Source: an uncultured Eubacteriales bacterium (GTDB taxonomy: Bacteria; Bacillota; Clostridia; Lachnospirales; Lachnospiraceae). From it: a stretch of 64,000 nt of DNA. Under the pieces are notes generated by a model. It saw only the letters and a list, made by a program, of their open reading frames with translations. It ran no database searches and was not told the DNA's origin. The DNA lies in NCBI GenBank assembly GCA_900319795.1, contig ONPU01000014.1, forward strand, positions 1 through 64,000. The letters are read 5' to 3'. The position numbers and the translations under genes were made by a program. Positions 1 through 64,000 of the stretch are shown in pieces; the stretch's first letter is position 1; each line of letters begins with the position of its first letter.

Positions 1-90
1 TGTGGAAATAACTCCTTCTTGCGCGGTTACTTGAGAGCCCGGACCTGATTGCAGTTCTATCATACCGATGATCGTTGAGTAACTTTGCAT
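1..90 (-). CDS. 5' end of an unknown gene cut by the window edge
   Basis: Read on the minus strand, a GAGAAAGGAGCGCACA ribosome site precedes an ATG at 90 and an open frame of 30 codons that runs off the left edge without a stop. The start of the protein reads MQSYSTIIGMIELQSGPGSQ. I recognise no family in so short a piece. It is divergent from the YitT gene at 225, and the 134 bases between them must carry both promoters. The gene call rests on the ribosome site and open frame only. Confidence 0.6.
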   Translation of the reverse strand, partial: MQSYSTIIGMIELQSGPGSQVTAQEGVIST

Positions 91-224
91 TGTGCGCTCC
101 TTTCTCAACTGAAGGTGAATGTGTTTCACCGGACAGATCAATGATGTAAAGTCATTGCTGGAACAGATAGACAACTTGAATATCAGGGTGTAAGCTAAGC
201 AATATACATACAAAAGGGACTGAC

Positions 225-1115
225 ATGCAAAACAACACAGTGAACATTCAACCAATGATTCGCCGAAGCAAACTCGGCAGGTTACTTTTTAACAATCTTC
301 ACTATGATCTGATCGGCAGCATCGCGCTCGCGATCGGGATCACGACATTTGCAAAATATGGTGAATTTGCGCCCGGCGGAATATCAGGTATTTCCCTGAT
401 GCTGAGCTACCTGTTTCATCTGCCGGTCGGTGCAACGGCATTTGTTTTGAACATTCCGCTGATTATTCTGAGTTACCGCGTGGTCGGGAAGGAATTCATT
501 TTCAAAACCATGCGGTCACTGATTATTTCGACATTTTTTATGGATGTCGTGTTTGAAATGCTTCCTCATTATGTAGGGGATCCGACTTTGGCATCCGTAT
601 TCTCCGGTGTCTTCTGCGGAATCGGAATGGCGATGTTCTACCTTCACGGAAGCAGTTCCGGCGGAACGGATTTCCTCATTATGTCCATCAAGGTGCGGCA
701 TCCGTATCTTCCGTTCGGGTACATTACAATGATCCTCGACGTGATCGTGATCTGCCTGGGCTGGCCGGTATTCGGAAATATCAACGCCGTTCTGTACGGC
801 CTCGTCTGTTCGTTTACGATGTCGATCGTGATGGATAAGATTCTTTACGGCAGGGACGCAGCAAAGCTTCTTATTATAATCAGCGATAAAAACGACGAGA
901 TCGCGAAACGCATCAGCGAACGGACGGGAAGAAGTTCCACTCTGCTTCATGGGACCGGCACCTATTTACATACAGACAAAGACGTTCTTTTGTGCGCCTG
1001 TTCCAGAACGCAGGTGTATCTGATCACGGAAGAAATTCGTACTGTAGCTCCGGAAGCGTTCATTATGGTGACGGAGACCAGTGAGATTTTCGGGGAAGGA
1101 TTTATTGAAAAATAA
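225..1115 (+). CDS. YitT family membrane protein (DUF161 + DUF2179)
   Basis: This 296-residue protein has the YitT layout. Several hydrophobic segments fill roughly residues 25-205, including the family-typical GEFAPGGISGIS and HGSSSGGTDFL stretches. A soluble DUF2179 domain follows from about 210 to 290 (AAKLLIIISDKNDEIAKRI, then TGTYLHTDKDVLLC). It is an inner-membrane protein of unknown molecular function; some homologues are annotated as permeases without proof. Length is normal for the family. It appears monocistronic, with a hairpin just after its stop and a promoter for the next gene after that. Confidence 0.9.
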   Translation: MQNNTVNIQPMIRRSKLGRLLFNNLHYDLIGSIALAIGITTFAKYGEFAPGGISGISLMLSYLFHLPVGATAFVLNIPLIILSYRVVGKEFIFKTMRSLIISTFFMDVVFEMLPHYVGDPTLASVFSGVFCGIGMAMFYLHGSSSGGTDFLIMSIKVRHPYLPFGYITMILDVIVICLGWPVFGNINAVLYGLVCSFTMSIVMDKILYGRDAAKLLIIISDKNDEIAKRISERTGRSSTLLHGTGTYLHTDKDVLLCACSRTQVYLITEEIRTVAPEAFIMVTETSEIFGEGFIEK

Positions 1116-1118
1116 AAC

Positions 1119-1153
1119 GGCCCCGGATATGGAGGAGACCGGGGTCTTCTTAT
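1119..1153 (+). terminator. Probable intrinsic terminator after the YitT gene
   Basis: GGCCCCGG (1119-1126) pairs with CCGGGGTC (1139-1146) with one G-U pair, around a 12-base loop. A T-rich stretch TTCTTATT follows. It begins right after the TAA stop. The T tract is weak. Confidence 0.6.
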
Positions 1154-1171
1154 TGGTGTGAAAAACGCTTG

Positions 1172-1200
1172 TTGTCCGTTTCGGAATCAAGTAGTATAAG
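1172..1200 (+). promoter_or_regulatory. Predicted sigma-A promoter for the SGNH hydrolase gene
   Basis: TTGTCC (1172-1177) and TATAAG (1195-1200) are separated by 17 bases, about 39 bases before the start codon. Prediction by consensus only. Confidence 0.5.
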
Positions 1201-1238
1201 AATGAGAGCTGAAATTAAAGATCCGTAAAGGAGGTACC

Positions 1239-1970
1239 ATGCGGTTTGCCAGGCTGATATCTGCAATCCTTATCACTATTTTGCTCATACCGGCATCAGC
1301 TTATGCTTCAGAGACGAATAATTCAGAGACGAATGCTTCAGAGACGAACGATTTAGAGACGGATGCTTCAGAGACGAATACTTCTGAGACGAATGATGTG
1401 AACAAGGTGATTCTCTTCGGAGATTCCTACGGCAGGCATCCCCGTTCGGCCGAGGCACACTGGCACGATGAAGTGAAATCGGTATTTGGGATTCCGGATG
1501 AAAATGTGATTACCAAAGTCCGCAGCGGAAGCGGATTTACTGTGTCTAAAAAGAAGAAAAATTTCGTTGCACAGATTAGGAAAATGAGCCCGGACGCTTC
1601 TGTCAATATGATTCTGATTGTCGGAGGTGTCAGAAATGATATGCACCATTCGAAAAAATACACAAAAGCGCGGATGACATTATTCAATGAAATTGCCAGA
1701 CGGAAATTTCCGAACGCGACGATTTATTATGCGATTCCGAACTGGAGCACGGAAAACAAAAAGATCAAGAGAAAACTGTTGGCAAGAAAGCGCTTTTGTA
1801 ATTCTGTAGCAAAATCGCTGCATTGGAAACGGTTGAAAAAGACAGAGAAGTGTCTGTACAAAGTGAAAAGATGGTATGAGAAAGATCGGCATCATCCCAA
1901 TAAAAAGGGACAGCGAATCATTTCAAAATCCTTGATCAAGAATTTGAAAAAGTTCACAGCCTTTTCGTAA
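1239..1970 (+). CDS. Exported SGNH/GDSL-type hydrolase
   Basis: AAAGGAGG lies just before the ATG. Residues 1-23 form a signal peptide ending at AYA. Six ETN-rich pentapeptides follow (residues 23-52), probably a linker. The SGNH hydrolase fold then shows block I FGDSYG with Ser63 as likely nucleophile, a GGVRND stretch near 129-134, and DRHHP near 216-220 carrying the catalytic Asp and His. Family members are esterases, lipases or carbohydrate deacetylases, and the substrate cannot be read here. The C-terminal half is rich in Lys and Arg, which suggests binding to an anionic surface. A lytic or capsule-modifying role is inference only. Confidence 0.8.
   Translation: MRFARLISAILITILLIPASAYASETNNSETNASETNDLETDASETNTSETNDVNKVILFGDSYGRHPRSAEAHWHDEVKSVFGIPDENVITKVRSGSGFTVSKKKKNFVAQIRKMSPDASVNMILIVGGVRNDMHHSKKYTKARMTLFNEIARRKFPNATIYYAIPNWSTENKKIKRKLLARKRFCNSVAKSLHWKRLKKTEKCLYKVKRWYEKDRHHPNKKGQRIISKSLIKNLKKFTAFS
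1305..1394 (+). repeat. Six 15-bp tandem repeats coding an ETN-rich linker
   Basis: Six units of the form GCTTCAGAGACGAAT, with one to four changes each, lie in frame in the SGNH hydrolase gene. They code ASETN, NSETN, ASETN, DLETD, ASETN and TSETN. Because the unit is a multiple of three, copy-number change would alter linker length without a frameshift. Confidence 0.9.
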
Positions 1971-1987
1971 TCTCACCCTTGTATCTT

Positions 1988-2015
1988 TTGATGGATTGAG
2001 TTATTACTGTATAGT
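1988..2015 (+). promoter_or_regulatory. Predicted sigma-A promoter for the SH3 protein gene
   Basis: TTGATG (1988-1993) and TATAGT (2010-2015) are separated by 16 bases, 35 bases before the start codon of the next gene. Confidence 0.5.
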
Positions 2016-2050
2016 GATTATAGCAAAAGCTTAAGAAAGGAGCATTTTTT

Positions 2051-2995
2051 ATGAGCATGTTTAAAAAGAGCTTTGTGCTGTTTGCTGCAATGATGACATT
2101 GTGGGCTGCATGCATCACCTGCCGGGCGGAGATTCGTCCCGCTTACGGTCCGGGGCAGATCGGGCTTACATCTTCGGTTCTGTGCGAAAGCCTGCCGGTT
2201 CATAAGGAAGCAAGCGCTGACTCGGAAAAAGTCCAGGAGTTGAAAGCCGGAGACCGGATTATGGTGATGGAACAGCAGGATGGATGGGCACATATCGCCG
2301 TTTCAGACGCTGTGGACGCAGAGCCTCCGGGGTGGGTAAAAACCGATTTCCTTGCCATTGACCCGGCCTGGTACAAGACTGAAGATACGACTCTGGTATA
2401 TGCCTGGAACGATCTGAAGGCAAATAAAGTCGCTGAGGTGCAGAAGGATACCGAGCTGCCGATCCTGAAGGATGACGGCGAATGGGTTGTCGTCGGCATC
2501 AACGGCGCGTCCGGCTGGATTCATAAGACGGATGCTGAAATTGCCGAACTGAACAAAAAGAATTCCGAAGAGACCAAGAAGGCTTCTGAAGAAAACAAGA
2601 CGACTGCCGGCGAGAGCAAAAAGACGGCCGCGGCGGATGACTCGTTCACAGTTTATGCTGAGGACGGAAGCACGGCTGTGATTCATCTGGCTGATGGCAC
2701 GATGTATGCGGACGAAAAGGGCAGAACCTATTCGAATATCCGCGGCGATATGTACTACTGCATCGAAACGGATACGACCTACGCCGCAGACCCCAGTGTC
2801 TGGGTAAACGGTGAGCCGACACCTGACGATGCTGATGATGCTGATGATGCTGATGATGTCGACGATGTCGACGACGATGATGATGACGATGATGTCGATG
2901 ACGTTGATGACACGGATGATGACGGATGGACCGGCGCTGACTTCGGCGAAAATCCGGATTATGTATACGAAGATGAAGAGGAAGCTGAAGGCTGA
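2051..2995 (+). CDS. Exported SH3-domain protein with an acidic C-terminal tail
   Basis: AAGAAAGGAG precedes the ATG. Residues 1-26 form a signal peptide (FAAMMTLWAACITCRAE). A bacterial SH3-like domain spans about residues 38-95 (VLCESLPVHKEASADSEKV then GWAHIAV and PGWVKTDFL). A second, weaker SH3-like copy follows at about 105-160. A Lys/Glu/Thr-rich linker (168-195) leads to a small unrecognised domain (200-255), and the protein ends in about 33 Asp-dominated residues and a Glu-rich end. Exported SH3 domains often bind peptidoglycan or mediate protein contacts; the acidic tail could bind cations. No catalytic domain is visible. Confidence 0.75.
   Translation: MSMFKKSFVLFAAMMTLWAACITCRAEIRPAYGPGQIGLTSSVLCESLPVHKEASADSEKVQELKAGDRIMVMEQQDGWAHIAVSDAVDAEPPGWVKTDFLAIDPAWYKTEDTTLVYAWNDLKANKVAEVQKDTELPILKDDGEWVVVGINGASGWIHKTDAEIAELNKKNSEETKKASEENKTTAGESKKTAAADDSFTVYAEDGSTAVIHLADGTMYADEKGRTYSNIRGDMYYCIETDTTYAADPSVWVNGEPTPDDADDADDADDVDDVDDDDDDDDVDDVDDTDDDGWTGADFGENPDYVYEDEEEAEG
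2825..2923 (+). repeat. GAT/GAC/GCT trinucleotide-rich tract coding poly-acidic tail
   Basis: About 100 bases of near-tandem GATGATGCT, GTCGAC and GAT units code the run of Asp with Ala and Val. The low-complexity repeat is in frame. It also creates spurious open frames on both strands, which are not genes. Confidence 0.9.
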
Positions 2996-3023
2996 GTAAA
3001 AAGCGGCAGAAGAGTTCGTTACG

Positions 3024-3049
3024 GGCGCCCCTTGAGGGGGCGCCTTTTT
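3024..3049 (+). terminator. Intrinsic terminator after the SH3 protein gene
   Basis: GGCGCCCC (3024-3031) pairs perfectly with GGGGCGCC (3037-3044) around a 5-base loop, followed by TTTTT. Confidence 0.92.
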
Positions 3050-3075
3050 ACTTTGAGCATTCATGAGACAAACCC

Positions 3076-3105
3076 GTGACAAGAAAGCGGAATCAGTGGT
3101 AAAAT
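3076..3105 (+). promoter_or_regulatory. Predicted promoter for the 5TM-SpoIIE signalling cluster
   Basis: GTGACA (3076-3081) and TAAAAT (3100-3105) are 18 bases apart, lying after the preceding terminator and about 80 bases before the start codon at 3184. Confidence 0.4.
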
Positions 3106-3183
3106 ACAGTATTGTCAATCGACATGGATTATATCTTGGAAAAGGATTTCGACATGAAATCATTTCCTTCCTGAAGGAGAAAA

Positions 3184-5601
3184 ATGATGCTGTTCATGAT
3201 TTTCCAAATGACGGCTGTCACTTTATCATATGTGTTTTTGACATCGGTTCTGTGGAAATTTGCTCAGAAAAGGAAGATGACCTCCTCTCTCAGAATCGCC
3301 ATCGGCGTCATCTACGGTCTGTGTGCCGTAATGGCCACCCACTTCGGGGTTGACTACAGCCATATGATGCTGAATGTCCGTGATATGGGCCCGCTTTCGG
3401 CAGGCCTTTTTTTCGACCCTGTATCCGGCATTCTCGCAGGCCTGATTGGGGGTATTGAACGGTATATAGCAGGAACATACTGGGGCGTGGGAAGCTATAC
3501 GCGCATTGCGTGCGCCATATCTACATGCCTTGCCGGTTTTGTGGCTGCGGCCATGCACATTTTTATTTTCAAAAGAAAAAAGCCTTTCGCGATGTATGCC
3601 TATTTTATGGGGGCGGTCATGGAGGTTTTCCACATGTACGTCGTGTTCATTACCCATCGGGAAGATATGAGCATGGCTCTTTATGTCGTGAAAACATGCG
3701 GCCCTCCGATGATCGTGTTTACCGGTCTTGGCATGGCGGCTTCCTCAATTGCTCTGAAAGTCATCGCAGGTGAATGGAAGAATCCCTTCCGAAAAGTTGA
3801 AGAGGATGAGATTCCCGTTTCCGTGCGTTTCCAGTTCTGGCTTTTTGCGGTCACTTTTATCATCCTTATACTGAACTTTCTGTTCACATTTGCCATCCAG
3901 TCCCAGTCCGCCATTCAGAAAGCGGAAGATACCCTGGAAGCGGCTTCGGATGATATCCGCCGGACTTATGACGAGCTGCAGAAGACCGGGAAAAGCATCA
4001 ACGAACGGACCAATGAGCAGGCCTGTACGGAAGCCATGGCGATCGCGGAGGCAATTGACCGCACCGGCGGGGTCCGGAATACCGACAATGAGCTCCTTAA
4101 GAATATGAGGACGATCTATGGCCTTGTTTCCGTGACTGTCACGGACAAAGAGGGAAATGTGATCGCAAGTGACGGTGAATCGCCGCTGTACACGAAGAAG
4201 CTTAAGGAAGTGCTGGACGGGACGAAGGAATCGCTTGCAGTGAAAGCGGTGTCCGGAAATGTGGCAGCAGGCGCCGGGTGTACTGACGGCATGGTGCAGG
4301 TTGTGATCGACAGAAGCAGCCTTACGCAGGCAGTCAATATGGCCGGTCTTAACATTATGCTTTCCTACTATCATGTGGGAAGCGCAGGTTCATTTGACAT
4401 CATCTCAGACAGCGGGCTCATAAGCAGCGGAAGTCACGGCGGGACGACACTTGGCAACGAAGACAAGGTCCGCCTCAAAGGGCGTCCGATGGAAGTCTGT
4501 TTCCGGACGAAGCTTTTTGATGAAGATTCTCTGTGCCGCATTGAGGAACTGAGTCAGGGGCTGTCTCTGCTGGTCCGGCTTCCGGTCAGTGAGGTCTATG
4601 CGGACCGCGATGCCCAGACCTATGAGACGGCATTTGCCGCCATAATCCTGTTCGCGGTGATCTACGTACTCATTTCCATGCTTGTGCAGAATATCGTCGT
4701 AGACAACCTGAATCTGGTCAATGCATCCTTGTCACGGATTACACAGGGACATCTGGACGAAGTCGTTTCGGTACGCTATTCTTCCGAATTCGCCTCGCTG
4801 TCCAACGATATCAACCAGACAGTAAGTGTACTGAAAGGGTATATCGAGGCCGCGGAAAAGAGGATTGAGCAGGAACTGGAGTTCGCGCGGGAAATTCAGG
4901 CGGCCTCACTTCCCAGAAACTTCAGTTATCCCCGCCATGATTTTGAGACCTTCGCGACAATGGATCCGGCCAGGGAGGTCGGAGGCGATTTCTATGACAT
5001 TTTCTTTGTGGGCCTCAATAAACTCGCGCTTGTCATTGCGGATGTTTCGGGGAAAGGGATCCCGGCAGCCCTGTTTATGATGCGTGCAAAAACGACCATT
5101 CGGGGCCTGGCGGAATCCGGCCAGTCTCCTTCGGAAATCCTCTATCGCGCCAATAACACGCTTTGTGAGGGCAATGATGTGGATATGTTCGTGACTGCCT
5201 GGCTGGGCATTATCGACCTGACTTCGGGAAAGATGGTCTGCGCCAACGCAGGACACGAATATCCGGCAGTGAAGTATGGAGATGGGGATTACGAACTGAT
5301 CAAGGACAAACATGGTCTCGTTCTGGCCGCTATGGAGGATGTACGGTTCACTGAGTACGAAATCAGTCTCAATCCGGGCGATAAACTGTTCGTGTATACG
5401 GACGGAATCCCGGAGGCGATTGATTCCAATGAGGAACAGTACGGAACGGAACGTCTGACAAAAGCCCTCAATGAGGTGAAAGATGAGCCGATGGACGCCG
5501 TGCTTCCGGCCGTTCGTGAAAATATAGCGGCGTTTGTAGGAGATGCCGACCAGTTTGATGACATCACGATGCTGGGCTTCGCGTATTACGGTGTTATTTG
5601 A
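3184..5601 (+). CDS. Membrane sensor (5TM-LYT type) with HAMP and SpoIIE/PP2C phosphatase domain
   Basis: CTGAAGGAG precedes ATG 3184. Residues 1-190 hold five to six membrane segments resembling the 5TMR-LYT receptor (GPLSAGLFFDPVSGILAGLI, then GGIERYIAGTYWGVGSYTRI). A further membrane segment near 220-240 leads into an extracytoplasmic sensor of about 240 residues, closed by a segment at about 484-507. A HAMP region follows. Residues about 575-805 form a SpoIIE-type serine phosphatase: EVGGDFYD, IADVSGKGIPAALFM and GDQFDDITML are metal-binding motifs. The enzyme should dephosphorylate an anti-sigma-antagonist-type protein at the membrane in response to an outside ligand; its target is not in the window. 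It heads a signalling cluster with the next two genes. Confidence 0.88.
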   Translation: MMLFMIFQMTAVTLSYVFLTSVLWKFAQKRKMTSSLRIAIGVIYGLCAVMATHFGVDYSHMMLNVRDMGPLSAGLFFDPVSGILAGLIGGIERYIAGTYWGVGSYTRIACAISTCLAGFVAAAMHIFIFKRKKPFAMYAYFMGAVMEVFHMYVVFITHREDMSMALYVVKTCGPPMIVFTGLGMAASSIALKVIAGEWKNPFRKVEEDEIPVSVRFQFWLFAVTFIILILNFLFTFAIQSQSAIQKAEDTLEAASDDIRRTYDELQKTGKSINERTNEQACTEAMAIAEAIDRTGGVRNTDNELLKNMRTIYGLVSVTVTDKEGNVIASDGESPLYTKKLKEVLDGTKESLAVKAVSGNVAAGAGCTDGMVQVVIDRSSLTQAVNMAGLNIMLSYYHVGSAGSFDIISDSGLISSGSHGGTTLGNEDKVRLKGRPMEVCFRTKLFDEDSLCRIEELSQGLSLLVRLPVSEVYADRDAQTYETAFAAIILFAVIYVLISMLVQNIVVDNLNLVNASLSRITQGHLDEVVSVRYSSEFASLSNDINQTVSVLKGYIEAAEKRIEQELEFAREIQAASLPRNFSYPRHDFETFATMDPAREVGGDFYDIFFVGLNKLALVIADVSGKGIPAALFMMRAKTTIRGLAESGQSPSEILYRANNTLCEGNDVDMFVTAWLGIIDLTSGKMVCANAGHEYPAVKYGDGDYELIKDKHGLVLAAMEDVRFTEYEISLNPGDKLFVYTDGIPEAIDSNEEQYGTERLTKALNEVKDEPMDAVLPAVRENIAAFVGDADQFDDITMLGFAYYGVI

Positions 5602-5678
5602 CGGTAGATAAGATTATTTATTTTTATTATAATGGAACCAGATCAACTGCGCAGCGGCACAGGAAAAGGAGGAACCTC

Positions 5679-7337
5679 TTGAAGCACACCGGATCAGGGA
5701 AAGCACTTCTGAGTTCTCTTCTTTTTCTTGTGCTTATTTTTATATTTACTTCCTGTGGCGGGCGGACAGACGGGACAGAAGCATCCGGGACAACTGAAGC
5801 AGATCAAACGGATACGTCCCGCTTCCTGGTTGCAATCGAGGACGAGCCGGATACCGTGGATTTTCAATGTACGTCCATCCACTATACGGTAGCGCAAAAT
5901 GTATTCAACCGCCTTGTAGAGACTGAAAATGACGAGAACGGCAGCATGCAGATTCTTCCTTCCCTGGCGGAATCATGGGAGGTCTCCGAAGACGGGAAAA
6001 GCTATACGTTCCATCTTCGTGAAAATGTGACGTTCAGCAACGGGTCGCCGCTTACTTCGTCGGATGTCCTTTATACCTTCGTACGGCTCCTGACACATCC
6101 GGATTCCTGCAACGGGGATATCGCGGAGGGAATCGCGGGAGCGGCGGAACTGAAGAGCGGATCGTCTGATACTCTGGAAGGATTTCAGATTCTGGACGAC
6201 CTGAATTTTGTAATTACGCTGGAGCATCCGTTTGAGGCATTTTTATCCTGTCTTTCAACACCCGGGGCGTCTATTCTGGATGAAGAGACGACGAAAGAGG
6301 CCGGAGACCGTTTCGGAACGGATCCTTTATGGACGGTCGGAACCGGTTCCTTTATTCTTTGGAAATGGAACCATGGAGCAGGCCTCCTTCTGAAGGCAAA
6401 CCCGAATTGCTGGCAGGGTGCGCCCGGACCGGAAGGCCTCAATCTTCGCTTTGTGACCGATTCCAAGGAAGTCCGCAGGATGTTTGAGAGAGGCGAAATC
6501 GACATTCTGGATCTGGATGAAGTGGGGAATACCGCTGAGTACTACCTTCACGGAGATATCTATAAGGACAGGCTTTTTGAGGTTCCGCGGATCGGAATCA
6601 CCTATATCGCGCTCAATGAATCCATAGCGCCGCTCAACGATGTCCGGGTCCGGAAAGCCATGCAGTATTCTCTGGACCGGGCCATGCTTCTGGCCGCGGT
6701 CTATGGCGAACGGGGATCCGTCGAAAACGGTATTTTCCCGCATGGTCTCTATGGCTTTAATCCGGAGCTTCCGGAAATCCCCTATGATCCGGAAGAAGCG
6801 GAGGCGCTTCTTAATGAGGCCGGTTATCCGGATGGTTTTGACCTGACGGTCAGCGTCAATTCCTCCTCGACCCGCTGGGAGATGTCCGTGCTTCGTCTGG
6901 CTGCCTCCATGTGGGAGAAGATCGGAATCCGGGCAAAGATTGAAGTCATCGATGAAAGTGAATTCATGTCCCTTCGAAAGAGCGGAAAGCTGGCCTGTTA
7001 CACAGCCCAGTGGATGGCTGATTTCAATGATCCGGACAATTTCATTTACACATTTTTCGGAAACAGTGAGAATACCATGTTCCGCAGCCTCTGCTATCCG
7101 CGTGAAGACGTGATGGAGCGGGTGAGGAACGCGCGGACAATCCGGGATCCGGAACAGCGGATCGCGGAATACAGGGATCTGGAAGAGAAGATTGTTCAGG
7201 AGGATGCGGCCTGGATTCCGCTCTATTCCAGGGACCGCTGTTATGTGACATCCGAAAGACTCGAAGGGATAACAGCTGCCTGGAATGGTTCCGTCAAAAA
7301 CGAATACCGCAAAATGACAATTGCTGACGCCGGGTAA
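5679..7337 (+). CDS. Family 5 solute-binding lipoprotein (peptide/nickel type)
   Basis: The start is the TTG at 5679, which follows AGGAAAAGGAGG and gives a clean lipoprotein signal (LLFLVLIFIFTSCGG, lipidated Cys near 27). The mature 525 residues are an SBP_bac_5 protein like OppA/DppA: ESWEVSEDGKSYTFHLRENV near the N-terminus, VRKAMQYSLDR in the middle and LRLAASMWEKIGI later. Such proteins bind oligopeptides, nickel complexes or other ligands at the outer membrane face. No matching permease or ATPase genes lie nearby. It sits between a membrane phosphatase and a dCache-EAL protein, so it may present a ligand to a sensor instead of, or as well as, a transporter (inference). Confidence 0.88.
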   Translation: MKHTGSGKALLSSLLFLVLIFIFTSCGGRTDGTEASGTTEADQTDTSRFLVAIEDEPDTVDFQCTSIHYTVAQNVFNRLVETENDENGSMQILPSLAESWEVSEDGKSYTFHLRENVTFSNGSPLTSSDVLYTFVRLLTHPDSCNGDIAEGIAGAAELKSGSSDTLEGFQILDDLNFVITLEHPFEAFLSCLSTPGASILDEETTKEAGDRFGTDPLWTVGTGSFILWKWNHGAGLLLKANPNCWQGAPGPEGLNLRFVTDSKEVRRMFERGEIDILDLDEVGNTAEYYLHGDIYKDRLFEVPRIGITYIALNESIAPLNDVRVRKAMQYSLDRAMLLAAVYGERGSVENGIFPHGLYGFNPELPEIPYDPEEAEALLNEAGYPDGFDLTVSVNSSSTRWEMSVLRLAASMWEKIGIRAKIEVIDESEFMSLRKSGKLACYTAQWMADFNDPDNFIYTFFGNSENTMFRSLCYPREDVMERVRNARTIRDPEQRIAEYRDLEEKIVQEDAAWIPLYSRDRCYVTSERLEGITAAWNGSVKNEYRKMTIADAG

Positions 7338-7350
7338 CAGGGAGGAAAAT

Positions 7351-10300
7351 ATGCATTCGATCCGCGGAAATATCATGGTTATTACGATTGTAATGATCCT
7401 TACATGCATCCTGTCCGTCTTCCTGGCCAGCTTTCTGATTATTCAAAGCGAAACCGATCAAAACTCCGTGGGCATGATGAATCTGATCAATCAGGATGCC
7501 GGAAAATCGCTTGAAAAATATTTTGAAAATATCGAGCAGTCTGTCGAGATCGCCTCGAATATCGCCATTGACAGTCTGGACAGCGTACTCCTCGTAGAAT
7601 GCGGGGCTGTCAGGACCGATCAGGAAAAATCTGTTCAGACGGATGAGCAGATCGATACTCTGAATTCTTATCTGGAAAATCACCTGAAAAAAATCCAGGC
7701 TTTCTTTTCGGGAGTGGCGGATTATACACAGGGCGTAACAGCCTATTATTATTGTATTGATCCCGAAGTCAGTAAGAGGGAGCAGGGGTTTTTCTATTTA
7801 AAAATCGGAAAAACCGGATTTATAGAACAGCCGCCGCTGGAGATTATGGATACTGATGCCGACAGGGAGCCGGATGCCGGATGGTATGCGACTGCAGTCA
7901 TGAGGGGGCGGCCTTGCTGGATTGGCCCTTATGTGTCCCCTCTGGATGAAACATGGGTTTATTCTTATACCATTCCGATCTATAAGGCCGGGATGCTGAT
8001 CGGCGTCATGGGAATGGATATTCCCTGTGACACCCTTTCTGAACAGATTAAGTCAATCCGGGTATACGATACGGGATACGTCTGTCTTCTGGCAGAGGAT
8101 AAGCGGGTCATCTATCACCCGGATCTTCCCATCGGGGCCGATCTGGACGAACTGGGGCTCAGCGTCGCAAAAGACATTTCGAAAACGGAAAGCAGCGGTG
8201 AGAAGCTGATTCGCTATTCGGTGAACGGGATTGACCGGCAGATGTCATTTTCCACACTTTCCAACGGAATGAAGCTTGTCTGTATAGCGCCTGCCAATGA
8301 GATCAACGCTCCATGGATCAGGCTGATTCGGGTGATCCTCCTGATTACGATTGTGGTGACCGCTTACTGTGTAATTCTGATTCTTCTCCTTTTGCGCAGG
8401 GTTACTTATCCTTTGAAACAGCTTACAGACGCATCCCTTCGGCTGGCGGACGCGGATTACAACGTGGATCTGGATTATCAGAAGGACAATGAAATCGGTA
8501 CCCTGACCCGCTCATTCAAGCGGATGCGGGACCAGATTAGAAGCTACATCAGCGACCTGAACCATCAGATCCATCATGACAGGCTGACGGATCTGCCCAA
8601 TATGAGGCATTTTTTCAGTCTCGCGAAAGAGGCCCGGGACCAGATGCTTGCGGAGGGTAAAGAACCTGCCGTGCTGTACTTTAATATCATCGGCATGAGA
8701 AATTACAACCGGCAGTTCGGGTTCGAAAAGGGCGACAGACTGATGGTCAATTTCGCGGAAATACTGAAGCGACAGTTTGGGGAACGCCGGACATGCCGGT
8801 TCAGCGGGGATCATTTTGCGGCAATTGCAGATGAGGACGGCGTGGAAGAAGATCTTCGGGAAGTCCTGAAAATTTGCGAAACCGCCATGGACGGGAAGAA
8901 GCTGCCCGTTCGCGTGGGTGTTTATCCGAACAGGCTTGAACACGTGGATGTGAATGTTGCCTGTGATCGAGCAAAGTATGCCTGTGAACAGAACAAGGGC
9001 GAGATTGACTCCGGCATTACCTGGTTTGATGAAGTGATGCTGAAGCAGGTCGATATCCAGCGTCATATTGTCAACAGTCTGGACAGAGCACTTTCCGAAG
9101 GCTGGGTAAAGGTCTGGTATCAGCCGATTGTACGCTCCGCCAATGGCAAGATCTGTGATGAAGAAGCTCTGGCCCGCTGGATTGATCCGGATCTCGGATT
9201 CCTTTCCCCGGCGTATTTCATTCCGGCTCTTGAGAATTCCAAGCAGATCTACAAATTGGATCTCTATGTTCTGGAACAGGTTCTTCTGAAAATGAAGAAG
9301 CAGAAAGAAGCCGGTTTCTATCTGGTACCGCAGTCTGTCAACCTGTCCCGCAAGGACTTTGAAAGCTGTGATATCGTCGAGGAAATCCGCCGCCGGGTGG
9401 ATGACGCGGGAGTCGATCACTCCATGATCACGATCGAGATTACGGAGAGCGTGATCGGCAGCGATTTCGACTTTATGAAGGAACAGGTTGCAAGATTCCA
9501 GAATCTGGGGTTCCCGGTCTGGATGGACGATTTCGGCAGCGGGTATTCTTCGCTGGACGTTCTGCAGCATATTCATTTTGACCTGATCAAATTCGATATG
9601 CGTTTTATGGAACGATTCAATGAAGGAGAGGAGACAAAGGTAATCCTGACGGAACTCATGACCATGGCCATCGGCCTCGGTACGGATACCGTCTGCGAGG
9701 GCGTAGAGCACGCGGAGCAGGTCGAGTTCCTTCGTGAAATCGGATGTACCAGAATACAGGGATACTATTACGGCAAGCCGACGCCGTTTGAGGAGATGGT
9801 TTCACTGGTTCAAAACGGGACATTCCCGGAATTCGAAAATCCGGAGGAGGCCGGATATTTCGGTTCGATCGGCCGCATCAACCTGTACGACATGACGGTG
9901 CTTTCAAGTGAGAACGACCAGTCTTTGACGCAGTATTTCAACAACCTGCCCATGAGCATCATGGAAGTCAGCGGGACAAAGATGAGATATATCCGCTGCA
10001 ACAGTTCTTTCCGCGACTTTATGAAGCGTACGCTGGGACTTCGTTACAGTCAGGAAGAAACGGATTTTAAGGACCTCGCTGATGTTCCCGGTATGGCGAC
10101 ACTGAAAGCCATTGTTCAGTGCAGCCGGGACGGGAAACGCATCGTCGCGGATGAAAGACTGGAAGGGGGCATCGTAACCCATGCGATGGTCTGGCGTGTT
10201 GCGGTGAATCCGGTTACCGGTACGGCAGCGGTTGCCATAGCGGTGCTGGCTGTTTCAAGGGCTGACGAAAACGCGGAGATGAATTACAGCCAGATGGCCA

Positions 10301-11574
10301 TGGCTCTGGCTGCGGATTATGTGGATCTCTATTATGTGAACCTTGTAACGGAGCAGTTTATCGAATACAGACAGGACCCGGAACGGGAAGGTCTTGTCGA
10401 GGGACGCCGTCACGAACAGTTCTTCTCAGACAATATGAGATATGTCAAGCAGTATCTGTTCAAGGAGGATCAGGATACATTTGTAAACGGTTTTACAAAA
10501 GAGAACGTGCTGACGGCTCTGGAAAATGAAGGAGAATTCAAGCTGACCTACCGGCTGATGCTGAATGGCCAGCCGACATACGTCAATATGAAAGCCGTAT
10601 ATATGCCGGGAGACCGTACACATATAATTGTCGGCATCAGCAATGTGGATATTCAGATGCGGCAGAAAGAGGCGATGTCACGGATCGAGACGGAGAAAAC
10701 CGTTTATTCGAGGATCAATGCTCTTTCCAGGGATTATATTTGTATTTATGTGATTGATCCGGCAACGTCCCATTATACGGAATATCTCGCTGACAGCAGT
10801 TATGCTGTTCTTGGTGTGCCTGAGGAGGGCAAAGACTTTTTTGCCCAGTCCCGGGAAGAAGGCACCCGTTACGTCCATCCGGACGATCTGGACAGGTATC
10901 TCGCATTCATGAGCAGAGAGAACATCCTGGATGAGGTGAAGAAGAACGGACTGTACTCCGTGCGGTACAGGCTGGTACGGGACGGCGAATACCACTATGT
11001 CGGTCTCAAAGCCACCATTCTGGAAGAACAGAGCGGACCTGTACTCATCATCGGTGTGAACGATATTGACGATATGGTAAAGCGCGAACAGGATTACGAA
11101 AGGAAACTGTCTTCCGCGCGCAGCAACGCGAATCTTGACGTCCTTACCGGCGTCAAGAATAAGACGACATACGACAGCATGTCCGAGCAGCTGACCCGTC
11201 AGATCGAGGAAGGGCAGAACGTGACTTACGCGATTGTGCTTTCGCGCGTGAGTGATCTTTCGTATATCAATGAGGCAAAGGGACGTTCCGAGGGAGACCG
11301 GCTGATACGTGAAGTCTGTGAAATGATCTGCGGCATTTTTAAACACAGTCCGGTATTCCGCGTAGCGGGGGATCAGTTCGCAGTCATTGCGCAGGGCCAT
11401 GACCTGGATTATCTTGACAGTCTGACCCGCGAACTGAAGGAAATGAGCAAAGCCCACTCAGTAAACGTAGCCATCGGCGCAGCGGTGTACGACGGCAGTG
11501 AAAATGCGGCCTCGGTATTTGCCCGTGCCGAACGCCTTTGCATGGAGGATCAGAACAGTCATGACGAACTATGA
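7351..11574 (+). CDS. Large dCache-HAMP-GGDEF-EAL-PAS-GGDEF c-di-GMP phosphodiesterase
   Basis: GGGAGGAAAAT precedes ATG 7351. In the 1407-residue protein a membrane segment (about 8-30), an extracellular double-Cache sensor (35-320), a second membrane segment (322-348) and HAMP come first. GGDEF domain 1 (about 408-560) has SGDHF where the active site should be GGDEF, so cyclase activity is unlikely. The EAL domain (580-825) keeps EALARW near 604, NLSRKDFE, EITES and DDFGSGYSSL, so it should hydrolyse c-di-GMP. PAS-like modules fill about 870-1230. A second GGDEF (about 1262-1407) has AGDQF and also looks inactive as a cyclase; degenerate copies often bind GTP or regulate. It follows the binding lipoprotein by 13 bases. 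Confidence 0.88.
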   Translation: MHSIRGNIMVITIVMILTCILSVFLASFLIIQSETDQNSVGMMNLINQDAGKSLEKYFENIEQSVEIASNIAIDSLDSVLLVECGAVRTDQEKSVQTDEQIDTLNSYLENHLKKIQAFFSGVADYTQGVTAYYYCIDPEVSKREQGFFYLKIGKTGFIEQPPLEIMDTDADREPDAGWYATAVMRGRPCWIGPYVSPLDETWVYSYTIPIYKAGMLIGVMGMDIPCDTLSEQIKSIRVYDTGYVCLLAEDKRVIYHPDLPIGADLDELGLSVAKDISKTESSGEKLIRYSVNGIDRQMSFSTLSNGMKLVCIAPANEINAPWIRLIRVILLITIVVTAYCVILILLLLRRVTYPLKQLTDASLRLADADYNVDLDYQKDNEIGTLTRSFKRMRDQIRSYISDLNHQIHHDRLTDLPNMRHFFSLAKEARDQMLAEGKEPAVLYFNIIGMRNYNRQFGFEKGDRLMVNFAEILKRQFGERRTCRFSGDHFAAIADEDGVEEDLREVLKICETAMDGKKLPVRVGVYPNRLEHVDVNVACDRAKYACEQNKGEIDSGITWFDEVMLKQVDIQRHIVNSLDRALSEGWVKVWYQPIVRSANGKICDEEALARWIDPDLGFLSPAYFIPALENSKQIYKLDLYVLEQVLLKMKKQKEAGFYLVPQSVNLSRKDFESCDIVEEIRRRVDDAGVDHSMITIEITESVIGSDFDFMKEQVARFQNLGFPVWMDDFGSGYSSLDVLQHIHFDLIKFDMRFMERFNEGEETKVILTELMTMAIGLGTDTVCEGVEHAEQVEFLREIGCTRIQGYYYGKPTPFEEMVSLVQNGTFPEFENPEEAGYFGSIGRINLYDMTVLSSENDQSLTQYFNNLPMSIMEVSGTKMRYIRCNSSFRDFMKRTLGLRYSQEETDFKDLADVPGMATLKAIVQCSRDGKRIVADERLEGGIVTHAMVWRVAVNPVTGTAAVAIAVLAVSRADENAEMNYSQMAMALAADYVDLYYVNLVTEQFIEYRQDPEREGLVEGRRHEQFFSDNMRYVKQYLFKEDQDTFVNGFTKENVLTALENEGEFKLTYRLMLNGQPTYVNMKAVYMPGDRTHIIVGISNVDIQMRQKEAMSRIETEKTVYSRINALSRDYICIYVIDPATSHYTEYLADSSYAVLGVPEEGKDFFAQSREEGTRYVHPDDLDRYLAFMSRENILDEVKKNGLYSVRYRLVRDGEYHYVGLKATILEEQSGPVLIIGVNDIDDMVKREQDYERKLSSARSNANLDVLTGVKNKTTYDSMSEQLTRQIEEGQNVTYAIVLSRVSDLSYINEAKGRSEGDRLIREVCEMICGIFKHSPVFRVAGDQFAVIAQGHDLDYLDSLTRELKEMSKAHSVNVAIGAAVYDGSENAASVFARAERLCMEDQNSHDEL

Positions 11575-12013
11575 ACTGCTTGAAAAGCAGGTAACGGAGC
11601 TCTTAAATACCGAACCTTTCTATGTTTCCTCGATGAGCAATATTTCCTCTCTGATCATGGAGGCCCTGCCGGATCTGAACTGGGCGGGATTCTACATCTT
11701 CAGGAACAGCTGTCTTACGGTCGGGCCGTTTCAAGGGAAACCCGCGTGTATTCATATTGAAGTCGGAAAGGGTGTATGCGGAACCGCGTTTCATGATGAC
11801 CGTACAATTGTGGTGGAGGATGTTCATACGTTTCCCGGACACATTGCCTGTGACAGCGCATCGAATTCGGAGATCGTCATTCCGATTCACAGCGACGGAA
11901 AACCTGTCGCGGTGCTTGATATTGACAGCCCTTTGTTGAACCGCTTTTCGGAAGAAGACCGGCTGGGGCTTGAAAAAGTGGCATCCGTGACCGAAAAAAT
12001 GATAAAATGGTGA
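11561..12013 (+). CDS. Free methionine-R-sulfoxide reductase (GAF-type fRMsr)
   Basis: This 150-residue GAF-domain protein starts at ATG 11561, 14 bases inside the end of the preceding gene, so the two are translationally coupled. It carries the three conserved cysteines of fRMsr (Cys63, Cys73, Cys97; PACIHIEVGKGVCGTAF and HIACDS) with the same 10- and 24-residue spacing as the yeast enzyme. It should reduce free L-methionine-R-sulfoxide, with electrons from thioredoxin, in the cytoplasm. Its place behind a signalling gene is unexplained and may be chance. Confidence 0.88.
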   Translation: MTNYELLEKQVTELLNTEPFYVSSMSNISSLIMEALPDLNWAGFYIFRNSCLTVGPFQGKPACIHIEVGKGVCGTAFHDDRTIVVEDVHTFPGHIACDSASNSEIVIPIHSDGKPVAVLDIDSPLLNRFSEEDRLGLEKVASVTEKMIKW

Positions 12014-12044
12014 CCGTATAAGCTCGAAAGAGAAGGAGACAAAT

Positions 12045-12539
12045 ATGCAGGAATTTACATACAAATTATTTGACGACGGTACCTATATCGCCGCGTCCTA
12101 TGAAGGTGATGAAGAGAATGTGGAGATTCCGGCCTACTATCTGGAAAAGCCGGTTACGATTCTCTACGACGGCCTGTTTAAGGGCCATAGCGAGATCCGC
12201 TCGGTAAAGATTCCGGAGACGGTAACGGATATCGGCGGGTTCGTTTTCGACGGCTGTGATCAGCTGAAAGAACTGGAACTTCCGGACAGTGTCTGTACGC
12301 TCTGGCAGTATGCCTTCGCGCGCTGCGGCATTACGCGGATCGCGCTGCCGGATCGGGTGCGCAGTATTCCGCCGTTTGCATTTAAAGACTGTAAAGATCT
12401 GGAGGAAGTACGCTGCGGCAAAGACCTGAAAACAATCTACGCATGGGCATTCGGCGGATGCGACCGGCTGGAGACTCTGGATCATCCTCCGGGAAAGGTT
12501 GAAATCAGCCCGCAGGCATTTGAAAGTGGTTCCCGGTAA
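12045..12539 (+). CDS. BspA-type leucine-rich repeat protein (LRR_5), cytoplasmic
   Basis: GAGAAGGAG precedes the ATG. The 164 residues hold about four LRR_5 repeats of roughly 23 residues (RSVKIPETVTDIGGFVFDGC, KELELPDSVCTLWQYAFARC, RIALPDRVRSIPPFAFKDC, EEVRCGKDLKTIYAWAFGGC). There is no signal peptide or anchor, unlike most BspA-like surface proteins, so it should stay in the cytoplasm. Repeats of this kind are protein-binding scaffolds. It is 31 bases behind the fRMsr gene and probably the last gene of that cluster. Confidence 0.8.
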   Translation: MQEFTYKLFDDGTYIAASYEGDEENVEIPAYYLEKPVTILYDGLFKGHSEIRSVKIPETVTDIGGFVFDGCDQLKELELPDSVCTLWQYAFARCGITRIALPDRVRSIPPFAFKDCKDLEEVRCGKDLKTIYAWAFGGCDRLETLDHPPGKVEISPQAFESGSR

Positions 12540-12670
12540 GAATGATATGAAACCGATCAGGAACATATTGAGAGCCATTTGATCTGGATCAGGCTGTCCG
12601 GGTGCTTCGGGAGATGAGTGAAACTACTTGCGGTACCGGCGAAAATATGTAAGAATATTTTTAATTCAAT

Positions 12671-12790
12671 ACTGAGGTCTTCCTTACGCGGCTGGTCCGC
12701 ATCATGGAATGGGGTAGCGCCCCGCGAGCAGGTCACTGTCAGGCTGAGATTTTAAGCCCTAGTCAGATACATGGAGGAAGGCTGCACTTC
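12671..12790 (+). promoter_or_regulatory. Compact cobalamin (B12) riboswitch-like leader upstream of cbiK
   Basis: The leader can be folded in the order of known B12 riboswitches. An outer helix joins GTCTTCCT (12677-12684) and AGGAAGGC (12775-12782). Hairpin GCGG/CCGC (12688-12700) is followed by ATCATGGAAT, like the usual AATAGGGAAT. Then come hairpin GGGG/CCCC (12711-12723), a GCAGGTCACTGT segment like the L5 loop (12728-12739), a short hairpin GGCT/AGCC (12742-12758), and a B12-box-like AGTCAGATAC (12761-12770). The usual peripheral arms beyond P6 are missing. The next genes make or import corrinoids, and a perfect terminator lies just downstream. This was aligned by eye to remembered riboswitch sequences. 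Confidence 0.65.
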
Positions 12791-12856
12791 TATTCCAGCG
12801 CAGTAAAAGTGGTAACAAGCGGAAAGCCCGTTATGGGGATTCTGCTTTAAATTGCG

Positions 12857-12885
12857 TACCCGGAATAGTGATCCGGGTATTTTTT
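12857..12885 (+). terminator. Intrinsic terminator in the cbiK leader (riboswitch expression platform)
   Basis: TACCCGGA (12857-12864) pairs perfectly with TCCGGGTA (12872-12879) around a 7-base loop, followed by six T. It ends only 14 bases before the cbiK ATG and touches the ribosome site GGGAGG. A terminator directly before a gene it cannot serve as an end for implies conditional read-through. A second hairpin, GCGGAA/TTCTGC (12819-12845), lies just before it and may be an alternative fold. Confidence 0.85.
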
Positions 12886-12899
12886 ATGGGAGGAAAAAA

Positions 12900-13841
12900 A
12901 TGAAGAGAAGAATCATGATGGTTTTGACAGCACTGTTGACGACAACCGTTCTTCTGGGCAGTCAGACAATGGCAGCGGAACCCGCTGAGGACGAAGAAAA
13001 CTATGAGACCGGGGACGCGTCCGCCGACAATCCTCTTAATGAAGACGGTATCGGGGAATCCGAGCTGCTTGTCGTAAGCTTCGGAACGAGTTTTAATGAC
13101 AGCAGACGTTTGACAATCGGAGCGATTGAAAACAAGATGATCGAAGCATTTCCGGATTGGGATGTCCGCCGGGCATTTACGAGCCAGATCATTATCGACC
13201 ATGTCAAGAAGAGAGACAATGTCACCATCGACAATCTGAAAGAGGCACTGGACCGCGCGGCGGATAACGGAGTAAAGAAGCTGGTGGTGCAGCCGACGCA
13301 CCTCATGAGCGGCTTCGAATATACCGATGTGAAAAATGAAGTGGCCGAGTATGCCGATTCATTTGAAAAACTGGCTGTCGGGGAACCGCTGCTTACATCG
13401 GAGGAGGACTTCAAGGAAGTCATTTCCATCATCACGGAAGCCACGAAGGAGTACGATGACGGCGAGACCGCGATTATTTTTATGGGACACGGTACGGAAG
13501 CGGAGTCCAATGAGGTTTATTCAAAGCTGCAGACCATGATTACCGACGCCGGGTATGCGAATTATTATATCGGCACCGTCGAAGCCGAGCCGGGGCTGGA
13601 AGACGTGGTTCAGGCAGCGAAGGACGGGGGCTATAAAAAGGTGGTTCTGGAGCCGCTGATGATCGTCTGCGGCGACCATGCCAACAACGATATGGCCGGC
13701 GACGAAGAGGACTCCTGGAAATCCGTATTTGAGAAAGAGGGGTTCGAAGTAGAGTGCGTGATGCGCGGACTGGGAGAACTGCCTGAAATTCAGGATCTGC
13801 TGGCCGAGCACGCGAAAAAGGCGATTGAGGGCGTTCAATAA
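12900..13841 (+). CDS. cbiK: Exported CbiK-type sirohydrochlorin cobaltochelatase
   Basis: GGGAGGAAAAAA precedes the ATG. Residues 1-25 form a signal peptide (MMVLTALLTTTVLLGSQTMA, then AEP), so the enzyme should act outside the membrane. Residues about 45-313 are CbiK: VVSFGTSFNDSRRLTIGAIE, PTHLMSGFEYTDV, MGHGTE with metal-binding His near 197, and GDHANNDMAG with His near 260. CbiK inserts Co2+ into sirohydrochlorin at the start of anaerobic cobalamin synthesis. Desulfovibrio vulgaris has a periplasmic CbiK thought to serve metal or heme handling. Being first in an operon with an uptake ABC system and a riboswitch-like leader fits metal or tetrapyrrole acquisition, though the cobalamin genes downstream would also need a cytoplasmic chelatase. 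Confidence 0.9.
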   Translation: MKRRIMMVLTALLTTTVLLGSQTMAAEPAEDEENYETGDASADNPLNEDGIGESELLVVSFGTSFNDSRRLTIGAIENKMIEAFPDWDVRRAFTSQIIIDHVKKRDNVTIDNLKEALDRAADNGVKKLVVQPTHLMSGFEYTDVKNEVAEYADSFEKLAVGEPLLTSEEDFKEVISIITEATKEYDDGETAIIFMGHGTEAESNEVYSKLQTMITDAGYANYYIGTVEAEPGLEDVVQAAKDGGYKKVVLEPLMIVCGDHANNDMAGDEEDSWKSVFEKEGFEVECVMRGLGELPEIQDLLAEHAKKAIEGVQ

Positions 13842-13859
13842 AAGGATGGGGATCGTATT

Positions 13860-15722
13860 GTGATGAGAAAAACAAGGCTGATTTGCGCGCTTACGACGTT
13901 GAGCGTTCTCACGGCTGCGTGCTTCGGGCTTTCTTTGGAGACGCTGGGATCTGACCAGATCGCCGGAGAAGGGGAGACCGTCGAAGCGGTTGATGTCGTG
14001 GATGAAAATGCCGTCCCGGTGACCGCTCGGGATCTTCAGGACGGGACGTATGACATTTCCGTAGAATCGAGTTCTTCGATGTTTGTGATCGATTCGGTGA
14101 AACTCCATGTGAAAGACGGGACGATGGAAGCCGTCATGACCATGGGTGGAAAGGGATATTTGTATCTTTACCCCGGAACACCGGAAGAAGCGGTTGCGGC
14201 TTCGGAGAGCGAGTATATTCCTTTTGAGGAAGATGAAGCCGGCGCTCATACATTTACTATACCGCTGGAGTCCCTGAACACAGGCGTTGACTGCGCGGCT
14301 TTCAGTAAGCGAAAGCAGAAATGGTACGCGAGGACCCTCATGTTTCCGGCAGCGTCCCTTCCGCCGGAAGCGTTTAAAGAAGAATTTTTTACGACTCCTG
14401 CAAGCCTTGAACTGAAAGACGGCACATATACATGCGGGGTCGAACTTGCCGGCGGTTCGGGCCGTGCTTCCGTCGAGTCGCCGTGTACTTTTACGGTGAG
14501 CGAAGGGAAGGCGACGGCGCGGATCATTTTCAGCAGTCCGAACTATGACTATGTGATCGCGGACGGGGAGAAGTATTTGCCGGTCAATACCGAGGGGAAT
14601 TCCGCGTTTGAGATTCCGCTGAGTTACTTTGACTATCCAATGGCGATCAAGGCGGATACGACGGCCATGAGTGAGCCTCATGAGATCGAATATACGCTGA
14701 CATTTGATTCAAAAGCCATTGAGGAAGGAGGGGCCGCTTCCGAAAACGAAGCGGTCTCTTTTTTAACGGAGTACGCGCGGGAATTCTCCATGGAGCAGCA
14801 GGAGGACGGCAGCGTTCTTGTGACGATCGGGGAGGATTCCTACAAAGTGGATCATCCTTATACGAACATCTATCTGGCATCTTCGTCCGCGATGGATCTC
14901 TTTAAGAGTGCCGGAGCGATTGAAAACGTCACCATGACGGGAACACGTTCCGCGGACTGGGGAATACCGGAAATCCGGCAGATGGTGGAGGATGAAACGA
15001 TTGTTTATGCCGGAAAATACAGCATGCCCGACTATGAGTATCTCCTTTCGGAGAGATGCGATCTTGCAATCGAGAATACCATGATCTATCATACTCCGGA
15101 AGTAAAGGAAAAGCTGGAGGCTCTCGGAATTCCGGTGCTGGTGGAGCGTTCCAGCTATGAGCAGGACCCCTTTGGCCGAATGGAGTGGATCAAGCTTTAC
15201 GGGCTTTTGACTGGGCATTATGAGGAAGCCTGCTCATTTTTCGAAGAAAAAGTGAAAGAGCTGGAGGCCCTCGATGAGGAAGGCTTAAGCGGAAAACGGG
15301 TGGTATTTTTCCATATCAATTCCAACGGCCAGCCGGTGGTGAGGAGACCGGATGACTATGTTCCGAGGATGATTGAGATGGCCGGGGGAGAATATTTTCT
15401 TACGGAGTCTGACGGACAGGAGAACATGCGCTCCACTATGAATATGCAGATGGAGGCCTTCGTCGACGCGGCCAAAGACGCGGATATCCTGATCTATAAC
15501 AGCAGCATTGACGGCGAAGTGAAGGACCTGGACGAGCTTTTATCCAAGGAGGAGCTCCTCGGCGATTTCCGTGCATTCCGTGAAGGCGATGTGTGGTGCA
15601 CGGGCAAAAACCTGTTCCAGGAGACCTCCCATCTGGCAGACATGATTCTGGAGATGAACCGGATTTTCTCGGGGAACGCCGATGCGGGCGAGCCCCTCAA
15701 ATATTTCCGCAAGCTGGCGTGA
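13860..15722 (+). CDS. NEAT-like double-domain protein fused to a BtuF/FecB-type binding domain
   Basis: Start GTG 13860 (ATG 13863 is an alternative) follows AAAGGATGGGG. An N-terminal export signal ends near TAACFG, and lipidation is possible but the lipobox is imperfect. Two copies of an immunoglobulin-like domain follow: about residues 53-165 (DGTYDISVESSSSMF, LHVKDGTMEAVMTMGGKGY) and about 183-285 (DGTYTCGVELAGG, FEIPLSYFDY). Their layout resembles heme-binding NEAT domains. Residues about 315-615 are a cluster-A periplasmic binding domain like BtuF/FecB/IsdE (VLVERSSYEQDPFGRMEWI, LFQETSHLADMI). With the permease and ATPase that follow, this should import a corrinoid, heme, other tetrapyrrole or a metal chelate. 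Which one is not visible. Confidence 0.8.
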   Translation: MMRKTRLICALTTLSVLTAACFGLSLETLGSDQIAGEGETVEAVDVVDENAVPVTARDLQDGTYDISVESSSSMFVIDSVKLHVKDGTMEAVMTMGGKGYLYLYPGTPEEAVAASESEYIPFEEDEAGAHTFTIPLESLNTGVDCAAFSKRKQKWYARTLMFPAASLPPEAFKEEFFTTPASLELKDGTYTCGVELAGGSGRASVESPCTFTVSEGKATARIIFSSPNYDYVIADGEKYLPVNTEGNSAFEIPLSYFDYPMAIKADTTAMSEPHEIEYTLTFDSKAIEEGGAASENEAVSFLTEYAREFSMEQQEDGSVLVTIGEDSYKVDHPYTNIYLASSSAMDLFKSAGAIENVTMTGTRSADWGIPEIRQMVEDETIVYAGKYSMPDYEYLLSERCDLAIENTMIYHTPEVKEKLEALGIPVLVERSSYEQDPFGRMEWIKLYGLLTGHYEEACSFFEEKVKELEALDEEGLSGKRVVFFHINSNGQPVVRRPDDYVPRMIEMAGGEYFLTESDGQENMRSTMNMQMEAFVDAAKDADILIYNSSIDGEVKDLDELLSKEELLGDFRAFREGDVWCTGKNLFQETSHLADMILEMNRIFSGNADAGEPLKYFRKLA

Positions 15723-15724
15723 AA

Positions 15725-16012
15725 TGCACCACAGGGGTCTGGCACCTTTGGTGCAGATTAAGTTCAGGTCCGTGCTGAATTCTATCGTTTCAAACTACTT
15801 TTGAGGCGCCTTTAGGGATTGGCGAGACAAGCTGCTTAGTAAGACTTGGGAGCGAAGGGGCTCCCCGGTCCGAGGGGAGACCCGAGAGCGAGTTAGTCGC
15901 ACTTGGCAGGTGGCTCGACAACCCGTTGCCGGGTAGTTTGAAATGATAGAATTCAGTGAGGACTGGAAGGTGACAAGATAGTGCACCAAAGGTGCCAGAC
16001 CCCCGTGGTGCA
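15725..16012 (+). mobile_element. 288-bp imperfect palindromic element (MITE-like) inside the transport operon
   Basis: The ends are 31-base inverted repeats (15725-15755 and 15982-16012) with one mismatch, each beginning TGCACC and ending GGTGCA and carrying the GGTGCCAGACCCC motif or its complement. Inner arms of 36 bases (15763-15798 and 15933-15968) pair with about seven mismatches. The centre contains GGGGCTCCCC facing GGGGAGACCC. The whole element could form one long hairpin as DNA or RNA. It starts 2 bases after the stop of the binding-protein gene and ends 15 bases before the permease ATG. It encodes no credible protein. It is either a non-autonomous mobile repeat or a structured RNA between two operon genes. 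Confidence 0.85.
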
Positions 16013-16027
16013 GGTGGGCGATGAAGT

Positions 16028-17047
16028 ATGAATGATAAGAGAAGAAAACGGTATATCGTTGGATTCCTGCTGCTGACCGCAGCAGTTGTAATTCTGCTGC
16101 TTCTGAACCTCGGCACTGGAAGTGTCCGGGTGTCGCCGGAAGAGATTCTGAGTATACTGGTAAAAGGAGAGACCGCCGGAACAAAAGCCGGCATTATATT
16201 GGATATCCGTATTCCGCGGCTGCTGGCGGCACTGATACTGGGTGGGGCGCTGGCCGTATCGGGGTTTCTGCTGCAGACCTTTTTCGCGAATCCGATTGCG
16301 GGCCCGTTCGTCCTCGGGATTTCCTCCGGATCCAAGCTTGTGCTCGCACTGGTGATGATCGCCAGTGTGAATACGGGCCGGATGCTCGGATCTGCCCAGA
16401 TGATCGGAGCTGCTTTCGTAGGCGCGCTCGGCTCGATGCTGGTGATCCTCATGATCTCCCAACGGGTTCAGAAAATGTCGGTGCTCGTGATCTGCGGGGT
16501 CATGATCGGCTATATCTGTTCCGCAGTGACCGATTTTGCCGTCTCTTTCGCGGACGATTCGAATATTGTGAACCTGCATCACTGGTCGATGGGCAGCTTC
16601 TCAGGGATGAGCTGGAACGACATTCGAACGATGGCAGCTGCAGCCGGGATCGCGTTGGTCCTCACATGTCTGCTGTCCAAACCGATGGCGGCATATCAGA
16701 TGGGAGACGTCTACGCGGCGAGCGTCGGTCTGAACCTGAAGCGCTTCCGGGTGGAACTGATTCTCATATCGAGTATCCTGTCCGCTCTGGTTACGGCCTT
16801 CGCGGGGCCTGTTTCCTTTGTGGGAATCGCGGTGCCGCATCTTATGCGCTCTCTGTTTAAAACGGCGAAGCCGGCCATTCTCATTCCGGGCTGCTTCCTC
16901 GGAGGCGGCGTATTCTGCCTTCTCGCAGATCTTCTGGCCCGGACCCTGTTCGCGCCGACAGAGCTGAATCTGAGCTCGGTTACCGCACTCCTCGGAGCAC
17001 CGGTCGTCATCGCCGCCATGCTGAAACGCAGCAAAAACAGATATTGA
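16028..17047 (+). CDS. FecCD/BtuC-type ABC transporter permease
   Basis: The 339-residue protein has about nine to ten membrane segments and the FecCD family signatures: RIPRLLAALILGGALAVSGF, then NPIAGPFVLGISSGSKL, and SFVGIAVPHLMR near 255-270. It should form the homodimeric channel for the substrate delivered by the preceding binding protein. No good ribosome site stands before ATG 16028 because the palindromic element ends 15 bases upstream, so translation may depend on the fold of that element. The following ATPase gene begins 50 bases after its stop. Confidence 0.92.
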   Translation: MNDKRRKRYIVGFLLLTAAVVILLLLNLGTGSVRVSPEEILSILVKGETAGTKAGIILDIRIPRLLAALILGGALAVSGFLLQTFFANPIAGPFVLGISSGSKLVLALVMIASVNTGRMLGSAQMIGAAFVGALGSMLVILMISQRVQKMSVLVICGVMIGYICSAVTDFAVSFADDSNIVNLHHWSMGSFSGMSWNDIRTMAAAAGIALVLTCLLSKPMAAYQMGDVYAASVGLNLKRFRVELILISSILSALVTAFAGPVSFVGIAVPHLMRSLFKTAKPAILIPGCFLGGGVFCLLADLLARTLFAPTELNLSSVTALLGAPVVIAAMLKRSKNRY

Positions 17048-17097
17048 TTTGGAAAATGAATTCCGTAAGAAGTCAGCTCCGGAAAGGAGAGCCGCCT

Positions 17098-17862
17098 ATG
17101 GCAGAGGAACAAATTTTATATACGGAAGGACTGGATGCGGGGTATTCCGGAAATGCAGTGGTCCGGAATGTTTCCATCAGCCTTAGCCCCGGACAGCTGA
17201 TTGCGCTCATAGGTCCGAACGGCACGGGAAAATCCACCATCCTGAAGACCCTTTCGGGAATGCTCCCTCCGGTCCGCGGCAGCGTCTGTCTGAACGGCAG
17301 GGATCTGAAAACAGTTCCTGAAAATGAAAGAGCACGCACGATCTCCCTTCTCATGACAGACAGGATCGATCCCGAGCTGATGACCTGCCGGGATGTGGTG
17401 AGCCACGGCCGCTATCCTTATACAGGGTTTACCGGACGTCTTTCCGCAAGGGACCTCGAGGTGATTGACAGCTCCTTTCGGGCCGTCGGAGCCGAGGACC
17501 TGAAGGACCGGTATTTTTCGCAGATCAGCGACGGTCAGAGACAGCGGATTCTTCTGGCCAGGGCCATCGCTCAGGAACCGAAAGTGCTGATCATGGATGA
17601 GCCGACCTCCTTTCTGGATATCCGTCATAAGATCGAACTCCTCAGGATCCTTTTAAAGCTGGTCAAAGAGGGGGGCGTTGCGGCGGTCATTTCCCTGCAC
17701 GAAATTGAGCTGGCACGCAAGACGGCCGACAGCGTGATCTGCGTAAAGGACGGAAGAGCGGAAACCGTGGAACATGTACAGGATGTCTTTCAGGAGGAAG
17801 CCCTGTGCTCCTTATTCGATCTTGACGAAGAACAGTATCATTGGTTGTATGGAACGGATTGA
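17098..17862 (+). CDS. BtuD/FecE-type ABC transporter ATPase
   Basis: Start ATG 17098 follows GGAAAGGAGAG. The 254 residues have Walker A GPNGTGKST, signature ISDGQRQR (LSGGQ variant), Walker B VLIMDEPTS and switch His in ISLHEIE. Size and motifs fit the ATPases of the iron-siderophore, heme and B12 uptake family. It powers the FecCD permease upstream. cobT starts 12 bases after its stop, so transport and cobalamin synthesis genes probably share one transcript. Confidence 0.93.
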   Translation: MAEEQILYTEGLDAGYSGNAVVRNVSISLSPGQLIALIGPNGTGKSTILKTLSGMLPPVRGSVCLNGRDLKTVPENERARTISLLMTDRIDPELMTCRDVVSHGRYPYTGFTGRLSARDLEVIDSSFRAVGAEDLKDRYFSQISDGQRQRILLARAIAQEPKVLIMDEPTSFLDIRHKIELLRILLKLVKEGGVAAVISLHEIELARKTADSVICVKDGRAETVEHVQDVFQEEALCSLFDLDEEQYHWLYGTD

Positions 17863-17874
17863 CAGGGGAAAATA

Positions 17875-18939
17875 ATGGATTTAATGCAGACAATGGAGCG
17901 AATCGTTCCTCCATATGAAAAAGCGGAAGCGGCATGCCGCAAGCACTGGAACAGCCTCGGAAAACCGCTCTACGGACTGGGCGAGTTCGAGGAGATTCTG
18001 GTCAGGATCGCGGGTATGCAGCGTACGCCGATGCCGGATATCCGGAAAAAAGCGCTTGTGGTATTCTGCGCGGACAACGGGGTTGTGGCGGAAGGCGTCA
18101 GCCAGACCGGCCGGGAAGTGACGGCGATCGTCGCCGAAAACTTCGTGGACGGACGTTCCTGCGCGTCGATTATGTGCAAAAGAGCAGGAGCGGATCTGTT
18201 TCCGGTGGACGTCGGAATGGCGCGGGATACTCGCGTGGAGATGCGAAAATGCCGTCAGGGCACGTCGAATATCGCGCAGGGACCGGCAATGAGCCGCGAA
18301 GAAGCTGTATTTGCCATTGAAGCGGGCATCGAGAAGGCTGAGGAACTGGTTCGGTCAGGCTATCGGATTCTCGGCTCCGGTGAAATGGGGATCGGAAATA
18401 CCACGACTGCCTCTGCCGTGTCTTCGGTACTTCTTAAAAAAGACCCGGAGGAAATGGCCGGATACGGCGCCGGCCTTACCGACGAAGGGCTGATCCGCAA
18501 AAAAGAAGTGATCCGAAGAGCCATTCGAATCAACAGACCGGATCCGTCTGATCCGATCGACGTTCTTTCAAAAGTCGGAGGTTTCGATATCGCCGCCATG
18601 GCCGGACTCTTTCTCGGAGGCGCGGCATCAGGCATTCCCGTAGTGATTGACGGTCTGATCTCCGCCGCCGCAGCCATGCTGGCAGTTCGTATGGCACCGC
18701 TTTGCCGGTCCTATATGCTCGCTTCCCATATGTCGTCAGAACCGGGAGTCGAAACCATTTTCCGGGCTCTTCAGATCGATCCCGTCATCCATGCGGGCAT
18801 GCATCTGGGAGAAGGAACCGGGGCGGCGGCGCTGTTTCCGCTGCTGGATATGTGCGCGGACGTTTATTACGGAATGGCGACATTTGACGGGATTTCCGTA
18901 CCGGCCTACGAGGATTATCATAAAAAGGAAACGAGATGA
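17875..18939 (+). CDS. cobT: Nicotinate-nucleotide:dimethylbenzimidazole phosphoribosyltransferase
   Basis: This 354-residue protein makes alpha-ribazole phosphate, the lower ligand precursor of cobalamin, from a base and nicotinate mononucleotide. It shows CADNGVVAEGVSQTG near the N-terminus, GEMGIGNTTTASAV in the middle and HLGEGTGAA near the C-terminus with the catalytic Glu at about 313 (Glu317 in Salmonella CobT). Length is typical. Its last four bases overlap the cobU start (ATGA), indicating coupled translation. Which base it activates (dimethylbenzimidazole, adenine or other) cannot be told from sequence. Confidence 0.96.
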   Translation: MDLMQTMERIVPPYEKAEAACRKHWNSLGKPLYGLGEFEEILVRIAGMQRTPMPDIRKKALVVFCADNGVVAEGVSQTGREVTAIVAENFVDGRSCASIMCKRAGADLFPVDVGMARDTRVEMRKCRQGTSNIAQGPAMSREEAVFAIEAGIEKAEELVRSGYRILGSGEMGIGNTTTASAVSSVLLKKDPEEMAGYGAGLTDEGLIRKKEVIRRAIRINRPDPSDPIDVLSKVGGFDIAAMAGLFLGGAASGIPVVIDGLISAAAAMLAVRMAPLCRSYMLASHMSSEPGVETIFRALQIDPVIHAGMHLGEGTGAAALFPLLDMCADVYYGMATFDGISVPAYEDYHKKETR

Positions 18940-19544
18940 AAGACCGGGACACAAATCAGGGAAAACTGATCCTTATCACGGGCGGGGCATCAAGCGGAAA
19001 ATCCGAATACGCGGAGAGTCTTGCCGTGTCCATGAATACAGAGCCAAAGGCACAGACGCTTTGGTATCTGGCGACGATGCATCCGGATCTAAAAGATCCG
19101 GAGACCGTCAGGCGCATCGAAAAACACCGAAAGGCGCGCGAGGGAAAAGGGTTCCGGACAGTCGAGCAGGAGCGGGATCTCATGATGATCATGGATCTGT
19201 TCCGAAAGGGCGACATCATTCTCATGGAAGACCTTCCGAACCTGCTCGCGAATGAGATGTTTTCGCCCGCGCTCGCTGAGGATCCCGAGGGAATGTCGAT
19301 TCTTCAATCGAGGGCAGCACTCTATGCTTTTCTCGTAAGAAAGATTCTTCATCCGCTCAGCCAGTGGAAAGAAAACGGGATCCGCATTCTGGTGGTCGGA
19401 AGCAGAATTTCCGAAGACCTGCTCGCTGTGGATGAGAGCGTCGCCGCATACAGCGACGGCCTGATGTTCGTTCAAAGGGAGCTCGGAAAAATGGCGTCCG
19501 CAGTGACGGAAGTGGTATGCGGAATCCCTCTTTGCTGCAAATGA
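18936..19544 (+). CDS. cobU: Adenosylcobinamide kinase / guanylyltransferase
   Basis: The 202-residue protein shows P-loop GGASSGKSEYAE near residue 13, WYLATMHPDLKDPETVRRI, and the HRKAREGKGF region that carries the guanylylated His in CobU, followed by DLMMIMDLF and MEDLPNLLANEMF. It phosphorylates adenosylcobinamide and then attaches GMP, the activation step before CobS. The motifs are intact, in contrast to the CobU-like domain fused to CobQ two genes on. Start ATG 18936 overlaps the cobT stop. Confidence 0.92.
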   Translation: MKDRDTNQGKLILITGGASSGKSEYAESLAVSMNTEPKAQTLWYLATMHPDLKDPETVRRIEKHRKAREGKGFRTVEQERDLMMIMDLFRKGDIILMEDLPNLLANEMFSPALAEDPEGMSILQSRAALYAFLVRKILHPLSQWKENGIRILVVGSRISEDLLAVDESVAAYSDGLMFVQRELGKMASAVTEVVCGIPLCCK

Positions 19545-19585
19545 AAACAGATGACCGGGCAGAAAATGCCCGTAAGGAGACATAC

Positions 19586-20440
19586 ATGAACATAAAATCG
19601 TCAATCCTCAACAGCATCCTGGCTGCATTTGCTTCGTATTCCAGGATACCGGTGCCGGCAGCCGACTGGGATGAAAATAAGACCCGGTGGCAGATCTGCT
19701 TTTTCCCTCTGGTGGGAGCGGTAATCGGAATCTTCTGGTGTGTCGCGGCTGCGGGGCTGACAGCCGTCGGGACGGAGCCGGTACTGACGGGGGCAGTGCT
19801 GACCATTCTGCCTGTTTTTTTGACGGGCGGAATCCATATGGACGGTTTCCTCGATACCTCTGACGCAATGCATTCCTGGAGATCGAGCGAGGAGCAGATG
19901 CGCATCCTGGATGATCCCCATATCGGCGCGTTCGCGTTTATCTATGGCAGTTTTTATCTGATTCTCTATTTCGGTTTTTCCGTTCAGCTGGCTCAGATTT
20001 TAAGAGAGATCTTTTTGGGAAATGCCGCATTTGCGGGCTTACTGGGCAGATCGGCAGGGACTCTGGTACCTGTGGCTTCCTGCTTTATTATCAGCCGGGC
20101 ACTCAGCGCGCTGGCCGTGATCTATTTTCCAAAGTCGAGAAAGAACGGGTCCTTGAAAAAAGCAGCAGACGCAGCGGATCCGAAGGCCGGTACTGTCGTG
20201 AAGGTGACTCTGGCGGTTCTGTTCGCTGCTTTTATCATCAGCTCGGTACTCTTTAAAATGCCCGCACTCCCGCTTCTTCCGGCCGCGGCAGTTCTGTTCA
20301 TGTACAGATACCGTAGTATGGCAATGAAGCGCTTCGGCGGCATCAGCGGAGACCTGGCCGGCTGGTTTCTTGTAAACTCAGAGCTGATCATGCTGGCTGT
20401 CGGGGTCATTCTGCTGATGCTCCGTTTCACCGCGGTCTGA
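19586..20440 (+). CDS. cobS: Adenosylcobinamide-GDP ribazoletransferase (cobalamin synthase)
   Basis: Start ATG 19586 follows GTAAGGAGA. The 284-residue membrane protein has the CobS motifs YSRIPVP, GGIHMDGFLDTSDA and DDPHIGAFA, with several hydrophobic segments through the C-terminal half. It joins adenosylcobinamide-GDP with alpha-ribazole (phosphate) at the membrane, the last assembly step. The middle region around residues 165-210 contains a Lys-rich insert. It lies 42 bases behind cobU. Confidence 0.93.
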   Translation: MNIKSSILNSILAAFASYSRIPVPAADWDENKTRWQICFFPLVGAVIGIFWCVAAAGLTAVGTEPVLTGAVLTILPVFLTGGIHMDGFLDTSDAMHSWRSSEEQMRILDDPHIGAFAFIYGSFYLILYFGFSVQLAQILREIFLGNAAFAGLLGRSAGTLVPVASCFIISRALSALAVIYFPKSRKNGSLKKAADAADPKAGTVVKVTLAVLFAAFIISSVLFKMPALPLLPAAAVLFMYRYRSMAMKRFGGISGDLAGWFLVNSELIMLAVGVILLMLRFTAV

Positions 20441-20485
20441 AGCACACGGTGAATGGCGAAGTGACGGGAATCGAAGGAGAAGAAG

Positions 20486-22990
20486 ATGCTTTATTTCATA
20501 ACAGGCGGAGAGGGAAACGGTCAGGAGGAATACGCGCGGGAGCATTTTCCGGAAATGACAGTTTTCGGTAATTATCTCAAAACGGTGGAAGACGAGCTGC
20601 ATAAGGGGGAGGACCCTCTCCTGAAGGCGGAAGAGCTTCTTCGGTCTTTCGCGGATTCGGATCTGGTGATCTGGACCTGCGAAACCGGCTGCGGCATTGT
20701 GCCCGCGGACGCGGCGGCAAGGAGACTGAGAGAGGTTTCGGGACGGGTCAACTGCTATTTCGCGAAGAGGGCCGCCATCGTCATCCGTATGGTGTGCGGG
20801 ATCGGAACTGTCATAAAGGACACCCGTTCCGGACAAACGGATTTCCCGCATGCCGGAAAAAAAGCCCGCCGGGCCCGTTCGATCATGGTGCTCGGAACCA
20901 TGTCCGGTGCCGGAAAAAGCCTGATCGCGGCGGGACTTTGCAGGATTTTTGCTGACGACGGATACAGTGTTGCCCCGTTTAAGGCCCAGAATATGGCCCT
21001 GAACTCCTTTGTTACGGAAAACGGGGAGGAGATGGGGCGGGCCCAGGCGGTACAGGCCGAGGCCTGCCGGCGGAAACCGGACGTCCGCATGAATCCGATT
21101 CTTCTGAAGCCGACCACGGACAAGGGCTCCCAGATCATCGTGATGGGCCACCCCGTCGCGGATATGGGAGCAGCGGAGTACTACAGGAGGAAACAGGAGT
21201 ATCTCCCCTATGTGGAGGAAGCCTTTGAATCCCTTGCTTCTGAAAATGACATCCTCGTACTCGAAGGGGCAGGCAGTCCCGCCGAGATCAACCTGAAAGA
21301 GCATGACATCGTCAATATGAAAATGGCGTCCTTCGCGGATGCCCCGGTCATCCTGGTCGGAAATATCGACCCCGGAGGGGTTTTCGCGCAGCTCTACGGC
21401 ACGGTCATGCTGCTCGATGAGAATGAGAGAGACCGGATCCGGGGACTGATCATCAACAAATTCCGGGGTGATCTGTCGATCCTCGAACCCGGGATCGGCA
21501 TGCTGGAAGAAAAAACAGGAAAGAAAGTGCTGGGCGTGGTTCCGTACGCGGATCTCAATCTGGAGCCGGAGGACTCTCTGGATATGGAAGAGCGTCTCTT
21601 AAGAAAAGACGCGTCCGGGATCGGTCCAAAAACTTCCGCCCCTGATTTTCTGGACATCGCTGTAATCCGGCTGCCGAAAATATCCAATTTTACGGATTTT
21701 GAAGCCCTTCACATGGAACCGGATGTGCGGATTCGCTACATTTCCGATCCGTCGGAACTGAAAGAACCCGATCTGATCATCCTGCCGGGAACGAAAAGTA
21801 CAATCGCGGATCTTACATGGCTTCGACAGACAGGGCTTGAAAAGGCCATTCGCGAAGCGCATGCAGGAGGCAGTTTCCTCATGGGAATCTGCGGAGGCTA
21901 TCAGATGCTCGGAAGAACGATCAGCGATCCGGAGGGCATGGAGAACCGGAACGAGATGGAGGGAATGGGTTTTCTCGGCATGGACACGGTATTTTTCGGG
22001 GAAAAAGTCCTGAAACAGACCGAGACGCTGTCCGATTTCGGGATCCCGGAAATCGACGGGAAGAGAATCCGCGGATACGAGGTCCATATGGGAAAAGACG
22101 GAAGCGGCATGAGGGAAAGCCGCGGAAATGGCAGCGTCATCGGAACGTATATTCACGGCGTTTTTGACGAGGAGGAATTCCGAAGCGCTTTCCTTGAGTA
22201 TCTCATTTCCCGAAAAGGCGGGAAAAGGGATTTGGCCGGTACGAGCGGTAAAACTTACCGTGAGTTCAAAGAGGAACAGTATGTGAAACTGGCTCAGCTT
22301 TTGAGAGAGCATCTGGACATCCCGGAACTCTATCGGATGATGGGACTTATGCCGCGCAGCTGTCTGAAACCTGCGGAGATTGAGAAAAGAAGTTTTGAGA
22401 TCCTGACCGGGGAGCTTAAGGAGCAGGGGATCGTCCTGAAAGGAGATACCGCGCCGGTCATCCAAAGGTGCATTCACACCACGGCAGATTTCGACTATGC
22501 CAAAACGCTCTGCTTTTCGCCCGGGGCAGTTCCGAAACTGGAAGAGCTGATCCGTTCCGGCGCGACGATCGTGACGGATACCAATATGGCGCTTTCGGGG
22601 ATCAACACGAGAGAACTTCAGCGATACGGTGCGAAAGCATGCTGTTTTATGGCGGATGAGGAAGTGGCGCGAGAGGCGGCGGAACGAGGCATTACCAGGG
22701 CTTCCGTCAGTATGGAAAAGGCGATGAGGCTTCCGGGGACGGTGGTATTTGTCTCGGGAAATGCTCCCACAGCCCTAATGACACTCTGGGAACACTATAC
22801 GAATGGCGATTACAATCCCGCATTTATCATCGGCGTTCCCGTTGGTTTTGTAAATGTGGAGTCTGCCAAAGAGCTGATCATGGGCACGGAGATTCCCCAC
22901 ATTGTCAACCGCGGGCGCAAAGGCGGCAGCAACGTTGCCGCAGCCATTGTCAACGCCGTGCTCTACGGAATGAGGGACCGGACGCGATGA
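20486..22990 (+). CDS. cobQ-cbiC: Fusion: degenerate CobU-like domain + CobQ/CbiP + CbiC
   Basis: GAAGGAGAAG precedes the ATG. Residues 1-115 resemble CobU (TCETGCGIVPADAAARR, then VCGIGTVIKD), but the P-loop reads GGEGNGQEE and lacks the Lys, so kinase activity is doubtful. Residues about 131-610 are cobyric acid synthase: P-loop GTMSGAGKS, PFKAQNMALNSFVT, GNIDPGGVFAQLYGT, and a glutamine amidotransferase with Cys near 469 (GICGGYQ) and His near 557 (TYIHGVF). It amidates four side chains of the corrin ring. Residues about 620-834 are CbiC, the precorrin-8 methylmutase, with catalytic His near 663 (RCIHTTADFDYA). The stop overlaps the cbiD start. Confidence 0.9.
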   Translation: MLYFITGGEGNGQEEYAREHFPEMTVFGNYLKTVEDELHKGEDPLLKAEELLRSFADSDLVIWTCETGCGIVPADAAARRLREVSGRVNCYFAKRAAIVIRMVCGIGTVIKDTRSGQTDFPHAGKKARRARSIMVLGTMSGAGKSLIAAGLCRIFADDGYSVAPFKAQNMALNSFVTENGEEMGRAQAVQAEACRRKPDVRMNPILLKPTTDKGSQIIVMGHPVADMGAAEYYRRKQEYLPYVEEAFESLASENDILVLEGAGSPAEINLKEHDIVNMKMASFADAPVILVGNIDPGGVFAQLYGTVMLLDENERDRIRGLIINKFRGDLSILEPGIGMLEEKTGKKVLGVVPYADLNLEPEDSLDMEERLLRKDASGIGPKTSAPDFLDIAVIRLPKISNFTDFEALHMEPDVRIRYISDPSELKEPDLIILPGTKSTIADLTWLRQTGLEKAIREAHAGGSFLMGICGGYQMLGRTISDPEGMENRNEMEGMGFLGMDTVFFGEKVLKQTETLSDFGIPEIDGKRIRGYEVHMGKDGSGMRESRGNGSVIGTYIHGVFDEEEFRSAFLEYLISRKGGKRDLAGTSGKTYREFKEEQYVKLAQLLREHLDIPELYRMMGLMPRSCLKPAEIEKRSFEILTGELKEQGIVLKGDTAPVIQRCIHTTADFDYAKTLCFSPGAVPKLEELIRSGATIVTDTNMALSGINTRELQRYGAKACCFMADEEVAREAAERGITRASVSMEKAMRLPGTVVFVSGNAPTALMTLWEHYTNGDYNPAFIIGVPVGFVNVESAKELIMGTEIPHIVNRGRKGGSNVAAAIVNAVLYGMRDRTR

Positions 22991-24102
22991 GTGAACAGAA
23001 AGAACCATATGTCTTTACTACGGGAAGCTGCGCCGCGGCCGCGTCGAAAGCGGCGGCTTTTATGCTGATCTCCGGGAAAAGGAAAGAACAGATCCGAATA
23101 GAGACTCCGGCCGGCATCCCGTTTGAGGTAAAGCTTCAGAATATCGAAATCGAGGAAGGACGGGCCTTTTGCGCTGTGCGCAAAGGATCCGGTGAGGATC
23201 CGGATGTGACAGCCGGCTGCCTCATATGCGCTCTGGCGGAACCTTCCGCGGACGGAAAAGGAGAAGTGATGATTTCCGGCGGGGAAGGAGTCGGAGTCGT
23301 CACCCGCCCCGGACTCGACCAGAAGGTGGGAAATGCCGCGATCAACTCCGTCCCGAGAAGCATGATCGAAAAAGAAGTAAAGGAAGTCATGTCCTTCCTC
23401 GATTATCACGATTCGGTCCGGATTACGATCTCCGTTCCGAACGGCCTTGAGCTTGCCGAAAAAACCTTCAATCCGAGACTGGGGATTGAGGGCGGTATTT
23501 CCATAATCGGAACGAGCGGCATCGTGGAACCGATGAGCACGAAAGCTCTTCTTATGACGATCCGTCTGGAGCTGCGCCAGCGAAAAGAGTGCGGAGAACA
23601 AATCGCGGTCGTGGCGCCGGGGAACTATGGAATGCATTTCCTGAAAGATTATTACAGGTATGATCTGGACCACGCCGTCAAATGCTCGAATTTCATCGGC
23701 CAGACCATCGATCTGGCAAAGGAAGAGGGTTTTACGCGTCTCATTCTCGTCGGACACGCGGGAAAACTGGTCAAGGTTTCGGGCGGCATTATGAATACGC
23801 ATTCCAAAGAGGCGGACTGCCGCATGGAACTGATCGCGGCTGCTGCGGTACGCTGCCATACCCCTTCGCGGGCAGTCCTCGAGATCCTGGACGCGGCCAC
23901 CACGGAGGAAGCCTGCGGCATCCTGAAGAAAGAGGGAAAGCTGCAGGAGTGTTTTGCTCTCATTACAGACCGGATCTCTTATCATCTGAATAAAAGGGCA
24001 GGGGACCGCATGGACGTACAGTGCATTGTCTATTCCGTTGAGTACGGAATTTTAGGGAAGACCGGCAGGGCTGAAGAGTATCTTAGGGAGGTGACGGAAT
24101 GA
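22987..24102 (+). CDS. cbiD: Cobalt-precorrin-5B C1-methyltransferase
   Basis: This 371-residue protein begins with the CbiD signature FTTGSCAAAASKAAAFML and continues with GEGVGVVTRPGLDQKVG and GTSGIVEPMSTKAL. CbiD uses S-adenosylmethionine to methylate C1 after ring contraction and is a marker of the oxygen-independent route. ATGA overlaps at both ends (with the CobQ-CbiC fusion and with cbiF) indicate tightly coupled translation. Confidence 0.96.
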   Translation: MSEQKEPYVFTTGSCAAAASKAAAFMLISGKRKEQIRIETPAGIPFEVKLQNIEIEEGRAFCAVRKGSGEDPDVTAGCLICALAEPSADGKGEVMISGGEGVGVVTRPGLDQKVGNAAINSVPRSMIEKEVKEVMSFLDYHDSVRITISVPNGLELAEKTFNPRLGIEGGISIIGTSGIVEPMSTKALLMTIRLELRQRKECGEQIAVVAPGNYGMHFLKDYYRYDLDHAVKCSNFIGQTIDLAKEEGFTRLILVGHAGKLVKVSGGIMNTHSKEADCRMELIAAAAVRCHTPSRAVLEILDAATTEEACGILKKEGKLQECFALITDRISYHLNKRAGDRMDVQCIVYSVEYGILGKTGRAEEYLREVTE

Positions 24103-24866
24103 TTTCGTTTGTAGGAGCAGGACCGGGCGCGGCGGATCTGATTACCGTGCGCGGAAAGCGTCTTCTGGAAGAAGCGGATGTGGTGATCTACGCGGGAAGT
24201 CTCGTCAATCCGGAACTTCTCAGTTATGCGAAAAAGGATGCGGCGCTGTATAACAGCGCGAAGATGACACTGGAAGAGCTGACGGACGTAATGTGCCGCG
24301 CACATCAGGAAGGCCTGAATGCAGTCCGTCTTCACAGCGGCGAGCCCAGTATCTACGGAGCCGTGCGCGAGCAGATGGACCGTCTGAGAGAGCTGGGCAT
24401 TCCGTATGAGTCCTGTCCTGGGGTGAGCGCCTGTTTCGGTGCGGCTGCCGCGCTCAATCTGGAATATACGCTGCCGGGGGTTACACAGACCCTCATCATT
24501 ACCAGAATGGAAGGAAGGACTCCCGTGCCGGAGGAGGAGAAGATCGAGAAACTGGCCGCCCACCGCTCTTCGATGGCCATTTACCTCAGCTCCGGCATGC
24601 TGGAACAGCTGAGTGAAAGGCTTATGGCAGGGGGCTATCCAGCGGATACGCCGGCAGCCCTCGTCTATAAAGCGACGTGGCCTGAGGAACAAAAGATCCT
24701 CTGTACGGTAGGAACTCTTGGCGAAGCCGGTGCTTCGAATGGGATTGACCACAGTGCGGTCGTTCTCGTCGGGGACGCGGTCAAACCGGACAGCTATCTT
24801 CGGTCCGGACTTTATGATCCGTATTTTTCACACGGTTTCAGAAGCAGTAAAATGAGCAGCGAATGA
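24099..24866 (+). CDS. cbiF: Cobalt-precorrin-4 C11-methyltransferase
   Basis: This 255-residue tetrapyrrole methylase has SAM-binding FVGAGPGAADLITVRG at the start, DVVIYAGSLVNPELL, GEPSIYGAVREQMDRL and TRMEGRTPVPEEEKI, all typical of CbiF/CobM. It methylates C11 in the cytoplasm before CbiG opens the lactone. Length is normal. Its start overlaps the cbiD stop. Confidence 0.95.
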   Translation: MISFVGAGPGAADLITVRGKRLLEEADVVIYAGSLVNPELLSYAKKDAALYNSAKMTLEELTDVMCRAHQEGLNAVRLHSGEPSIYGAVREQMDRLRELGIPYESCPGVSACFGAAAALNLEYTLPGVTQTLIITRMEGRTPVPEEEKIEKLAAHRSSMAIYLSSGMLEQLSERLMAGGYPADTPAALVYKATWPEEQKILCTVGTLGEAGASNGIDHSAVVLVGDAVKPDSYLRSGLYDPYFSHGFRSSKMSSE

Positions 24867-24886
24867 TTTCGAAAGCGGAGGAAGAG

Positions 24887-25855
24887 ATGAAGAAAGCAGC
24901 AATCTGTTTTACCCAAAAGGGGCAGGAACTGGCCTTGAGGATCAATGCCGCCGCCCGGGCGGCAGGTCTTGTTGATACGGGAGAGGAGTATTTGCAGCTT
25001 TCATTCAAGTGCTCTCTTTCGGAGTGGGTCGGGCTGCATTTTCAGGAACATGATGCCCTGATCTTCATTGGAGCCACGGGGATTGCCGTTCGTGCAATCG
25101 CGCCGTTTGTAAGGGATAAACTGACAGACAGTCCGGTAATCGTCATTGACGATCTGGGGCAGTTTGTCATTCCCCTTCTTTCCGGGCACGCGGGAGGAGC
25201 CAATAAACTGGCGGCTACAATCGCGGAGCTGATCGGAGCCGTTCCGGTGATTACGACCGCGACGGATCACCACGGAGCCTTCTCCGCCGATGTCTTTGCC
25301 TCCGAATACGGCCTTCAGATCGCCAACCGCGAGGGCATCAAAAAAGTATCCGCCAAAGCGATCGAAGGGAAGCCCGTTACGCTGTCCGTAAAGAACTATC
25401 CGCCCGAAGAGCCGGTGGATCTCATCGTGGCGGATGAGACGGACCGGGAGTACTCGCTTCTTCTGAAACCGAAGCCCTATACGCTGGGGGTCGGTATGAA
25501 GCGGGATACGGATGCGTCCCGGGCGGAGGAGTTCTTCCGAAAGATTCTTTCGGAAAATGAAATCTCAATCGGAGAACTCTACGCGGTCTGCACCATCGAA
25601 TGCAAGCGCGATGAGCCGGCTATCCGTACATTTTGCAGAAAATACAGTCTTCCGCTGATCACCTTCGACACGGAGCTGCTGAAAAAGGCGCAGGGAGAAT
25701 TTACTTCTTCCGCGTTTGTCGAGAAGACCGTGGGCGTTGACAATGTATGTGAAAGAGCGGCAGTGCTCGGGGCCGGTCCCGGAGGAGAGCTGATCATGAA
25801 AAAACACTCCGGCGGAGGAATTACAGCCGCGATCGCTAAAAGACGCGGGGTTTGA
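24887..25855 (+). CDS. cbiG: Cobalt-precorrin-5A hydrolase
   Basis: ATG 24887 is preferred because AGCGGAGGAAGAG precedes it; ATG 24863, overlapping the cbiF stop, is also in frame. The 322-residue protein shows GATGIAVRAIAPFVRDK, LLSGHAGGANKLA and ATDHHGAFSAD of CbiG, and the C-terminal CobE/CbiG domain (LGVGMKRDTDASRAEEFF). It opens the delta-lactone and releases acetaldehyde. The short 54-base gap to cbiH is one of the few spacers in the operon. Confidence 0.94.
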   Translation: MKKAAICFTQKGQELALRINAAARAAGLVDTGEEYLQLSFKCSLSEWVGLHFQEHDALIFIGATGIAVRAIAPFVRDKLTDSPVIVIDDLGQFVIPLLSGHAGGANKLAATIAELIGAVPVITTATDHHGAFSADVFASEYGLQIANREGIKKVSAKAIEGKPVTLSVKNYPPEEPVDLIVADETDREYSLLLKPKPYTLGVGMKRDTDASRAEEFFRKILSENEISIGELYAVCTIECKRDEPAIRTFCRKYSLPLITFDTELLKKAQGEFTSSAFVEKTVGVDNVCERAAVLGAGPGGELIMKKHSGGGITAAIAKRRGV

Positions 25856-25909
25856 TGAGCTTAAAAGTCGCGGAGACTGATGAATAAACAGAAACGGGGT
25901 TGAAGTGAG

Positions 25910-26641
25910 ATGGACAAAAGAATCTTTGTGGTGGGAATCGGACCGGGAGACAAAGGCATGCTGACACCGGATGCCTATAAGGCACTCCATGCTTCGGATG
26001 TTCTCGTGGGATACCCGCTTTATCTGGATCTTCTGGGAGAAGAATTCGCGGAAAAAGAGCAGCTTTCCACTCCGATGCGGAAGGAGAGAGAGCGCTGTGT
26101 TCTCTGCCTTCAGGAAGCGGATAAGGGGAAGACGGTGTCCCTTGTCTCAAGCGGAGACCCGGGGGTTTACGGCCTCGCGTCTTTGATGCTGGAGGTCGGA
26201 AGGGACCGGCCGGATATCCCGATCACCGTGATTCCGGGAATCACAGCTGCGCTCTCGGGAGCGGCTGTATTGGGAGCTCCGGTCAATCACGATTTCTGCC
26301 TGATCAGCTTAAGCGATCTCCTTACTCCCTGGGAAGTGATCGAGAAGCGCCTTTGCGCCGCGGCTGCCGGGGATTTCGTAATTGTGATCTACAATCCCGC
26401 GAGCCGCAAAAGGCCGGAGCATCTGAAGAAAGCCGTGGAGATCCTGCTTCGAAGCCTGCCGGGAGAGCGGCCCTGCGGCCTTGTTGAGAATATTGGCAGA
26501 GACGGCATGAAATCGGAGATCTGCACGTTGGCAGAACTTGGACGGAAAGAAGCCAATATGTTCACGACAGTCTTTATCGGCAGTTCGGCGACCGAAGTGA
26601 TCGGGGGCAGGCTGGTGACGAAAAGAGGCTATTCAAGATAA
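25910..26641 (+). CDS. cbiH: Cobalt-precorrin-3 C17-methyltransferase
   Basis: This 243-residue tetrapyrrole methylase has VVGIGPGDKGMLTPDA at the start, SSGDPGVYGLASLMLEV, ISLSDLLTPWEVIEKRL, and VIYNPASRKRPEHL, which identify CbiH/CobJ. It methylates C17 and drives ring contraction with lactone formation. The ribosome site (GAAGTGAG) is weak compared with its neighbours. Confidence 0.95.
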   Translation: MDKRIFVVGIGPGDKGMLTPDAYKALHASDVLVGYPLYLDLLGEEFAEKEQLSTPMRKERERCVLCLQEADKGKTVSLVSSGDPGVYGLASLMLEVGRDRPDIPITVIPGITAALSGAAVLGAPVNHDFCLISLSDLLTPWEVIEKRLCAAAAGDFVIVIYNPASRKRPEHLKKAVEILLRSLPGERPCGLVENIGRDGMKSEICTLAELGRKEANMFTTVFIGSSATEVIGGRLVTKRGYSR

Positions 26642-26652
26642 GGGCGGAAGAG

Positions 26653-29601
26653 ATGAATAAGATCCTGATTTTCGGAGGAACTTCGGAGGGCAGAAGACTT
26701 TCCGAATTTCTCCGCTCAAAAAACGTGAATCATATCGTCAGCGTAGCGACAGAGTACGGAAGTACTCTGTTGAACGCGGTGCCCGGAGATTCGGAGACGG
26801 ATCAGGACGGTCATGGCCCGGCGCCTGAGATCCTTGTCGGAAGACTCAATGCGGATGAGATGCGGGAGCTTTTCAGAAAAAGGGAGATCGGGCTTGCAGT
26901 GGACGCGACGCACCCTTATGCCAGGGAAGCGACGGAGAACATCCGTCACGCAGCAAAGGAAGCCGGCATTCCCTGTCTTCGCCTTGTCAGGGATGCAGGA
27001 CTTCCTGACGAGTGTTCTGATCCGGAAGACGACGTATTTTTAAATAAAACCGGATTCCGGCTTATCCGCTTTGAAAATGCAGCGGAATGCGCTGCCTATC
27101 TGGAAACCGTTCCCGGGCACGTTCTCCTTACAACTGGCAGCAAAGACCTGTCCGTCTTTTGCAGTAAGGAGGACCTGAGAAATCGTCTGACCGTCAGGGT
27201 TCTTCCTGTGCAGGAAAGCCTTGGTTTGTGCGAAAAAGCAGGATTAAAGGGGCATCAGATCACTGCGATGCAGGGACCATTTTCCGCAAAGATGAATCTG
27301 GCGCTCATTGAGGAGTGCGGCGCCCTGTTTCTGGTGACGAAGGACGGCGGAAAAACGGGAGGATTTCCCGAAAAATATCAGGCCGCCAGGGAGGCCGGTA
27401 TTGTCCTCTGCGTGATCGGAAGACCCGCGGAGGAAGAAGGCTGTTCCTATGAAGAAGTCTGCCTAAGGATCTTCGATTTCCTGAAAACGGAAGACTCGCT
27501 TCCGGAGATCAGCCTGATCGGCTGCGGCATGGGAGTCAAGACGGAACTGACCATAGCCGCTTCAAATGCCCTTGAGCGGGCAGACCTCGTCTTCGGCTCT
27601 CCGCGTCTGATCAATAATCTGGCAAATGGCAAAAAAGCAGTTCCGGAATATCGCCCCGAGGAAATCATACCGGTATTGAAGGAAGCTCTCAGACCGGACG
27701 CGGATCCCTCGGTTTCTTCAGCAGCCGTTCTCTTTTCGGGAGATGTCGGCTTTTACAGCGGAGCCGGCAGATTATACGAGTCCCTGAAGCGGGAACTGGA
27801 AGCGGGAACCCTTCGGGCGGAACTGCGGCTCTATCCGGGTATTTCCTCGATCGAGGCACTAGCGGCAAGATGCGGCTTATCCTGGGAACACGCGCAGATT
27901 CTGAGCCTTCACGGAAGAAAAACGGATGCGTCCGCAGAGTCGGAAATGATAAATGCGGTCCGTTCGGGAAGACTCACCTTCCTCATTCTGTCCGGAGCCG
28001 GGGATCTCAGCTGGATCGGCAGCAGATTGATCGCCCACGGTTTTTCAGACGCGAAAATCTATGTTGGTTACAATCTGGCGGGACCGGATGAAGAGGTTCG
28101 GATTCTTGCACCGAAAGAATGTCTCGACATTGAGAAAAAGGGCCAGTACAGCATTTTCATTCAATCCACGGACGCAGTCACCGCAGTGCAGGAAGAAGCG
28201 GGGCAGAAACAGACGGGGACCGGGGAGAGCATTGAAAGAACCGTAAAGAACCGGATGCTCATCGCCGCTCCTTCGAGCGGAAGCGGCAAGACCATGCTTG
28301 TCTGCGCGCTGCTTCAATGTCTGAAAGAGAACGGCGCGTCTGTCTGCTCGTTCAAATGCGGTCCGGATTATATCGACCCCATGTTCCATCGCAGCGTCCT
28401 GAAGATCCCGTCCGAAAACCTGGATACCTGGTTTTCGGGAAGAGACGGCGCGGCAAAACTCTTTTCGGAGCTCTCGGAGCCTTATGACATAGCCGTCATC
28501 GAAGGAGTGATGGGACTGTTCGACGGCCTGAAAGGTACGGAGGACGCGGGCAGCTCCTATGATCTTGCGCGCGCTGTCGATGCCCCTGTAATTCTCGCAG
28601 TCAACGCCAGAGGATGCGGACGGTCTCTGATTCCGCTGGTTATGGGCTTTCTCAGCTATGACCGGGAGAAGCGGATCAGAGGGATTCTGCTCAACAGAAT
28701 CAGCGGGACATTTTATGAGAAGATCAAACCTCTTCTTGAAAATGAAATAGCGGCGTCCGGGCATCCGGCTCTGCTCGTGGGCTATTTTCCGGAAAGTAAG
28801 GACCTTGCGTTCGATCACCGTCATCTGGGTCTTACCATGCCCAATGAGGCGGACGGAATCGAAGAAAAACTGAAGAGGGCGGCGGAGGAGTTCCGCAAAA
28901 GCGTGAATCTGGATCTTCTTCTGTCCGTTACCTCGGGAGAGGTGATCAGGTGCCCGTCCGTGAAACTGAAAGAAGCGGACGGTCCGGTTCTGGCCGTAGC
29001 CAAAGACGAAGCGTTCTCATTTTATTATGAGGCAAATCTGAGGCTCTTTCAGAAGATGGGAGTGAGGATTCAGACCTTTTCCCCGCTTCACGACGCGGCT
29101 TTGCCGGAAGGAATATCCGGGCTCTTATTGGGCGGAGGATACCCGGAGCTGTTTGCCCGCGGGCTCTCTGAAAACCGCTCTATGAGGGAATCCATATACA
29201 GCGCCCTTGCCGGAGGTCTTCCTTCCCTGGCGGAGTGCGGGGGCTTTATGTATCTTCATGAAACGCTGATCGATGAAGAGGGAAATGCCTGGCCGATGGC
29301 AGGCGTTCTGAAGGGCAGTGTGGAATACAAAGGCCATCCGGTGCGCTTCGGCTATGCGGAAATTCAGGAAAAAACGCCGCTGTTTCTGCCGGAAGGGGTG
29401 AGCATCCGCGGCCATGAATTCCACTATTACGACAGTACTGAGAACGGGGATTCCTGCGTGGTCGTAAAGCCCGGGTCGGGGATCCGCCATGACGCGATTC
29501 ATTCCGGAACAGATCATTTCTGGGGATTTCCCCATCTCTACTATGAATCGGCTCCGGCATTCGCAGAACATTTTGTACAGTGTATGAGGAAGAGACAGTA
29601 A
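26653..29601 (+). CDS. cbiJ-cbiE-cbiA: Fusion: CbiJ precorrin-6A reductase + CbiE methyltransferase + CbiA amidase
   Basis: This 982-residue protein joins three enzymes. Residues about 1-265 are CbiJ (ILIFGGTSEGRRLSEFL, VDATHPYAREATENI), the reductase of cobalt-precorrin-6A. Residues about 285-500 are CbiE, the C5-methyltransferase (SLIGCGMGVKTELTIAA, FSGDVGFYSGAGRLYESL). Residues about 535-982 are CbiA, cobyrinic acid a,c-diamide synthase: P-loop APSSGSGKTMLVCALL, FKCGPDYIDPMFH, VMGLFDGL, and a glutamine amidotransferase with LAECGGFMYL. No CbiT decarboxylase domain is present, although CbiE is often fused to CbiT. It closes the operon and is followed by a strong two-way terminator. Confidence 0.92.
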   Translation: MNKILIFGGTSEGRRLSEFLRSKNVNHIVSVATEYGSTLLNAVPGDSETDQDGHGPAPEILVGRLNADEMRELFRKREIGLAVDATHPYAREATENIRHAAKEAGIPCLRLVRDAGLPDECSDPEDDVFLNKTGFRLIRFENAAECAAYLETVPGHVLLTTGSKDLSVFCSKEDLRNRLTVRVLPVQESLGLCEKAGLKGHQITAMQGPFSAKMNLALIEECGALFLVTKDGGKTGGFPEKYQAAREAGIVLCVIGRPAEEEGCSYEEVCLRIFDFLKTEDSLPEISLIGCGMGVKTELTIAASNALERADLVFGSPRLINNLANGKKAVPEYRPEEIIPVLKEALRPDADPSVSSAAVLFSGDVGFYSGAGRLYESLKRELEAGTLRAELRLYPGISSIEALAARCGLSWEHAQILSLHGRKTDASAESEMINAVRSGRLTFLILSGAGDLSWIGSRLIAHGFSDAKIYVGYNLAGPDEEVRILAPKECLDIEKKGQYSIFIQSTDAVTAVQEEAGQKQTGTGESIERTVKNRMLIAAPSSGSGKTMLVCALLQCLKENGASVCSFKCGPDYIDPMFHRSVLKIPSENLDTWFSGRDGAAKLFSELSEPYDIAVIEGVMGLFDGLKGTEDAGSSYDLARAVDAPVILAVNARGCGRSLIPLVMGFLSYDREKRIRGILLNRISGTFYEKIKPLLENEIAASGHPALLVGYFPESKDLAFDHRHLGLTMPNEADGIEEKLKRAAEEFRKSVNLDLLLSVTSGEVIRCPSVKLKEADGPVLAVAKDEAFSFYYEANLRLFQKMGVRIQTFSPLHDAALPEGISGLLLGGGYPELFARGLSENRSMRESIYSALAGGLPSLAECGGFMYLHETLIDEEGNAWPMAGVLKGSVEYKGHPVRFGYAEIQEKTPLFLPEGVSIRGHEFHYYDSTENGDSCVVVKPGSGIRHDAIHSGTDHFWGFPHLYYESAPAFAEHFVQCMRKRQ

Positions 29602-29602
29602 A

Positions 29603-29628
29603 AAACCGAATGCCCCGGCATTCGGTTT
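29603..29628. terminator. Two-way terminator between the cobalamin operon and the EAL gene
   Basis: AAACCGAATGC (29603-29613) pairs perfectly with GCATTCGGTTT (29618-29628) around a 4-base loop. A-rich and T-rich flanks allow it to work on both strands for these convergent genes. Confidence 0.9.
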
Positions 29629-29634
29629 AAATGA

Positions 29635-31305
29635 CTATTGCTGTTCTTTGATATAGTCCATGAAGTGTTCGATATCCATCGGTTTCGAGTACAGATAGCC
29701 CTGGAATGTGGAGACCGGATAGTACTGAAGAATATCTCTCATCCCCGCTGTCTCGACGCCTTCCACACATACTTCCGCGTTGAAGGTCGATGCCAGATTG
29801 GTAAACTCGTGCATCAGCTTTCGCTCGGTATCGTCATGCTCGATCTTCTGGACGAAGCTGCGGTCGATCTTGATGATGTCAAACGGAAGCTTCTTCAGGA
29901 CGCCTATGGAGGAAAATCCGGTTCCGAAATCGTCCAGCGCGAATTTGATACCCGCCGTTTTCAGCCGGATAAAGATATTTTCAAGCAGGTCCATATCCAG
30001 GAGGCGGCATCTCTCTGTGACTTCCAGAGTAAGATATTCGGACGGATAGGAGGTCACTCTCAGGACATCCAGGACCATGTCGGCAAAATCCGGCTTCTGA
30101 AGCTGTGTATAGGACAGATTCACGCTGATATGAAAATCCGGTATGGTTTTGCGGATTTCCTTCGACGCTTCGATCGCCGTCGTGAGAATCCAACGTCCCA
30201 GCTCCGGGAACATGGAGTCCCGTTCGAGGAAGGAGATGAAGTTGTCGGGCATCACGGTTCCATATGCCGGAGAATTCCAGCGGATCAGTGCTTCCGCGCC
30301 AATGACCTTTTCGCTCATCGCGTCCACTACCGGCTGGTAGAAGAGACAGAACCCTCTGTAGTTCCGCGGTATGGATTCCCGGATGAGATGAAGCATTTCC
30401 ACCTGTCCCCGGTCTCCGCGGCTCAGTTCTTCAAAGAACCGGACCGGATCGCCCTGCCGGCGCATTTTCGATTCGCTGTACGCGAAACTCAGGCAGGTAT
30501 ATACGGTTCTGGCATCGAGGGAAAAGTTATCCAAAGAGAAAAATCCGGCATTCAGATCCAGAATCAGATCCGAACCGTCCACTTTGAAGCGGTCTCTGCA
30601 GAAATCTCTGAGGGCGTTGTATTTTTCGGACATCTCCTCAATGGTCTCAGTGTGGCTCATGACGCAGAAACGGGTACCATCCATTCGATAGACACAGCCC
30701 CGGTTGCCCGCATAATCAAAAATCGTTCTCCCGAATTTCTGAAGAACGGAATTTCCGAAAAGATATCCGTAGAGCTCGTTGATTTCCCGGAAAGCGGAGA
30801 TGCCGACCATGGCGATGTTCACGGGTTTTCCCGCTCTGATATTGCTGTTGAGATCCTCGAAGAACCCGTACTGGTTCGGAAAACCGGTCATCGAATCGAT
30901 ATGGCTCTGCTGGCCGTGATTCCGGATGGCGCCGCCGAAATATTCGGGGTTGCCTTCTTTATCCCTCATGAGGATGCCGCGGCAGGTGCAGACATCGTAT
31001 TGTCCGTTTGTATTGAGAGCACGGTACTGCATATCGTGTCCCGATTCCTTGCCGGAGAAGATCGCTTCGATACTTTTGTGATAAGCGGCTCGGTCGTCCG
31101 GATGGATATGCTCTTCCCAGATTGTTCCTGCCTGGAACATATAGGGGGACGGTAAGCCGAAGTTGGTGACCGCCGCCTCGGACCATCTGGAGTAGTCATA
31201 ATACATGTCGCAGAGGAAGACGTAGTTTCCGTCTGAGACGATGCTGAAGGACTCGAACAGATTGTCGAGAATATACTGCCGGTGAGCCGGAATTGTTTTG
31301 TCCAT
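29635..31305 (-). CDS. PAS-GGDEF(degenerate)-EAL c-di-GMP phosphodiesterase
   Basis: The start at ATG 31305 is chosen because a strong promoter lies about 50 bases upstream and inside the longer open frame. The 556-residue soluble protein has a PAS-like domain (about 10-135, IWEEHIHPDDRAAYHKSIEA), a GGDEF-like domain (145-290) whose active site reads MDGTRF and is probably inactive, and an EAL domain (300-550) with EALIRW, NLSYTQLQ, LEVTERC and DDFGTGFSSIGVL, so it should degrade c-di-GMP. It has no membrane segment, unlike the large EAL protein at 7351. Confidence 0.9.
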   Translation of the reverse strand: MDKTIPAHRQYILDNLFESFSIVSDGNYVFLCDMYYDYSRWSEAAVTNFGLPSPYMFQAGTIWEEHIHPDDRAAYHKSIEAIFSGKESGHDMQYRALNTNGQYDVCTCRGILMRDKEGNPEYFGGAIRNHGQQSHIDSMTGFPNQYGFFEDLNSNIRAGKPVNIAMVGISAFREINELYGYLFGNSVLQKFGRTIFDYAGNRGCVYRMDGTRFCVMSHTETIEEMSEKYNALRDFCRDRFKVDGSDLILDLNAGFFSLDNFSLDARTVYTCLSFAYSESKMRRQGDPVRFFEELSRGDRGQVEMLHLIRESIPRNYRGFCLFYQPVVDAMSEKVIGAEALIRWNSPAYGTVMPDNFISFLERDSMFPELGRWILTTAIEASKEIRKTIPDFHISVNLSYTQLQKPDFADMVLDVLRVTSYPSEYLTLEVTERCRLLDMDLLENIFIRLKTAGIKFALDDFGTGFSSIGVLKKLPFDIIKIDRSFVQKIEHDDTERKLMHEFTNLASTFNAEVCVEGVETAGMRDILQYYPVSTFQGYLYSKPMDIEHFMDYIKEQQ

Positions 31306-31360
31306 GAGATTCCCCGTTCCATTCACGACGGATTTTTGTATTAACGAAAATACAATTGCT

Positions 31361-31389
31361 ATTATATATGATTCGCAGTCGAAAGACAA
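31361..31389 (-). promoter_or_regulatory. Predicted sigma-A promoter for the EAL phosphodiesterase gene
   Basis: On the minus strand TTGTCT (31389-31384) and TATAAT (31366-31361) are 17 bases apart. Transcription would start near 31354, giving a leader of about 50 bases that contains a small hairpin (TTGTATT/AATACAA). Confidence 0.7.
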
Positions 31390-31402
31390 CAGGAATCACC
31401 AT

Positions 31403-32182
31403 TTAAGTTGCGGGGGCGGCGCGGCTTTGGCCGGTGCTGTAATCGATCTCGACCCCCGGCTGGACGTTGTAGCAGAAGATGTTGAACGAGATGCCTTCCC
31501 CATGATCCTCGACGGAGTAAGCTTCCAGATGAACGCCCCTCGGAACCGGTTCGCTGCCTGAAAAGACAGGGGTGCTCCGATACAGAACGTGGTTTTTCGT
31601 ATAGGCAATATAACCGGTCACGTCATACTCGTACGGGAGCATTCCTTCCAGGTTCATATAGCGGGTTCCCGTGATGAGATTCTGTTCGTTGTCATTTTCT
31701 CCCGTCAGACTGAACGAGATCAGATGGCAGCGGTTGTAGAGCCATTTTCCATCTATAAAATCGTAGGAGGCGTTATGCCAGCCGCTCGGCCTGATTTCGG
31801 AAATGTCGCCTCGTTCCTCCTCGGGACGCATGCTGTTGTCAAGGCACGCGAAAGCCGTGCCGCAGCGGCCGAGTTCGTCCAGTTCACTGTAGGAGACGAA
31901 CGGATCGGATTTCAATTCTTCCTCACTGAAAACGGGGACGTTGCCGTTCAGAACCGTGACAGGCTCCCCGGACCATTCCGGCACATCGGCAAGCCTGAAC
32001 TGATAGACTCCGTCATCCGCGGGAGTAAAAGTCCCGGCTTCGTTTCCCTGATTTATGCCGGGGGATTCCCCGGACGGAGAGTGGTATTCCAATGCGGAAA
32101 AGAAGGAATCCGTCCCGCAGGATGTCAGCACGAGGGCGAACACGATCAGCGATATGATTACTGGAAAATGTCTGTTCTTCAT
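31403..32182 (-). CDS. Lipoprotein DNA/RNA non-specific endonuclease
   Basis: ATG 32182 gives a clean lipoprotein signal (FPVIISLIVFALVLTSCG). Residues about 55-255 resemble surface or secreted streptococcal-type DNases: RPSGWHNASYDFIDGKWLYN, then NRCHLISFSLTG (a DRGH-type active site with His), and ENDNEQNLITGTRYMNLEG with the metal-binding Asn. It should cut DNA or RNA outside the cell, for nutrition or DNA handling. The frame continues upstream to GTG 32212 but without a ribosome site. A -10 box six bases before ATG 32182 suggests a leaderless mRNA. Confidence 0.82.
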   Translation of the reverse strand: MKNRHFPVIISLIVFALVLTSCGTDSFFSALEYHSPSGESPGINQGNEAGTFTPADDGVYQFRLADVPEWSGEPVTVLNGNVPVFSEEELKSDPFVSYSELDELGRCGTAFACLDNSMRPEEERGDISEIRPSGWHNASYDFIDGKWLYNRCHLISFSLTGENDNEQNLITGTRYMNLEGMLPYEYDVTGYIAYTKNHVLYRSTPVFSGSEPVPRGVHLEAYSVEDHGEGISFNIFCYNVQPGVEIDYSTGQSRAAPAT

Positions 32183-32188
32183 GAATCG

Positions 32189-32217
32189 ATTATACAACAT
32201 CTTTCCTTTCACTTTAA
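32189..32217 (-). promoter_or_regulatory. Predicted promoter placing transcription start at the nuclease ATG
   Basis: On the minus strand TTAAAG (32217-32212) and TATAAT (32194-32189) are 17 bases apart. Only six bases separate the -10 box from ATG 32182, so the transcript would begin at or next to the start codon. Confidence 0.5.
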
Positions 32218-32339
32218 GGAAACGTTAAGGTTTGCCGGACTTAGCGGAAAGGAAGGGCGGTTAAGATCAACCTGTACTTCAAAATGAAGCAAAGCGCAGG
32301 TCCGTCGGAACCGCGCCTCAAAATGAAAGGGGTAAAAAC

Positions 32340-33191
32340 ATGTGGACAAGAAAAGAGCTGAAAGACAAAGCTAAAAATGCTCTCAAGATGAATTACTGGA
32401 AAACGGTACTGATTGCGATCCTGCTTTCTCTGGCTATCGGCAGCGGCGGATTCGGCGGAGGTGCCAGCGGAGGGATGGCCAGCGGGATCAGCGGCTTCAC
32501 GACAGGTTTCAGCAATGCTCAGCATACTGCCGAAGAACAGGCTGAGGACATCACTTCTTCGATGGAGGGAATTGGGGAAGAGGAAGCTGCCGCTTTATTT
32601 GACGACGCGAATATTGAGGTGAGTCAGGAAATCAATCCGATCGCGATTATCGCGATTGTCCTCATTGTTCTTTCTGTAGTGCTGTTTATTATGGCAATTG
32701 TGATTACGCTCGACATCCTGATTCTGAATCCTCTGGAAATCGGGTGCGCAAGATTTTCGATGGTGAACCTGAACCGCAGCGCGAATGTCGGCGAGGCCGG
32801 CTTCGGATTTGACAACTGCTACAAGAACATTCTGAAAATCATGTTTTTCAGAAATCTCTATATCTTCCTCTGGTCACTGCTGTTCATCATCCCGGGCATC
32901 ATCAAATCCTACGAATACAGGATGATCCCGTATCTTCTGGCGGACAATCCTTCCATGAGCATGGAAGAGGCCTTTGCCGTAAGCCGTGAGATGATGAAAG
33001 GACAGAAATGGAGGTCCTTTATACTGGACCTTTCCTTTATCGGATGGGATATCCTTTCAATCTTTACAGCGGGTATTCTGAACCTGTTCTACGTGCAGCC
33101 TTATAAAATGATGACCAATGCGGCTCTTTTTGAAGCGCTGGCATACGGAACGCCTGCCGCTCCCGAAGCTCAGACGTATGAAAACAGCTGA
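32340..33191 (+). CDS. DUF975 family membrane protein
   Basis: GAAAGGGG precedes the ATG. The 283-residue protein has the DUF975 opening (WTRKELKDKAKNALKMNYWK), a first membrane segment with a Gly-rich loop, then segments near 102-125 and 175-195 and near the C-terminus, plus the family stretch YEYRMIPYLLADNPSMSMEE followed by AFAVSREMMKGQKWRSFILD. It is an integral membrane protein of unknown function, common in Clostridia. It lies 34 bases before the response regulator gene and may share its transcript. Confidence 0.88.
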   Translation: MWTRKELKDKAKNALKMNYWKTVLIAILLSLAIGSGGFGGGASGGMASGISGFTTGFSNAQHTAEEQAEDITSSMEGIGEEEAAALFDDANIEVSQEINPIAIIAIVLIVLSVVLFIMAIVITLDILILNPLEIGCARFSMVNLNRSANVGEAGFGFDNCYKNILKIMFFRNLYIFLWSLLFIIPGIIKSYEYRMIPYLLADNPSMSMEEAFAVSREMMKGQKWRSFILDLSFIGWDILSIFTAGILNLFYVQPYKMMTNAALFEALAYGTPAAPEAQTYENS

Positions 33192-33225
33192 AGCTGTGAT
33201 AAGATAAAGAGCGGAGGACACGGAG

Positions 33226-33930
33226 ATGGACAGAAAAGACAGGATATTGATTGCTGACGACGAAGCGGAGATCAGGTCTTTGATTCGTCTCTATCTGGAA
33301 AATGAAGGATACGAAGTACTGGAAGCCTCCGATGGTCCGGAAGCGCTTGAAAAAGCGGAACATGAGTGCCCGGATCTGATCCTTCTTGACATTATGATGC
33401 CGCGGATGGACGGCTTCCATGTGCTTCGGAAAATCCGGGAACACAGCAATATTCCTGTTATTATCATCTCGGCAAAGGACCAGGATCCCGAAAAGATCCT
33501 GGGACTTAACCTTGGGGCGGACGATTATATGGTGAAGCCGTTTAATCCTCTGGAGGCGGCAGCCAGAGTCCGTTCCAACCTGCGCAGATATCATATGATG
33601 AGTCCCGGTGAGGAGAGAGATGAAAAAGAGAGCATCTATGTCCGGGACCTGGAACTGATCCCATCCGCCTGCATGCTCAAAAAAGGAGACAGGGAGATTC
33701 CGCTTACGGCAGTCGAACTGAAGGTGATGGAACTCTTTATGAGAAACCCCGGCAAGGTATTTACCAAACAGCAGATCTATGAATGCGGCTGGGGAGATCT
33801 CTATGTTGTCGCGGACAACAATATCATGGTCTGCATCAGCAAACTGAGAGCCAAGCTGGATGAAGAGAATCCCTACGCTTATATTCGGACGATCCGGGGT
33901 CTTGGCTACAGACTGGAGAAGAACGGATGA
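33226..33930 (+). CDS. OmpR/PhoB-type response regulator
   Basis: AGCGGAGGACACGGAG precedes the ATG. The 234-residue protein has a receiver domain with acidic pocket Asp11/Asp12, phosphorylated Asp55 (LLDIMMPRMDG) and Lys104, and a winged-helix DNA-binding domain at about 135-233 (LTAVELKVMELFMRNPGKVF, IRTIRGLGYRLEK). It should be activated by the sensor kinase whose start overlaps its stop. No target promoters can be named. Confidence 0.95.
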   Translation: MDRKDRILIADDEAEIRSLIRLYLENEGYEVLEASDGPEALEKAEHECPDLILLDIMMPRMDGFHVLRKIREHSNIPVIIISAKDQDPEKILGLNLGADDYMVKPFNPLEAAARVRSNLRRYHMMSPGEERDEKESIYVRDLELIPSACMLKKGDREIPLTAVELKVMELFMRNPGKVFTKQQIYECGWGDLYVVADNNIMVCISKLRAKLDEENPYAYIRTIRGLGYRLEKNG

Positions 33931-34988
33931 AGGATCTTAGGTGGTATCTGATATCGAGGCTGGTCTTTGTTCTGATTCCGGTCGTTGTGCTGGAGCAGCT
34001 GCTCGCGCTTCTGTTCAGACGAATTGTTTTCCCGTTCTTTATAGCGGTTCTTATGAGCGGACAGGAGAGTAATACGGGAACCGGGTTTACCGAGTTCCTG
34101 CTTCTCCTTCGCGAATTAATTTTCGGGAACCGGATCCGGAGCCTGGTTGAACTCCTTCGGGGTTCACTCGGCTTTTTCTTCTTTTTATTCACCGTTCTTA
34201 TGTGGCTTCTTCCCATCGCCGCCGGAATCCTGTTTTATGCTTCCATCGTCGAAAAGAAAGTCCGATCGCTGGAGAAGGACAGAGAGGATGCCGTCAACCG
34301 GTATAACGCGAAACGCTACAGAATGCTCTCTGATTTCGCCCATGACCTGAGAACGCCGGTCATGACGGTCAGCGGATACTCCCGGGCTTTAAGAGACGGG
34401 ATGGTAAAAGACAAGAAGATGAAAGAGGAGTATCTGGAAGCGATTTCGAGAAAATCCGAACGGCTTTCCGAACTCATCAATATGCTGTTCGAATATGTGA
34501 AGCTGGAAAATGAAGACTTCTCCCTGAACAAAGCAAAGATGGATCTCCATGAGTTGTTTTTAAGTACGGCAGCGGCATTTTACATGGATATAGAAGAGGC
34601 CGGCATGGAACTCGTAACAGATATCCCCGAAGAGGAGTATTACATCGTTGCGGACCGTTCCCAGCTGACCCGCATTCTGGAAAACCTGTTCAAAAACGCG
34701 ATCCGGCACAACCCGCGGGGGACGGTCATTTACGCAGGAATCAAAAAGATCCCCCGGGGGGAGGATCTGATTATTGCCGACAGCGGCACGGTCATCGATA
34801 AAAGTGAAGAAGAACTCTTTTCTCCCTTTATACGGGGCGACAGTTCGAGAAGCGGAGACGAGGGAAGCGGCCTGGGCTTAAGCATCGCTTCGAAGATCGC
34901 GAACATGCACGGATATGAGTTCTTTCTCATGAATGACTTTCCGGGCTATACCAAAGCGTTTGTTTTGAGGGTATTCGCGGATATCTGA
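33927..34988 (+). CDS. Membrane sensor histidine kinase
   Basis: The start overlaps the regulator stop (ATGA). The 353-residue protein has two membrane segments (about 8-50 and 85-108) with a short outer loop, a HisKA domain with the phosphorylated His in SDFAHDLRTPVMTVSGYSR, and a HATPase domain with NLFKNAIRHN and GSGLGLSIASKI. A short sensor loop suggests detection inside the membrane. The last 43 bases overlap, tail to tail, the end of the Na/Pi cotransporter gene on the other strand. Confidence 0.95.
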   Translation: MKDLRWYLISRLVFVLIPVVVLEQLLALLFRRIVFPFFIAVLMSGQESNTGTGFTEFLLLLRELIFGNRIRSLVELLRGSLGFFFFLFTVLMWLLPIAAGILFYASIVEKKVRSLEKDREDAVNRYNAKRYRMLSDFAHDLRTPVMTVSGYSRALRDGMVKDKKMKEEYLEAISRKSERLSELINMLFEYVKLENEDFSLNKAKMDLHELFLSTAAAFYMDIEEAGMELVTDIPEEEYYIVADRSQLTRILENLFKNAIRHNPRGTVIYAGIKKIPRGEDLIIADSGTVIDKSEEELFSPFIRGDSSRSGDEGSGLGLSIASKIANMHGYEFFLMNDFPGYTKAFVLRVFADI

Positions 34989-36790
34989 TTCGGATTCGGA
35001 CCGCTTATTGTTTTAAGCTCAGACAGATATTTGTCCCGGGCATCCTCATATTCCGCGTTGAACTGTTCGTTGTGCCTCAGCTTGGATACGTAATCATGCT
35101 GCTGTTCCGCCAGCTCCGGATTGGCCCGGATGACGGTGGCCTCTCCGATGTTGGAACAGATCGAGGCGATCCGTTTCATGTCGGACAGCAGATTGACGTA
35201 GTTTGCGTCCGCGTAGACATCGCATTCGCCGCGGCTCATACGGTTCAGATGGTTCACCTTCAGTTTGCTGACAATATCGTCGGCGGCTTCTTCCAAAGGT
35301 TCGATATGATAGGCAGCCGTGACATCTCTATTTTCAAATGCCAGCTGCGCCAGATCCATGATCCTCACCAGCAGGGAATGAAGCACATCGAGTTCTTTGA
35401 AGGCCGTATCCGAAAAGCTGACGCCTCTCATGTACAGATCCGCTGCCTTATCGGATATAAAGACAGCCAGATCGCCCAGACGCTCGAATTCCGTAACCAC
35501 TTTGTAATACTGGTCGAGAATGCCCGTATGATAAGCCTGGGTCAGATGGGGCATCATTTCTACGATATAACGGCTGATCCGGTCTGTCAGCAAATCGATG
35601 TTGTCCTCTTCCAGCAGGATATCCTCACGTTTTTTCTCATCAAAGTCAGCCAGAAGAGAGTATGCTTTCTTAATATTGTTCCTGGCCGCCTGATACTGGG
35701 TGAGCAGAAGATCATAGCAGGAGTTAAGAGCCAGGGCCGGAGTGTTGAAGAAGACCGGATTGAGGGCCTCGAGCTTCTCTTTGTACGGGTTCTCCGGTAC
35801 GGGATCATCTTTTACGATGCGCCGGCTGATATTTTCGAAAATCGAAAGCATCGGCAGAAGAATTACCGCACAGCACAGGTTGAAAATGGTATTGGTGTTC
35901 GCGATGATCCCCGAGTTGGCGGTCGCATTCCAAAGCCCGTCGAGGAGGCCCAGTTTATGCACGATCGTAACGCCGACGAGGATAAGAAGTGATTTACAGA
36001 GATTGAATACAATGTTGATCACCCCGACCCTTTTGGCGTCTGCCTTGGCACCGATCGAACAGACAATTGCCGTCGTGACGCAGTCACCCAGATAGACGCC
36101 GACGATGACCGAATAAATCGAGCTGAACGTCAGGAGACCGGTGGTGGAAAAGGCCTGCAGGATACCGATTGTGGCGGAAGAGCTCTGCAGCATGAAGGCA
36201 ACGGCGGCACCGGTGATATAGCCGATGACGGCATTTTCACCAAGACCCGAAAGAAGGCGCTCGAAAAGAGGGGATTCCGAAAGCGCGCTGACGGCACTTG
36301 TCATGCTGAGAAGGCCGGAGAAGAGAATTCCGAATCCCATCGCGATGTCGCCGACGGATTTGGAACTCTTAAAGCGGCCGCCCATGATGACAACAATACC
36401 GATGATGAGAGCGATCGGGGCCAGAGATGACGGCTTGAAGATCTGAAGCCAGCTTCCTGCCGAGGCATCCATATCCAGAAGACGGATGATCTGACCGGTT
36501 ACGGTCGTACCCACATTGGCGCCTACAAGAATTCCCAGTGACTGATGGAGTGACAGAATACCGGCACCGACAAGGCCGGAGGTGATGACAATGGTAGCGG
36601 TCGAAGACTGAATGAGTGCGGTAACGCCGACCCCGAGAAGAAATGCCTTGACCGGATTGTCGGTTACTTTCTCCATGACGGCCTTTAAAGTCCCCGAGGA
36701 ACTCTCCTTAAGACCATTTCCCATAAGACGCATGCCGTAGAGAAACATGGCAAGGCCGCCAAACAGTGTCAGAAGATCAAATATACTCAT
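34946..36790 (-). CDS. Na/Pi cotransporter family protein with PhoU-like domain
   Basis: ATG 36790 follows a GGGGC ribosome site; the frame extends to 36856 but the extra residues are not membrane-like. In the 614-residue protein two repeated Na/Pi units hold the paired signature LIQSSTATIVITSG (near 60) and MLQSSSATIGILQAF (near 200) among about eight membrane segments (to about 340). A PhoU-like helical domain follows (about 365-580). This layout is that of the NptA/YjbB family, which moves phosphate with Na+, import or export. The neighbouring two-component pair could be phosphate-related, but no such motif proves it. Confidence 0.9.
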   Translation of the reverse strand: MSIFDLLTLFGGLAMFLYGMRLMGNGLKESSSGTLKAVMEKVTDNPVKAFLLGVGVTALIQSSTATIVITSGLVGAGILSLHQSLGILVGANVGTTVTGQIIRLLDMDASAGSWLQIFKPSSLAPIALIIGIVVIMGGRFKSSKSVGDIAMGFGILFSGLLSMTSAVSALSESPLFERLLSGLGENAVIGYITGAAVAFMLQSSSATIGILQAFSTTGLLTFSSIYSVIVGVYLGDCVTTAIVCSIGAKADAKRVGVINIVFNLCKSLLILVGVTIVHKLGLLDGLWNATANSGIIANTNTIFNLCCAVILLPMLSIFENISRRIVKDDPVPENPYKEKLEALNPVFFNTPALALNSCYDLLLTQYQAARNNIKKAYSLLADFDEKKREDILLEEDNIDLLTDRISRYIVEMMPHLTQAYHTGILDQYYKVVTEFERLGDLAVFISDKAADLYMRGVSFSDTAFKELDVLHSLLVRIMDLAQLAFENRDVTAAYHIEPLEEAADDIVSKLKVNHLNRMSRGECDVYADANYVNLLSDMKRIASICSNIGEATVIRANPELAEQQHDYVSKLRHNEQFNAEYEDARDKYLSELKTISGPNPNQISANTLKTNALV

Positions 36791-36995
36791 TTTTTTGCCC
36801 CGAAAGTATCTGTATAATTGAAATAGATTTGCGCGGTTTACAGCGGGCGCATACACAGATATTATATCATTGCCGAAGATGGAATGCTATCGACACTTTT
36901 CACATACCTCATTTCCGGGCAATCAAATTCTTGTGAATAAGTTGCAACTTAATATCTCGCCCGCGGGGCATGATCGTGATATACTTTAATGGATC

Positions 36996-37014
36996 GCGTT
37001 TCCACAGGAAACGC
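36996..37014 (+). other. Hairpin in the 261-base spacer before the Sel1-like gene
   Basis: GCGTTTCC (36996-37003) pairs perfectly with GGAAACGC (37007-37014) around 3 bases, followed by ATTTTAC. It lies in the spacer between divergent genes (36791-37051), so it is more likely a leader hairpin than a gene end. Nothing else is recognisable in this spacer except a TATACT -10-like box at 36980. Confidence 0.4.
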
Positions 37015-37051
37015 ATTTTACAGACCATCAACATGAGAAAGGCATAATACG

Positions 37052-37351
37052 ATGTCGGAACCGATCAAAAAGAAAACATCTCTTACGATTATCCGGAACG
37101 GACGGGAGGAGATTATTGAAGCTGAAATCGAAGAAGAGGAGCTTCCGGAAGGAAAAAGACGGCAGCTGGAACTGATCGATCTCGCCGCGAAGGGAAATAT
37201 CGAAGCGGCGGCCGCACTCGCGGAAGGATACCTGACCGGAGACTTCGACGGGACGGTACATCCCGAAAAAGGACGGAAATGGGCCCGGTATGCCGCAAAG
37301 AAGGGCAGTCAGAAGGCAGCGGATCTTCTTCAGCGGTACTTCGGTTCCTGA
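37052..37351 (+). CDS. Small Sel1-like repeat protein
   Basis: The 99-residue protein has a charged N-terminus and one Sel1/TPR-like repeat pair (AAKGNIEAAAALAEGYLTG, then HPEKGRKWARYAAKKGSQKA and ADLLQRYF). Such repeats bind proteins. No signal peptide is present. The ribosome site (GAGAAAGGC) is modest. It is followed 68 bases later by the phosphohexomutase gene, and the four genes to 40168 probably form one unit. Confidence 0.7.
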   Translation: MSEPIKKKTSLTIIRNGREEIIEAEIEEEELPEGKRRQLELIDLAAKGNIEAAAALAEGYLTGDFDGTVHPEKGRKWARYAAKKGSQKAADLLQRYFGS

Positions 37352-37419
37352 AAGCTTACGAAGGCGGACAGATCAATCGATTGGCACTTGCCGAAAGGTA
37401 CAACAGGTTTTAAAGAGAA

Positions 37420-38985
37420 ATGAAGGAAAAAGCAGTGGAAAAAGAGTTTGCGTTAAAGGTGTTCAAGGGCCTGCAGAACGGCAATGACGTCCGCGGGTCG
37501 GCTATTGCGACAGATACGGAAGCAAGGACAATCACTTCGGATCTGGTACAGTTTATTGCCGCGGCTTTCGGGTGCTTTTTAAGCGAAAAATACGGAAAAG
37601 CCGAATCGGAGCTGAAAATCGGGATTGGACACGACAGCCGTATTACAGCGGAAGTCTTTAAGAAGGCAGCCGCGAAAGGCCTTTCAAAAGGGCAGGTATT
37701 CGACTGCGGCCTCATTACGACACCGGCCATGTTCCAGTCCGTACTGCTCCCGGAAAGCGGGTTCGACGCTTCGATCATGCTGACAGCCTCCCATCTGCCG
37801 TTCAACAGGAACGGAATGAAATTCTTTACAAAGGACGGAGCGCTTTCGCATGACGAATTGACCTCCATCCTGGTAAAAGCGGCGGAACTCGCGGTCCTTT
37901 ACGGTAAGGAAGACGAAGAGGTCCGAATCAGTGCCGAAGGCCTTCCCTTTGAAGACCGGGAAGCCGTTCCGTTCGATATGGTCAGCATTTATGTCAACCA
38001 TATGCAGAACATCATCAAAGAGGCGGTTCAGGCGGAAGACTATGACCATCCGCTGAAGGGACTGCATATTGTCGTGGATTCCGGAAACGGCGCCTCCGGA
38101 TTCTTTGCCGACCGGATTCTTAAAGAACTGGGCGCGGATACGAATGGAAGCCAGTTCCTCAACCCCGACGGTCATTTCCCGAATCATGTACCGAATCCGG
38201 AAAATGCCGAGGCCATGGACTCCATCCGGAAGGCTACAGTGGAAAACAAGGCGGATCTCGGAGTCATCTTTGACTGTGACGGAGACCGCGGAGCCGTTGT
38301 GTTCTCGGATGGCACGGAAGTCAACAGAAACACGCTGATCGCGCTCCTCGCCGTGATCGTTTCCGAAGAAGCGCCCGGCTCGTTTGTCGTGACAGACTCT
38401 GTTACCTCCGATGAACTCGCCGAGTTCCTCACCGGAAAACTCGGCATGAAGCACCTCAGATTTAAGCGCGGTTACAAAAATGTCATCGACAAGGGCGTGG
38501 AACTCAACGCGGCCGGAGAACGCTGTGAACTTGCCATCGAGACGTCCGGACACGGGGCATTTAAAGAGAATCATTTTTCCGATGACGGAGCCTATATCGC
38601 AGTGAAGATCATCTGCAAGATGGCGGTTCTGAAAAAAGAAGGAAGAACCATTGAGGAACTGATCGCGGATCTGAAACAGCCTCTGGAATCGAAAGAGATC
38701 CGTCTTAACATCAAGGCGGAGGATTTCCGCTCCTACGGGGAGAAGGTGCTGGCCGATTTTACGGAATACGCAAAGGCTCAGGAGAACTTCCATATTGTCA
38801 GCCCCAACTACGAGGGCGTCCGCATCGCTTTTGACGATCCGGAAGTGAAAGGATGGCTGCTGTTCCGCATGTCCCTGCACGATCCGGTAATGCCTGTCAA
38901 TCTGGAATCCTCCGTACCGGGAGGAGTGAGCGTCATTGAAAAACGGTTCAGGACATTTATTGAAAAATACAGTGAACTGGAATGA
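37420..38985 (+). CDS. Phosphohexomutase family enzyme (phosphomannomutase/phosphoglucomutase type)
   Basis: The 521-residue protein has the alpha-D-phosphohexomutase motifs: phosphoserine loop LTASHLPFNRNGMKFF, metal loop FDCDGDRGAVV and sugar loop IETSGHGAFKENHFSDDGAY. The last-domain phosphate loop, usually RPSGTEP-like, is replaced by RMSLHDPVMPVNLES, so it is an unusual subgroup. It should interconvert hexose 1- and 6-phosphates, feeding nucleotide-sugar or glycogen routes. Start is ATG 37420; GTG 37435 with AAGGAAA ahead of it is an alternative. A second, canonical member lies at 51019. Confidence 0.85.
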   Translation: MKEKAVEKEFALKVFKGLQNGNDVRGSAIATDTEARTITSDLVQFIAAAFGCFLSEKYGKAESELKIGIGHDSRITAEVFKKAAAKGLSKGQVFDCGLITTPAMFQSVLLPESGFDASIMLTASHLPFNRNGMKFFTKDGALSHDELTSILVKAAELAVLYGKEDEEVRISAEGLPFEDREAVPFDMVSIYVNHMQNIIKEAVQAEDYDHPLKGLHIVVDSGNGASGFFADRILKELGADTNGSQFLNPDGHFPNHVPNPENAEAMDSIRKATVENKADLGVIFDCDGDRGAVVFSDGTEVNRNTLIALLAVIVSEEAPGSFVVTDSVTSDELAEFLTGKLGMKHLRFKRGYKNVIDKGVELNAAGERCELAIETSGHGAFKENHFSDDGAYIAVKIICKMAVLKKEGRTIEELIADLKQPLESKEIRLNIKAEDFRSYGEKVLADFTEYAKAQENFHIVSPNYEGVRIAFDDPEVKGWLLFRMSLHDPVMPVNLESSVPGGVSVIEKRFRTFIEKYSELE

Positions 38986-39011
38986 GCGATAAGCTGTAAA
39001 GGAATACGAGC

Positions 39012-39896
39012 ATGAATATTTTATTCTGGATAGCAGTGCTGCCGGCACTGGTTCTGATCGCATATATTTACCGGAAGGATAAGGTCGAAAAGGAACCGAT
39101 ATCTCTTCTTGTGAGACTGTTCCTGGGCGGCGCCCTCTCAACCGTCACTGCCATGATCTTCGGACAGCTTCTGGATTACCCCCTTCATGCGTTTTTCGAA
39201 GAAGGAACACTGGCCTATCTTCTTGTGGAGAACTTCCTTGTAGTTGCGCTGGTGGAAGAGGGCGGTAAATTTTTCTTCCTGAAAAAATTCAGCTGGAAAA
39301 ACCCGGCGTTCAACTACACATTTGACGCGATTGTCTATGGCGTCGTAACCGCGCTGGGCTTTGCCGCGGTCGAAAACGTGCTGTACGTGTATGAAGGCGG
39401 ACTCGGTGTCGCGGTAATGAGAGCGCTTCTGTCGGTCCCGGGACACGCGATTGACGGGGTCTTCATGGGTATTTTCTATGGCGCGGCCAAACGGTGCCAG
39501 ATCCGCTATGATAAGGCGGGATGCGGGAGAAATCTGAGACTTGCGCTGATTATTCCGACCATCATGCACGGATTCTATGATTTCAGTCTGTCGTCCGGAA
39601 GTGATCTCGCATTTGTCGGCTTTCTGATCTACGAAGTTGTGATTACGGTTCTGGCCATCGTGCTGATCAACAAAAATTCGAAAAATGATCAGCTGCTTAC
39701 GTCGCCCATAACCATGGACGCGCCCGGAATGCTGCCTGCCGGTCCGGCCCCTGAAGCCACGTCTGCGCTTCAAAAAAGAAATCTTCCGCGAAGGCAGAAT
39801 CTGCCTTCACAAAACAGCCCGGAGCTTCCGAAAGCAGCACCAAGCTTTGAAGTAGACGGAAAGGACGGTAAAAAAACCGGAGGCTTTGACGCCTGA
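39012..39896 (+). CDS. prsW: PrsW-type intramembrane protease family protein
   Basis: The 294-residue protein has about seven membrane segments (residues 1-225) with the PrsW/CPBP-like motifs: EE in ALVEEGGKFFFLKKF, FDAIVYGVVTALGFAAVENV with Glu, HAIDGVFMGIFYG with His, and a late MHGFYDF. These match the Glu and His residues of PrsW, which in Bacillus cleaves the anti-sigma factor RsiW. A Pro/Gln-rich cytoplasmic tail (about 235-294) is unusual. Its substrate is not visible here. Confidence 0.85.
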   Translation: MNILFWIAVLPALVLIAYIYRKDKVEKEPISLLVRLFLGGALSTVTAMIFGQLLDYPLHAFFEEGTLAYLLVENFLVVALVEEGGKFFFLKKFSWKNPAFNYTFDAIVYGVVTALGFAAVENVLYVYEGGLGVAVMRALLSVPGHAIDGVFMGIFYGAAKRCQIRYDKAGCGRNLRLALIIPTIMHGFYDFSLSSGSDLAFVGFLIYEVVITVLAIVLINKNSKNDQLLTSPITMDAPGMLPAGPAPEATSALQKRNLPRRQNLPSQNSPELPKAAPSFEVDGKDGKKTGGFDA

Positions 39897-39913
39897 AAGG
39901 ACAGTTTGGAAAA

Positions 39914-40168
39914 ATGAGACTTCCCTTTGGAAAAAAGAAAAAGAAAGATCCGGTTCTGGAGAAAATCATCGCGGAGATCGAGGCGAATCTGCTCAGGTGT
40001 TATAAGGATGACGCGCAGAGGAAGTACAGGAAGCTGGTTTCCTGCTTTGAGGAAGCGCTGTCGAACGGCAAGCTGAGCGAAGCGCAGCAGTCCTATTATT
40101 ATGATCAGATTCACAATTATCGGGAAAAGCTGGGACTTGGGGTCAAAAACAGCGATGAATCAGTCTGA
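39914..40168 (+). CDS. Small charged protein of unknown function
   Basis: The 84-residue protein starts 17 bases after the PrsW gene and has a Lys-rich N-terminus (FGKKKKKDP) and mostly helical, charged composition (EEALSNGKLSEAQQSYYYDQ). I recognise no family. The ATG follows AAAGGACAG. Its close spacing and the terminator after it make it a likely real gene and the last of this unit. Confidence 0.7.
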   Translation: MRLPFGKKKKKDPVLEKIIAEIEANLLRCYKDDAQRKYRKLVSCFEEALSNGKLSEAQQSYYYDQIHNYREKLGLGVKNSDESV

Positions 40169-40192
40169 AAAATTGTTAAATATTTACAAAAG

Positions 40193-40218
40193 CACCTTGC
40201 CACTGCAGGGTGTTTTTT
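40193..40218 (+). terminator. Intrinsic terminator before the xanthine dehydrogenase genes
   Basis: CACCTTGC (40193-40200) pairs with GCAGGGTG (40205-40212) with one G-U pair around a 4-base loop, followed by six T. Confidence 0.9.
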
Positions 40219-40225
40219 GTATAAT
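40197..40225 (+). promoter_or_regulatory. Predicted sigma-A promoter of the molybdenum hydroxylase operon, inside the terminator
   Basis: TTGCCA (40197-40202) and TATAAT (40220-40225) are exactly 17 bases apart. The -35 box lies within the terminator hairpin and the spacer holds its T tract. The first start codon downstream is at 40311. Confidence 0.7.
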
Positions 40226-40310
40226 TTTGTTAGTTCTATAGTTGCTTTGCGGAACGGTAATTCAGACGGAAGTGCCTGTTTTTCCGCCATGTGGTGACGG
40301 AGGTGATGAG

Positions 40311-42593
40311 ATGCTGATTGGCAAAAGTTTACCGAGAGTAGACGCTTACGATAAGGCTACCGGCAGAACAAAGTATACGGATGACCTGTGCGGAAAGGAC
40401 GCGCTGATCGTGAAGATCATGCACGCTGAGATTACGCACGGGTTTGTCAAATCCATTGATACAAGTGAAGCTGAGAAAATTCCCGGCGTTGTGAAAGTCG
40501 TGACCTGCTTCGACGTTCCGGATCTTCCGTTTCCTACGGCCGGACACCCCTGGTCGACAGATCCCTCTCATCAGGATATCGCGGACAGGCACCTTCTGAC
40601 AAAGCACGTCCGTCTCTACGGGGATGACATCGCGGCGGTGATCGCTGAGGACGAAGTCTCCGCGATGAGAGGCGTAAGAGCCCTGAAGGCGGAATATGAG
40701 GAACTGCCCTTTGTGCTGGACGCGCGTGAAGCCATGAAAGAAGGCGCGCCGGTGATCCATGAGGAGTTTCCGGACAATGTTCTGAAGCATACGTCCATAC
40801 GGAAAGGCAACTACGAAGAGGCCATCAAAGAACCCGGTCTTGTGAAAGTCGAAGGCTGGTACGATACGCCTACCGTTCAGCACTGCCATATTGAAAATCA
40901 CATCTGCTATGCCTATGAGGAAAACGGAAGGATCGTCGTGGTAAGCTCCACCCAGATTCCTCATATTGTCCGCCGTGTCTGCGGCCAGGCACTCGGAGTG
41001 GAATGGGGAAAAATCCGCGTGATCAAACCGTATATCGGCGGCGGATTCGGCAACAAGCAGGATGTTCTCTACGAGCCCCTGTGCGCCTATCTGACGACAC
41101 AGGTCGGCGGCCGCTGCGTCAAGATCGACAATACCCGCGAGGAGACATTTAACAATACGCGTGTACGCCACGCGATCCTCAGCCATATCATTTCCTGGGT
41201 GCGGCCCGACGGGACATTTGCCGCAAGAAAAGTGGAGATGTTCTCAAACCAGGGTGCCTACGCGTCCCACGGACATTCCATCGTCGCCAAGGGCATGGGC
41301 GCATTCCCGCAGCTCTATCCCTGTGAAAATGTCGAGGCCGACAGCTATACGGTCTATACGAACCGCCAGACGGCAGGGGCCATGCGCTCCTACGGGATGG
41401 CGCAGGCGGGATTCGGCGTCGAGTCCCACACGGACGACATCTGCCGGAAAATGGGTTTTGATCCGATCGCTTTCAGAAAGCAGAATCTGATGCCGGTGGG
41501 GTATGTGGACGCATTTTCGAAAAATGAGCTCTATGCGGACACCTTCAATCAGGTCATGGAGAAAGGCATGGCCTATATCGACTATGAGCGGAAGAGAAAG
41601 GAATATGCGAACCAGACCGGTGACATCAGAAGAGGAATCGGGATGGCCGTGCTCTGGTACAACACCGCGGTCTGGCCGATTTCCCTGGAGACGGCCGGGT
41701 GCCGCATGGTCCTCAATCAGGACGGCTCGGTGCAGGTGCAGGTCGGAGATACGGAGATCGGGCAGGGAGCGGATACTGCATTTTCCCAGATGACGGCGGA
41801 AACGCTCGGCATATCGTTCGAAAAGGTTCACGTGGTATCCTGTCAGGATACGGATATTACACCTTTCGGAACAGGCGCCTATGCTTCGAGGCAGACTTAT
41901 GTGGCAGGTATGGCCATCCGGGACTGCGCGGAGCAGCTCAAGGAGAAAATCCTCCGCAAGGCATATGAGTATACCAGGATGCAGCCGTACCTCTGCGATA
42001 TCATCGACGACAATATCGTCCGGGTGACGGACGGGCGGGTCCTGATGAGCCTCGCTTCGCTTGCGGAGCATTCCGTCTACGATCTGGACAGGAGCAATCA
42101 CCTGACCATGGAGGTGACGACCCAGACCAAGTCGAACGCCTATTCCTTCGGATGCTGTTTCGCGGAAGTGGAAGTGGACATCCCGATGTGCAAGGTGAAG
42201 CTGCTCAATATTATCAATGTTCATGACTGCGGACGGCTGATCAACCCCGCTTTGGCGGAGGCTCAGGTTCACGGCGGCATGAGCATGGGAATCGGGTATG
42301 CCCTTTCCGAAAAAATGCTCTACGATCCGAAAAGCGGACGCCTGCTGAACAACAACCTGCTGGATTACAAGCTTTCCACGTTTATGGATCATCCGCATCT
42401 GGAAGCCCAGTTTGTGGAGAATCCGGAACCGACGAGCGCGTACGGAACGAAAGCGTTAGGCGAGCCCCCGGTCGTGCCGGTAGCTCCCGCCATCAGAAAC
42501 GCGGTGCTTATGGCCACCGGAGTGGCTTTCGACGAGCTGCCGATGAATCCGCACAATCTGTTCAGACGTTTCAGGGAAGAGGGCCTGATCTGA
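40311..42593 (+). CDS. xdhA: Molybdenum hydroxylase catalytic subunit (xanthine dehydrogenase-type, XdhA)
   Basis: ATG 40311 follows ACGGAGGTGATGAG; the open frame upstream is not coding-like. The 760-residue protein has the molybdopterin-binding fold: GKSLPRVDAYDKATGRTKYT, YIGGGFGNKQDV, AGAMRSYGMAQAGFGVES, GDTEIGQGADTAFSQM and the C-terminal ALGEPPVVPVAPAIRNAV with the catalytic Glu. It hydroxylates a purine or related N-heterocycle in the cytoplasm. It works with the FAD and [2Fe-2S] subunits next in line. Substrate (xanthine, hypoxanthine, nicotinate or other) is inferred only from family. Confidence 0.9.
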   Translation: MLIGKSLPRVDAYDKATGRTKYTDDLCGKDALIVKIMHAEITHGFVKSIDTSEAEKIPGVVKVVTCFDVPDLPFPTAGHPWSTDPSHQDIADRHLLTKHVRLYGDDIAAVIAEDEVSAMRGVRALKAEYEELPFVLDAREAMKEGAPVIHEEFPDNVLKHTSIRKGNYEEAIKEPGLVKVEGWYDTPTVQHCHIENHICYAYEENGRIVVVSSTQIPHIVRRVCGQALGVEWGKIRVIKPYIGGGFGNKQDVLYEPLCAYLTTQVGGRCVKIDNTREETFNNTRVRHAILSHIISWVRPDGTFAARKVEMFSNQGAYASHGHSIVAKGMGAFPQLYPCENVEADSYTVYTNRQTAGAMRSYGMAQAGFGVESHTDDICRKMGFDPIAFRKQNLMPVGYVDAFSKNELYADTFNQVMEKGMAYIDYERKRKEYANQTGDIRRGIGMAVLWYNTAVWPISLETAGCRMVLNQDGSVQVQVGDTEIGQGADTAFSQMTAETLGISFEKVHVVSCQDTDITPFGTGAYASRQTYVAGMAIRDCAEQLKEKILRKAYEYTRMQPYLCDIIDDNIVRVTDGRVLMSLASLAEHSVYDLDRSNHLTMEVTTQTKSNAYSFGCCFAEVEVDIPMCKVKLLNIINVHDCGRLINPALAEAQVHGGMSMGIGYALSEKMLYDPKSGRLLNNNLLDYKLSTFMDHPHLEAQFVENPEPTSAYGTKALGEPPVVPVAPAIRNAVLMATGVAFDELPMNPHNLFRRFREEGLI

Positions 42594-42621
42594 AGGATCA
42601 CGATGAAAAGAGGAACGAAGG

Positions 42622-43503
42622 ATGTATGATATAAAAGCACTATATGAAGCGATAAGTCCGGAAGACGCGGTAAGCCTTCTCACAGAGCACCCCGAAGCGA
42701 TCATTATCGCGGGCGGTTCGGACGTGCTGATCAAGATCAGGGAAGGCAGGCTTGCCGGAAAGGAACTGGTCAGTATCTATGGTCTGGACGAACTGAGAGG
42801 GGTGACTAAGGAGGAAGACGGGACAATCCGAATCGGCTCCCTGACGTCATTTTCCCATATCCACCGGGATCCGATTGTAAAGAAGCACATCGCTGTCCTT
42901 AGCGAAGCCGTCAATATGGTCGGCAGCCCGCAGGTAAGGGCCATCGGAACGATCGGCGGGAACACCTGCAACGGCGTGACAAGCGCGGATTCGGCTTCGA
43001 CGCTGTGCGCATTGGACGCGATCGTGGAGATCCTCGGACCAGACGGAAAGAGGACTGTTCCGCTTACGGAGTTCTATGCCGGCCCCGGACGGGTCCATCT
43101 TAAGCACAATGAAATTCAGACAGCGATCCTCATCCCGAAGGAAAGCTATACGGGATATAAGGGATGCTATATCAAATACGGCATGCGCAATGCCATGGAG
43201 ATCGCGACGACGGGATGCTCCGTCAACGTGAAGCTGTCACAGGACAAAAAGACGATCCGCGACATCCGGATCGGATACGGAGTCGCGGCGCCGGTGCCGA
43301 TCAGGGCAAGGAACGCCGAGGAAGAGATCCGCGGATGTTCGGTTTGTCCGGAAACCATCGAACAATGCGGAGAAGCCGTGCTGAAGGATGTGACGCCGCG
43401 TGACAGCTGGCGCGCGGCGAAGGACTTCCGCCTTCATCTCTGCAGCACGCTGGCGAAACGCGCGCTTACGGAAGCGATCAAACGGGCAGGAGGTGAGATC
43501 TGA
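42622..43503 (+). CDS. xdhB: Molybdenum hydroxylase FAD-binding subunit (XdhB type)
   Basis: GAACGAAGG precedes the ATG. The 293-residue protein has the FAD-binding PCMH motifs: IIAGGSDVLIKIREGR near 30, TIGGNTCNGVTSADSAS near 110-126, and a CO dehydrogenase flavoprotein C-terminal domain (KYGMRNAMEIATTGCSVNVK onward). It takes electrons from the [2Fe-2S] subunit and passes them to an acceptor. Its stop overlaps the start of the next gene by one base. Confidence 0.92.
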   Translation: MYDIKALYEAISPEDAVSLLTEHPEAIIIAGGSDVLIKIREGRLAGKELVSIYGLDELRGVTKEEDGTIRIGSLTSFSHIHRDPIVKKHIAVLSEAVNMVGSPQVRAIGTIGGNTCNGVTSADSASTLCALDAIVEILGPDGKRTVPLTEFYAGPGRVHLKHNEIQTAILIPKESYTGYKGCYIKYGMRNAMEIATTGCSVNVKLSQDKKTIRDIRIGYGVAAPVPIRARNAEEEIRGCSVCPETIEQCGEAVLKDVTPRDSWRAAKDFRLHLCSTLAKRALTEAIKRAGGEI

Positions 43504-44033
43504 TGGCCAATGAGAAAGTAAATGTGATTCCGGAAGAGGAGAGACAGTACAAGCTTGTCCGCTGCACCATCAACGGGAAAAAACGTCAGACGATGGTGGA
43601 TGTACGCGCCTCGCTTACAGATATGCTCCGCAATGACTACAGTCTCACGTCCGTGAAAAAGGGCTGTGAAGTAGGCGAATGCGGTGCCTGTACGGTTCTG
43701 ATTGACGGGGAGGCATTTGACTCCTGCATCTATCTGGCCATCTGGGCAGACGGGAAGGAGATCGTCACTTTGGAAGGACTTGCGGGTCCGGACGGAGAGC
43801 TGTCCGATATCCAGAAGGCGTTTATCGAAGAGTCCGCCATACAGTGCGGCTTCTGTTCACCCGGTTTTATGGTCTCCGCGAAAGAGATTCTGGACAGCGG
43901 GGTTCTGTACACGGACGATGAATTGAAGAAGCTGCTTTCGGGGCACCTGTGCCGCTGTACCGGTTATGAAAATATTTTCCGCGCCGTCAAAAAGACCATG
44001 TACGCGCGGCTTGGAAAAAAGCTGGAAGAATGA
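43503..44033 (+). CDS. xdhC: Molybdenum hydroxylase [2Fe-2S] subunit (XdhC type)
   Basis: AGGAGGTGAG precedes the ATG. The 176-residue protein has two cluster domains: plant-type ferredoxin CEVGECGACTVLIDG with a later Cys in DSCIYLA, and the all-helical second cluster IQCGFCSPGFM with HLCRCTGYENI. All eight cluster Cys are present. It is slightly longer at the N-terminus than usual. It passes electrons from the molybdenum site of XdhA to the flavin. Confidence 0.93.
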   Translation: MANEKVNVIPEEERQYKLVRCTINGKKRQTMVDVRASLTDMLRNDYSLTSVKKGCEVGECGACTVLIDGEAFDSCIYLAIWADGKEIVTLEGLAGPDGELSDIQKAFIEESAIQCGFCSPGFMVSAKEILDSGVLYTDDELKKLLSGHLCRCTGYENIFRAVKKTMYARLGKKLEE

Positions 44034-44054
44034 TTTCATAATGAGAGAAAAACT

Positions 44055-46811
44055 ATGGACGAACAATATCGTTTTTATGTAAATGGGCAGCTGTGCGTAA
44101 CGGATCAGGAAGTAAAACTGATCCGTTATCTTCGTGATGAACTGGGCCTTACGTCCGTGAAGGACGGCTGTTCCGAGGGGGCCTGCGGAACCTGCACCAT
44201 CGTTGTGGACGGCAAAGCGACCCGCGCGTGTGTGCTGACGACGAAAAAAGCTGAGGGAAAGCATATCCTGACAGTGGAGGGACTAAGTGGTGAGGAGAAA
44301 GAAGCCTTTGTCTATGCCTTCGGCAGCAAAGGGTCCGTCCAGTGCGGTTTCTGTATCCCCGGTATGGTCATGTCGGCGAAAGCCCTGATCGACGTCTGTC
44401 CCGATCCCGATGAAGAGGAGATCAAAAAGGCGTTAAAAGGCAATATCTGCCGCTGTACGGGATACAAGAAAATCATCGAAGGAATTCAGCTGGCGGCCGC
44501 CATTTTAAGGGGGGATGCCGCCATTGATCCGGAAATGGAAAAGGGTGACCGCTATGGCGTGGGTGCCCATGCGTTCCGTGTGGACGTCCGACAGAAAGTC
44601 CTCGGATACGGGGAATATCCGGACGATATCTATATGGATGGAATGGTGCATGCCTCCGCGCTGAGAAGCGCTTATCCCCGCGCGCGGATCCTTAAGATCG
44701 ACACTTCGGAAGCAGAGAAGCTGCCGGGTGTCCTCCGCATTCTGACAGCCCGGGATGTACCGAATAATAAAGTGGGCCATCTCCAGCAGGACTGGGACGT
44801 CATGATCGCCGAAGGAAGCTGCACCAGATGCGTGGGAGACGCGATCTGCCTTGTAGTCGCGGAAACCAGAGAGCTCTGTGAAGAAGCGAAAAAGCGGATT
44901 CACATCGAATACGAAGTGCTGGCCCCTGTCCGGAATATCAAAGAAGCCAGCGCGGACGACGCGCCGAAAGTTCATTCCCGCGGAAATCTCTGTCAGTCAC
45001 GGCACGTGACAAGAGGGGACGCGGCGAAAGCCCTGTCGGAATCGGCGTTTACCGTGACGGGTCATTTTTCAACGCCATTTACCGAGCATGCGTTTCTGGA
45101 GCCCGAATGCGCCGTGGCATTTCCCTATAAAGACGGAATTAAGATCTTCAGCACGGATCAGGGCGCCTATGATACAAGAAAAGAGACCGCGATCATGTTC
45201 GGCTGGGAGCCGGAACGGGTAGTCGTGGAAAATAAACTGATCGGAGGCGGCTTCGGAGGCAAGGAGGACGTTTCCGTGCAGCACCTTGCGGCGCTTGCGG
45301 CTTACTATGTGCAGCGTCCGGTAAAGGCGAAGCTTTCGAGGCAGGAGTCGATCAATTTCCATCCGAAAAGACACGCGATGGAAGGAGATTTTACGATCGG
45401 CTGTGATGAAAACGGAATCCTTACGGGACTGGACTGTGAGATCCATTTTGATACGGGTGCTTACGCGTCGCTGTGCGGGCCGGTTCTGGAACGTGCCTGC
45501 ACGCATTCGGTAGGACCTTACTGCTATCAGAATACGGATATCCGCGGATATGGCTGGTATACGAACAATCCGCCGGCCGGCGCATTTCGTGGATTCGGCG
45601 TCTGTCAGAGCGAGTTCGCGCTGGAGTCGCTGCTGAACCTTCTGGCGGAGAAGGTCGGCATTTCCCCATGGGAAATCCGTTACCGCAATGCCATTGAACC
45701 CGGAAAGGTGCTCCCGAACGGCCAGTTCGCGGACTGCTCCACAGCGCTGAAAGAGACACTCCTCGCGGTAAAGGATGTGTATGAGAAAAACAGGGATCAC
45801 GCGGGAATTGCCTGCGCGATGAAGAACGCCGGTGTCGGCGTCGGCCTTCCGGATAAGGGACGCGCGCGTCTCGAGGTGGAAGACGGCTGTGTCGTGATCT
45901 ACTGTGCCGCTTCGGATATAGGGCAGGGCAGCAATACCGTCATGTGCCAGATGGTAGCGGAAACGACCGGACTTCCTCTTGGCCGGATCAGAAATGCCGC
46001 CTCCAATACGGAAAACGCGCCCGACTCCGGAACGACATCGGGATCCCGCCAGACGCTCCTCAGCGGAGAGGCGGTGCGCGGCGCGGCGTTCCTTCTGGGA
46101 GAGGCGATTCTCCATGTAAATTCGGCAAATGATGATCCAATCGACGGCAGCGCGTTGGCGGCCTGCTTAAAGGACGCCGAATATCGTGACGGCATGATCT
46201 GCTCTGAGGGTGACGGATCACCCCTGAAACAGCCGACGAAGGAAGAATCCGCGGCTGAGCGGAAGGTCCTTTCGATGAGCGCGGAAGAAATCGGAGAGGC
46301 ACTTCGAAAACTGGAAGGCACCAAATTTTACTACGAATATTTTGAACCGACGGACAAGCTCGGAGCGGACCTGCCGAACCCGAAGAGCCATATTGCCTAT
46401 GGGTATGCCACACATGTCGTCATTCTGGACGACGAAGGCCGGGTGAGTGAAGTATATGCCGCGCATGATTCCGGCAAGGTCGTCAACCCGATCTCGATTC
46501 AGGGACAGATCGAAGGCGGAGTTCTGATGGGGATGGGCTATGCCCTGACGGAAGACTTCCCTCTTCTGGACTGCGTACCGAAGGCAAAATTCGGAACCCT
46601 CGGCCTCTTCAGGGCGCCTCAGATTCCGGAAATCCACGCGATCTACGTGGAAAAGGAAGAGCTTCTTCCGGTCGGATACGGAGCCAAGGGAATCGGCGAA
46701 ATTGCCACGATCCCGACAGCTCCCGCAGTTCAGGGGGCGTACTATGCCATGGACCACAAGTTCCGGACGAAACTTCCGATGGACGATACGTATTACAGAC
46801 GTTCGAAATAA
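44055..46811 (+). CDS. Fused [2Fe-2S]-molybdenum hydroxylase, probable selenium-dependent xanthine dehydrogenase
   Basis: The 918-residue protein carries an N-terminal [2Fe-2S] part (about 1-155: CSEGACGTCTIVVDG, VQCGFCIPGMVMSA, NICRCTGYKKI) fused to a molybdopterin catalytic part (about 165-918: LIGGGFGGKEDVSVQ, NNPPAGAFRGFGVCQSEFAL, SDIGQGSNTVMCQM, and GYGAKGIGEIATIPTAP with the catalytic Glu). This one-chain layout matches selenium-dependent xanthine dehydrogenase, where a labile selenium sits on molybdenum, not as selenocysteine. The adjacent yqeC, mocA and selD genes support that reading. It has no FAD domain, so it may use the XdhB subunit or another partner. Confidence 0.85.
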   Translation: MDEQYRFYVNGQLCVTDQEVKLIRYLRDELGLTSVKDGCSEGACGTCTIVVDGKATRACVLTTKKAEGKHILTVEGLSGEEKEAFVYAFGSKGSVQCGFCIPGMVMSAKALIDVCPDPDEEEIKKALKGNICRCTGYKKIIEGIQLAAAILRGDAAIDPEMEKGDRYGVGAHAFRVDVRQKVLGYGEYPDDIYMDGMVHASALRSAYPRARILKIDTSEAEKLPGVLRILTARDVPNNKVGHLQQDWDVMIAEGSCTRCVGDAICLVVAETRELCEEAKKRIHIEYEVLAPVRNIKEASADDAPKVHSRGNLCQSRHVTRGDAAKALSESAFTVTGHFSTPFTEHAFLEPECAVAFPYKDGIKIFSTDQGAYDTRKETAIMFGWEPERVVVENKLIGGGFGGKEDVSVQHLAALAAYYVQRPVKAKLSRQESINFHPKRHAMEGDFTIGCDENGILTGLDCEIHFDTGAYASLCGPVLERACTHSVGPYCYQNTDIRGYGWYTNNPPAGAFRGFGVCQSEFALESLLNLLAEKVGISPWEIRYRNAIEPGKVLPNGQFADCSTALKETLLAVKDVYEKNRDHAGIACAMKNAGVGVGLPDKGRARLEVEDGCVVIYCAASDIGQGSNTVMCQMVAETTGLPLGRIRNAASNTENAPDSGTTSGSRQTLLSGEAVRGAAFLLGEAILHVNSANDDPIDGSALAACLKDAEYRDGMICSEGDGSPLKQPTKEESAAERKVLSMSAEEIGEALRKLEGTKFYYEYFEPTDKLGADLPNPKSHIAYGYATHVVILDDEGRVSEVYAAHDSGKVVNPISIQGQIEGGVLMGMGYALTEDFPLLDCVPKAKFGTLGLFRAPQIPEIHAIYVEKEELLPVGYGAKGIGEIATIPTAPAVQGAYYAMDHKFRTKLPMDDTYYRRSK

Positions 46812-47482
46812 TTCTTTAAGAGGCTTCCCGCACACACCGGCTTACGGGAATTTGAAAACTCCGAAAACAGTGCCTGCCGGTTACCGGCGCTCAAAGTATC
46901 ACACTGATTGATGAGGATCAGGTCCCCCAGGTTTTCACGGACCAGAGCTTTCTGCAGGAGAGCAGGCGACAGCAGATCCTCCGGCACAGCATCGGTAAGC
47001 CGGCAGAAGATAAGAGGACGGTGGCAGCATTCGGAAATGGGTTTTCCGATTCCGGACGCGCCCACGACATTGACAGTGAACCCGGATCCCTTTGGGATTA
47101 CGGGTTCATTTTTTTCGTGCGCTTTTATGGGAAGTCGTTTGGACCCGTCCGCTTCCGCAAGGATATAGTCTGCGTATGGGAGCAGCTCACAGAGCGGGAA
47201 GGAAGGAACGGACAGTTTTCCGGATCCGGCGGGGTCTTTTGTTCCGACGCACAGGACCCGCTCTTTCATCAGGGATTCCCTCACCATCCGGAGGTCTTCC
47301 TGAGGATCTCCGCCGCATTCCAAAAGCGGGATGTCCGGAAACGGAAGGATGTGCGTCGTCGTGGTAAGAATCACTTTCCCAGGCAGTTCTTCCGCAAGAC
47401 GCGAAAGCAGCGAGGTTTTGCCTCCGCTGCCGATAACCGAGGTGATGCCTGGACGTATACCGATCAGTTCACTTACTTTCAT
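46793..47482 (-). CDS. yqeC: YqeC, selenium-dependent hydroxylase accessory protein
   Basis: ATG 47482 begins a 229-residue protein with P-loop VIGSGGKTSLLSRLAEEL, TTTTHILPFPD, LAEADGSKRLPIKAHEKNEP and VVGASGIGKP, the YqeC pattern. YqeC occurs with selD and selenium-dependent molybdenum hydroxylases; its exact chemistry is not settled. It points toward the fused hydroxylase and overlaps its 3' end by 19 bases. No ribosome site is seen, and a TATAAT box stands six bases before the ATG, so the mRNA may be leaderless. Confidence 0.88.
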   Translation of the reverse strand: MKVSELIGIRPGITSVIGSGGKTSLLSRLAEELPGKVILTTTTHILPFPDIPLLECGGDPQEDLRMVRESLMKERVLCVGTKDPAGSGKLSVPSFPLCELLPYADYILAEADGSKRLPIKAHEKNEPVIPKGSGFTVNVVGASGIGKPISECCHRPLIFCRLTDAVPEDLLSPALLQKALVRENLGDLILINQCDTLSAGNRQALFSEFSNSRKPVCAGSLLKNYFERL

Positions 47483-47488
47483 GCACTT

Positions 47489-47497
47489 ATTATAGCA
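47489..47497 (-). promoter_or_regulatory. Extended -10 promoter directly before yqeC
   Basis: On the minus strand TGC then TATAAT (47494-47489) forms an extended -10 element. Six bases separate it from ATG 47482. No good -35 box is at the right distance. The transcript would start at about the A of the ATG. Confidence 0.5.
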
Positions 47498-47518
47498 TGC
47501 AAAAAATAAAAAAATATA

Positions 47519-47547
47519 TTGACAACGGCCGCGGCGCATTGTATTTT
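47519..47547 (+). promoter_or_regulatory. Predicted sigma-A promoter for padR
   Basis: TTGACA (47519-47524) and TATTTT (47542-47547) are 17 bases apart. Transcription would start near 47554, at the edge of the tandem repeats. Confidence 0.65.
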
Positions 47548-47551
47548 TATT

Positions 47552-47625
47552 ACGACAGACGTACTACGACAGACGTTGTAACGTCAGGCGAAGCAACGAC
47601 AGCCGAGGCAACGACAGTCGTTATA
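47552..47625 (+). repeat. Five 14-15-bp tandem repeats in the padR leader (possible operator)
   Basis: ACGACAG (once ACGTCAG) recurs at 47552, 47566, 47581, 47596 and 47611, with spacers giving a period of 14-15 bases. They lie between the promoter and the ribosome site of padR, where an autorepressor could bind. Some units extend to ACGACAGACGT and the last to ACGACAGTCGT, which is palindromic at its ends (ACGAC/GTCGT). Confidence 0.75.
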
Positions 47626-47643
47626 AAAGAAGGAGGAATCGAT

Positions 47644-47997
47644 TTGACCGAGATCAGCAGTGATGTGATCCGCGGATACAACGATACAATGATCCTCTTT
47701 CTGATTCTCCACAAGGATTCCTACGGATACGAAATTTCCAAAATGATCCGTACGATGTCCGATCAGAAGTATGTCATCAAGGAGACAACGCTCTATTCGG
47801 CATTTTCCAGAATGGAAAAGAACGGATATATCGAGTCGTTTTCACAGATGGCAGAGAACGGAAAGAAGAGAACCTACTATCGGATCACAGGTAAAGGGCG
47901 AGACTATTACAATGAAAAATGCGCGGAATGGGAGCTGACGAAGGATGTCATCGAGCGCTTTATCGTAACGGACGGAGGACGGGATGGAAACGCTTAG
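47644..47997 (+). CDS. PadR family transcriptional regulator
   Basis: TTG 47644 follows GAAGGAGGAATCGAT and is the best start; upstream in-frame codons only translate the leader repeats. The 117-residue protein has the PadR winged helix: MILFLILHKDSYGYEISKMI, TTLYSAFSRMEKNGYIES and GKKRTYYRITGKGRDYYNEK. PadR proteins usually repress their own operon and a membrane partner until a ligand or stress signal appears. The next gene overlaps by 14 bases and encodes a HAAS protein, the usual partner. Confidence 0.92.
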   Translation: MTEISSDVIRGYNDTMILFLILHKDSYGYEISKMIRTMSDQKYVIKETTLYSAFSRMEKNGYIESFSQMAENGKKRTYYRITGKGRDYYNEKCAEWELTKDVIERFIVTDGGRDGNA

Positions 47998-48877
47998 GAA
48001 TTATTTAAATACAATGTTTCAGAACCTGCCGGATACGGCAGAAGTGCAAAGGGCCAGGGATGAGCTCTGGCAGATGATGGAAGACAAGTATACGGATCTG
48101 ATCTCCGAAGGCGTATCCGAAAACGAGGCTGTCGGGACGGTGATCTCCGAATTCGGGAATCTCGATGATTTCGCGGATCTGCTCGGGATCAGAAGCCTGG
48201 TACCGTACGGACGTCCGGAGGATCAGAATCCATCCGGTGAGCAGAGGAAAGAGGGAAAGAGAAAGGCCAAAGAGGAGGCACCCAGATACGGTTATTCCGC
48301 AAAGCCGCTGAGGTTCCTGACTGTCGATGAAGTCAAAGCCTATCTTGAGAATATGACCAAGGTCAGCTTCATTCGGGCAATCGGCGTGTTTCTCTGCATC
48401 ACCTGCGTGATCGGACATATCTTCTTCGGACAGATCGGAGACCATCTGTGGATTTTCGGAAGGCTCTTCAACGTTGCCGCGATGCTGGTTTTCTGGGGAT
48501 TTATCGTGGTCGGCGTGTTGTGCTTTATCTGGGCAGGTCAGCTTGATGACCGCTGGAAATATGTCCGCAAAGAGCGCTGCGTGCTGGATCCCGAAGCTCT
48601 GCTTTACGTGAACGACCGGTACGACGGAGTACAAAAAGGAGTGAAGCGTTTTCAGACCATCGGTATTCTTCTCTGCGCGTTCTGCTGGCTCCCCGCAGCG
48701 ATATTGTCCGGTTTGGATATTTCCTTTATTGAGGAGATTATCAGCCCTACTTTGCTGTTTCTCTTTGTCGGCGTCGGAGTGGGAATCCTCGTGATTTCGT
48801 CAGGCGTCGAAGACGCGCATAAGAAGCTTCTGAAAAGAGACCGGAAGCTGAGAGAGGAGGGACAGATCCTTCAGTGA
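47984..48877 (+). CDS. HAAS-domain membrane protein paired with PadR
   Basis: The 297-residue protein begins with a HAAS (DUF1700/1129-like) domain (LRNYLNTMFQNLPDTAEVQR, VSENEAVGTVISEFGN). A charged linker (about 85-110) and four membrane segments (about 130-150, 160-185, 225-245, 250-272) follow. HAAS-permease-prefix proteins are found directly after padR in Firmicutes, and the pair is thought to sense the envelope. Its last 7 bases overlap the mocA gene on the other strand. Confidence 0.85.
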   Translation: METLRNYLNTMFQNLPDTAEVQRARDELWQMMEDKYTDLISEGVSENEAVGTVISEFGNLDDFADLLGIRSLVPYGRPEDQNPSGEQRKEGKRKAKEEAPRYGYSAKPLRFLTVDEVKAYLENMTKVSFIRAIGVFLCITCVIGHIFFGQIGDHLWIFGRLFNVAAMLVFWGFIVVGVLCFIWAGQLDDRWKYVRKERCVLDPEALLYVNDRYDGVQKGVKRFQTIGILLCAFCWLPAAILSGLDISFIEEIISPTLLFLFVGVGVGILVISSGVEDAHKKLLKRDRKLREEGQILQ

Positions 48878-49521
48878 TCTTGATCTATGAGCTCCGCTGC
48901 CTGCCTGAGATCTTCCGGTGTATCGATATCGAGAACGGACGCAGGGGATGCGGCTTCGATCAGAATCTGGGGAATCCTTTCGCCCTTCAGCAGCTGGGAG
49001 CCTCCTTTATCACCTTTGAGTGCCTGAAGCTGATCGAAATACACCGCAGGCCATAATACGGGATTTCCGGGTATTCCTCCGGAAGCAAGTCTTAAAACGG
49101 AGGGGTCCTCTTTGGGCCTCATCCTGAATTCACTAAGGAGATTGAGGAGATCGGTTTCGGCAATAAGAGGCTGGTCTCCCGCAATGAACATGCAGCCGTC
49201 AGGCTGCTTTTTTTGCGGCAGCTCCGTCAGAGTCTGTACAGCCAGTCTCAGAGTCTCGCTTTGCGGGCCGCCCTTCCACAGAATTACTTCGAGATTTGGC
49301 GCATGAGGGTATTCGTGTCGGACCAGTTCCGCGATTTCCTGGCTCCTTGTCAGTAGAAGGACAGGTGCATCTTCACAACTGAATACATGAAGAACCGCGT
49401 CTGCCGTCCGCAAAATGACAGGCCTCCCCTGAAGCTCAGCCAGCAGTTTATCGGATCCGAAACGTTCTGCCGTTCCGGAGGCCATAATAACGGCGGCGCA
49501 TGTTTTTTTCTCATTTATCAT
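48871..49521 (-). CDS. mocA: MocA-type molybdenum cofactor cytidylyltransferase (selenium-linked)
   Basis: GAGGAAGCAGT precedes ATG 49521. The 216-residue protein has the NTP-transferase fold of MobA/MocA: VIMASGTAERFGSDKLLAEL with the nucleotide-binding loop, FIAGDQPLIAE with the metal-binding Asp, and GIPGNPVLWP. It should transfer CMP (or another nucleotide) to molybdopterin for the hydroxylases nearby. The loop reads ASGTAERFGSDK where most members have A(S/G)GxSxRMGxxK, a small change. A homologue commonly sits beside yqeC and selD. Confidence 0.85.
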   Translation of the reverse strand: MINEKKTCAAVIMASGTAERFGSDKLLAELQGRPVILRTADAVLHVFSCEDAPVLLLTRSQEIAELVRHEYPHAPNLEVILWKGGPQSETLRLAVQTLTELPQKKQPDGCMFIAGDQPLIAETDLLNLLSEFRMRPKEDPSVLRLASGGIPGNPVLWPAVYFDQLQALKGDKGGSQLLKGERIPQILIEAASPASVLDIDTPEDLRQAAELIDQDH

Positions 49522-49602
49522 ACTGCTTCCTCATTTTCCCGTTTGCTTTTTTGTTGTATCATTGTACCATATGATGATTCAGCTCACCAAAAGTTCAGCT
49601 GA

Positions 49603-49810
49603 AGATCATTGTATAAACACTTCAGACATCTGCACAAGTGATTAGTACTTCTTAGCTCGTCAGAAATTGTGTTGTTCGAAAAAATCAGCACTGTCTGAGC
49701 GAAGCGAGTTTGCGATTTTAGCCCCTCGCGGCTTTGAGCGAGTTCAGAGAAATCCTGAAAGGATTTCTTCCTCAGCGCGGAAGCCGTCTGAAGTGTTTAT
49801 GCAATGATCT
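49603..49810. repeat. 208-bp element with 25-base inverted repeat ends before selD
   Basis: AGATCATTGTATAAACACTT... (49603-49627) and its complement at 49786-49810 match at 24 of 25 bases. Between them are smaller hairpins, among them AGAAATCCT/AGGATTTCT (about 49749-49769), and a GAGCGAAGCGAG stretch. No protein is encoded. The spacer 49522-49864 between mocA and selD is otherwise empty. It looks like a non-autonomous repeat, different in sequence from the one at 15725, or a large leader structure of selD. Confidence 0.75.
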
Positions 49811-49864
49811 CAGCGTATGCTTTGCTTGTTTATACGGTGACCATCAAGAAGGAGGCTATACATC

Positions 49865-50905
49865 ATGGAGAAAACCGAGGTCCGCTTAACCCGCCTTGCC
49901 AGCTGCGCCGGCTGCGGCGCCAAAGTGGGTGCCGGCACACTGGCGAAACTACTTGAAGACATCAAAACCCGGACAGACGACCGCCTGATCGTGGGCTTCG
50001 ACAAAAGCGACGACGCGAGCGTCTATAAAGTGACCGAAGATCTGGCAATCGTCCAGACGACGGATTTCTTCCCGCCTATAGTCGACGACCCGTTCCTCTA
50101 CGGACAGATCGCCGCTGCGAACGCGATCTCAGACGTCTATGCCATGGGCGGAGAGCCTCGGCTTGCTCTCAACATCCTCTGTGCCGCGGAGAGCATGGAA
50201 GAGGAGTGGATCCGTGACATTTTAAGAGGCGGCTATGACAAGGCCTATGAGGCCGGCGTGATTATCAGCGGCGGGCATACGATCCGCGGAGCCGAGCCGA
50301 TCTACGGCCTGGCAGTCACCGGATTCGTTCATCCCGAAAAGCTGCTGACCAACAGCTCCGCAAAGGCGGGCGACGTGCTGATCCTGACAAAACCGCTGGG
50401 AGTCGGCATTATAACGACTGCGGCAAAGGCCGGGCTTGCGGAACGGAAGCTTATGGATACCATTTACGCGCAGATGGCATTTTTAAATAAATACGCCAGG
50501 GACATCATGGTGAACTATCCGGTGTCCTCCTGTACGGATGTGACGGGATTCGGCCTCCTCGGACATTCCTACGAGATGGCATCGGGATCGGATACAACGC
50601 TGGTGCTGGAGACGGATAAGATCCGCTATCACAAGGAGGCGTACGAATTCGCTTCGATGGGATTTGTGCCGGCGGGCGCGTACAGAAACAGAGCCTATGT
50701 GGGCGATCATATTAAAAATGACGTTGACGCGGACAGGGCGCTTTGTGATATCCTCTACGATCCGCAGACAAGCGGCGGTCTTCTGATCTCCGTGCCGGAA
50801 AAATACGCGGCGGCTCTCCTTACGGAACTAACGGAATCAGGAATCGGGGCCTATGAGTGCGGCTATGTGACGGAGCCGCAGGATGAGCCTCTTGTCCTTC
50901 TGTAA
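49865..50905 (+). CDS. selD: Selenide, water dikinase (selenophosphate synthetase)
   Basis: AAGAAGGAGG precedes the ATG. The 346-residue protein has the active site LASCAGCGAK with Cys17 and Lys20 at the same positions as in Escherichia coli SelD; here it is Cys, not selenocysteine. DDASVYKV, TTDFFPPIVDDPF, ANAISDVYAMGG and GHTIRGAEPIYG bind ATP and metal. It makes selenophosphate from selenide and ATP. No selA, selB or selC is in the window, so its visible use is the selenium-dependent molybdenum hydroxylase. Confidence 0.96.
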   Translation: MEKTEVRLTRLASCAGCGAKVGAGTLAKLLEDIKTRTDDRLIVGFDKSDDASVYKVTEDLAIVQTTDFFPPIVDDPFLYGQIAAANAISDVYAMGGEPRLALNILCAAESMEEEWIRDILRGGYDKAYEAGVIISGGHTIRGAEPIYGLAVTGFVHPEKLLTNSSAKAGDVLILTKPLGVGIITTAAKAGLAERKLMDTIYAQMAFLNKYARDIMVNYPVSSCTDVTGFGLLGHSYEMASGSDTTLVLETDKIRYHKEAYEFASMGFVPAGAYRNRAYVGDHIKNDVDADRALCDILYDPQTSGGLLISVPEKYAAALLTELTESGIGAYECGYVTEPQDEPLVLL

Positions 50906-51018
50906 TTCGAGTGCTGTAGAGACCGGCATTTCGTGATATGATAGGAAGAAGACTATCCATATGGCAGAACCGGGAAAACGGAAAAAATATAGAGTCTCAC
51001 GGGGAAAAGGAGGCAGAT

Positions 51019-52713
51019 ATGAATTCGTCGGAAAGGTATAAGGAATGGCTGGACAATCTGAAAGAAGGAGACCCGATACGCGATGAACTCCTTCGGATGG
51101 CGAATGACCACGGAAAGATCGAAGAGAGTTTCTATAAGGAGCTGAGCTTTGGTACGGCCGGTCTCCGCGGTAAAACGGGACCCGGCACAAACTGCATGAA
51201 TAAGCTAACGGTCAGCCGGGCCACACAGGGCGTCGCCGATCTGATATGTGAACACGGAGAGGAAGCGAAGAAAAAAGGTGTGATTATCGCCCATGATCCG
51301 CGTCATTTCTCAAAGGAGTTCTCGGTTCTGGCGGCTGAAATTCTTGCCGGAAACGGAATCACGACCTATGTGTTCCCGGACCTTAGGCCCACTCCCGAAC
51401 TGGCTTTTCTGATCAGGCGCCTTAAAACCATTTCCGGCATCAATATTACCGCTTCCCACAATCCGAAGGACTACAACGGTTACAAGGCCTACTGGGAAGA
51501 CGGATGTCAGGTGAGCGCGGAAATCGCGGACGCGATGTATGAGAAGATCTGTTCGCACGGATATTTTGAGGAATTTCCGCGTGTCCCGTTCGACGAGGGT
51601 GTTTCAAAAGGTCTGATCCGCGTACTCGGCGAAGAGTATGACAGGGCGTATCTGGATGAAATCGAGAGCCTGTCCGCTCATGGCGGGGACGACCTGGATC
51701 TCAGCCTCCCGTTTGTCTACACGCCTCTTAACGGAGCGGGTGCCGTTCCGTTTGCACAGATGCTGAAAGACCGCGGTTTCACGGGCTGGAAGATCGTGGA
51801 AGAACAGAGACTTCCGGATCCGGACTTTACGACCGTGGGCTATCCGAATCCCGAAGATCCGAAGGCATTCGCGCTGAGTGAAAAACTCGGCAAGGAGTTC
51901 GGAGCCGAGCTTCTGATGGCAACGGATCCGGACGCGGACCGCTTCGCGATCGAGATCTTAAGCGACAAGGGAGAATACGTCCCGCTGAACGGCAACCAGA
52001 CTGGTTATCTGCTCGTGAATTATATCCTGGAAGGCAGAAAGAGCGCCGGGACTCTGCCGGAGAACGGCGCCATGGTGATGAGTATCGTCACGAGCCCGCT
52101 CGGCCGCATTCTCGCCGAAGCTTACGGGATGAAAATGTATGAAGCGCTTACCGGCTTCAAAAATATCTGCGGAAGGATTCCGGATATCGAAAAAGACGGA
52201 AGGACCTACGTATTCGGATACGAGGAGTCCGTCGGCTACGCCGCCTCTCCGAACATCCGGGACAAGGACGGCATTTCCGCCGGCATGCTGGTTGCCGAAG
52301 CGGCCGCCTATTACAAGAAGCAGGGAAAGACCCTCTGGGACGTGCTGAACGGAATCTACGAAACCTACGGCGCTTTCGCCGAAGACGTCTGCTTCCTGAT
52401 TCTCGACGGAATCGAAGGAGCGGACAGAATCGGCCGCATGATGGACTGGATCAGGGCGGACTTCCCGTCAGAGATCGGCGGCGCGCGCGTGGTCGAAAAA
52501 GTGGACTATCTCCACGGCTACGAGGATATTCCGGCTTCTAATGTGCTGAAGTTCGTGCTCGATAACGGAAGTACATTCTTTATCAGACCCTCCGGTACGG
52601 AACCGAAAATCAAATTCTATATCTACAGCAAACGCGATACGTCGGCAAAAGCCAAAGAAGACAATCTGGCGCTGAAAAAGGCGATCTTCGAGCTGGTTGA
52701 AGCCGTGGAATAA
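51019..52713 (+). CDS. Phospho-sugar mutase (phosphoglucomutase PgcA type)
   Basis: ATG 51019 follows GGGGAAAAGGAGG. The 564-residue protein has all four active loops of the family: FGTAGLRGKTGPG, phosphoserine ITASHNPKDYNGYK, metal loop ATDPDADRFAIE, and GYEESVGYAASP, ending in RPSGTEPKIKFYIY. It interconverts glucose 1- and 6-phosphate or a similar sugar, or deoxyribose/ribose phosphates in some members. Unlike the homologue at 37420 its last phosphate loop is canonical. mntP starts directly at its stop codon. Confidence 0.92.
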   Translation: MNSSERYKEWLDNLKEGDPIRDELLRMANDHGKIEESFYKELSFGTAGLRGKTGPGTNCMNKLTVSRATQGVADLICEHGEEAKKKGVIIAHDPRHFSKEFSVLAAEILAGNGITTYVFPDLRPTPELAFLIRRLKTISGINITASHNPKDYNGYKAYWEDGCQVSAEIADAMYEKICSHGYFEEFPRVPFDEGVSKGLIRVLGEEYDRAYLDEIESLSAHGGDDLDLSLPFVYTPLNGAGAVPFAQMLKDRGFTGWKIVEEQRLPDPDFTTVGYPNPEDPKAFALSEKLGKEFGAELLMATDPDADRFAIEILSDKGEYVPLNGNQTGYLLVNYILEGRKSAGTLPENGAMVMSIVTSPLGRILAEAYGMKMYEALTGFKNICGRIPDIEKDGRTYVFGYEESVGYAASPNIRDKDGISAGMLVAEAAAYYKKQGKTLWDVLNGIYETYGAFAEDVCFLILDGIEGADRIGRMMDWIRADFPSEIGGARVVEKVDYLHGYEDIPASNVLKFVLDNGSTFFIRPSGTEPKIKFYIYSKRDTSAKAKEDNLALKKAIFELVEAVE

Positions 52714-53304
52714 ATGACAATGGATTCACTATTTTATCTGAACAGCATACTGCTCGGCTTTGGTCTTGCCGCGGACGCGTTTTCGGTTTCGATGGCCAAT
52801 GGGTTGGCAGAACCCCGCATGAGCCGTAAAAAGAACCTGATCATAGCCGGCTGCTTTGCGTTCTTTCAGTTCCTGATGCCGATGATCGGATGGTTTTTCG
52901 TACATACGATCATGGAAATGTTTCAATCCTTCGAGCGGTTCATTCCGTGGATCGCTCTCATTCTTCTTCTTTACATCGGCGGGAAAATGATTTACGAAGC
53001 GCGTTTCGCTTCCGAGACTGAGGCAGTGCCGGTCCGCCTGACGGGTACGGCGCTTCTTCTGCAGGGAATCGCGACTTCGATTGACGCTCTGTCGGCGGGA
53101 TTCACAATCGCGGAATACAGGCTGTTTCCCGCAAGTGTGCGATGTCTGATTATTGCCGCCGTGACATTTCTGCTCTCATTTGGAGGAGTCAGAATCGGCA
53201 GAACAGCCGGCAATGCCATCGGGAAAAGGGCTGCGGTTTTCGGAGGAATCATTTTGATCATGATCGGTCTGGAGATCTGGTTCAAAGGTGTATTTTCAGT
53301 ATAA
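52714..53304 (+). CDS. mntP: MntP-type manganese efflux pump
   Basis: ATG 52714 immediately follows the mutase stop. The 196-residue protein has six membrane segments in two repeats with acidic residues in the first and fourth (LLGFGLAADAFSVSMANG and IATSIDALSAGFTIAE), and the NAIGKRAAVFGGIILIMIG ending of the MntP (DUF204) family. It exports Mn2+ from the cytoplasm. In many bacteria its mRNA has a yybP-ykoY riboswitch; none is seen here because the gene is inside an operon. Confidence 0.9.
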   Translation: MTMDSLFYLNSILLGFGLAADAFSVSMANGLAEPRMSRKKNLIIAGCFAFFQFLMPMIGWFFVHTIMEMFQSFERFIPWIALILLLYIGGKMIYEARFASETEAVPVRLTGTALLLQGIATSIDALSAGFTIAEYRLFPASVRCLIIAAVTFLLSFGGVRIGRTAGNAIGKRAAVFGGIILIMIGLEIWFKGVFSV

Positions 53305-53328
53305 AGCAGATCGGAGGACTTGCCCTTA

Positions 53329-55053
53329 ATGAAACTTTTGTGGAATGCGCTTCTCAACTATAAAAAGGAGAGTATCCTTGCTCCTTTGCTGAAAATGACG
53401 GAAGCGCTTCTGGATCTGTTCGTGCCGCTTGTGATGGCGCGGATTATCGATACGGGAATCGGAAATGCGGACAGCGCCTATGTCATAAGGGGCTGTCTGA
53501 TTCTCATTGCCCTCGGAGCGGGGGGCCTTGCAATCTCTATCACGGCCCAGTTCTTTGCAGCCCGCGCGGCGGTAGGCATCAGCTCGGATTTAAGACACGG
53601 GCTGTTTGAAAAGATCACTTCCTTCGGATACGGAGAGCTGGATCACTTCGGAAGCGGAACATTGCTTACGCGCATGACGAGTGATATCAACCAGATCCAG
53701 AACGCGGTCAATCTCGCTCTGAGGCTCCTGCTCCGTTCCCCGTTTATTGTTTTCGGCGCGGCCGTGATGGCCTTCACCGTAAGTGCCCGCGCGGCGCTCA
53801 TCTTTGTCGCGGCGATTCCGCTGCTTGCCCTTGTAGTGTTCGGAATCATGAAAATAACACGGCCGATGTATAAAGGCGTTCAGACAAGACTGGACGTGCT
53901 GACCGGCATCGCGCACGAAAATATCGGCGGAATGCGCGTAGTCCGCGCGTTCGGAAGAGGCGCGGATGAGACGGAACGCTTCCGCTCGGCAAACGCGGCG
54001 CTTCTCAATGATCAGATGGTGACCGGCAGAATTTCATCGCTGATGAATCCGCTGACGATGGTGATTGTCAACCTCGCGATCATCGCGATTCTGAACACCG
54101 GAGCCGTCATGGTCAACGCGGGCAGCCTGACTCAGGGAGCCGTCATAGCCCTGGTGAACTACATGAGCCAGATTCTCATAGAACTGGTCAAACTGGCCAA
54201 TCTGATTGTCCAGATTTCAAGAGGCCTGGCTTCGGCTGACCGGATTGAGCAGCTGATGGCGCTCAACCCGGCGATGGAGTATCCCGAAAAGGGAGCGCAG
54301 CCTGTCGGGGACGGGAACGGAGAGCCGGCCTGTGTTTTTGAAAATGTTTCATTTGCCTACCCCGGGAGTCAGGAGGATGCCCTGGAGGAGATTTCATTTT
54401 CCGTAAATGAAGGTGAAACGATCGGCATTATCGGCGGTACGGGATCCGGAAAAACGTCGATTGTCAATCTGATCTGCCGGAATTATGACACACAAGGAGG
54501 ATGCGTCCGGGTATTCGGAAATGACGTGAAACGCTACGAAAAAGGAGTGCTGCGCGCACAGATCGGCCTCGTTCCCCAGAAAGCGAGACTGTTCTCCGGA
54601 ACGATCCGGAGCAATCTGCTTTTCGGAAGAGAGAACGCTTCGGACGCTGAGCTCTGGGAAGCCCTGGATGCCGCCTGCGCATCCGAATTCGTACAGAAAA
54701 AAGAAGGCGGACTGGACGCGGAAGTCGAGGAAGGCGGCCTGAACTTTTCCGGCGGTCAGAGGCAGAGGCTCACAATCGCGAGAGCCCTCGTCCGGAAACC
54801 CCGGATTCTCATTCTCGATGACAGTTCAAGCGCTCTCGACTATGCTACCGACGCTCTTCTTCGAAAGAACATCCGCGCGATGAACGGGACCATGACCATC
54901 ATTCTCATCAGCCAGAGAACGAATACCATTATGAATGCCGACCGGATTCTGGTTCTGGACGACGGGAAAATGGCTGGATACGCGTCGCACGCCGAACTTC
55001 TGGAAACCTGTGATATCTACAGGGATATCTACGAAAGCCAGTACGGAAAATGA
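53329..55053 (+). CDS. ABC exporter half-transporter, degenerate-site partner
   Basis: ATG 53329 follows CGGAGG. The 574-residue protein has a six-segment exporter membrane domain (about 1-310) and an ATPase domain with Walker A GGTGSGKTS, signature FSGGQRQR and Walker B LILDDSSSALD, where the usual catalytic Glu is Asp. That is typical of one half of a heterodimeric exporter such as BmrCD or TM287/288. Its partner is the next gene. Substrate unknown; drugs, peptides or lipids are possible. Confidence 0.93.
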   Translation: MKLLWNALLNYKKESILAPLLKMTEALLDLFVPLVMARIIDTGIGNADSAYVIRGCLILIALGAGGLAISITAQFFAARAAVGISSDLRHGLFEKITSFGYGELDHFGSGTLLTRMTSDINQIQNAVNLALRLLLRSPFIVFGAAVMAFTVSARAALIFVAAIPLLALVVFGIMKITRPMYKGVQTRLDVLTGIAHENIGGMRVVRAFGRGADETERFRSANAALLNDQMVTGRISSLMNPLTMVIVNLAIIAILNTGAVMVNAGSLTQGAVIALVNYMSQILIELVKLANLIVQISRGLASADRIEQLMALNPAMEYPEKGAQPVGDGNGEPACVFENVSFAYPGSQEDALEEISFSVNEGETIGIIGGTGSGKTSIVNLICRNYDTQGGCVRVFGNDVKRYEKGVLRAQIGLVPQKARLFSGTIRSNLLFGRENASDAELWEALDAACASEFVQKKEGGLDAEVEEGGLNFSGGQRQRLTIARALVRKPRILILDDSSSALDYATDALLRKNIRAMNGTMTIILISQRTNTIMNADRILVLDDGKMAGYASHAELLETCDIYRDIYESQYGK

Positions 55054-55084
55054 CATCCGCGAAAAACAGGGAGTGTCTCCATCT

Positions 55085-56860
55085 ATGAAATCTGACGGAA
55101 ATAAAACGAAGTCGCAGAAAGAAACGTTGAAGAGAGTGATCGGACTGATTGCTCCCTATAAATTCTATGTGTTCTGCACGATCATCTGCGCGGCGGCCAC
55201 AACAGTTTTCCAACTCCTCATCCCGATTCTTTGCGGTGACGCAATTGACGCGATGATCGGCGCCGGAAGAGTAGAGTTCAGCATTGTAAGGTCCCTGCTT
55301 GTAAAGGTAGGCATCTGCGCTGCCTGCGCGGCCCTCGCGCAGTGGATCCTGGGTCTTTGCAGCAACAAAACCGCTTTCGGAGTCAGCAGGGATATTCGAA
55401 ACGCTGCGATCGAGAAAATCGAGAAAATGCCGTTTTCACGTCTCGACCGGCTTTCGTCAGGAGACCTGATGAGCCGGATCTCGGCGGATACGGATCTTTT
55501 TTCAGACGGACTTCTCATGGGCTTCACACAGCTGTTTACGGGAGTGATCACCATTTTCGGAACCCTCTTTTTCATGCTGAGAGTAAAAGCGGCCATCGGG
55601 CTTGTGGTCATCTGTGTAACTCCGTTGTCCATGATCGCGGCTTCCTTTATCGCGAAGAGAAGCTTCCGGTATTTTCATAAGACCAGCGAAGTGCGCGGTG
55701 CCCAGACGGCTCACGTCACCGAGTGCGTGGAGGGAATGAAGGTCATTCAGGCATTCGGAAGGGAAGAGAAAGTCCTGAAGGACTTTGACGAGATCAACAC
55801 GGAACTTAGGGATATTTCGTTCCGCTCCGTTTTTTATTCGAGCATTACAAATCCGACGACGCGTTTCGTGAACTCTCTGGTTTACGCGGGAGCCGGTCTT
55901 ACGGGTGCGCTTTTCGCGATCGCGGGTTCGCTTTCCGTCGGGCAGCTGAGTATTTTCTTAAGTTACGCGAATCAGTACGCGAAACCTTTTAATGAAATAT
56001 CCGGCGTCGTAACGGAAATGCAGAATTCTCTGGCCTGCGCCGCCCGTCTGTTCGAACTGCTCGATGAAGCGGAAGAGGAGCCTGACGCCGCTGATGCGTC
56101 GGTTCTTTTGAAAGAGAAGACGGACGGGTCAATGGAACTGGAAAATGTCTGTTTCGGATATACTCCCGAAAAGACGCTGATCCGGGATTTTAATCTTCAT
56201 GTGACGCCCGGAATGAGAGTGGCACTGGTCGGGCCTACAGGCTGCGGCAAGACAACGCTGATCAATCTGCTCATGCGCTTTTATGAAATCGGATCGGGAA
56301 AAATCAGCGTATCCGGGACTGATACGAAGAAGATCACGCGGGATTCGTTAAGAGGCGCGTTCGGTATGGTTCTTCAGGATACCTGGCTGATGAACCGTTC
56401 GGTGGCCGACAATATCGCTTACGGGCGGCCGTCCGCGTCCAGGGAAGAGATTACGGCGGCTGCGAAGGCGGCCCACGCCCACAGCTTTATCCGAAGGATG
56501 CCGCAAGGCTATGACACGATCATCGAGGGGGACGGCGGAAACCTGTCCGAAGGGCAGAAACAGCTGCTTTGCATCGCCCGTGTGATGCTCACCCTTCCTC
56601 CGATGCTGATTCTCGATGAGGCGACGTCCAGCATCGATACCAGAACGGAACTGAAGATCCAGAAGGCCTTCGATATGATGATGCAGGGCAGAACCAGTTT
56701 TGTGGTGGCTCACCGCCTGTCTACGATCCGGGAAGCCGACGTGATCCTGGTTATGAAAGACGGCTCCGTAGTGGAACAGGGGACGCATGAGGAACTGCTG
56801 TCAAAAGGCGGTTTTTATGAACACCTCTACAACGCCCAGTTCGCCGGAAATGCCATATAA
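55085..56860 (+). CDS. ABC exporter half-transporter, catalytic-site partner
   Basis: ATG 55085 follows CAGGGAG; GTG 55076 is a possible alternative. The 591-residue protein has the six-segment membrane domain and an ATPase domain with Walker A GPTGCGKTT, signature LSEGQKQLL (Gly to Glu change) and Walker B LILDEATSSID with the catalytic Glu, then the switch AHRLSTI. Together with the preceding protein it gives one full and one impaired ATP site. A two-way terminator follows. Confidence 0.93.
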   Translation: MKSDGNKTKSQKETLKRVIGLIAPYKFYVFCTIICAAATTVFQLLIPILCGDAIDAMIGAGRVEFSIVRSLLVKVGICAACAALAQWILGLCSNKTAFGVSRDIRNAAIEKIEKMPFSRLDRLSSGDLMSRISADTDLFSDGLLMGFTQLFTGVITIFGTLFFMLRVKAAIGLVVICVTPLSMIAASFIAKRSFRYFHKTSEVRGAQTAHVTECVEGMKVIQAFGREEKVLKDFDEINTELRDISFRSVFYSSITNPTTRFVNSLVYAGAGLTGALFAIAGSLSVGQLSIFLSYANQYAKPFNEISGVVTEMQNSLACAARLFELLDEAEEEPDAADASVLLKEKTDGSMELENVCFGYTPEKTLIRDFNLHVTPGMRVALVGPTGCGKTTLINLLMRFYEIGSGKISVSGTDTKKITRDSLRGAFGMVLQDTWLMNRSVADNIAYGRPSASREEITAAAKAAHAHSFIRRMPQGYDTIIEGDGGNLSEGQKQLLCIARVMLTLPPMLILDEATSSIDTRTELKIQKAFDMMMQGRTSFVVAHRLSTIREADVILVMKDGSVVEQGTHEELLSKGGFYEHLYNAQFAGNAI

Positions 56861-56883
56861 ATATCATTTAAACGCCATACAAA

Positions 56884-56909
56884 AACAGCGGGGTAAAAAA
56901 CCCGCTGTT
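56884..56909. terminator. Two-way terminator between the ABC exporter and HAAS genes
   Basis: AACAGCGGG (56884-56892) pairs perfectly with CCCGCTGTT (56901-56909) around 8 bases. Five A lie on the left, giving T on the minus strand, and ATCATTTT lies on the right. Confidence 0.88.
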
Positions 56910-56926
56910 ATCATTTTCAAAATCTG

Positions 56927-57421
56927 TTAATTCAGCCAGCCTTTTTGCAGCGCCGTGCGTCCCGCCACAACGGCCAGCGCAAGGAGGCAGCCCATGAATA
57001 CCGGAAGCATCGTGCTGATCGCGTGAGTGCTTACCGCCAGAAGTCCGAATACCACAAGACCGATTGCCAGGACTGTAAACAGAGTCATCATAAAGGAGGC
57101 AATCTTCGAAATGGTTTCCGGTTTCATAAAATCGAGAGAGAGAAGCTCAAGGATGCCGAGATCCGGTTTATAGTTTGACTTCTTATCTGAATTTGCCTCT
57201 TTGGCGGAAGCAAGCCAGGAAAAAGCCACGTCTTCCGGTTTGCCGATTTCATTTAAAACTCTTCTTACAGCAAGAATATCCGGATCCTTTCCGGCGGACT
57301 CCTGAATCGTCTCGCGAATGAATTGATTCAGCTCTTTTGAAGCACGGCTTCTGTACTTGATGGGGAGGTTCTCACACACTCTGGAGAGGTAACGCTCGAT
57401 TTTTCTGTCAATTGTACTCAT
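56927..57421 (-). CDS. Lone HAAS-domain membrane protein
   Basis: AGAAGG precedes ATG 57421. The 164-residue protein has an N-terminal HAAS-like helical domain (about 1-70: [35 protein letters not shown]) and two membrane segments (about 103-127 and 132-152). Unlike the copy at 47984 it has no padR neighbour. It probably signals or assembles at the membrane; function unknown. Confidence 0.78.
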
Positions 57422-57480
57422 TTACAAAAACCTTCTATATTTAGTGGGCATAACCCGCAAAAATCCTAAATCATGTATTA

Positions 57481-57508
57481 ATTATAAGATATTGCCCATT
57501 GATGTCAA
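57481..57508 (-). promoter_or_regulatory. Predicted sigma-A promoter for the lone HAAS gene
   Basis: On the minus strand TTGACA (57508-57503) and TATAAT (57486-57481) are 16 bases apart, both perfect consensus. Transcription would start near 57474, about 53 bases before the ATG. Confidence 0.75.
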
Positions 57509-57529
57509 GTGCCATAAGGGCGCTTTTTT
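57508..57529 (+). terminator. Terminator-like hairpin between divergent genes
   Basis: AGTGCC (57508-57513) pairs with GGCGCT (57519-57524) with one U-G pair around 5 bases, followed by T. It points in the plus direction although no plus-strand gene ends nearby, so it may guard mtnA from read-through. The rest of the 256-base spacer (57422-57677) holds the two promoters. Confidence 0.55.
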
Positions 57530-57588
57530 CATGTTTTTTCAAAGCCGGAACATGCCGCCGACGTTTCTCCATTATAGCAGTTCCTTCG

Positions 57589-57617
57589 TTGACATTGATT
57601 ACAAAAATCACTATAGT
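57589..57617 (+). promoter_or_regulatory. Predicted sigma-A promoter for mtnA
   Basis: TTGACA (57589-57594) and TATAGT (57612-57617) are exactly 17 bases apart, placing the transcript start near 57624, about 54 bases before the mtnA ATG. Confidence 0.8.
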
Positions 57618-57677
57618 TTAAAGAAGAAACAGGTCAATTTATACAAAAACAGATCCGTAAAGAGGAGGCGTTTTTCC

Positions 57678-58745
57678 ATGAATATCACACATGAAGACAG
57701 AATGGGCGGCAGCGTACACCTTTCGGAAGACGGAAAAAAGGTAATCATCCTGGATCAGACACAGCTTCCGAACAGACAGGTCTATCTGACGCTCGGAACG
57801 GCCGAAGAGATCTATGACGCGATCAAGGTTCTCGCCGTGCGCGGAGCGCCCGCGATCGGAATCTGCGCGGCATATGGCATGTATGTGCTGGCTGAGGGCA
57901 GGGAGAAGGAGGATGCCGATTCCTTTTACGCCGGACTTCATAAAGACGGAGAGTATCTGATTTCCTCAAGACCGACGGCCGTCAATCTGAGCTGGGCGGT
58001 AAAGAGAATGCTCGCTGTTGCCGATCAGAATAAAGAGGCGGGCGTACCGGAAGTCGTAAGACTTCTCGGTGAGGAATGTATCGCGATTCATAACGAAGAT
58101 ATCGAAATGTGTTCCAGAATATCGGAATACGGTCTTTCCCTTGTGAAGGACGGAGACGGAATCCTTACGCACTGCAACGCCGGCCCGCTCGCGACGTCCA
58201 AGTACGGCACGGCCATCGGACCGATGCTTCTCGGTAAGGAGAGAGGACTTCATTTCCATGTCTTTGCCGATGAGACGAGGCCGCTTCTCCAGGGGGCAAG
58301 ACTGACCTCCTACGAGCTTTACAAAGCGGGAGTGGACGTGACGCTGATCTGCGATAATATGGCGTCTTTGGTGATGAAGAACGGATGGGTACAGGCCTGC
58401 TTCGTGGGATGCGACCGTATCGCCGCCAACGGGGACTTCGCGAATAAGATCGGAACGAGCGGAGTCGCGATTCTTGCAAAGCATTACGGCATTCCGTTCT
58501 ATACGCTGGGACCGACGTCCACGATCGACATGAGCTGTCCTTCCGGCGCGGATATCCGGATTGAAGAGAGAAATCCGGATGAGATTAAAAATATGTGGTA
58601 CAAGGAACCGATGGCTTTGAATGAAGTCAAATGCTTTAACCCCGCGTTCGACGTGACCGATCACGAACTGCTTACAGCAATCGTTACGGATCAGGGCATT
58701 ATCTACCCGCCGTTCGATGTCAACCTTAAAAAAATGTTCGGCTGA
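57678..58745 (+). CDS. mtnA: S-methyl-5-thioribose-1-phosphate isomerase family protein
   Basis: ATG 57678 follows AAGAGGAGG; the open frame upstream contains the promoter and is not coding. The 355-residue protein has [35 protein letters not shown] with catalytic Cys near 166, and [17 protein letters not shown] with catalytic Asp near 246, matching Cys160 and Asp240 of the Bacillus enzyme. It turns 5-methylthioribose 1-phosphate into the ribulose form. No other methionine-salvage gene is near; deoD and a nucleoside transporter follow, so close relatives acting on other (deoxy)ribose 1-phosphates are also possible. Confidence 0.9.
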
Positions 58746-58798
58746 ACCGGCCTTAAGGCTTTCGCCTGCATCATTCATCATCATAAGGAGGAAAAAAT

Positions 58799-59530
58799 AT
58801 GGACAATTACTCACCGTCAGCATGCATCAAACTGAAAGAAGGGACGCATATCGCCAAGATCGTCCTCATGCCCGGGGATCCGCTGAGGGCAAAATATGTC
58901 GCGGAGCACTATCTGGAAAACCCGGTCCTCTTCAATGACGTCCGGAATATGTACGGCTATACGGGAACCTTTGAAGGAAAAGAAGTATCGGTCATGGGCT
59001 CCGGAATGGGCATGCCTTCATTTACCCTTTACGCGTATGAACTTTACAACTTCTTCGGCGTAGAGGCCATCATCCGGATCGGAAGCGCGGGCGCGCTGCC
59101 TGAAGATGTTCATGTCAGGGACGTGGTCATCGCGATGTCGGCATCCACGAATTCGGGTATGTGCGCGGCCTACGGCCTTCCGGGAACAATTGCCCCTACG
59201 GCAACTTACGGACTTCTGAAGGAAGCGGTCAAGGCAGCGGAGGAACTGGGTGCCAGAACACATGTCGGCGCGGTCTACTGCTCGGATTTCTTCTATTATC
59301 CGGACAAGGAACTGAATCAGAAGGCGAGAGATCTGGGACACCTGGCCGTGGAAATGGAATCCGCCGGACTCTACCTGTGCGCGCAGCAGAACCACAAAAA
59401 AGCGCTGGGTATTTTCACGATCAGCGACCACATTTTTACCGGCGAATCCCTCACTCCGGAAGAGCGTCAGGACAGCTTCCACGAGATGATGGAAATCGCG
59501 CTGAAAACAGCGGTTCGTTCGGAAATCTGA
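58799..59530 (+). CDS. deoD: Purine nucleoside phosphorylase, DeoD type
   Basis: AAGGAGGAAAAAT precedes the ATG. The 243-residue protein has the hexameric PNP motifs MPGDPLRAKYVAEHYLE, FNDVRNMYGYTGTFEGKEVS, MGSGMGMPS, IRIGSAGALPEDV and AVEMESAGLY, and the catalytic Asp in ISDHIFTGE. It splits purine (deoxy)nucleosides with phosphate into base and (deoxy)ribose 1-phosphate. It lies 53 bases after mtnA and before a nucleoside uptake system. Confidence 0.95.
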   Translation: MDNYSPSACIKLKEGTHIAKIVLMPGDPLRAKYVAEHYLENPVLFNDVRNMYGYTGTFEGKEVSVMGSGMGMPSFTLYAYELYNFFGVEAIIRIGSAGALPEDVHVRDVVIAMSASTNSGMCAAYGLPGTIAPTATYGLLKEAVKAAEELGARTHVGAVYCSDFFYYPDKELNQKARDLGHLAVEMESAGLYLCAQQNHKKALGIFTISDHIFTGESLTPEERQDSFHEMMEIALKTAVRSEI

Positions 59531-59554
59531 ACCGTCTTTAAGGGAAATACCAGG

Positions 59555-59583
59555 TTCCCATTTAGGCTTCGTACTGGTATAAT
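59555..59583 (+). promoter_or_regulatory. Predicted promoter for the nucleoside ABC transporter genes
   Basis: TTCCCA (59555-59560) and TATAAT (59578-59583) are 17 bases apart, 50 bases before the binding-protein ATG. The -35 box matches consensus at four of six bases. Confidence 0.55.
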
Positions 59584-59633
59584 ATGTAAGTACAAAACTG
59601 TCGGATTTTTCCGCTTATAAAAAGGAGGTTTTT

Positions 59634-60782
59634 ATGAAAAAGAAGACACTTCAGATGATTAGTATTCTTTTGGTACTGGTACTGACGATGGCTCTTAACG
59701 TGTACGCCGCGGATGACGCTTCTGCAGGCGGAAAAGCTCTTAAGATCTGTATTGTCACTACTTCCGGCGTTGACGACGGTTCTTTCAACCAGAACTGCTA
59801 CGAAGGAATCAAGGCATTTATCGCCGATCATCCGGACTGCACTGTGAAGGATGTCAAGGAAGCGGATCTCAGCAGAGTCATCGAGACTGTTTCTTCTCTC
59901 GTTGGCGAATATGATGTCATGGTACTTCCGGGCTTCAACTTTGCCGCGATCGGTGACATTGCCATGGCGAACTCCGACAAGTATTTCATCGTTGTCGACT
60001 CCACCATTACAGACTCCGAAGGAGCTGAGGTAAAGGGGCTTCCGAACGTCTATACAATGACATTCATGGAGCAGGAAAGCGGCTTCTTCGCAGGTATTGC
60101 TGCCGCCCTTTCCACCCAGACCGGAAAAGTCGCTGTTGTGAACGGCATTGCGTTCCCGTCCAACGTCAACTATGAATTCGGATTTATGGCCGGTGTGAAC
60201 TATGCGAACGCCAAGCTCGGCGCTTCCGCGGAATATGTTGAAATCCCGTCCTATGCCGGTGAAGCAGCTGTTCCGGTTGAAGCAGGCGGAATCGGCACAT
60301 CTGTCGGCGGCAACTATATCGGCGACTTCGCTGACCAGGCGAAGGGCAAGGAAGTAGGCCAGGCTCTGATTAACGAAGGCGTAGACGTGATCTTCCCGGC
60401 AGCCGGAACAGCCGGCAACGGATGCTTTACCGCGGTCAAGGAAAACGGAAGCGGCTTTGTAATCGGCTGCGACGTAGACCAGTATGATGACGGCCAGAGC
60501 GGAAGCTCCAACATCATCCTGACATCCGTACTGAAAGTCATGGACGTCAATATTACAAAACAGCTGAACGCCATCTATGACGGAACATTCCAGGGCGCGG
60601 ACGACGTGCTCGGCGCCAGCACCGATTCCACGGGCTTTGTATCCGCAGAAGGACGTCAGCAGCTCGCCGCTGATGTTCTGGAGAAAATGCAGGCCGCATA
60701 CGAAGAAGTAAAGGCCGGCACGATTGTTCCTCCTTCAAACTTCAATGGCTATACACCGACGGATTTCCCGGGCCTTAGCTGA
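59634..60782 (+). CDS. BMP family nucleoside-binding protein of an ABC importer
   Basis: AAAAAGGAGG precedes the ATG. Residues 1-25 form a signal peptide with cleavage after VYA; no lipobox is seen, unusual for this family in Gram-positives. The mature 357 residues show the BMP/PnrA fold: CIVTTSGVDDGSFNQNCYEG, VLPGFNFAAIGDIA, FMEQESGFFAGIAAALST and GCDVDQYDDGQSG. BMP proteins such as PnrA of Treponema bind purine nucleosides. How it is held at the cell surface without a lipid anchor is not clear. Confidence 0.9.
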   Translation: MKKKTLQMISILLVLVLTMALNVYAADDASAGGKALKICIVTTSGVDDGSFNQNCYEGIKAFIADHPDCTVKDVKEADLSRVIETVSSLVGEYDVMVLPGFNFAAIGDIAMANSDKYFIVVDSTITDSEGAEVKGLPNVYTMTFMEQESGFFAGIAAALSTQTGKVAVVNGIAFPSNVNYEFGFMAGVNYANAKLGASAEYVEIPSYAGEAAVPVEAGGIGTSVGGNYIGDFADQAKGKEVGQALINEGVDVIFPAAGTAGNGCFTAVKENGSGFVIGCDVDQYDDGQSGSSNIILTSVLKVMDVNITKQLNAIYDGTFQGADDVLGASTDSTGFVSAEGRQQLAADVLEKMQAAYEEVKAGTIVPPSNFNGYTPTDFPGLS

Positions 60783-60794
60783 TTATTGAGATCA

Positions 60795-60834
60795 AACGGG
60801 CCGCCAACTTAAAACGGGCGGCGGCCCGTTTTTT
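60795..60834 (+). terminator. Partial terminator between binding protein and ATPase genes
   Basis: AACGGGCCGCC (60795-60805) pairs perfectly with GGCGGCCCGTT (60820-60830) around 14 bases, followed by further T. Inside an ABC operon such a hairpin commonly raises the binding-protein mRNA over that of the membrane parts. Confidence 0.85.
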
Positions 60835-60884
60835 ACGTGGTTTTTCTTTCATTTTTAGAAACCTTATTGTGAAACGGAGCGGAT

Positions 60885-62429
60885 ATGGGAGCAAACAAAG
60901 AAGAATACATTGTTGAAATGCGGCATATCACGAAGCGCTTCCCGGGTATTATTGCGAACGACGACGTCACGATTCAGGTGCGCAAGGGTGAGATCTACGC
61001 GCTTCTGGGCGAGAACGGAGCCGGAAAGTCAACCCTGATGAGCATGCTTTACGGCCTTTATGAGCCGGATCACGGCGAGATCATCATCAGGGGAAAAAGC
61101 GTGAAATTCAAGTCCCCGTCAGAAGCCGCGGAGATGAATATCGGTATGGTCCACCAGCACTTTAAGCTGGTCGACAATTATACGGTCGGTGAAAATATCG
61201 TCCTCGGCATCGAGCCGATGAAGAAGAAATTCGGTATTTTCCCCTATGTCGATATGAAGGAGGCGAACGAGAGGATCCGTACACTGTCCAAACAGTATGG
61301 TCTGGAGGTCAATCCGGATGCCCTCATTTCGGACATTAACGTCTCCATCCGCCAGCGCGTGGAGATCATGAAGATGCTTTACCGCGAGGCGGAGATCCTC
61401 ATCTTCGACGAGCCGACATCCATCCTGACGCCTCAGGAAGTCGAATACCTGCTCAAGATTATGGAAGAGCTGAGAAAAGGCGGAAAAACCATTCTTCTCA
61501 TCACGCATAAAATTGAGGAGATTAAGAAGATTGCCGACCGCTGCGCGATCCTTCGCAGAGGCGCGCTGGTGGATGTTCTTGACGTAAGAACGACATCCAC
61601 TCAGGACATGGCCAATATGATGGTCGGAAGAACCGTGGCCTTAAAGACGACCAAGTCTCCGGCTCATTTCGGCGATCTGGTTCTCTCCGTCAAGGATATG
61701 TGCGTCAGGAACGAAGATAAAGTGGAAACCGTCAAACATGTCAGCTTTGATATCCGTGCGGGAGAAATCTTTGCCATTGCCGGTGTTTCCGGGAACGGAC
61801 AGGTGGAACTGGCGGACGCCATCACGGGCCTCGAAAAGATCGAAAGCGGAACCGTGACGCTTAACGGACAGGATATCACAAACGAGACCATCAGAAAGAG
61901 AACGGAAGCCGGGATCAGCTATATTCCGGAAGACCGACAGAAGTTCGGCATCTTCATGGATTTCAGCCTGAGAGACAATTTCGCGATCCGCCGCTATTAC
62001 AAAGAACCGTTTTCGAAGAACGGGATCTTCGACTTCAAAGTCTCAGAAGAGTATTCTGACAGACTGATCGAAGAGTATGACGTCCGAAGCGGACAGGGCG
62101 GGAAAACGATTATGAGATCGATGAGCGGCGGCAATCAGCAGAAAGCCATTGTCGGCCGTGAGATAGAAGAACATACACCGCTCGTAATCTTTGTGCAGCC
62201 CACAAGAGGTCTCGATATGGGAGCGATCGAGAATATCCACAAGCAGATCCTTGCGGAACGGGACAGAGGCGCGGCAATTCTTCTGATTTCTCTGGAACTC
62301 GATGAGGTGATGGGACTTGCCGATACGATCGGCGTTATCTTCAATGGGAAAATCCTGAAGATCGCAGATGCTTCCACTCTGACATCGCAGGATGTCGGAA
62401 GATACATGATGGGGGTGACTGAGGAGTGA
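60885..62429 (+). CDS. Nucleoside/simple-sugar ABC transporter ATPase with two ATPase domains
   Basis: The 514-residue protein has two fused ATPase domains. The first has Walker A GENGAGKSTLMSML, SIRQRVEIMK in the signature position and Walker B ILIFDEPTSIL. The second has an altered P-loop (AGVSGNGQVE) but a good signature MSGGNQQKAIVGRE and VQPTRGLD. This is the RbsA/MglA/NupA layout used with BMP-type binding proteins. Its stop overlaps the possible GTG start of the permease gene. Confidence 0.93.
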   Translation: MGANKEEYIVEMRHITKRFPGIIANDDVTIQVRKGEIYALLGENGAGKSTLMSMLYGLYEPDHGEIIIRGKSVKFKSPSEAAEMNIGMVHQHFKLVDNYTVGENIVLGIEPMKKKFGIFPYVDMKEANERIRTLSKQYGLEVNPDALISDINVSIRQRVEIMKMLYREAEILIFDEPTSILTPQEVEYLLKIMEELRKGGKTILLITHKIEEIKKIADRCAILRRGALVDVLDVRTTSTQDMANMMVGRTVALKTTKSPAHFGDLVLSVKDMCVRNEDKVETVKHVSFDIRAGEIFAIAGVSGNGQVELADAITGLEKIESGTVTLNGQDITNETIRKRTEAGISYIPEDRQKFGIFMDFSLRDNFAIRRYYKEPFSKNGIFDFKVSEEYSDRLIEEYDVRSGQGGKTIMRSMSGGNQQKAIVGREIEEHTPLVIFVQPTRGLDMGAIENIHKQILAERDRGAAILLISLELDEVMGLADTIGVIFNGKILKIADASTLTSQDVGRYMMGVTEE

Positions 62430-62443
62430 ATAAGGAAAAAACA

Positions 62444-63616
62444 ATGAATGAAAACGGCCTCAAAGCGAAACTGGCCCGTTTTCTGACCAATGAAAGATGG
62501 TCCGGTCTCAATGTCTCTCTGTTATGTATCGTATTGATGTTCATCGTCTCGAGTATCCTTCTGCTGATTCTCGGAAAGAATCCGTTTACCGCGTTTTACA
62601 GTTTTCTGGCAGGCAACGGGTTCGCGATGAAATCCAGCTACGGTGCCGGTTCCGGCATGCTGTCGGATTTCTTCCAGTTTCTCAATATCATGGCGCCGAT
62701 GCTTCTGGCATCGCTGGCCTTCATCTTTGCCTATCGCTGCGGTCTTTTCAATATCGGCATTTCCGGACAGATGCTTCTTTCCGGATTTGTGGCATCGGTG
62801 ACCATCGGTTATATGAAGCAGCTTCCGCGCCCTGTGGCCGTTCCGCTGGTGATTCTGGTCGGAATCCTTGTGGGAGGAGCACTGGGAGCGTTCGTGGGAT
62901 ACCTGAAGTTCCGATTCAATATCCATGAAGTTGTTTCAACCATTATGATCAATTACATCATCTCGTATCTGACGGGGTTCTTTATCAACTCCAAATTCGT
63001 GGATCCGATCAGCCGCGCTTCAAAGATTATTTCGCCTCAGGCCAGACTTACTTTCACGAAGGTCAACATCGGCGGTTATTTATGCAATCTGCCCATGGGC
63101 ATTGTGCTTGCGGTAGTGATGGCGATCATTGTTCATTTTATTTTTGAAAAGACGGTTTTCGGATTTGAACTTCGTGCCGTTGGTTCCAACCGGAGCGCCG
63201 CTCTTTACAGCGGCATCAATGTCAAAAGACAGATTGTCTTCTCGATGATGCTCTCCGGTGTTCTTGCGGGTCTGGCCGGTGTTACATACTATCTCGGATA
63301 TACGAACACGATTCTTCCGAAGACGCTTCCGGGCATGGGTTACGACGCGATTGCCACGGCGCTTCTCGGAAACTCCAATCCGATCGGTGCGATTTTCTCA
63401 TCCATGCTGATTACACTTTTCCAGAACGGAAGCAACTATATGAGTTCTGTTCTGGGAGTCGCGAAAGAAATTGCCTCCGTTATCACGGGAATCCTGCTTC
63501 TGTTTTCCGCGTGCGGAGACTACTTCCGCTATGTTGCCCGCGGATACCTTGACCGCCTGGCCGATTGGACAGCGGAACAGGGTAAGGTGCTGAAGAAGGA
63601 AGGAGACAAAAAATAA
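62444..63616 (+). CDS. Nucleoside ABC transporter permease (first)
   Basis: ATG 62444 follows AAGGAAAAAACA; GTG 62426, overlapping the ATPase stop, is an in-frame alternative. The 390-residue protein has about nine membrane segments and the BPD_transp_2 motifs FAYRCGLFNIGISGQMLLSG, FRFNIHEVVSTIMINYI and LRAVGSNRSAALYSGINVKR. It forms half of the membrane channel. Its stop shares one base with the start of the next permease. Confidence 0.92.
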   Translation: MNENGLKAKLARFLTNERWSGLNVSLLCIVLMFIVSSILLLILGKNPFTAFYSFLAGNGFAMKSSYGAGSGMLSDFFQFLNIMAPMLLASLAFIFAYRCGLFNIGISGQMLLSGFVASVTIGYMKQLPRPVAVPLVILVGILVGGALGAFVGYLKFRFNIHEVVSTIMINYIISYLTGFFINSKFVDPISRASKIISPQARLTFTKVNIGGYLCNLPMGIVLAVVMAIIVHFIFEKTVFGFELRAVGSNRSAALYSGINVKRQIVFSMMLSGVLAGLAGVTYYLGYTNTILPKTLPGMGYDAIATALLGNSNPIGAIFSSMLITLFQNGSNYMSSVLGVAKEIASVITGILLLFSACGDYFRYVARGYLDRLADWTAEQGKVLKKEGDKK

Positions 63617-64000
63617 TGAATTATATCAATAATATGATCATTGACGGTCTTGCCTTCGGTATCCCGCTTTTCATCATGGCTGTGGGCGCGATTTACTCTG
63701 AAAAGAGCGGTATCACGAACCTGGCGGTGGAAGGCTTTCAGGGATTCGGCGCGTTCTGCGGAGCCGTATTCGCTACATTGATGTCCATCAACTCAGGCCT
63801 TAATGACCAGGTGATCCTGTATCTGGCAATTGTGGTGGCCTTCTTCGGCGGCGCGCTGTATTCCATACTGCACGCGATGCTGTGCATCAAGTTCCGTGCG
63901 GATCAGACGATCAGCGGCGTGGTCATCAATATCCTGGCGGTTGCTCTGACGACGTTCCTGACATCGCAGATCAGCGGCGTCCTGTATGGAACAGCGTCCA
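63616..64000 (+). CDS. Nucleoside ABC transporter permease (second), cut by window edge
   Basis: GAAGGAGACAAAAAATA precedes ATG 63616, and 128 codons run open to the end of the window. The translated start reads MNYINNMIIDGLAFGIPLFI, followed by SEKSGITNLAVEGFQGFGAF and later IKFRADQTISGVVINILAVA, typical of the shorter BPD_transp_2 permease of BMP-type nucleoside importers. It pairs with the preceding permease. The C-terminal part lies outside the window. Confidence 0.92.
   Translation, partial: MNYINNMIIDGLAFGIPLFIMAVGAIYSEKSGITNLAVEGFQGFGAFCGAVFATLMSINSGLNDQVILYLAIVVAFFGGALYSILHAMLCIKFRADQTISGVVINILAVALTTFLTSQISGVLYGTAS

Follow-up and report, generated by a model that had tools for sequence, protein, structure and literature searches.

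The CbiK-family chelatase CbiKP of Desulfovibrio is reportedly, from work of Lobo in 2008, a periplasmic protein. The cbiK-cbiL genes of Desulfovibrio are associated with a B12 element and with genes for a BtuCDF-type transporter (PMC545781, from the part of the text available), and the accessible accounts of CbiKP neither report NEAT domains nor claim that an early pathway is absent. In Porphyromonas gingivalis, the Iht system joins an exported CbiK-like lipoprotein (IhtB/FetB) to a periplasmic binding protein, a permease and an ATPase; it includes a TonB receptor, is read as a heme/iron system, and has no NEAT domains described for it in the available portion of its description (PMC10913741). 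A further point of comparison is the group of tetrapyrrole precursor salvagers recognized by Shelton et al., which possess the corrin and loop genes and lack the early tetrapyrrole genes. The phenotype is named there, the choice between uptake and a novel route is left open, and no transporter is named in the accessible text (PMC6461909).

How does the present locus compare with these systems? The window is a stretch of 64,000 nucleotides of an uncultured, gut-type Eubacteriales bacterium, and the features that concern us are the following.

12684..12815, forward strand: conserved element in the leader, its core resembling that of a cobalamin riboswitch (CACTG ... AGTCAGATAC); a candidate divergent riboswitch
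12856..12886, forward strand: hairpin resembling an intrinsic terminator, with a T run after it, immediately 5' of CbiK
12900..13841, forward strand: class II chelatase of the CbiK family, apparently exported, 313 aa, with a predicted signal sequence at about residues 1-25
13863..15722, forward strand: binding protein, 619 aa, a probable lipoprotein with LTAAC near residue 19 (predicted structure, pLDDT 86.6)
13998..14370, forward strand: predicted NEAT-like domain 1, from profile and fold searches
14394..14738, forward strand: predicted NEAT-like domain 2, a homologue of domain 1, from profile and fold searches
14880..15611, forward strand: FecB/BtuF-like substrate-binding domain (Peripla_BP_2, E 9.8e-24, residues 340-583)
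15725..16012, no strand assigned: 288-bp inverted-repeat element between the binding protein and permease genes, with 31-nt ends that are 97% complementary
16028..17047, forward strand: FecCD/BtuC-like permease (FecCD, E 2.8e-75)
17098..17862, forward strand: ABC ATPase, FecE-like (ABC_tran, E 7.3e-31)
17875..29601, forward strand: cobamide genes cobT, cobU, cobS, cbiP-cbiC, cbiD, cbiF, cbiG, cbiH, cbiJ-cbiE-cbiA

Pfam and NCBIfam searches, together with profile and fold searches for the NEAT-like domains, bear out the gene content of the original prediction, namely CbiK, a NEAT-like/FecB-like binding protein, a FecCD permease and an ATPase, with cobalamin genes following. The accompanying suggestion that the system may be undescribed is not supported as it stands, since the gene set resembles that of Iht, in which an exported CbiK-like lipoprotein with a binding protein, a permease and an ATPase is already on record, as far as the available account goes (PMC10913741). 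Set beside Iht as the accessible text describes it, the window system has NEAT-like domains, a B12 riboswitch in its relatives, and a cbi cluster that follows the unit. A scan of the genes that flank the unit showed no TonB-dependent receptor, and in the open-licence PMC literature we found no description of the NEAT-CbiK unit and nothing on a NEAT domain with CbiK. From the sequence comparisons below, we lean on balance towards the view that the system salvages a sirohydrochlorin-level tetrapyrrole, which would receive its cobalt outside the cell and, once imported, be converted to a cobamide.

The chelatase matches Pfam CbiK (PF06180) over residues 56-310 at E 9.6e-86 (287.8 bits, cut-off 26.2); with the NCBIfam equivalog for sirohydrochlorin cobaltochelatase, NF047852, it scores 239.5 bits, below the cut-off of 400. 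Its PDB matches include 1qgo (E 9.7e-45), FetB 9b86 (E 8.6e-44) and Desulfovibrio CbiKP, 2xvx (E 9.7e-30). The structure of FetB, a heme protein, fits the window CbiK as well as does Salmonella CbiK, and this counts against the salvage reading. The FetB match is a point for an Iht-like system for heme and iron, in which the exported CbiK would remove the iron from heme or change the metal of a porphyrin, the NEAT domains would bind heme, and the transporter would import the product. In the available parts of the sources, the proposal for Iht, which shares the four inner components, is that it obtains iron from heme (PMC10913741), and FetB makes Mn-protoporphyrin according to a review (PMC13402209). 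We consider this explanation unlikely, and place it first among the alternatives to salvage.

Might the exported protein be a degenerate chelatase that serves as a binder? We reject this idea because the ligands E89, H145 and H207 (Salmonella numbering) are kept in the window CbiK and in every one of the 157 other rows of exported type with a letter there. The same three residues are present in 74/74 rows without a signal peptide, and so do not separate the two kinds of CbiK. The window protein begins with MKRR, a hydrophobic core and TMAAEPAED, a Sec-signal-like N-terminus without a lipobox Cys. At the relatives' loci, 59 of 74 CbiK frames have a lipobox signal and 6 have a signal but no lipobox. 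The predicted signal peptide is thus upheld, and the window CbiK appears to be exported, judging from its own sequence and from its relatives. Export was called by a home-made rule based on hydrophobicity and the lipobox, and three calls were altered by hand, L111 and L129 to exported and L203 to cytosolic. In a CbiK tree of 193 rows, made by a quick method, 125/125 exported rows fall into one group of 133 rows that includes 8 without a signal peptide. The support for this group is 93, under the mark of 95, and the starred branches force at least three changes, so that the tree does not establish a single origin of export.

Profile and fold searches support the predicted kinship of the two N-terminal domains of the binding protein with NEAT domains. 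A profile built from 29 such domains matched only NEAT entries in the PDB, five in all (E 5.7e-4, 7.3e-4, 3.2e-3, 3.8e-3 and 0.27); among these 29 family members, 12 are recognized by Pfam NEAT (best 2.2e-5); and the first 16 Foldseek rows for the predicted tandem (pLDDT 89.7) are NEAT proteins or Shp. Foldseek TM by target is 0.62-0.66 for the better single NEAT chains, and only 0.25-0.28 for two-domain chains. Pfam NEAT gave no match to the whole window binding protein at E up to 1, a phmmer search of the PDB with just the binding protein returned rows at chance level only, and a NEAT search of the window's own genome gave no match, as was also true of the controls of that search. The kin found in these ways, the Isd-type NEAT proteins (IsdH, IsdB, IsdX1, IsdX2, IsdC) and Shp, differ from the window domains, which are distant in sequence, are joined to a FecB-like protein, and in relatives occur in chelatase fusions as well. 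That the NEAT proteins among the matches are heme binders is a point for the heme/iron explanation. The heme-ligand motif of NEAT domains is YxxxY; in NEAT-like domain 2, HxxxY occurs in 11/15 rows and YxxxY in 4/15, in an alignment whose register to known NEAT domains is unsure. A motif count over 316 domain rows was left out as too crude, the alignment rows having been cut.

The transporter raises a different possibility. Like BtuFCD, the locus clusters a FecB/BtuF-like binding domain with a BtuC-like permease and an ATPase. Foldseek matches of the binding domain are heme, siderophore and B12 binding proteins, BtuF among them, and the best NCBIfam model for the permease is BtuC, at 215.5 bits, which we count against salvage. 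Perhaps, then, the unit is a corrinoid importer of the BtuFCD kind, bringing in cobinamide, cobyric acid or a cobamide, in which the NEAT-like domains and the exported CbiK would act as extra binders of corrinoid or cobalt. The B12 riboswitch of the relatives would fit such an importer, and it would also cover genomes that lack CbiL (see below). The window system differs from BtuFCD, however, in its added exported chelatase and NEAT-like domains, and in missing the model cut-offs, 334 for the BtuC equivalog and 375 for FecE, which scores 203.4 bits on the ATPase. Moreover, import of a late intermediate needs neither an intact chelatase site nor kept corrin-ring genes, and an importer of this kind gives no account of why exported CbiK goes with loss of HemC. 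We find it improbable, and rank it next after the heme/iron explanation.

The predicted co-occurrence of the parts is seen in the relatives: the permease follows the binding protein in 80/80, the ATPase is present in 75/80, and CbiK lies no more than 3.5 kb upstream of the binding protein in 70 of the 71 that have at least 1.3 kb upstream. On these counts a local accident is rejected. A cob/cbi gene lies within the fetched stretch in 56/80, which points to cobamides rather than to heme. In relatives, CbiK is often fused to a NEAT-like domain, on either side of CbiK, some of the flags for NEAT in a CbiK frame being short overlaps (L100, L131). In L099, a single chain runs CbiK-NEAT-NEAT-binding protein.

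The leader was predicted to be B12-responsive, and here the support is only indirect. Of 15 relatives scanned, 11 have RF00174 at 107-346 nt 5' of their exported CbiK, again a sign of cobamides and not of heme, and the window shares its conserved leader element and terminator with L001-L003. In the window itself, no Rfam family reached its cut-off, and RF00174 was absent from the leader also with the E limit relaxed to 5 or 10, where other families only appeared, at E of at least 0.47. The leader element is near-invariant across the window, L001, L002 and L003, and its core pattern occurs in 3/242 loci, which are L001-L003. The single-strand fold of the element is no better than that of shuffles; the fold of 12820-12892 contains the 9-bp terminator hairpin (z -2.34).

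Which genomes carry the unit? HemC is found in 16 of 32 module-bearing genomes and CobA, over its cut-off, in the same 16; HemB is found in 10, all within these 16, and SirC is over cut-off in the 16 and in 2 more. HemB, HemC and CobA are all missing from the other 16, including the window's genome, and corrin genes are kept. These 16 should therefore not make sirohydrochlorin, and because half of the module genomes are without the enzymes for any sirohydrochlorin synthesis, salvage of a tetrapyrrole for cobamides is suggested. The window genome, with corrin genes, is 82% complete, so that its absences are weak alone; G023, also one of the 16, has its module locus on a 3.19-Mb contig. The original prediction of tetrapyrrole or cobalt acquisition can thus be narrowed towards its tetrapyrrole side. 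To the salvagers of Shelton et al. the locus would add a candidate importer and a proposed extracellular step.

The link extends across the order. Among genomes with CbiC and CbiK, an exported CbiK is found in 65/75 that lack HemC versus 25/75 sampled HemC-bearing ones (p 2.0e-11), the latter a non-random 75 of 121 drawn from the best-scoring matches listed, starting at the top and keeping roughly to the listed order, with a last set picked so that long frames and two-CbiK genomes would be represented. In the worst case, with all 46 unsampled HemC-bearing genomes scored as exported, p is 2.8e-5. By genus the counts are 35/37 HemC-lacking versus 16/41 HemC-bearing, on which we reject confinement of the link to one clade, related genera being not fully independent. 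In genus g13, an exported CbiK is the sole kind in the HemC-lacking genome, and 2 of the 3 sampled HemC-bearing genomes have both kinds. Such a link among corrin makers argues for cobamides over heme.

Several observations go against salvage. CbiL is absent from 8 of the 16 HemC-lacking module genomes (G005, G015, G016, G018, G022, G028, G029, G030), so that cobalt-sirohydrochlorin alone would not suffice there. The exported CbiK is the only kind found in 17/75 sampled HemC-bearing genomes, which leaves internal cobalt insertion in these unexplained. Only a CbiK without a signal peptide is found in 10/75 HemC-lacking genomes, five of them from one genus, and 5 further HemC-lacking genomes with CbiC have no CbiK at all. 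A second, short-frame CbiK is present in G022 and G023.

Could the exported CbiK run backwards and strip the iron of scavenged siroheme, so that metal-free sirohydrochlorin is imported and another enzyme adds cobalt inside? In G264 (L116), which is without HemC, it is a cytosolic CbiK-methylase fusion that adjoins a binding protein, permease and ATPase, an arrangement that we count for salvage as well, and L031 has an ATPase-CbiK fusion in addition to its exported CbiK; FetB is discussed as a possible dechelatase in the accessible part of a review (PMC13402209). Against this, the module CbiK is the sole CbiK found in 26/32 module-bearing genomes, and CbiX outside the CbiK frames was found in none of the 32, leaving no known enzyme for internal cobalt insertion. 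Of the alternatives, we hold this one to be the least probable.

What path would sirohydrochlorin salvage with external cobalt loading, the view we prefer, follow? A B12-regulated leader, as RF00174 in relatives suggests for the window, would turn the operon on at cobamide shortage. Exported CbiK, kept on or close to the membrane, would act outside the cytoplasm, to judge from its signal, and the NEAT-like domains of the binding protein, and of the CbiK fusions in many relatives, would hold the tetrapyrrole, their presumed ligand, beside the chelatase. CbiK would then put cobalt into scavenged sirohydrochlorin, or swap the metal of siroheme, as the known reaction of the family suggests, and the FecB-like domain would pass this product on to the ATPase-driven FecCD permease. 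Once in the cytoplasm, it would be taken to the corrin ring by Cbi enzymes and on to the cobamide by Cob enzymes, the genes for both being present. Cells that have lost HemB, HemC and CobA would thereby have an entry to B12 synthesis.

A wider proposal, likewise drawn from sequence comparison, is offered more tentatively, and we would not be surprised to see it fail. A step of B12 synthesis may have moved outside the cell, where a surface cobaltochelatase coupled to NEAT-like domains would make cobalt-sirohydrochlorin from rings that neighbours release, and a dedicated importer would feed a corrin pathway that has lost its first third. Such a system would supply the missing uptake route of the sirohydrochlorin-level ('precorrin-2') salvagers, and Iht of Porphyromonas might have to be re-read as cobamide salvage, instead of or besides uptake of iron from heme. 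According to the part available of one study, P. gingivalis is without the steps that lead to precorrin-2 (PMC6461909). If the proposal is true, precursor salvage would be tied to named genes, a predicted substrate and hosts available in culture, and B12 ring precursors would be traded among rumen and gut bacteria. A vitamin pathway would then include extracellular metal insertion, and NEAT-like domains would be used beyond heme.

One feature of the window locus is thought to be no part of the function of the system, namely the 288-bp inverted-repeat element. The inverted-repeat end is absent from all 242 loci searched, and in L001-L003 the binding protein and permease genes are separated by a gap of about 30 nt, without the element.

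We regard the gene set headed by CbiK, judged by its predicted parts, as a NEAT-bearing, B12-linked relative of the Iht system of P. gingivalis, and its most likely task would be to salvage a tetrapyrrole at the sirohydrochlorin level and to insert cobalt into it outside the cell. The operon is laid out as follows.

5' of CbiK, + strand: leader, at the start of the operon
12900-13841, + strand: CbiK (Pfam CbiK, E 9.6e-86)
13863-15722, + strand: binding protein, two N-terminal NEAT-like domains, last domain FecB-like
15725-16012: 288-bp element, inserted after the binding protein and before the permease; its inverted ends are 31 nt long (97%), and another inverted repeat lies inside it
16028-17047, + strand: permease
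17098-17862, + strand: ATPase
after the ATPase, up to 29601, + strand: cobT, cobU, cobS, cbiP-cbiC, cbiD, cbiF, cbiG, cbiH, cbiJ-cbiE-cbiA

In three related loci (L001-L003) about 30 nt separate the binding protein from the permease, against the 288-bp insertion in the window. The inserted element looks MITE-like, and its end sequence is absent from all 242 loci searched.

Scanning genomes for the binding protein gave 80 loci, chiefly in Lachnospiraceae; two (L060, L065) are contigs labelled as Treponema MAG, where the module may reflect transfer or misbinning. The predicted co-occurrence holds well in these relatives: CbiK lies upstream in 70 of the 71 loci with at least 1.3 kb of upstream sequence (the sole miss is L035), and downstream come the permease (80/80) and the ATPase (75/80). 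The stretches fetched were in many cases short, and 56 of the 80 contain genes of the cob/cbi type. The window's CbiK is a confident family member with a signal-like N-terminal stretch and no lipobox Cys; of 74 CbiK frames in relatives, a signal with a lipobox is present in 59 and one without it in 6; 2 have no export signal, and 7 were left unclassed by our hydrophobicity and lipobox rule. The signals in these frames and in the window support the original prediction of a signal-bearing CbiK at the head of the operon.

The NEAT kinship proposed for the two N-terminal domains is likewise upheld. Neither domain in the window matches Pfam NEAT. Among 316 NEAT-like domains gathered from 256 frames, the two domain types are homologous, and a profile built from 29 of them had all its PDB matches in NEAT entries (4h8q, 5.7e-4; 4h8p, 7.3e-4; 3sz6, 3.2e-3; 3sik, 3.8e-3; 2k78, 0.27); 12 of those 29 members match Pfam NEAT themselves. 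AlphaFold models were confident (pLDDT 86.6 for the full binding protein, 89.7 for the tandem), and in a Foldseek search with the tandem rows 1-16 were all NEAT or Shp entries, with TM by target length of about 0.62-0.66 for single NEAT chains. Two-domain NEAT chains reached only 0.25-0.28 with large rmsd, so that the models support a NEAT domain fold and not the domain arrangement. Many relatives have CbiK fused to a NEAT-like domain on its C-terminal or N-terminal side, which ties the chelatase to these domains; in L099 a single 941-residue frame comprises signal, CbiK, two NEAT-like domains and a FecB-like binding domain.

Is the leader B12-responsive, as had been suggested? For the relatives it appears so, since 11 of the 15 scanned carry the Rfam cobalamin riboswitch RF00174 at 107-346 nt before exported CbiK (the exceptions are L001, L002, L003 and L013); in L018 it sits between a cytosolic and an exported CbiK. 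The window's own leader has no RF00174 match. At positions 12684-12890 it has in common with L001-L003 a terminator and an element whose sequence is strongly conserved and whose core looks cobalamin-like; this may be a divergent cobalamin riboswitch. Excerpts of PMC545781 report a B12 element governing cbiK-cbiL and btuCDF in Desulfovibrio. A TwoAYGGAY RNA (RF01731) lies near the module in Pseudobutyrivibrio (L021:5822-5981, - strand).

What does the exported chelatase act upon? Its closest solved structure is Salmonella CbiK (E 9.7e-45), followed by the P. gingivalis heme-binding protein FetB (8.6e-44) and by the Desulfovibrio-type chelatase 2xvx (9.7e-30), which we take to be CbiKP. Such scores cannot tell a cobalt role from a heme role, and the last domain of the binding protein is similar alike to proteins that bind heme, siderophores or B12. 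The early tetrapyrrole pathway is more telling. We surveyed 32 genomes with the binding protein for CbiK, CbiX, HemB, HemC, CobA, SirC and CbiL. CbiK is present in all 32 (single copy in 26), and CbiX had no match outside CbiK frames. HemB occurs in 10 and HemC in 16; CobA exceeds the cut-off in precisely the 16 HemC-bearing genomes, and SirC in those plus G011 and G026. The 16 HemC-lacking genomes, which include the window's (82% complete) and G023 (3.2-Mb genome, with the locus on a contig of 3.19 Mb), all lack HemB and CobA as well, so uroporphyrinogen III and precorrin-2 should not be made, though the corrin genes are kept. The module CbiK is the sole CbiK in 14 of the 16; G022 and G023 have a second, short frame. 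Save for weak cross-hits from other methylases, CbiL is absent in eight of the 16 (G005, G015, G016, G018, G022, G028, G029, G030), which have corrin clusters. There cobalt-sirohydrochlorin would be stuck, unless another enzyme acts or a later ring is imported.

The order-wide set comprised 393 genomes, drawn at a completeness of at least 90% and with the window's own counted among the 393; CbiK was found in 215, HemC in 155 and CbiC in 208. HemC accompanies CbiC in 128 genomes, 121 of which also have CbiK; among the 80 CbiC genomes without HemC, CbiK occurs in 75 and is missing from five. We read CbiK neighbourhoods in all 75 HemC-lacking genomes and in a non-random 75 of the 121 HemC-bearing ones. 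The association between exported CbiK and HemC loss is strong: 65/75 HemC-lacking versus 25/75 HemC-bearing genomes (p 2.0e-11), 65/75 versus 71/121 if all 46 unsampled genomes are taken as exported (p 2.8e-5), and 35/37 versus 16/41 by genus (p 1.6e-7). A NEAT-like domain lies in the fetched stretch of 62/65 HemC-lacking and 21/25 HemC-bearing exported cases; NEAT, binding protein, permease and ATPase occur together in 47/65 versus 17/25, in stretches reaching about 6 kb downstream. Exported CbiK is the only kind found in 63/75 HemC-lacking and 17/75 HemC-bearing genomes. Those 17, like the five HemC-lacking CbiC genomes without CbiK, sit badly with the salvage reading; in the 17 a SirC/CysG-type enzyme may insert cobalt internally.

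The proposal of an undescribed system is not supported in that form, as Iht is a described relative. According to PMC10913741, Iht comprises a TonB receptor as well as an exported CbiK-like lipoprotein, a binding protein, a permease and an ATPase; the paper calls it hardly characterised and gives the removal of iron from heme as its presumed role. The window's module has the same chelatase, binding protein, permease and ATPase parts, and adds NEAT-like domains and the B12 link. In the open-licence PMC literature we found no paper joining CbiK with NEAT. A review has FetB inserting manganese into protoporphyrin (PMC13402209), and according to PMC6461909 P. gingivalis lacks the pathway as far as precorrin-2, which tetrapyrrole salvage would explain; a later review puts precorrin-2 salvagers at 0.6% of genomes (PMC8123684).

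Ten of the 75 HemC-lacking genomes have only CbiK without an export signal. In one of these ten, G264 (L116:5248-6774, - strand), a CbiK-tetrapyrrole methylase fusion, the methylase probably CbiL, lies beside binding protein, permease and ATPase, and in G156 and G167 a second, signal-less CbiK adjoins permease and ATPase (in G156 a FecB-like protein too); the chelatase-importer link is thus seen even when the chelatase is not exported. G017 has an exported CbiK plus an ABC ATPase-CbiK fusion (L031:10676-12619, 648 residues, with an unassigned stretch between the parts). Such fusions also occur without export signal in HemC-bearing genomes (L170, L180, L191, L192, L199, L204, L205, L209, L214, L215), where they are perhaps cobalt-importer ATPases, and in L203 a signal-less CbiK is fused behind a methylase that by eye is CbiH-like.
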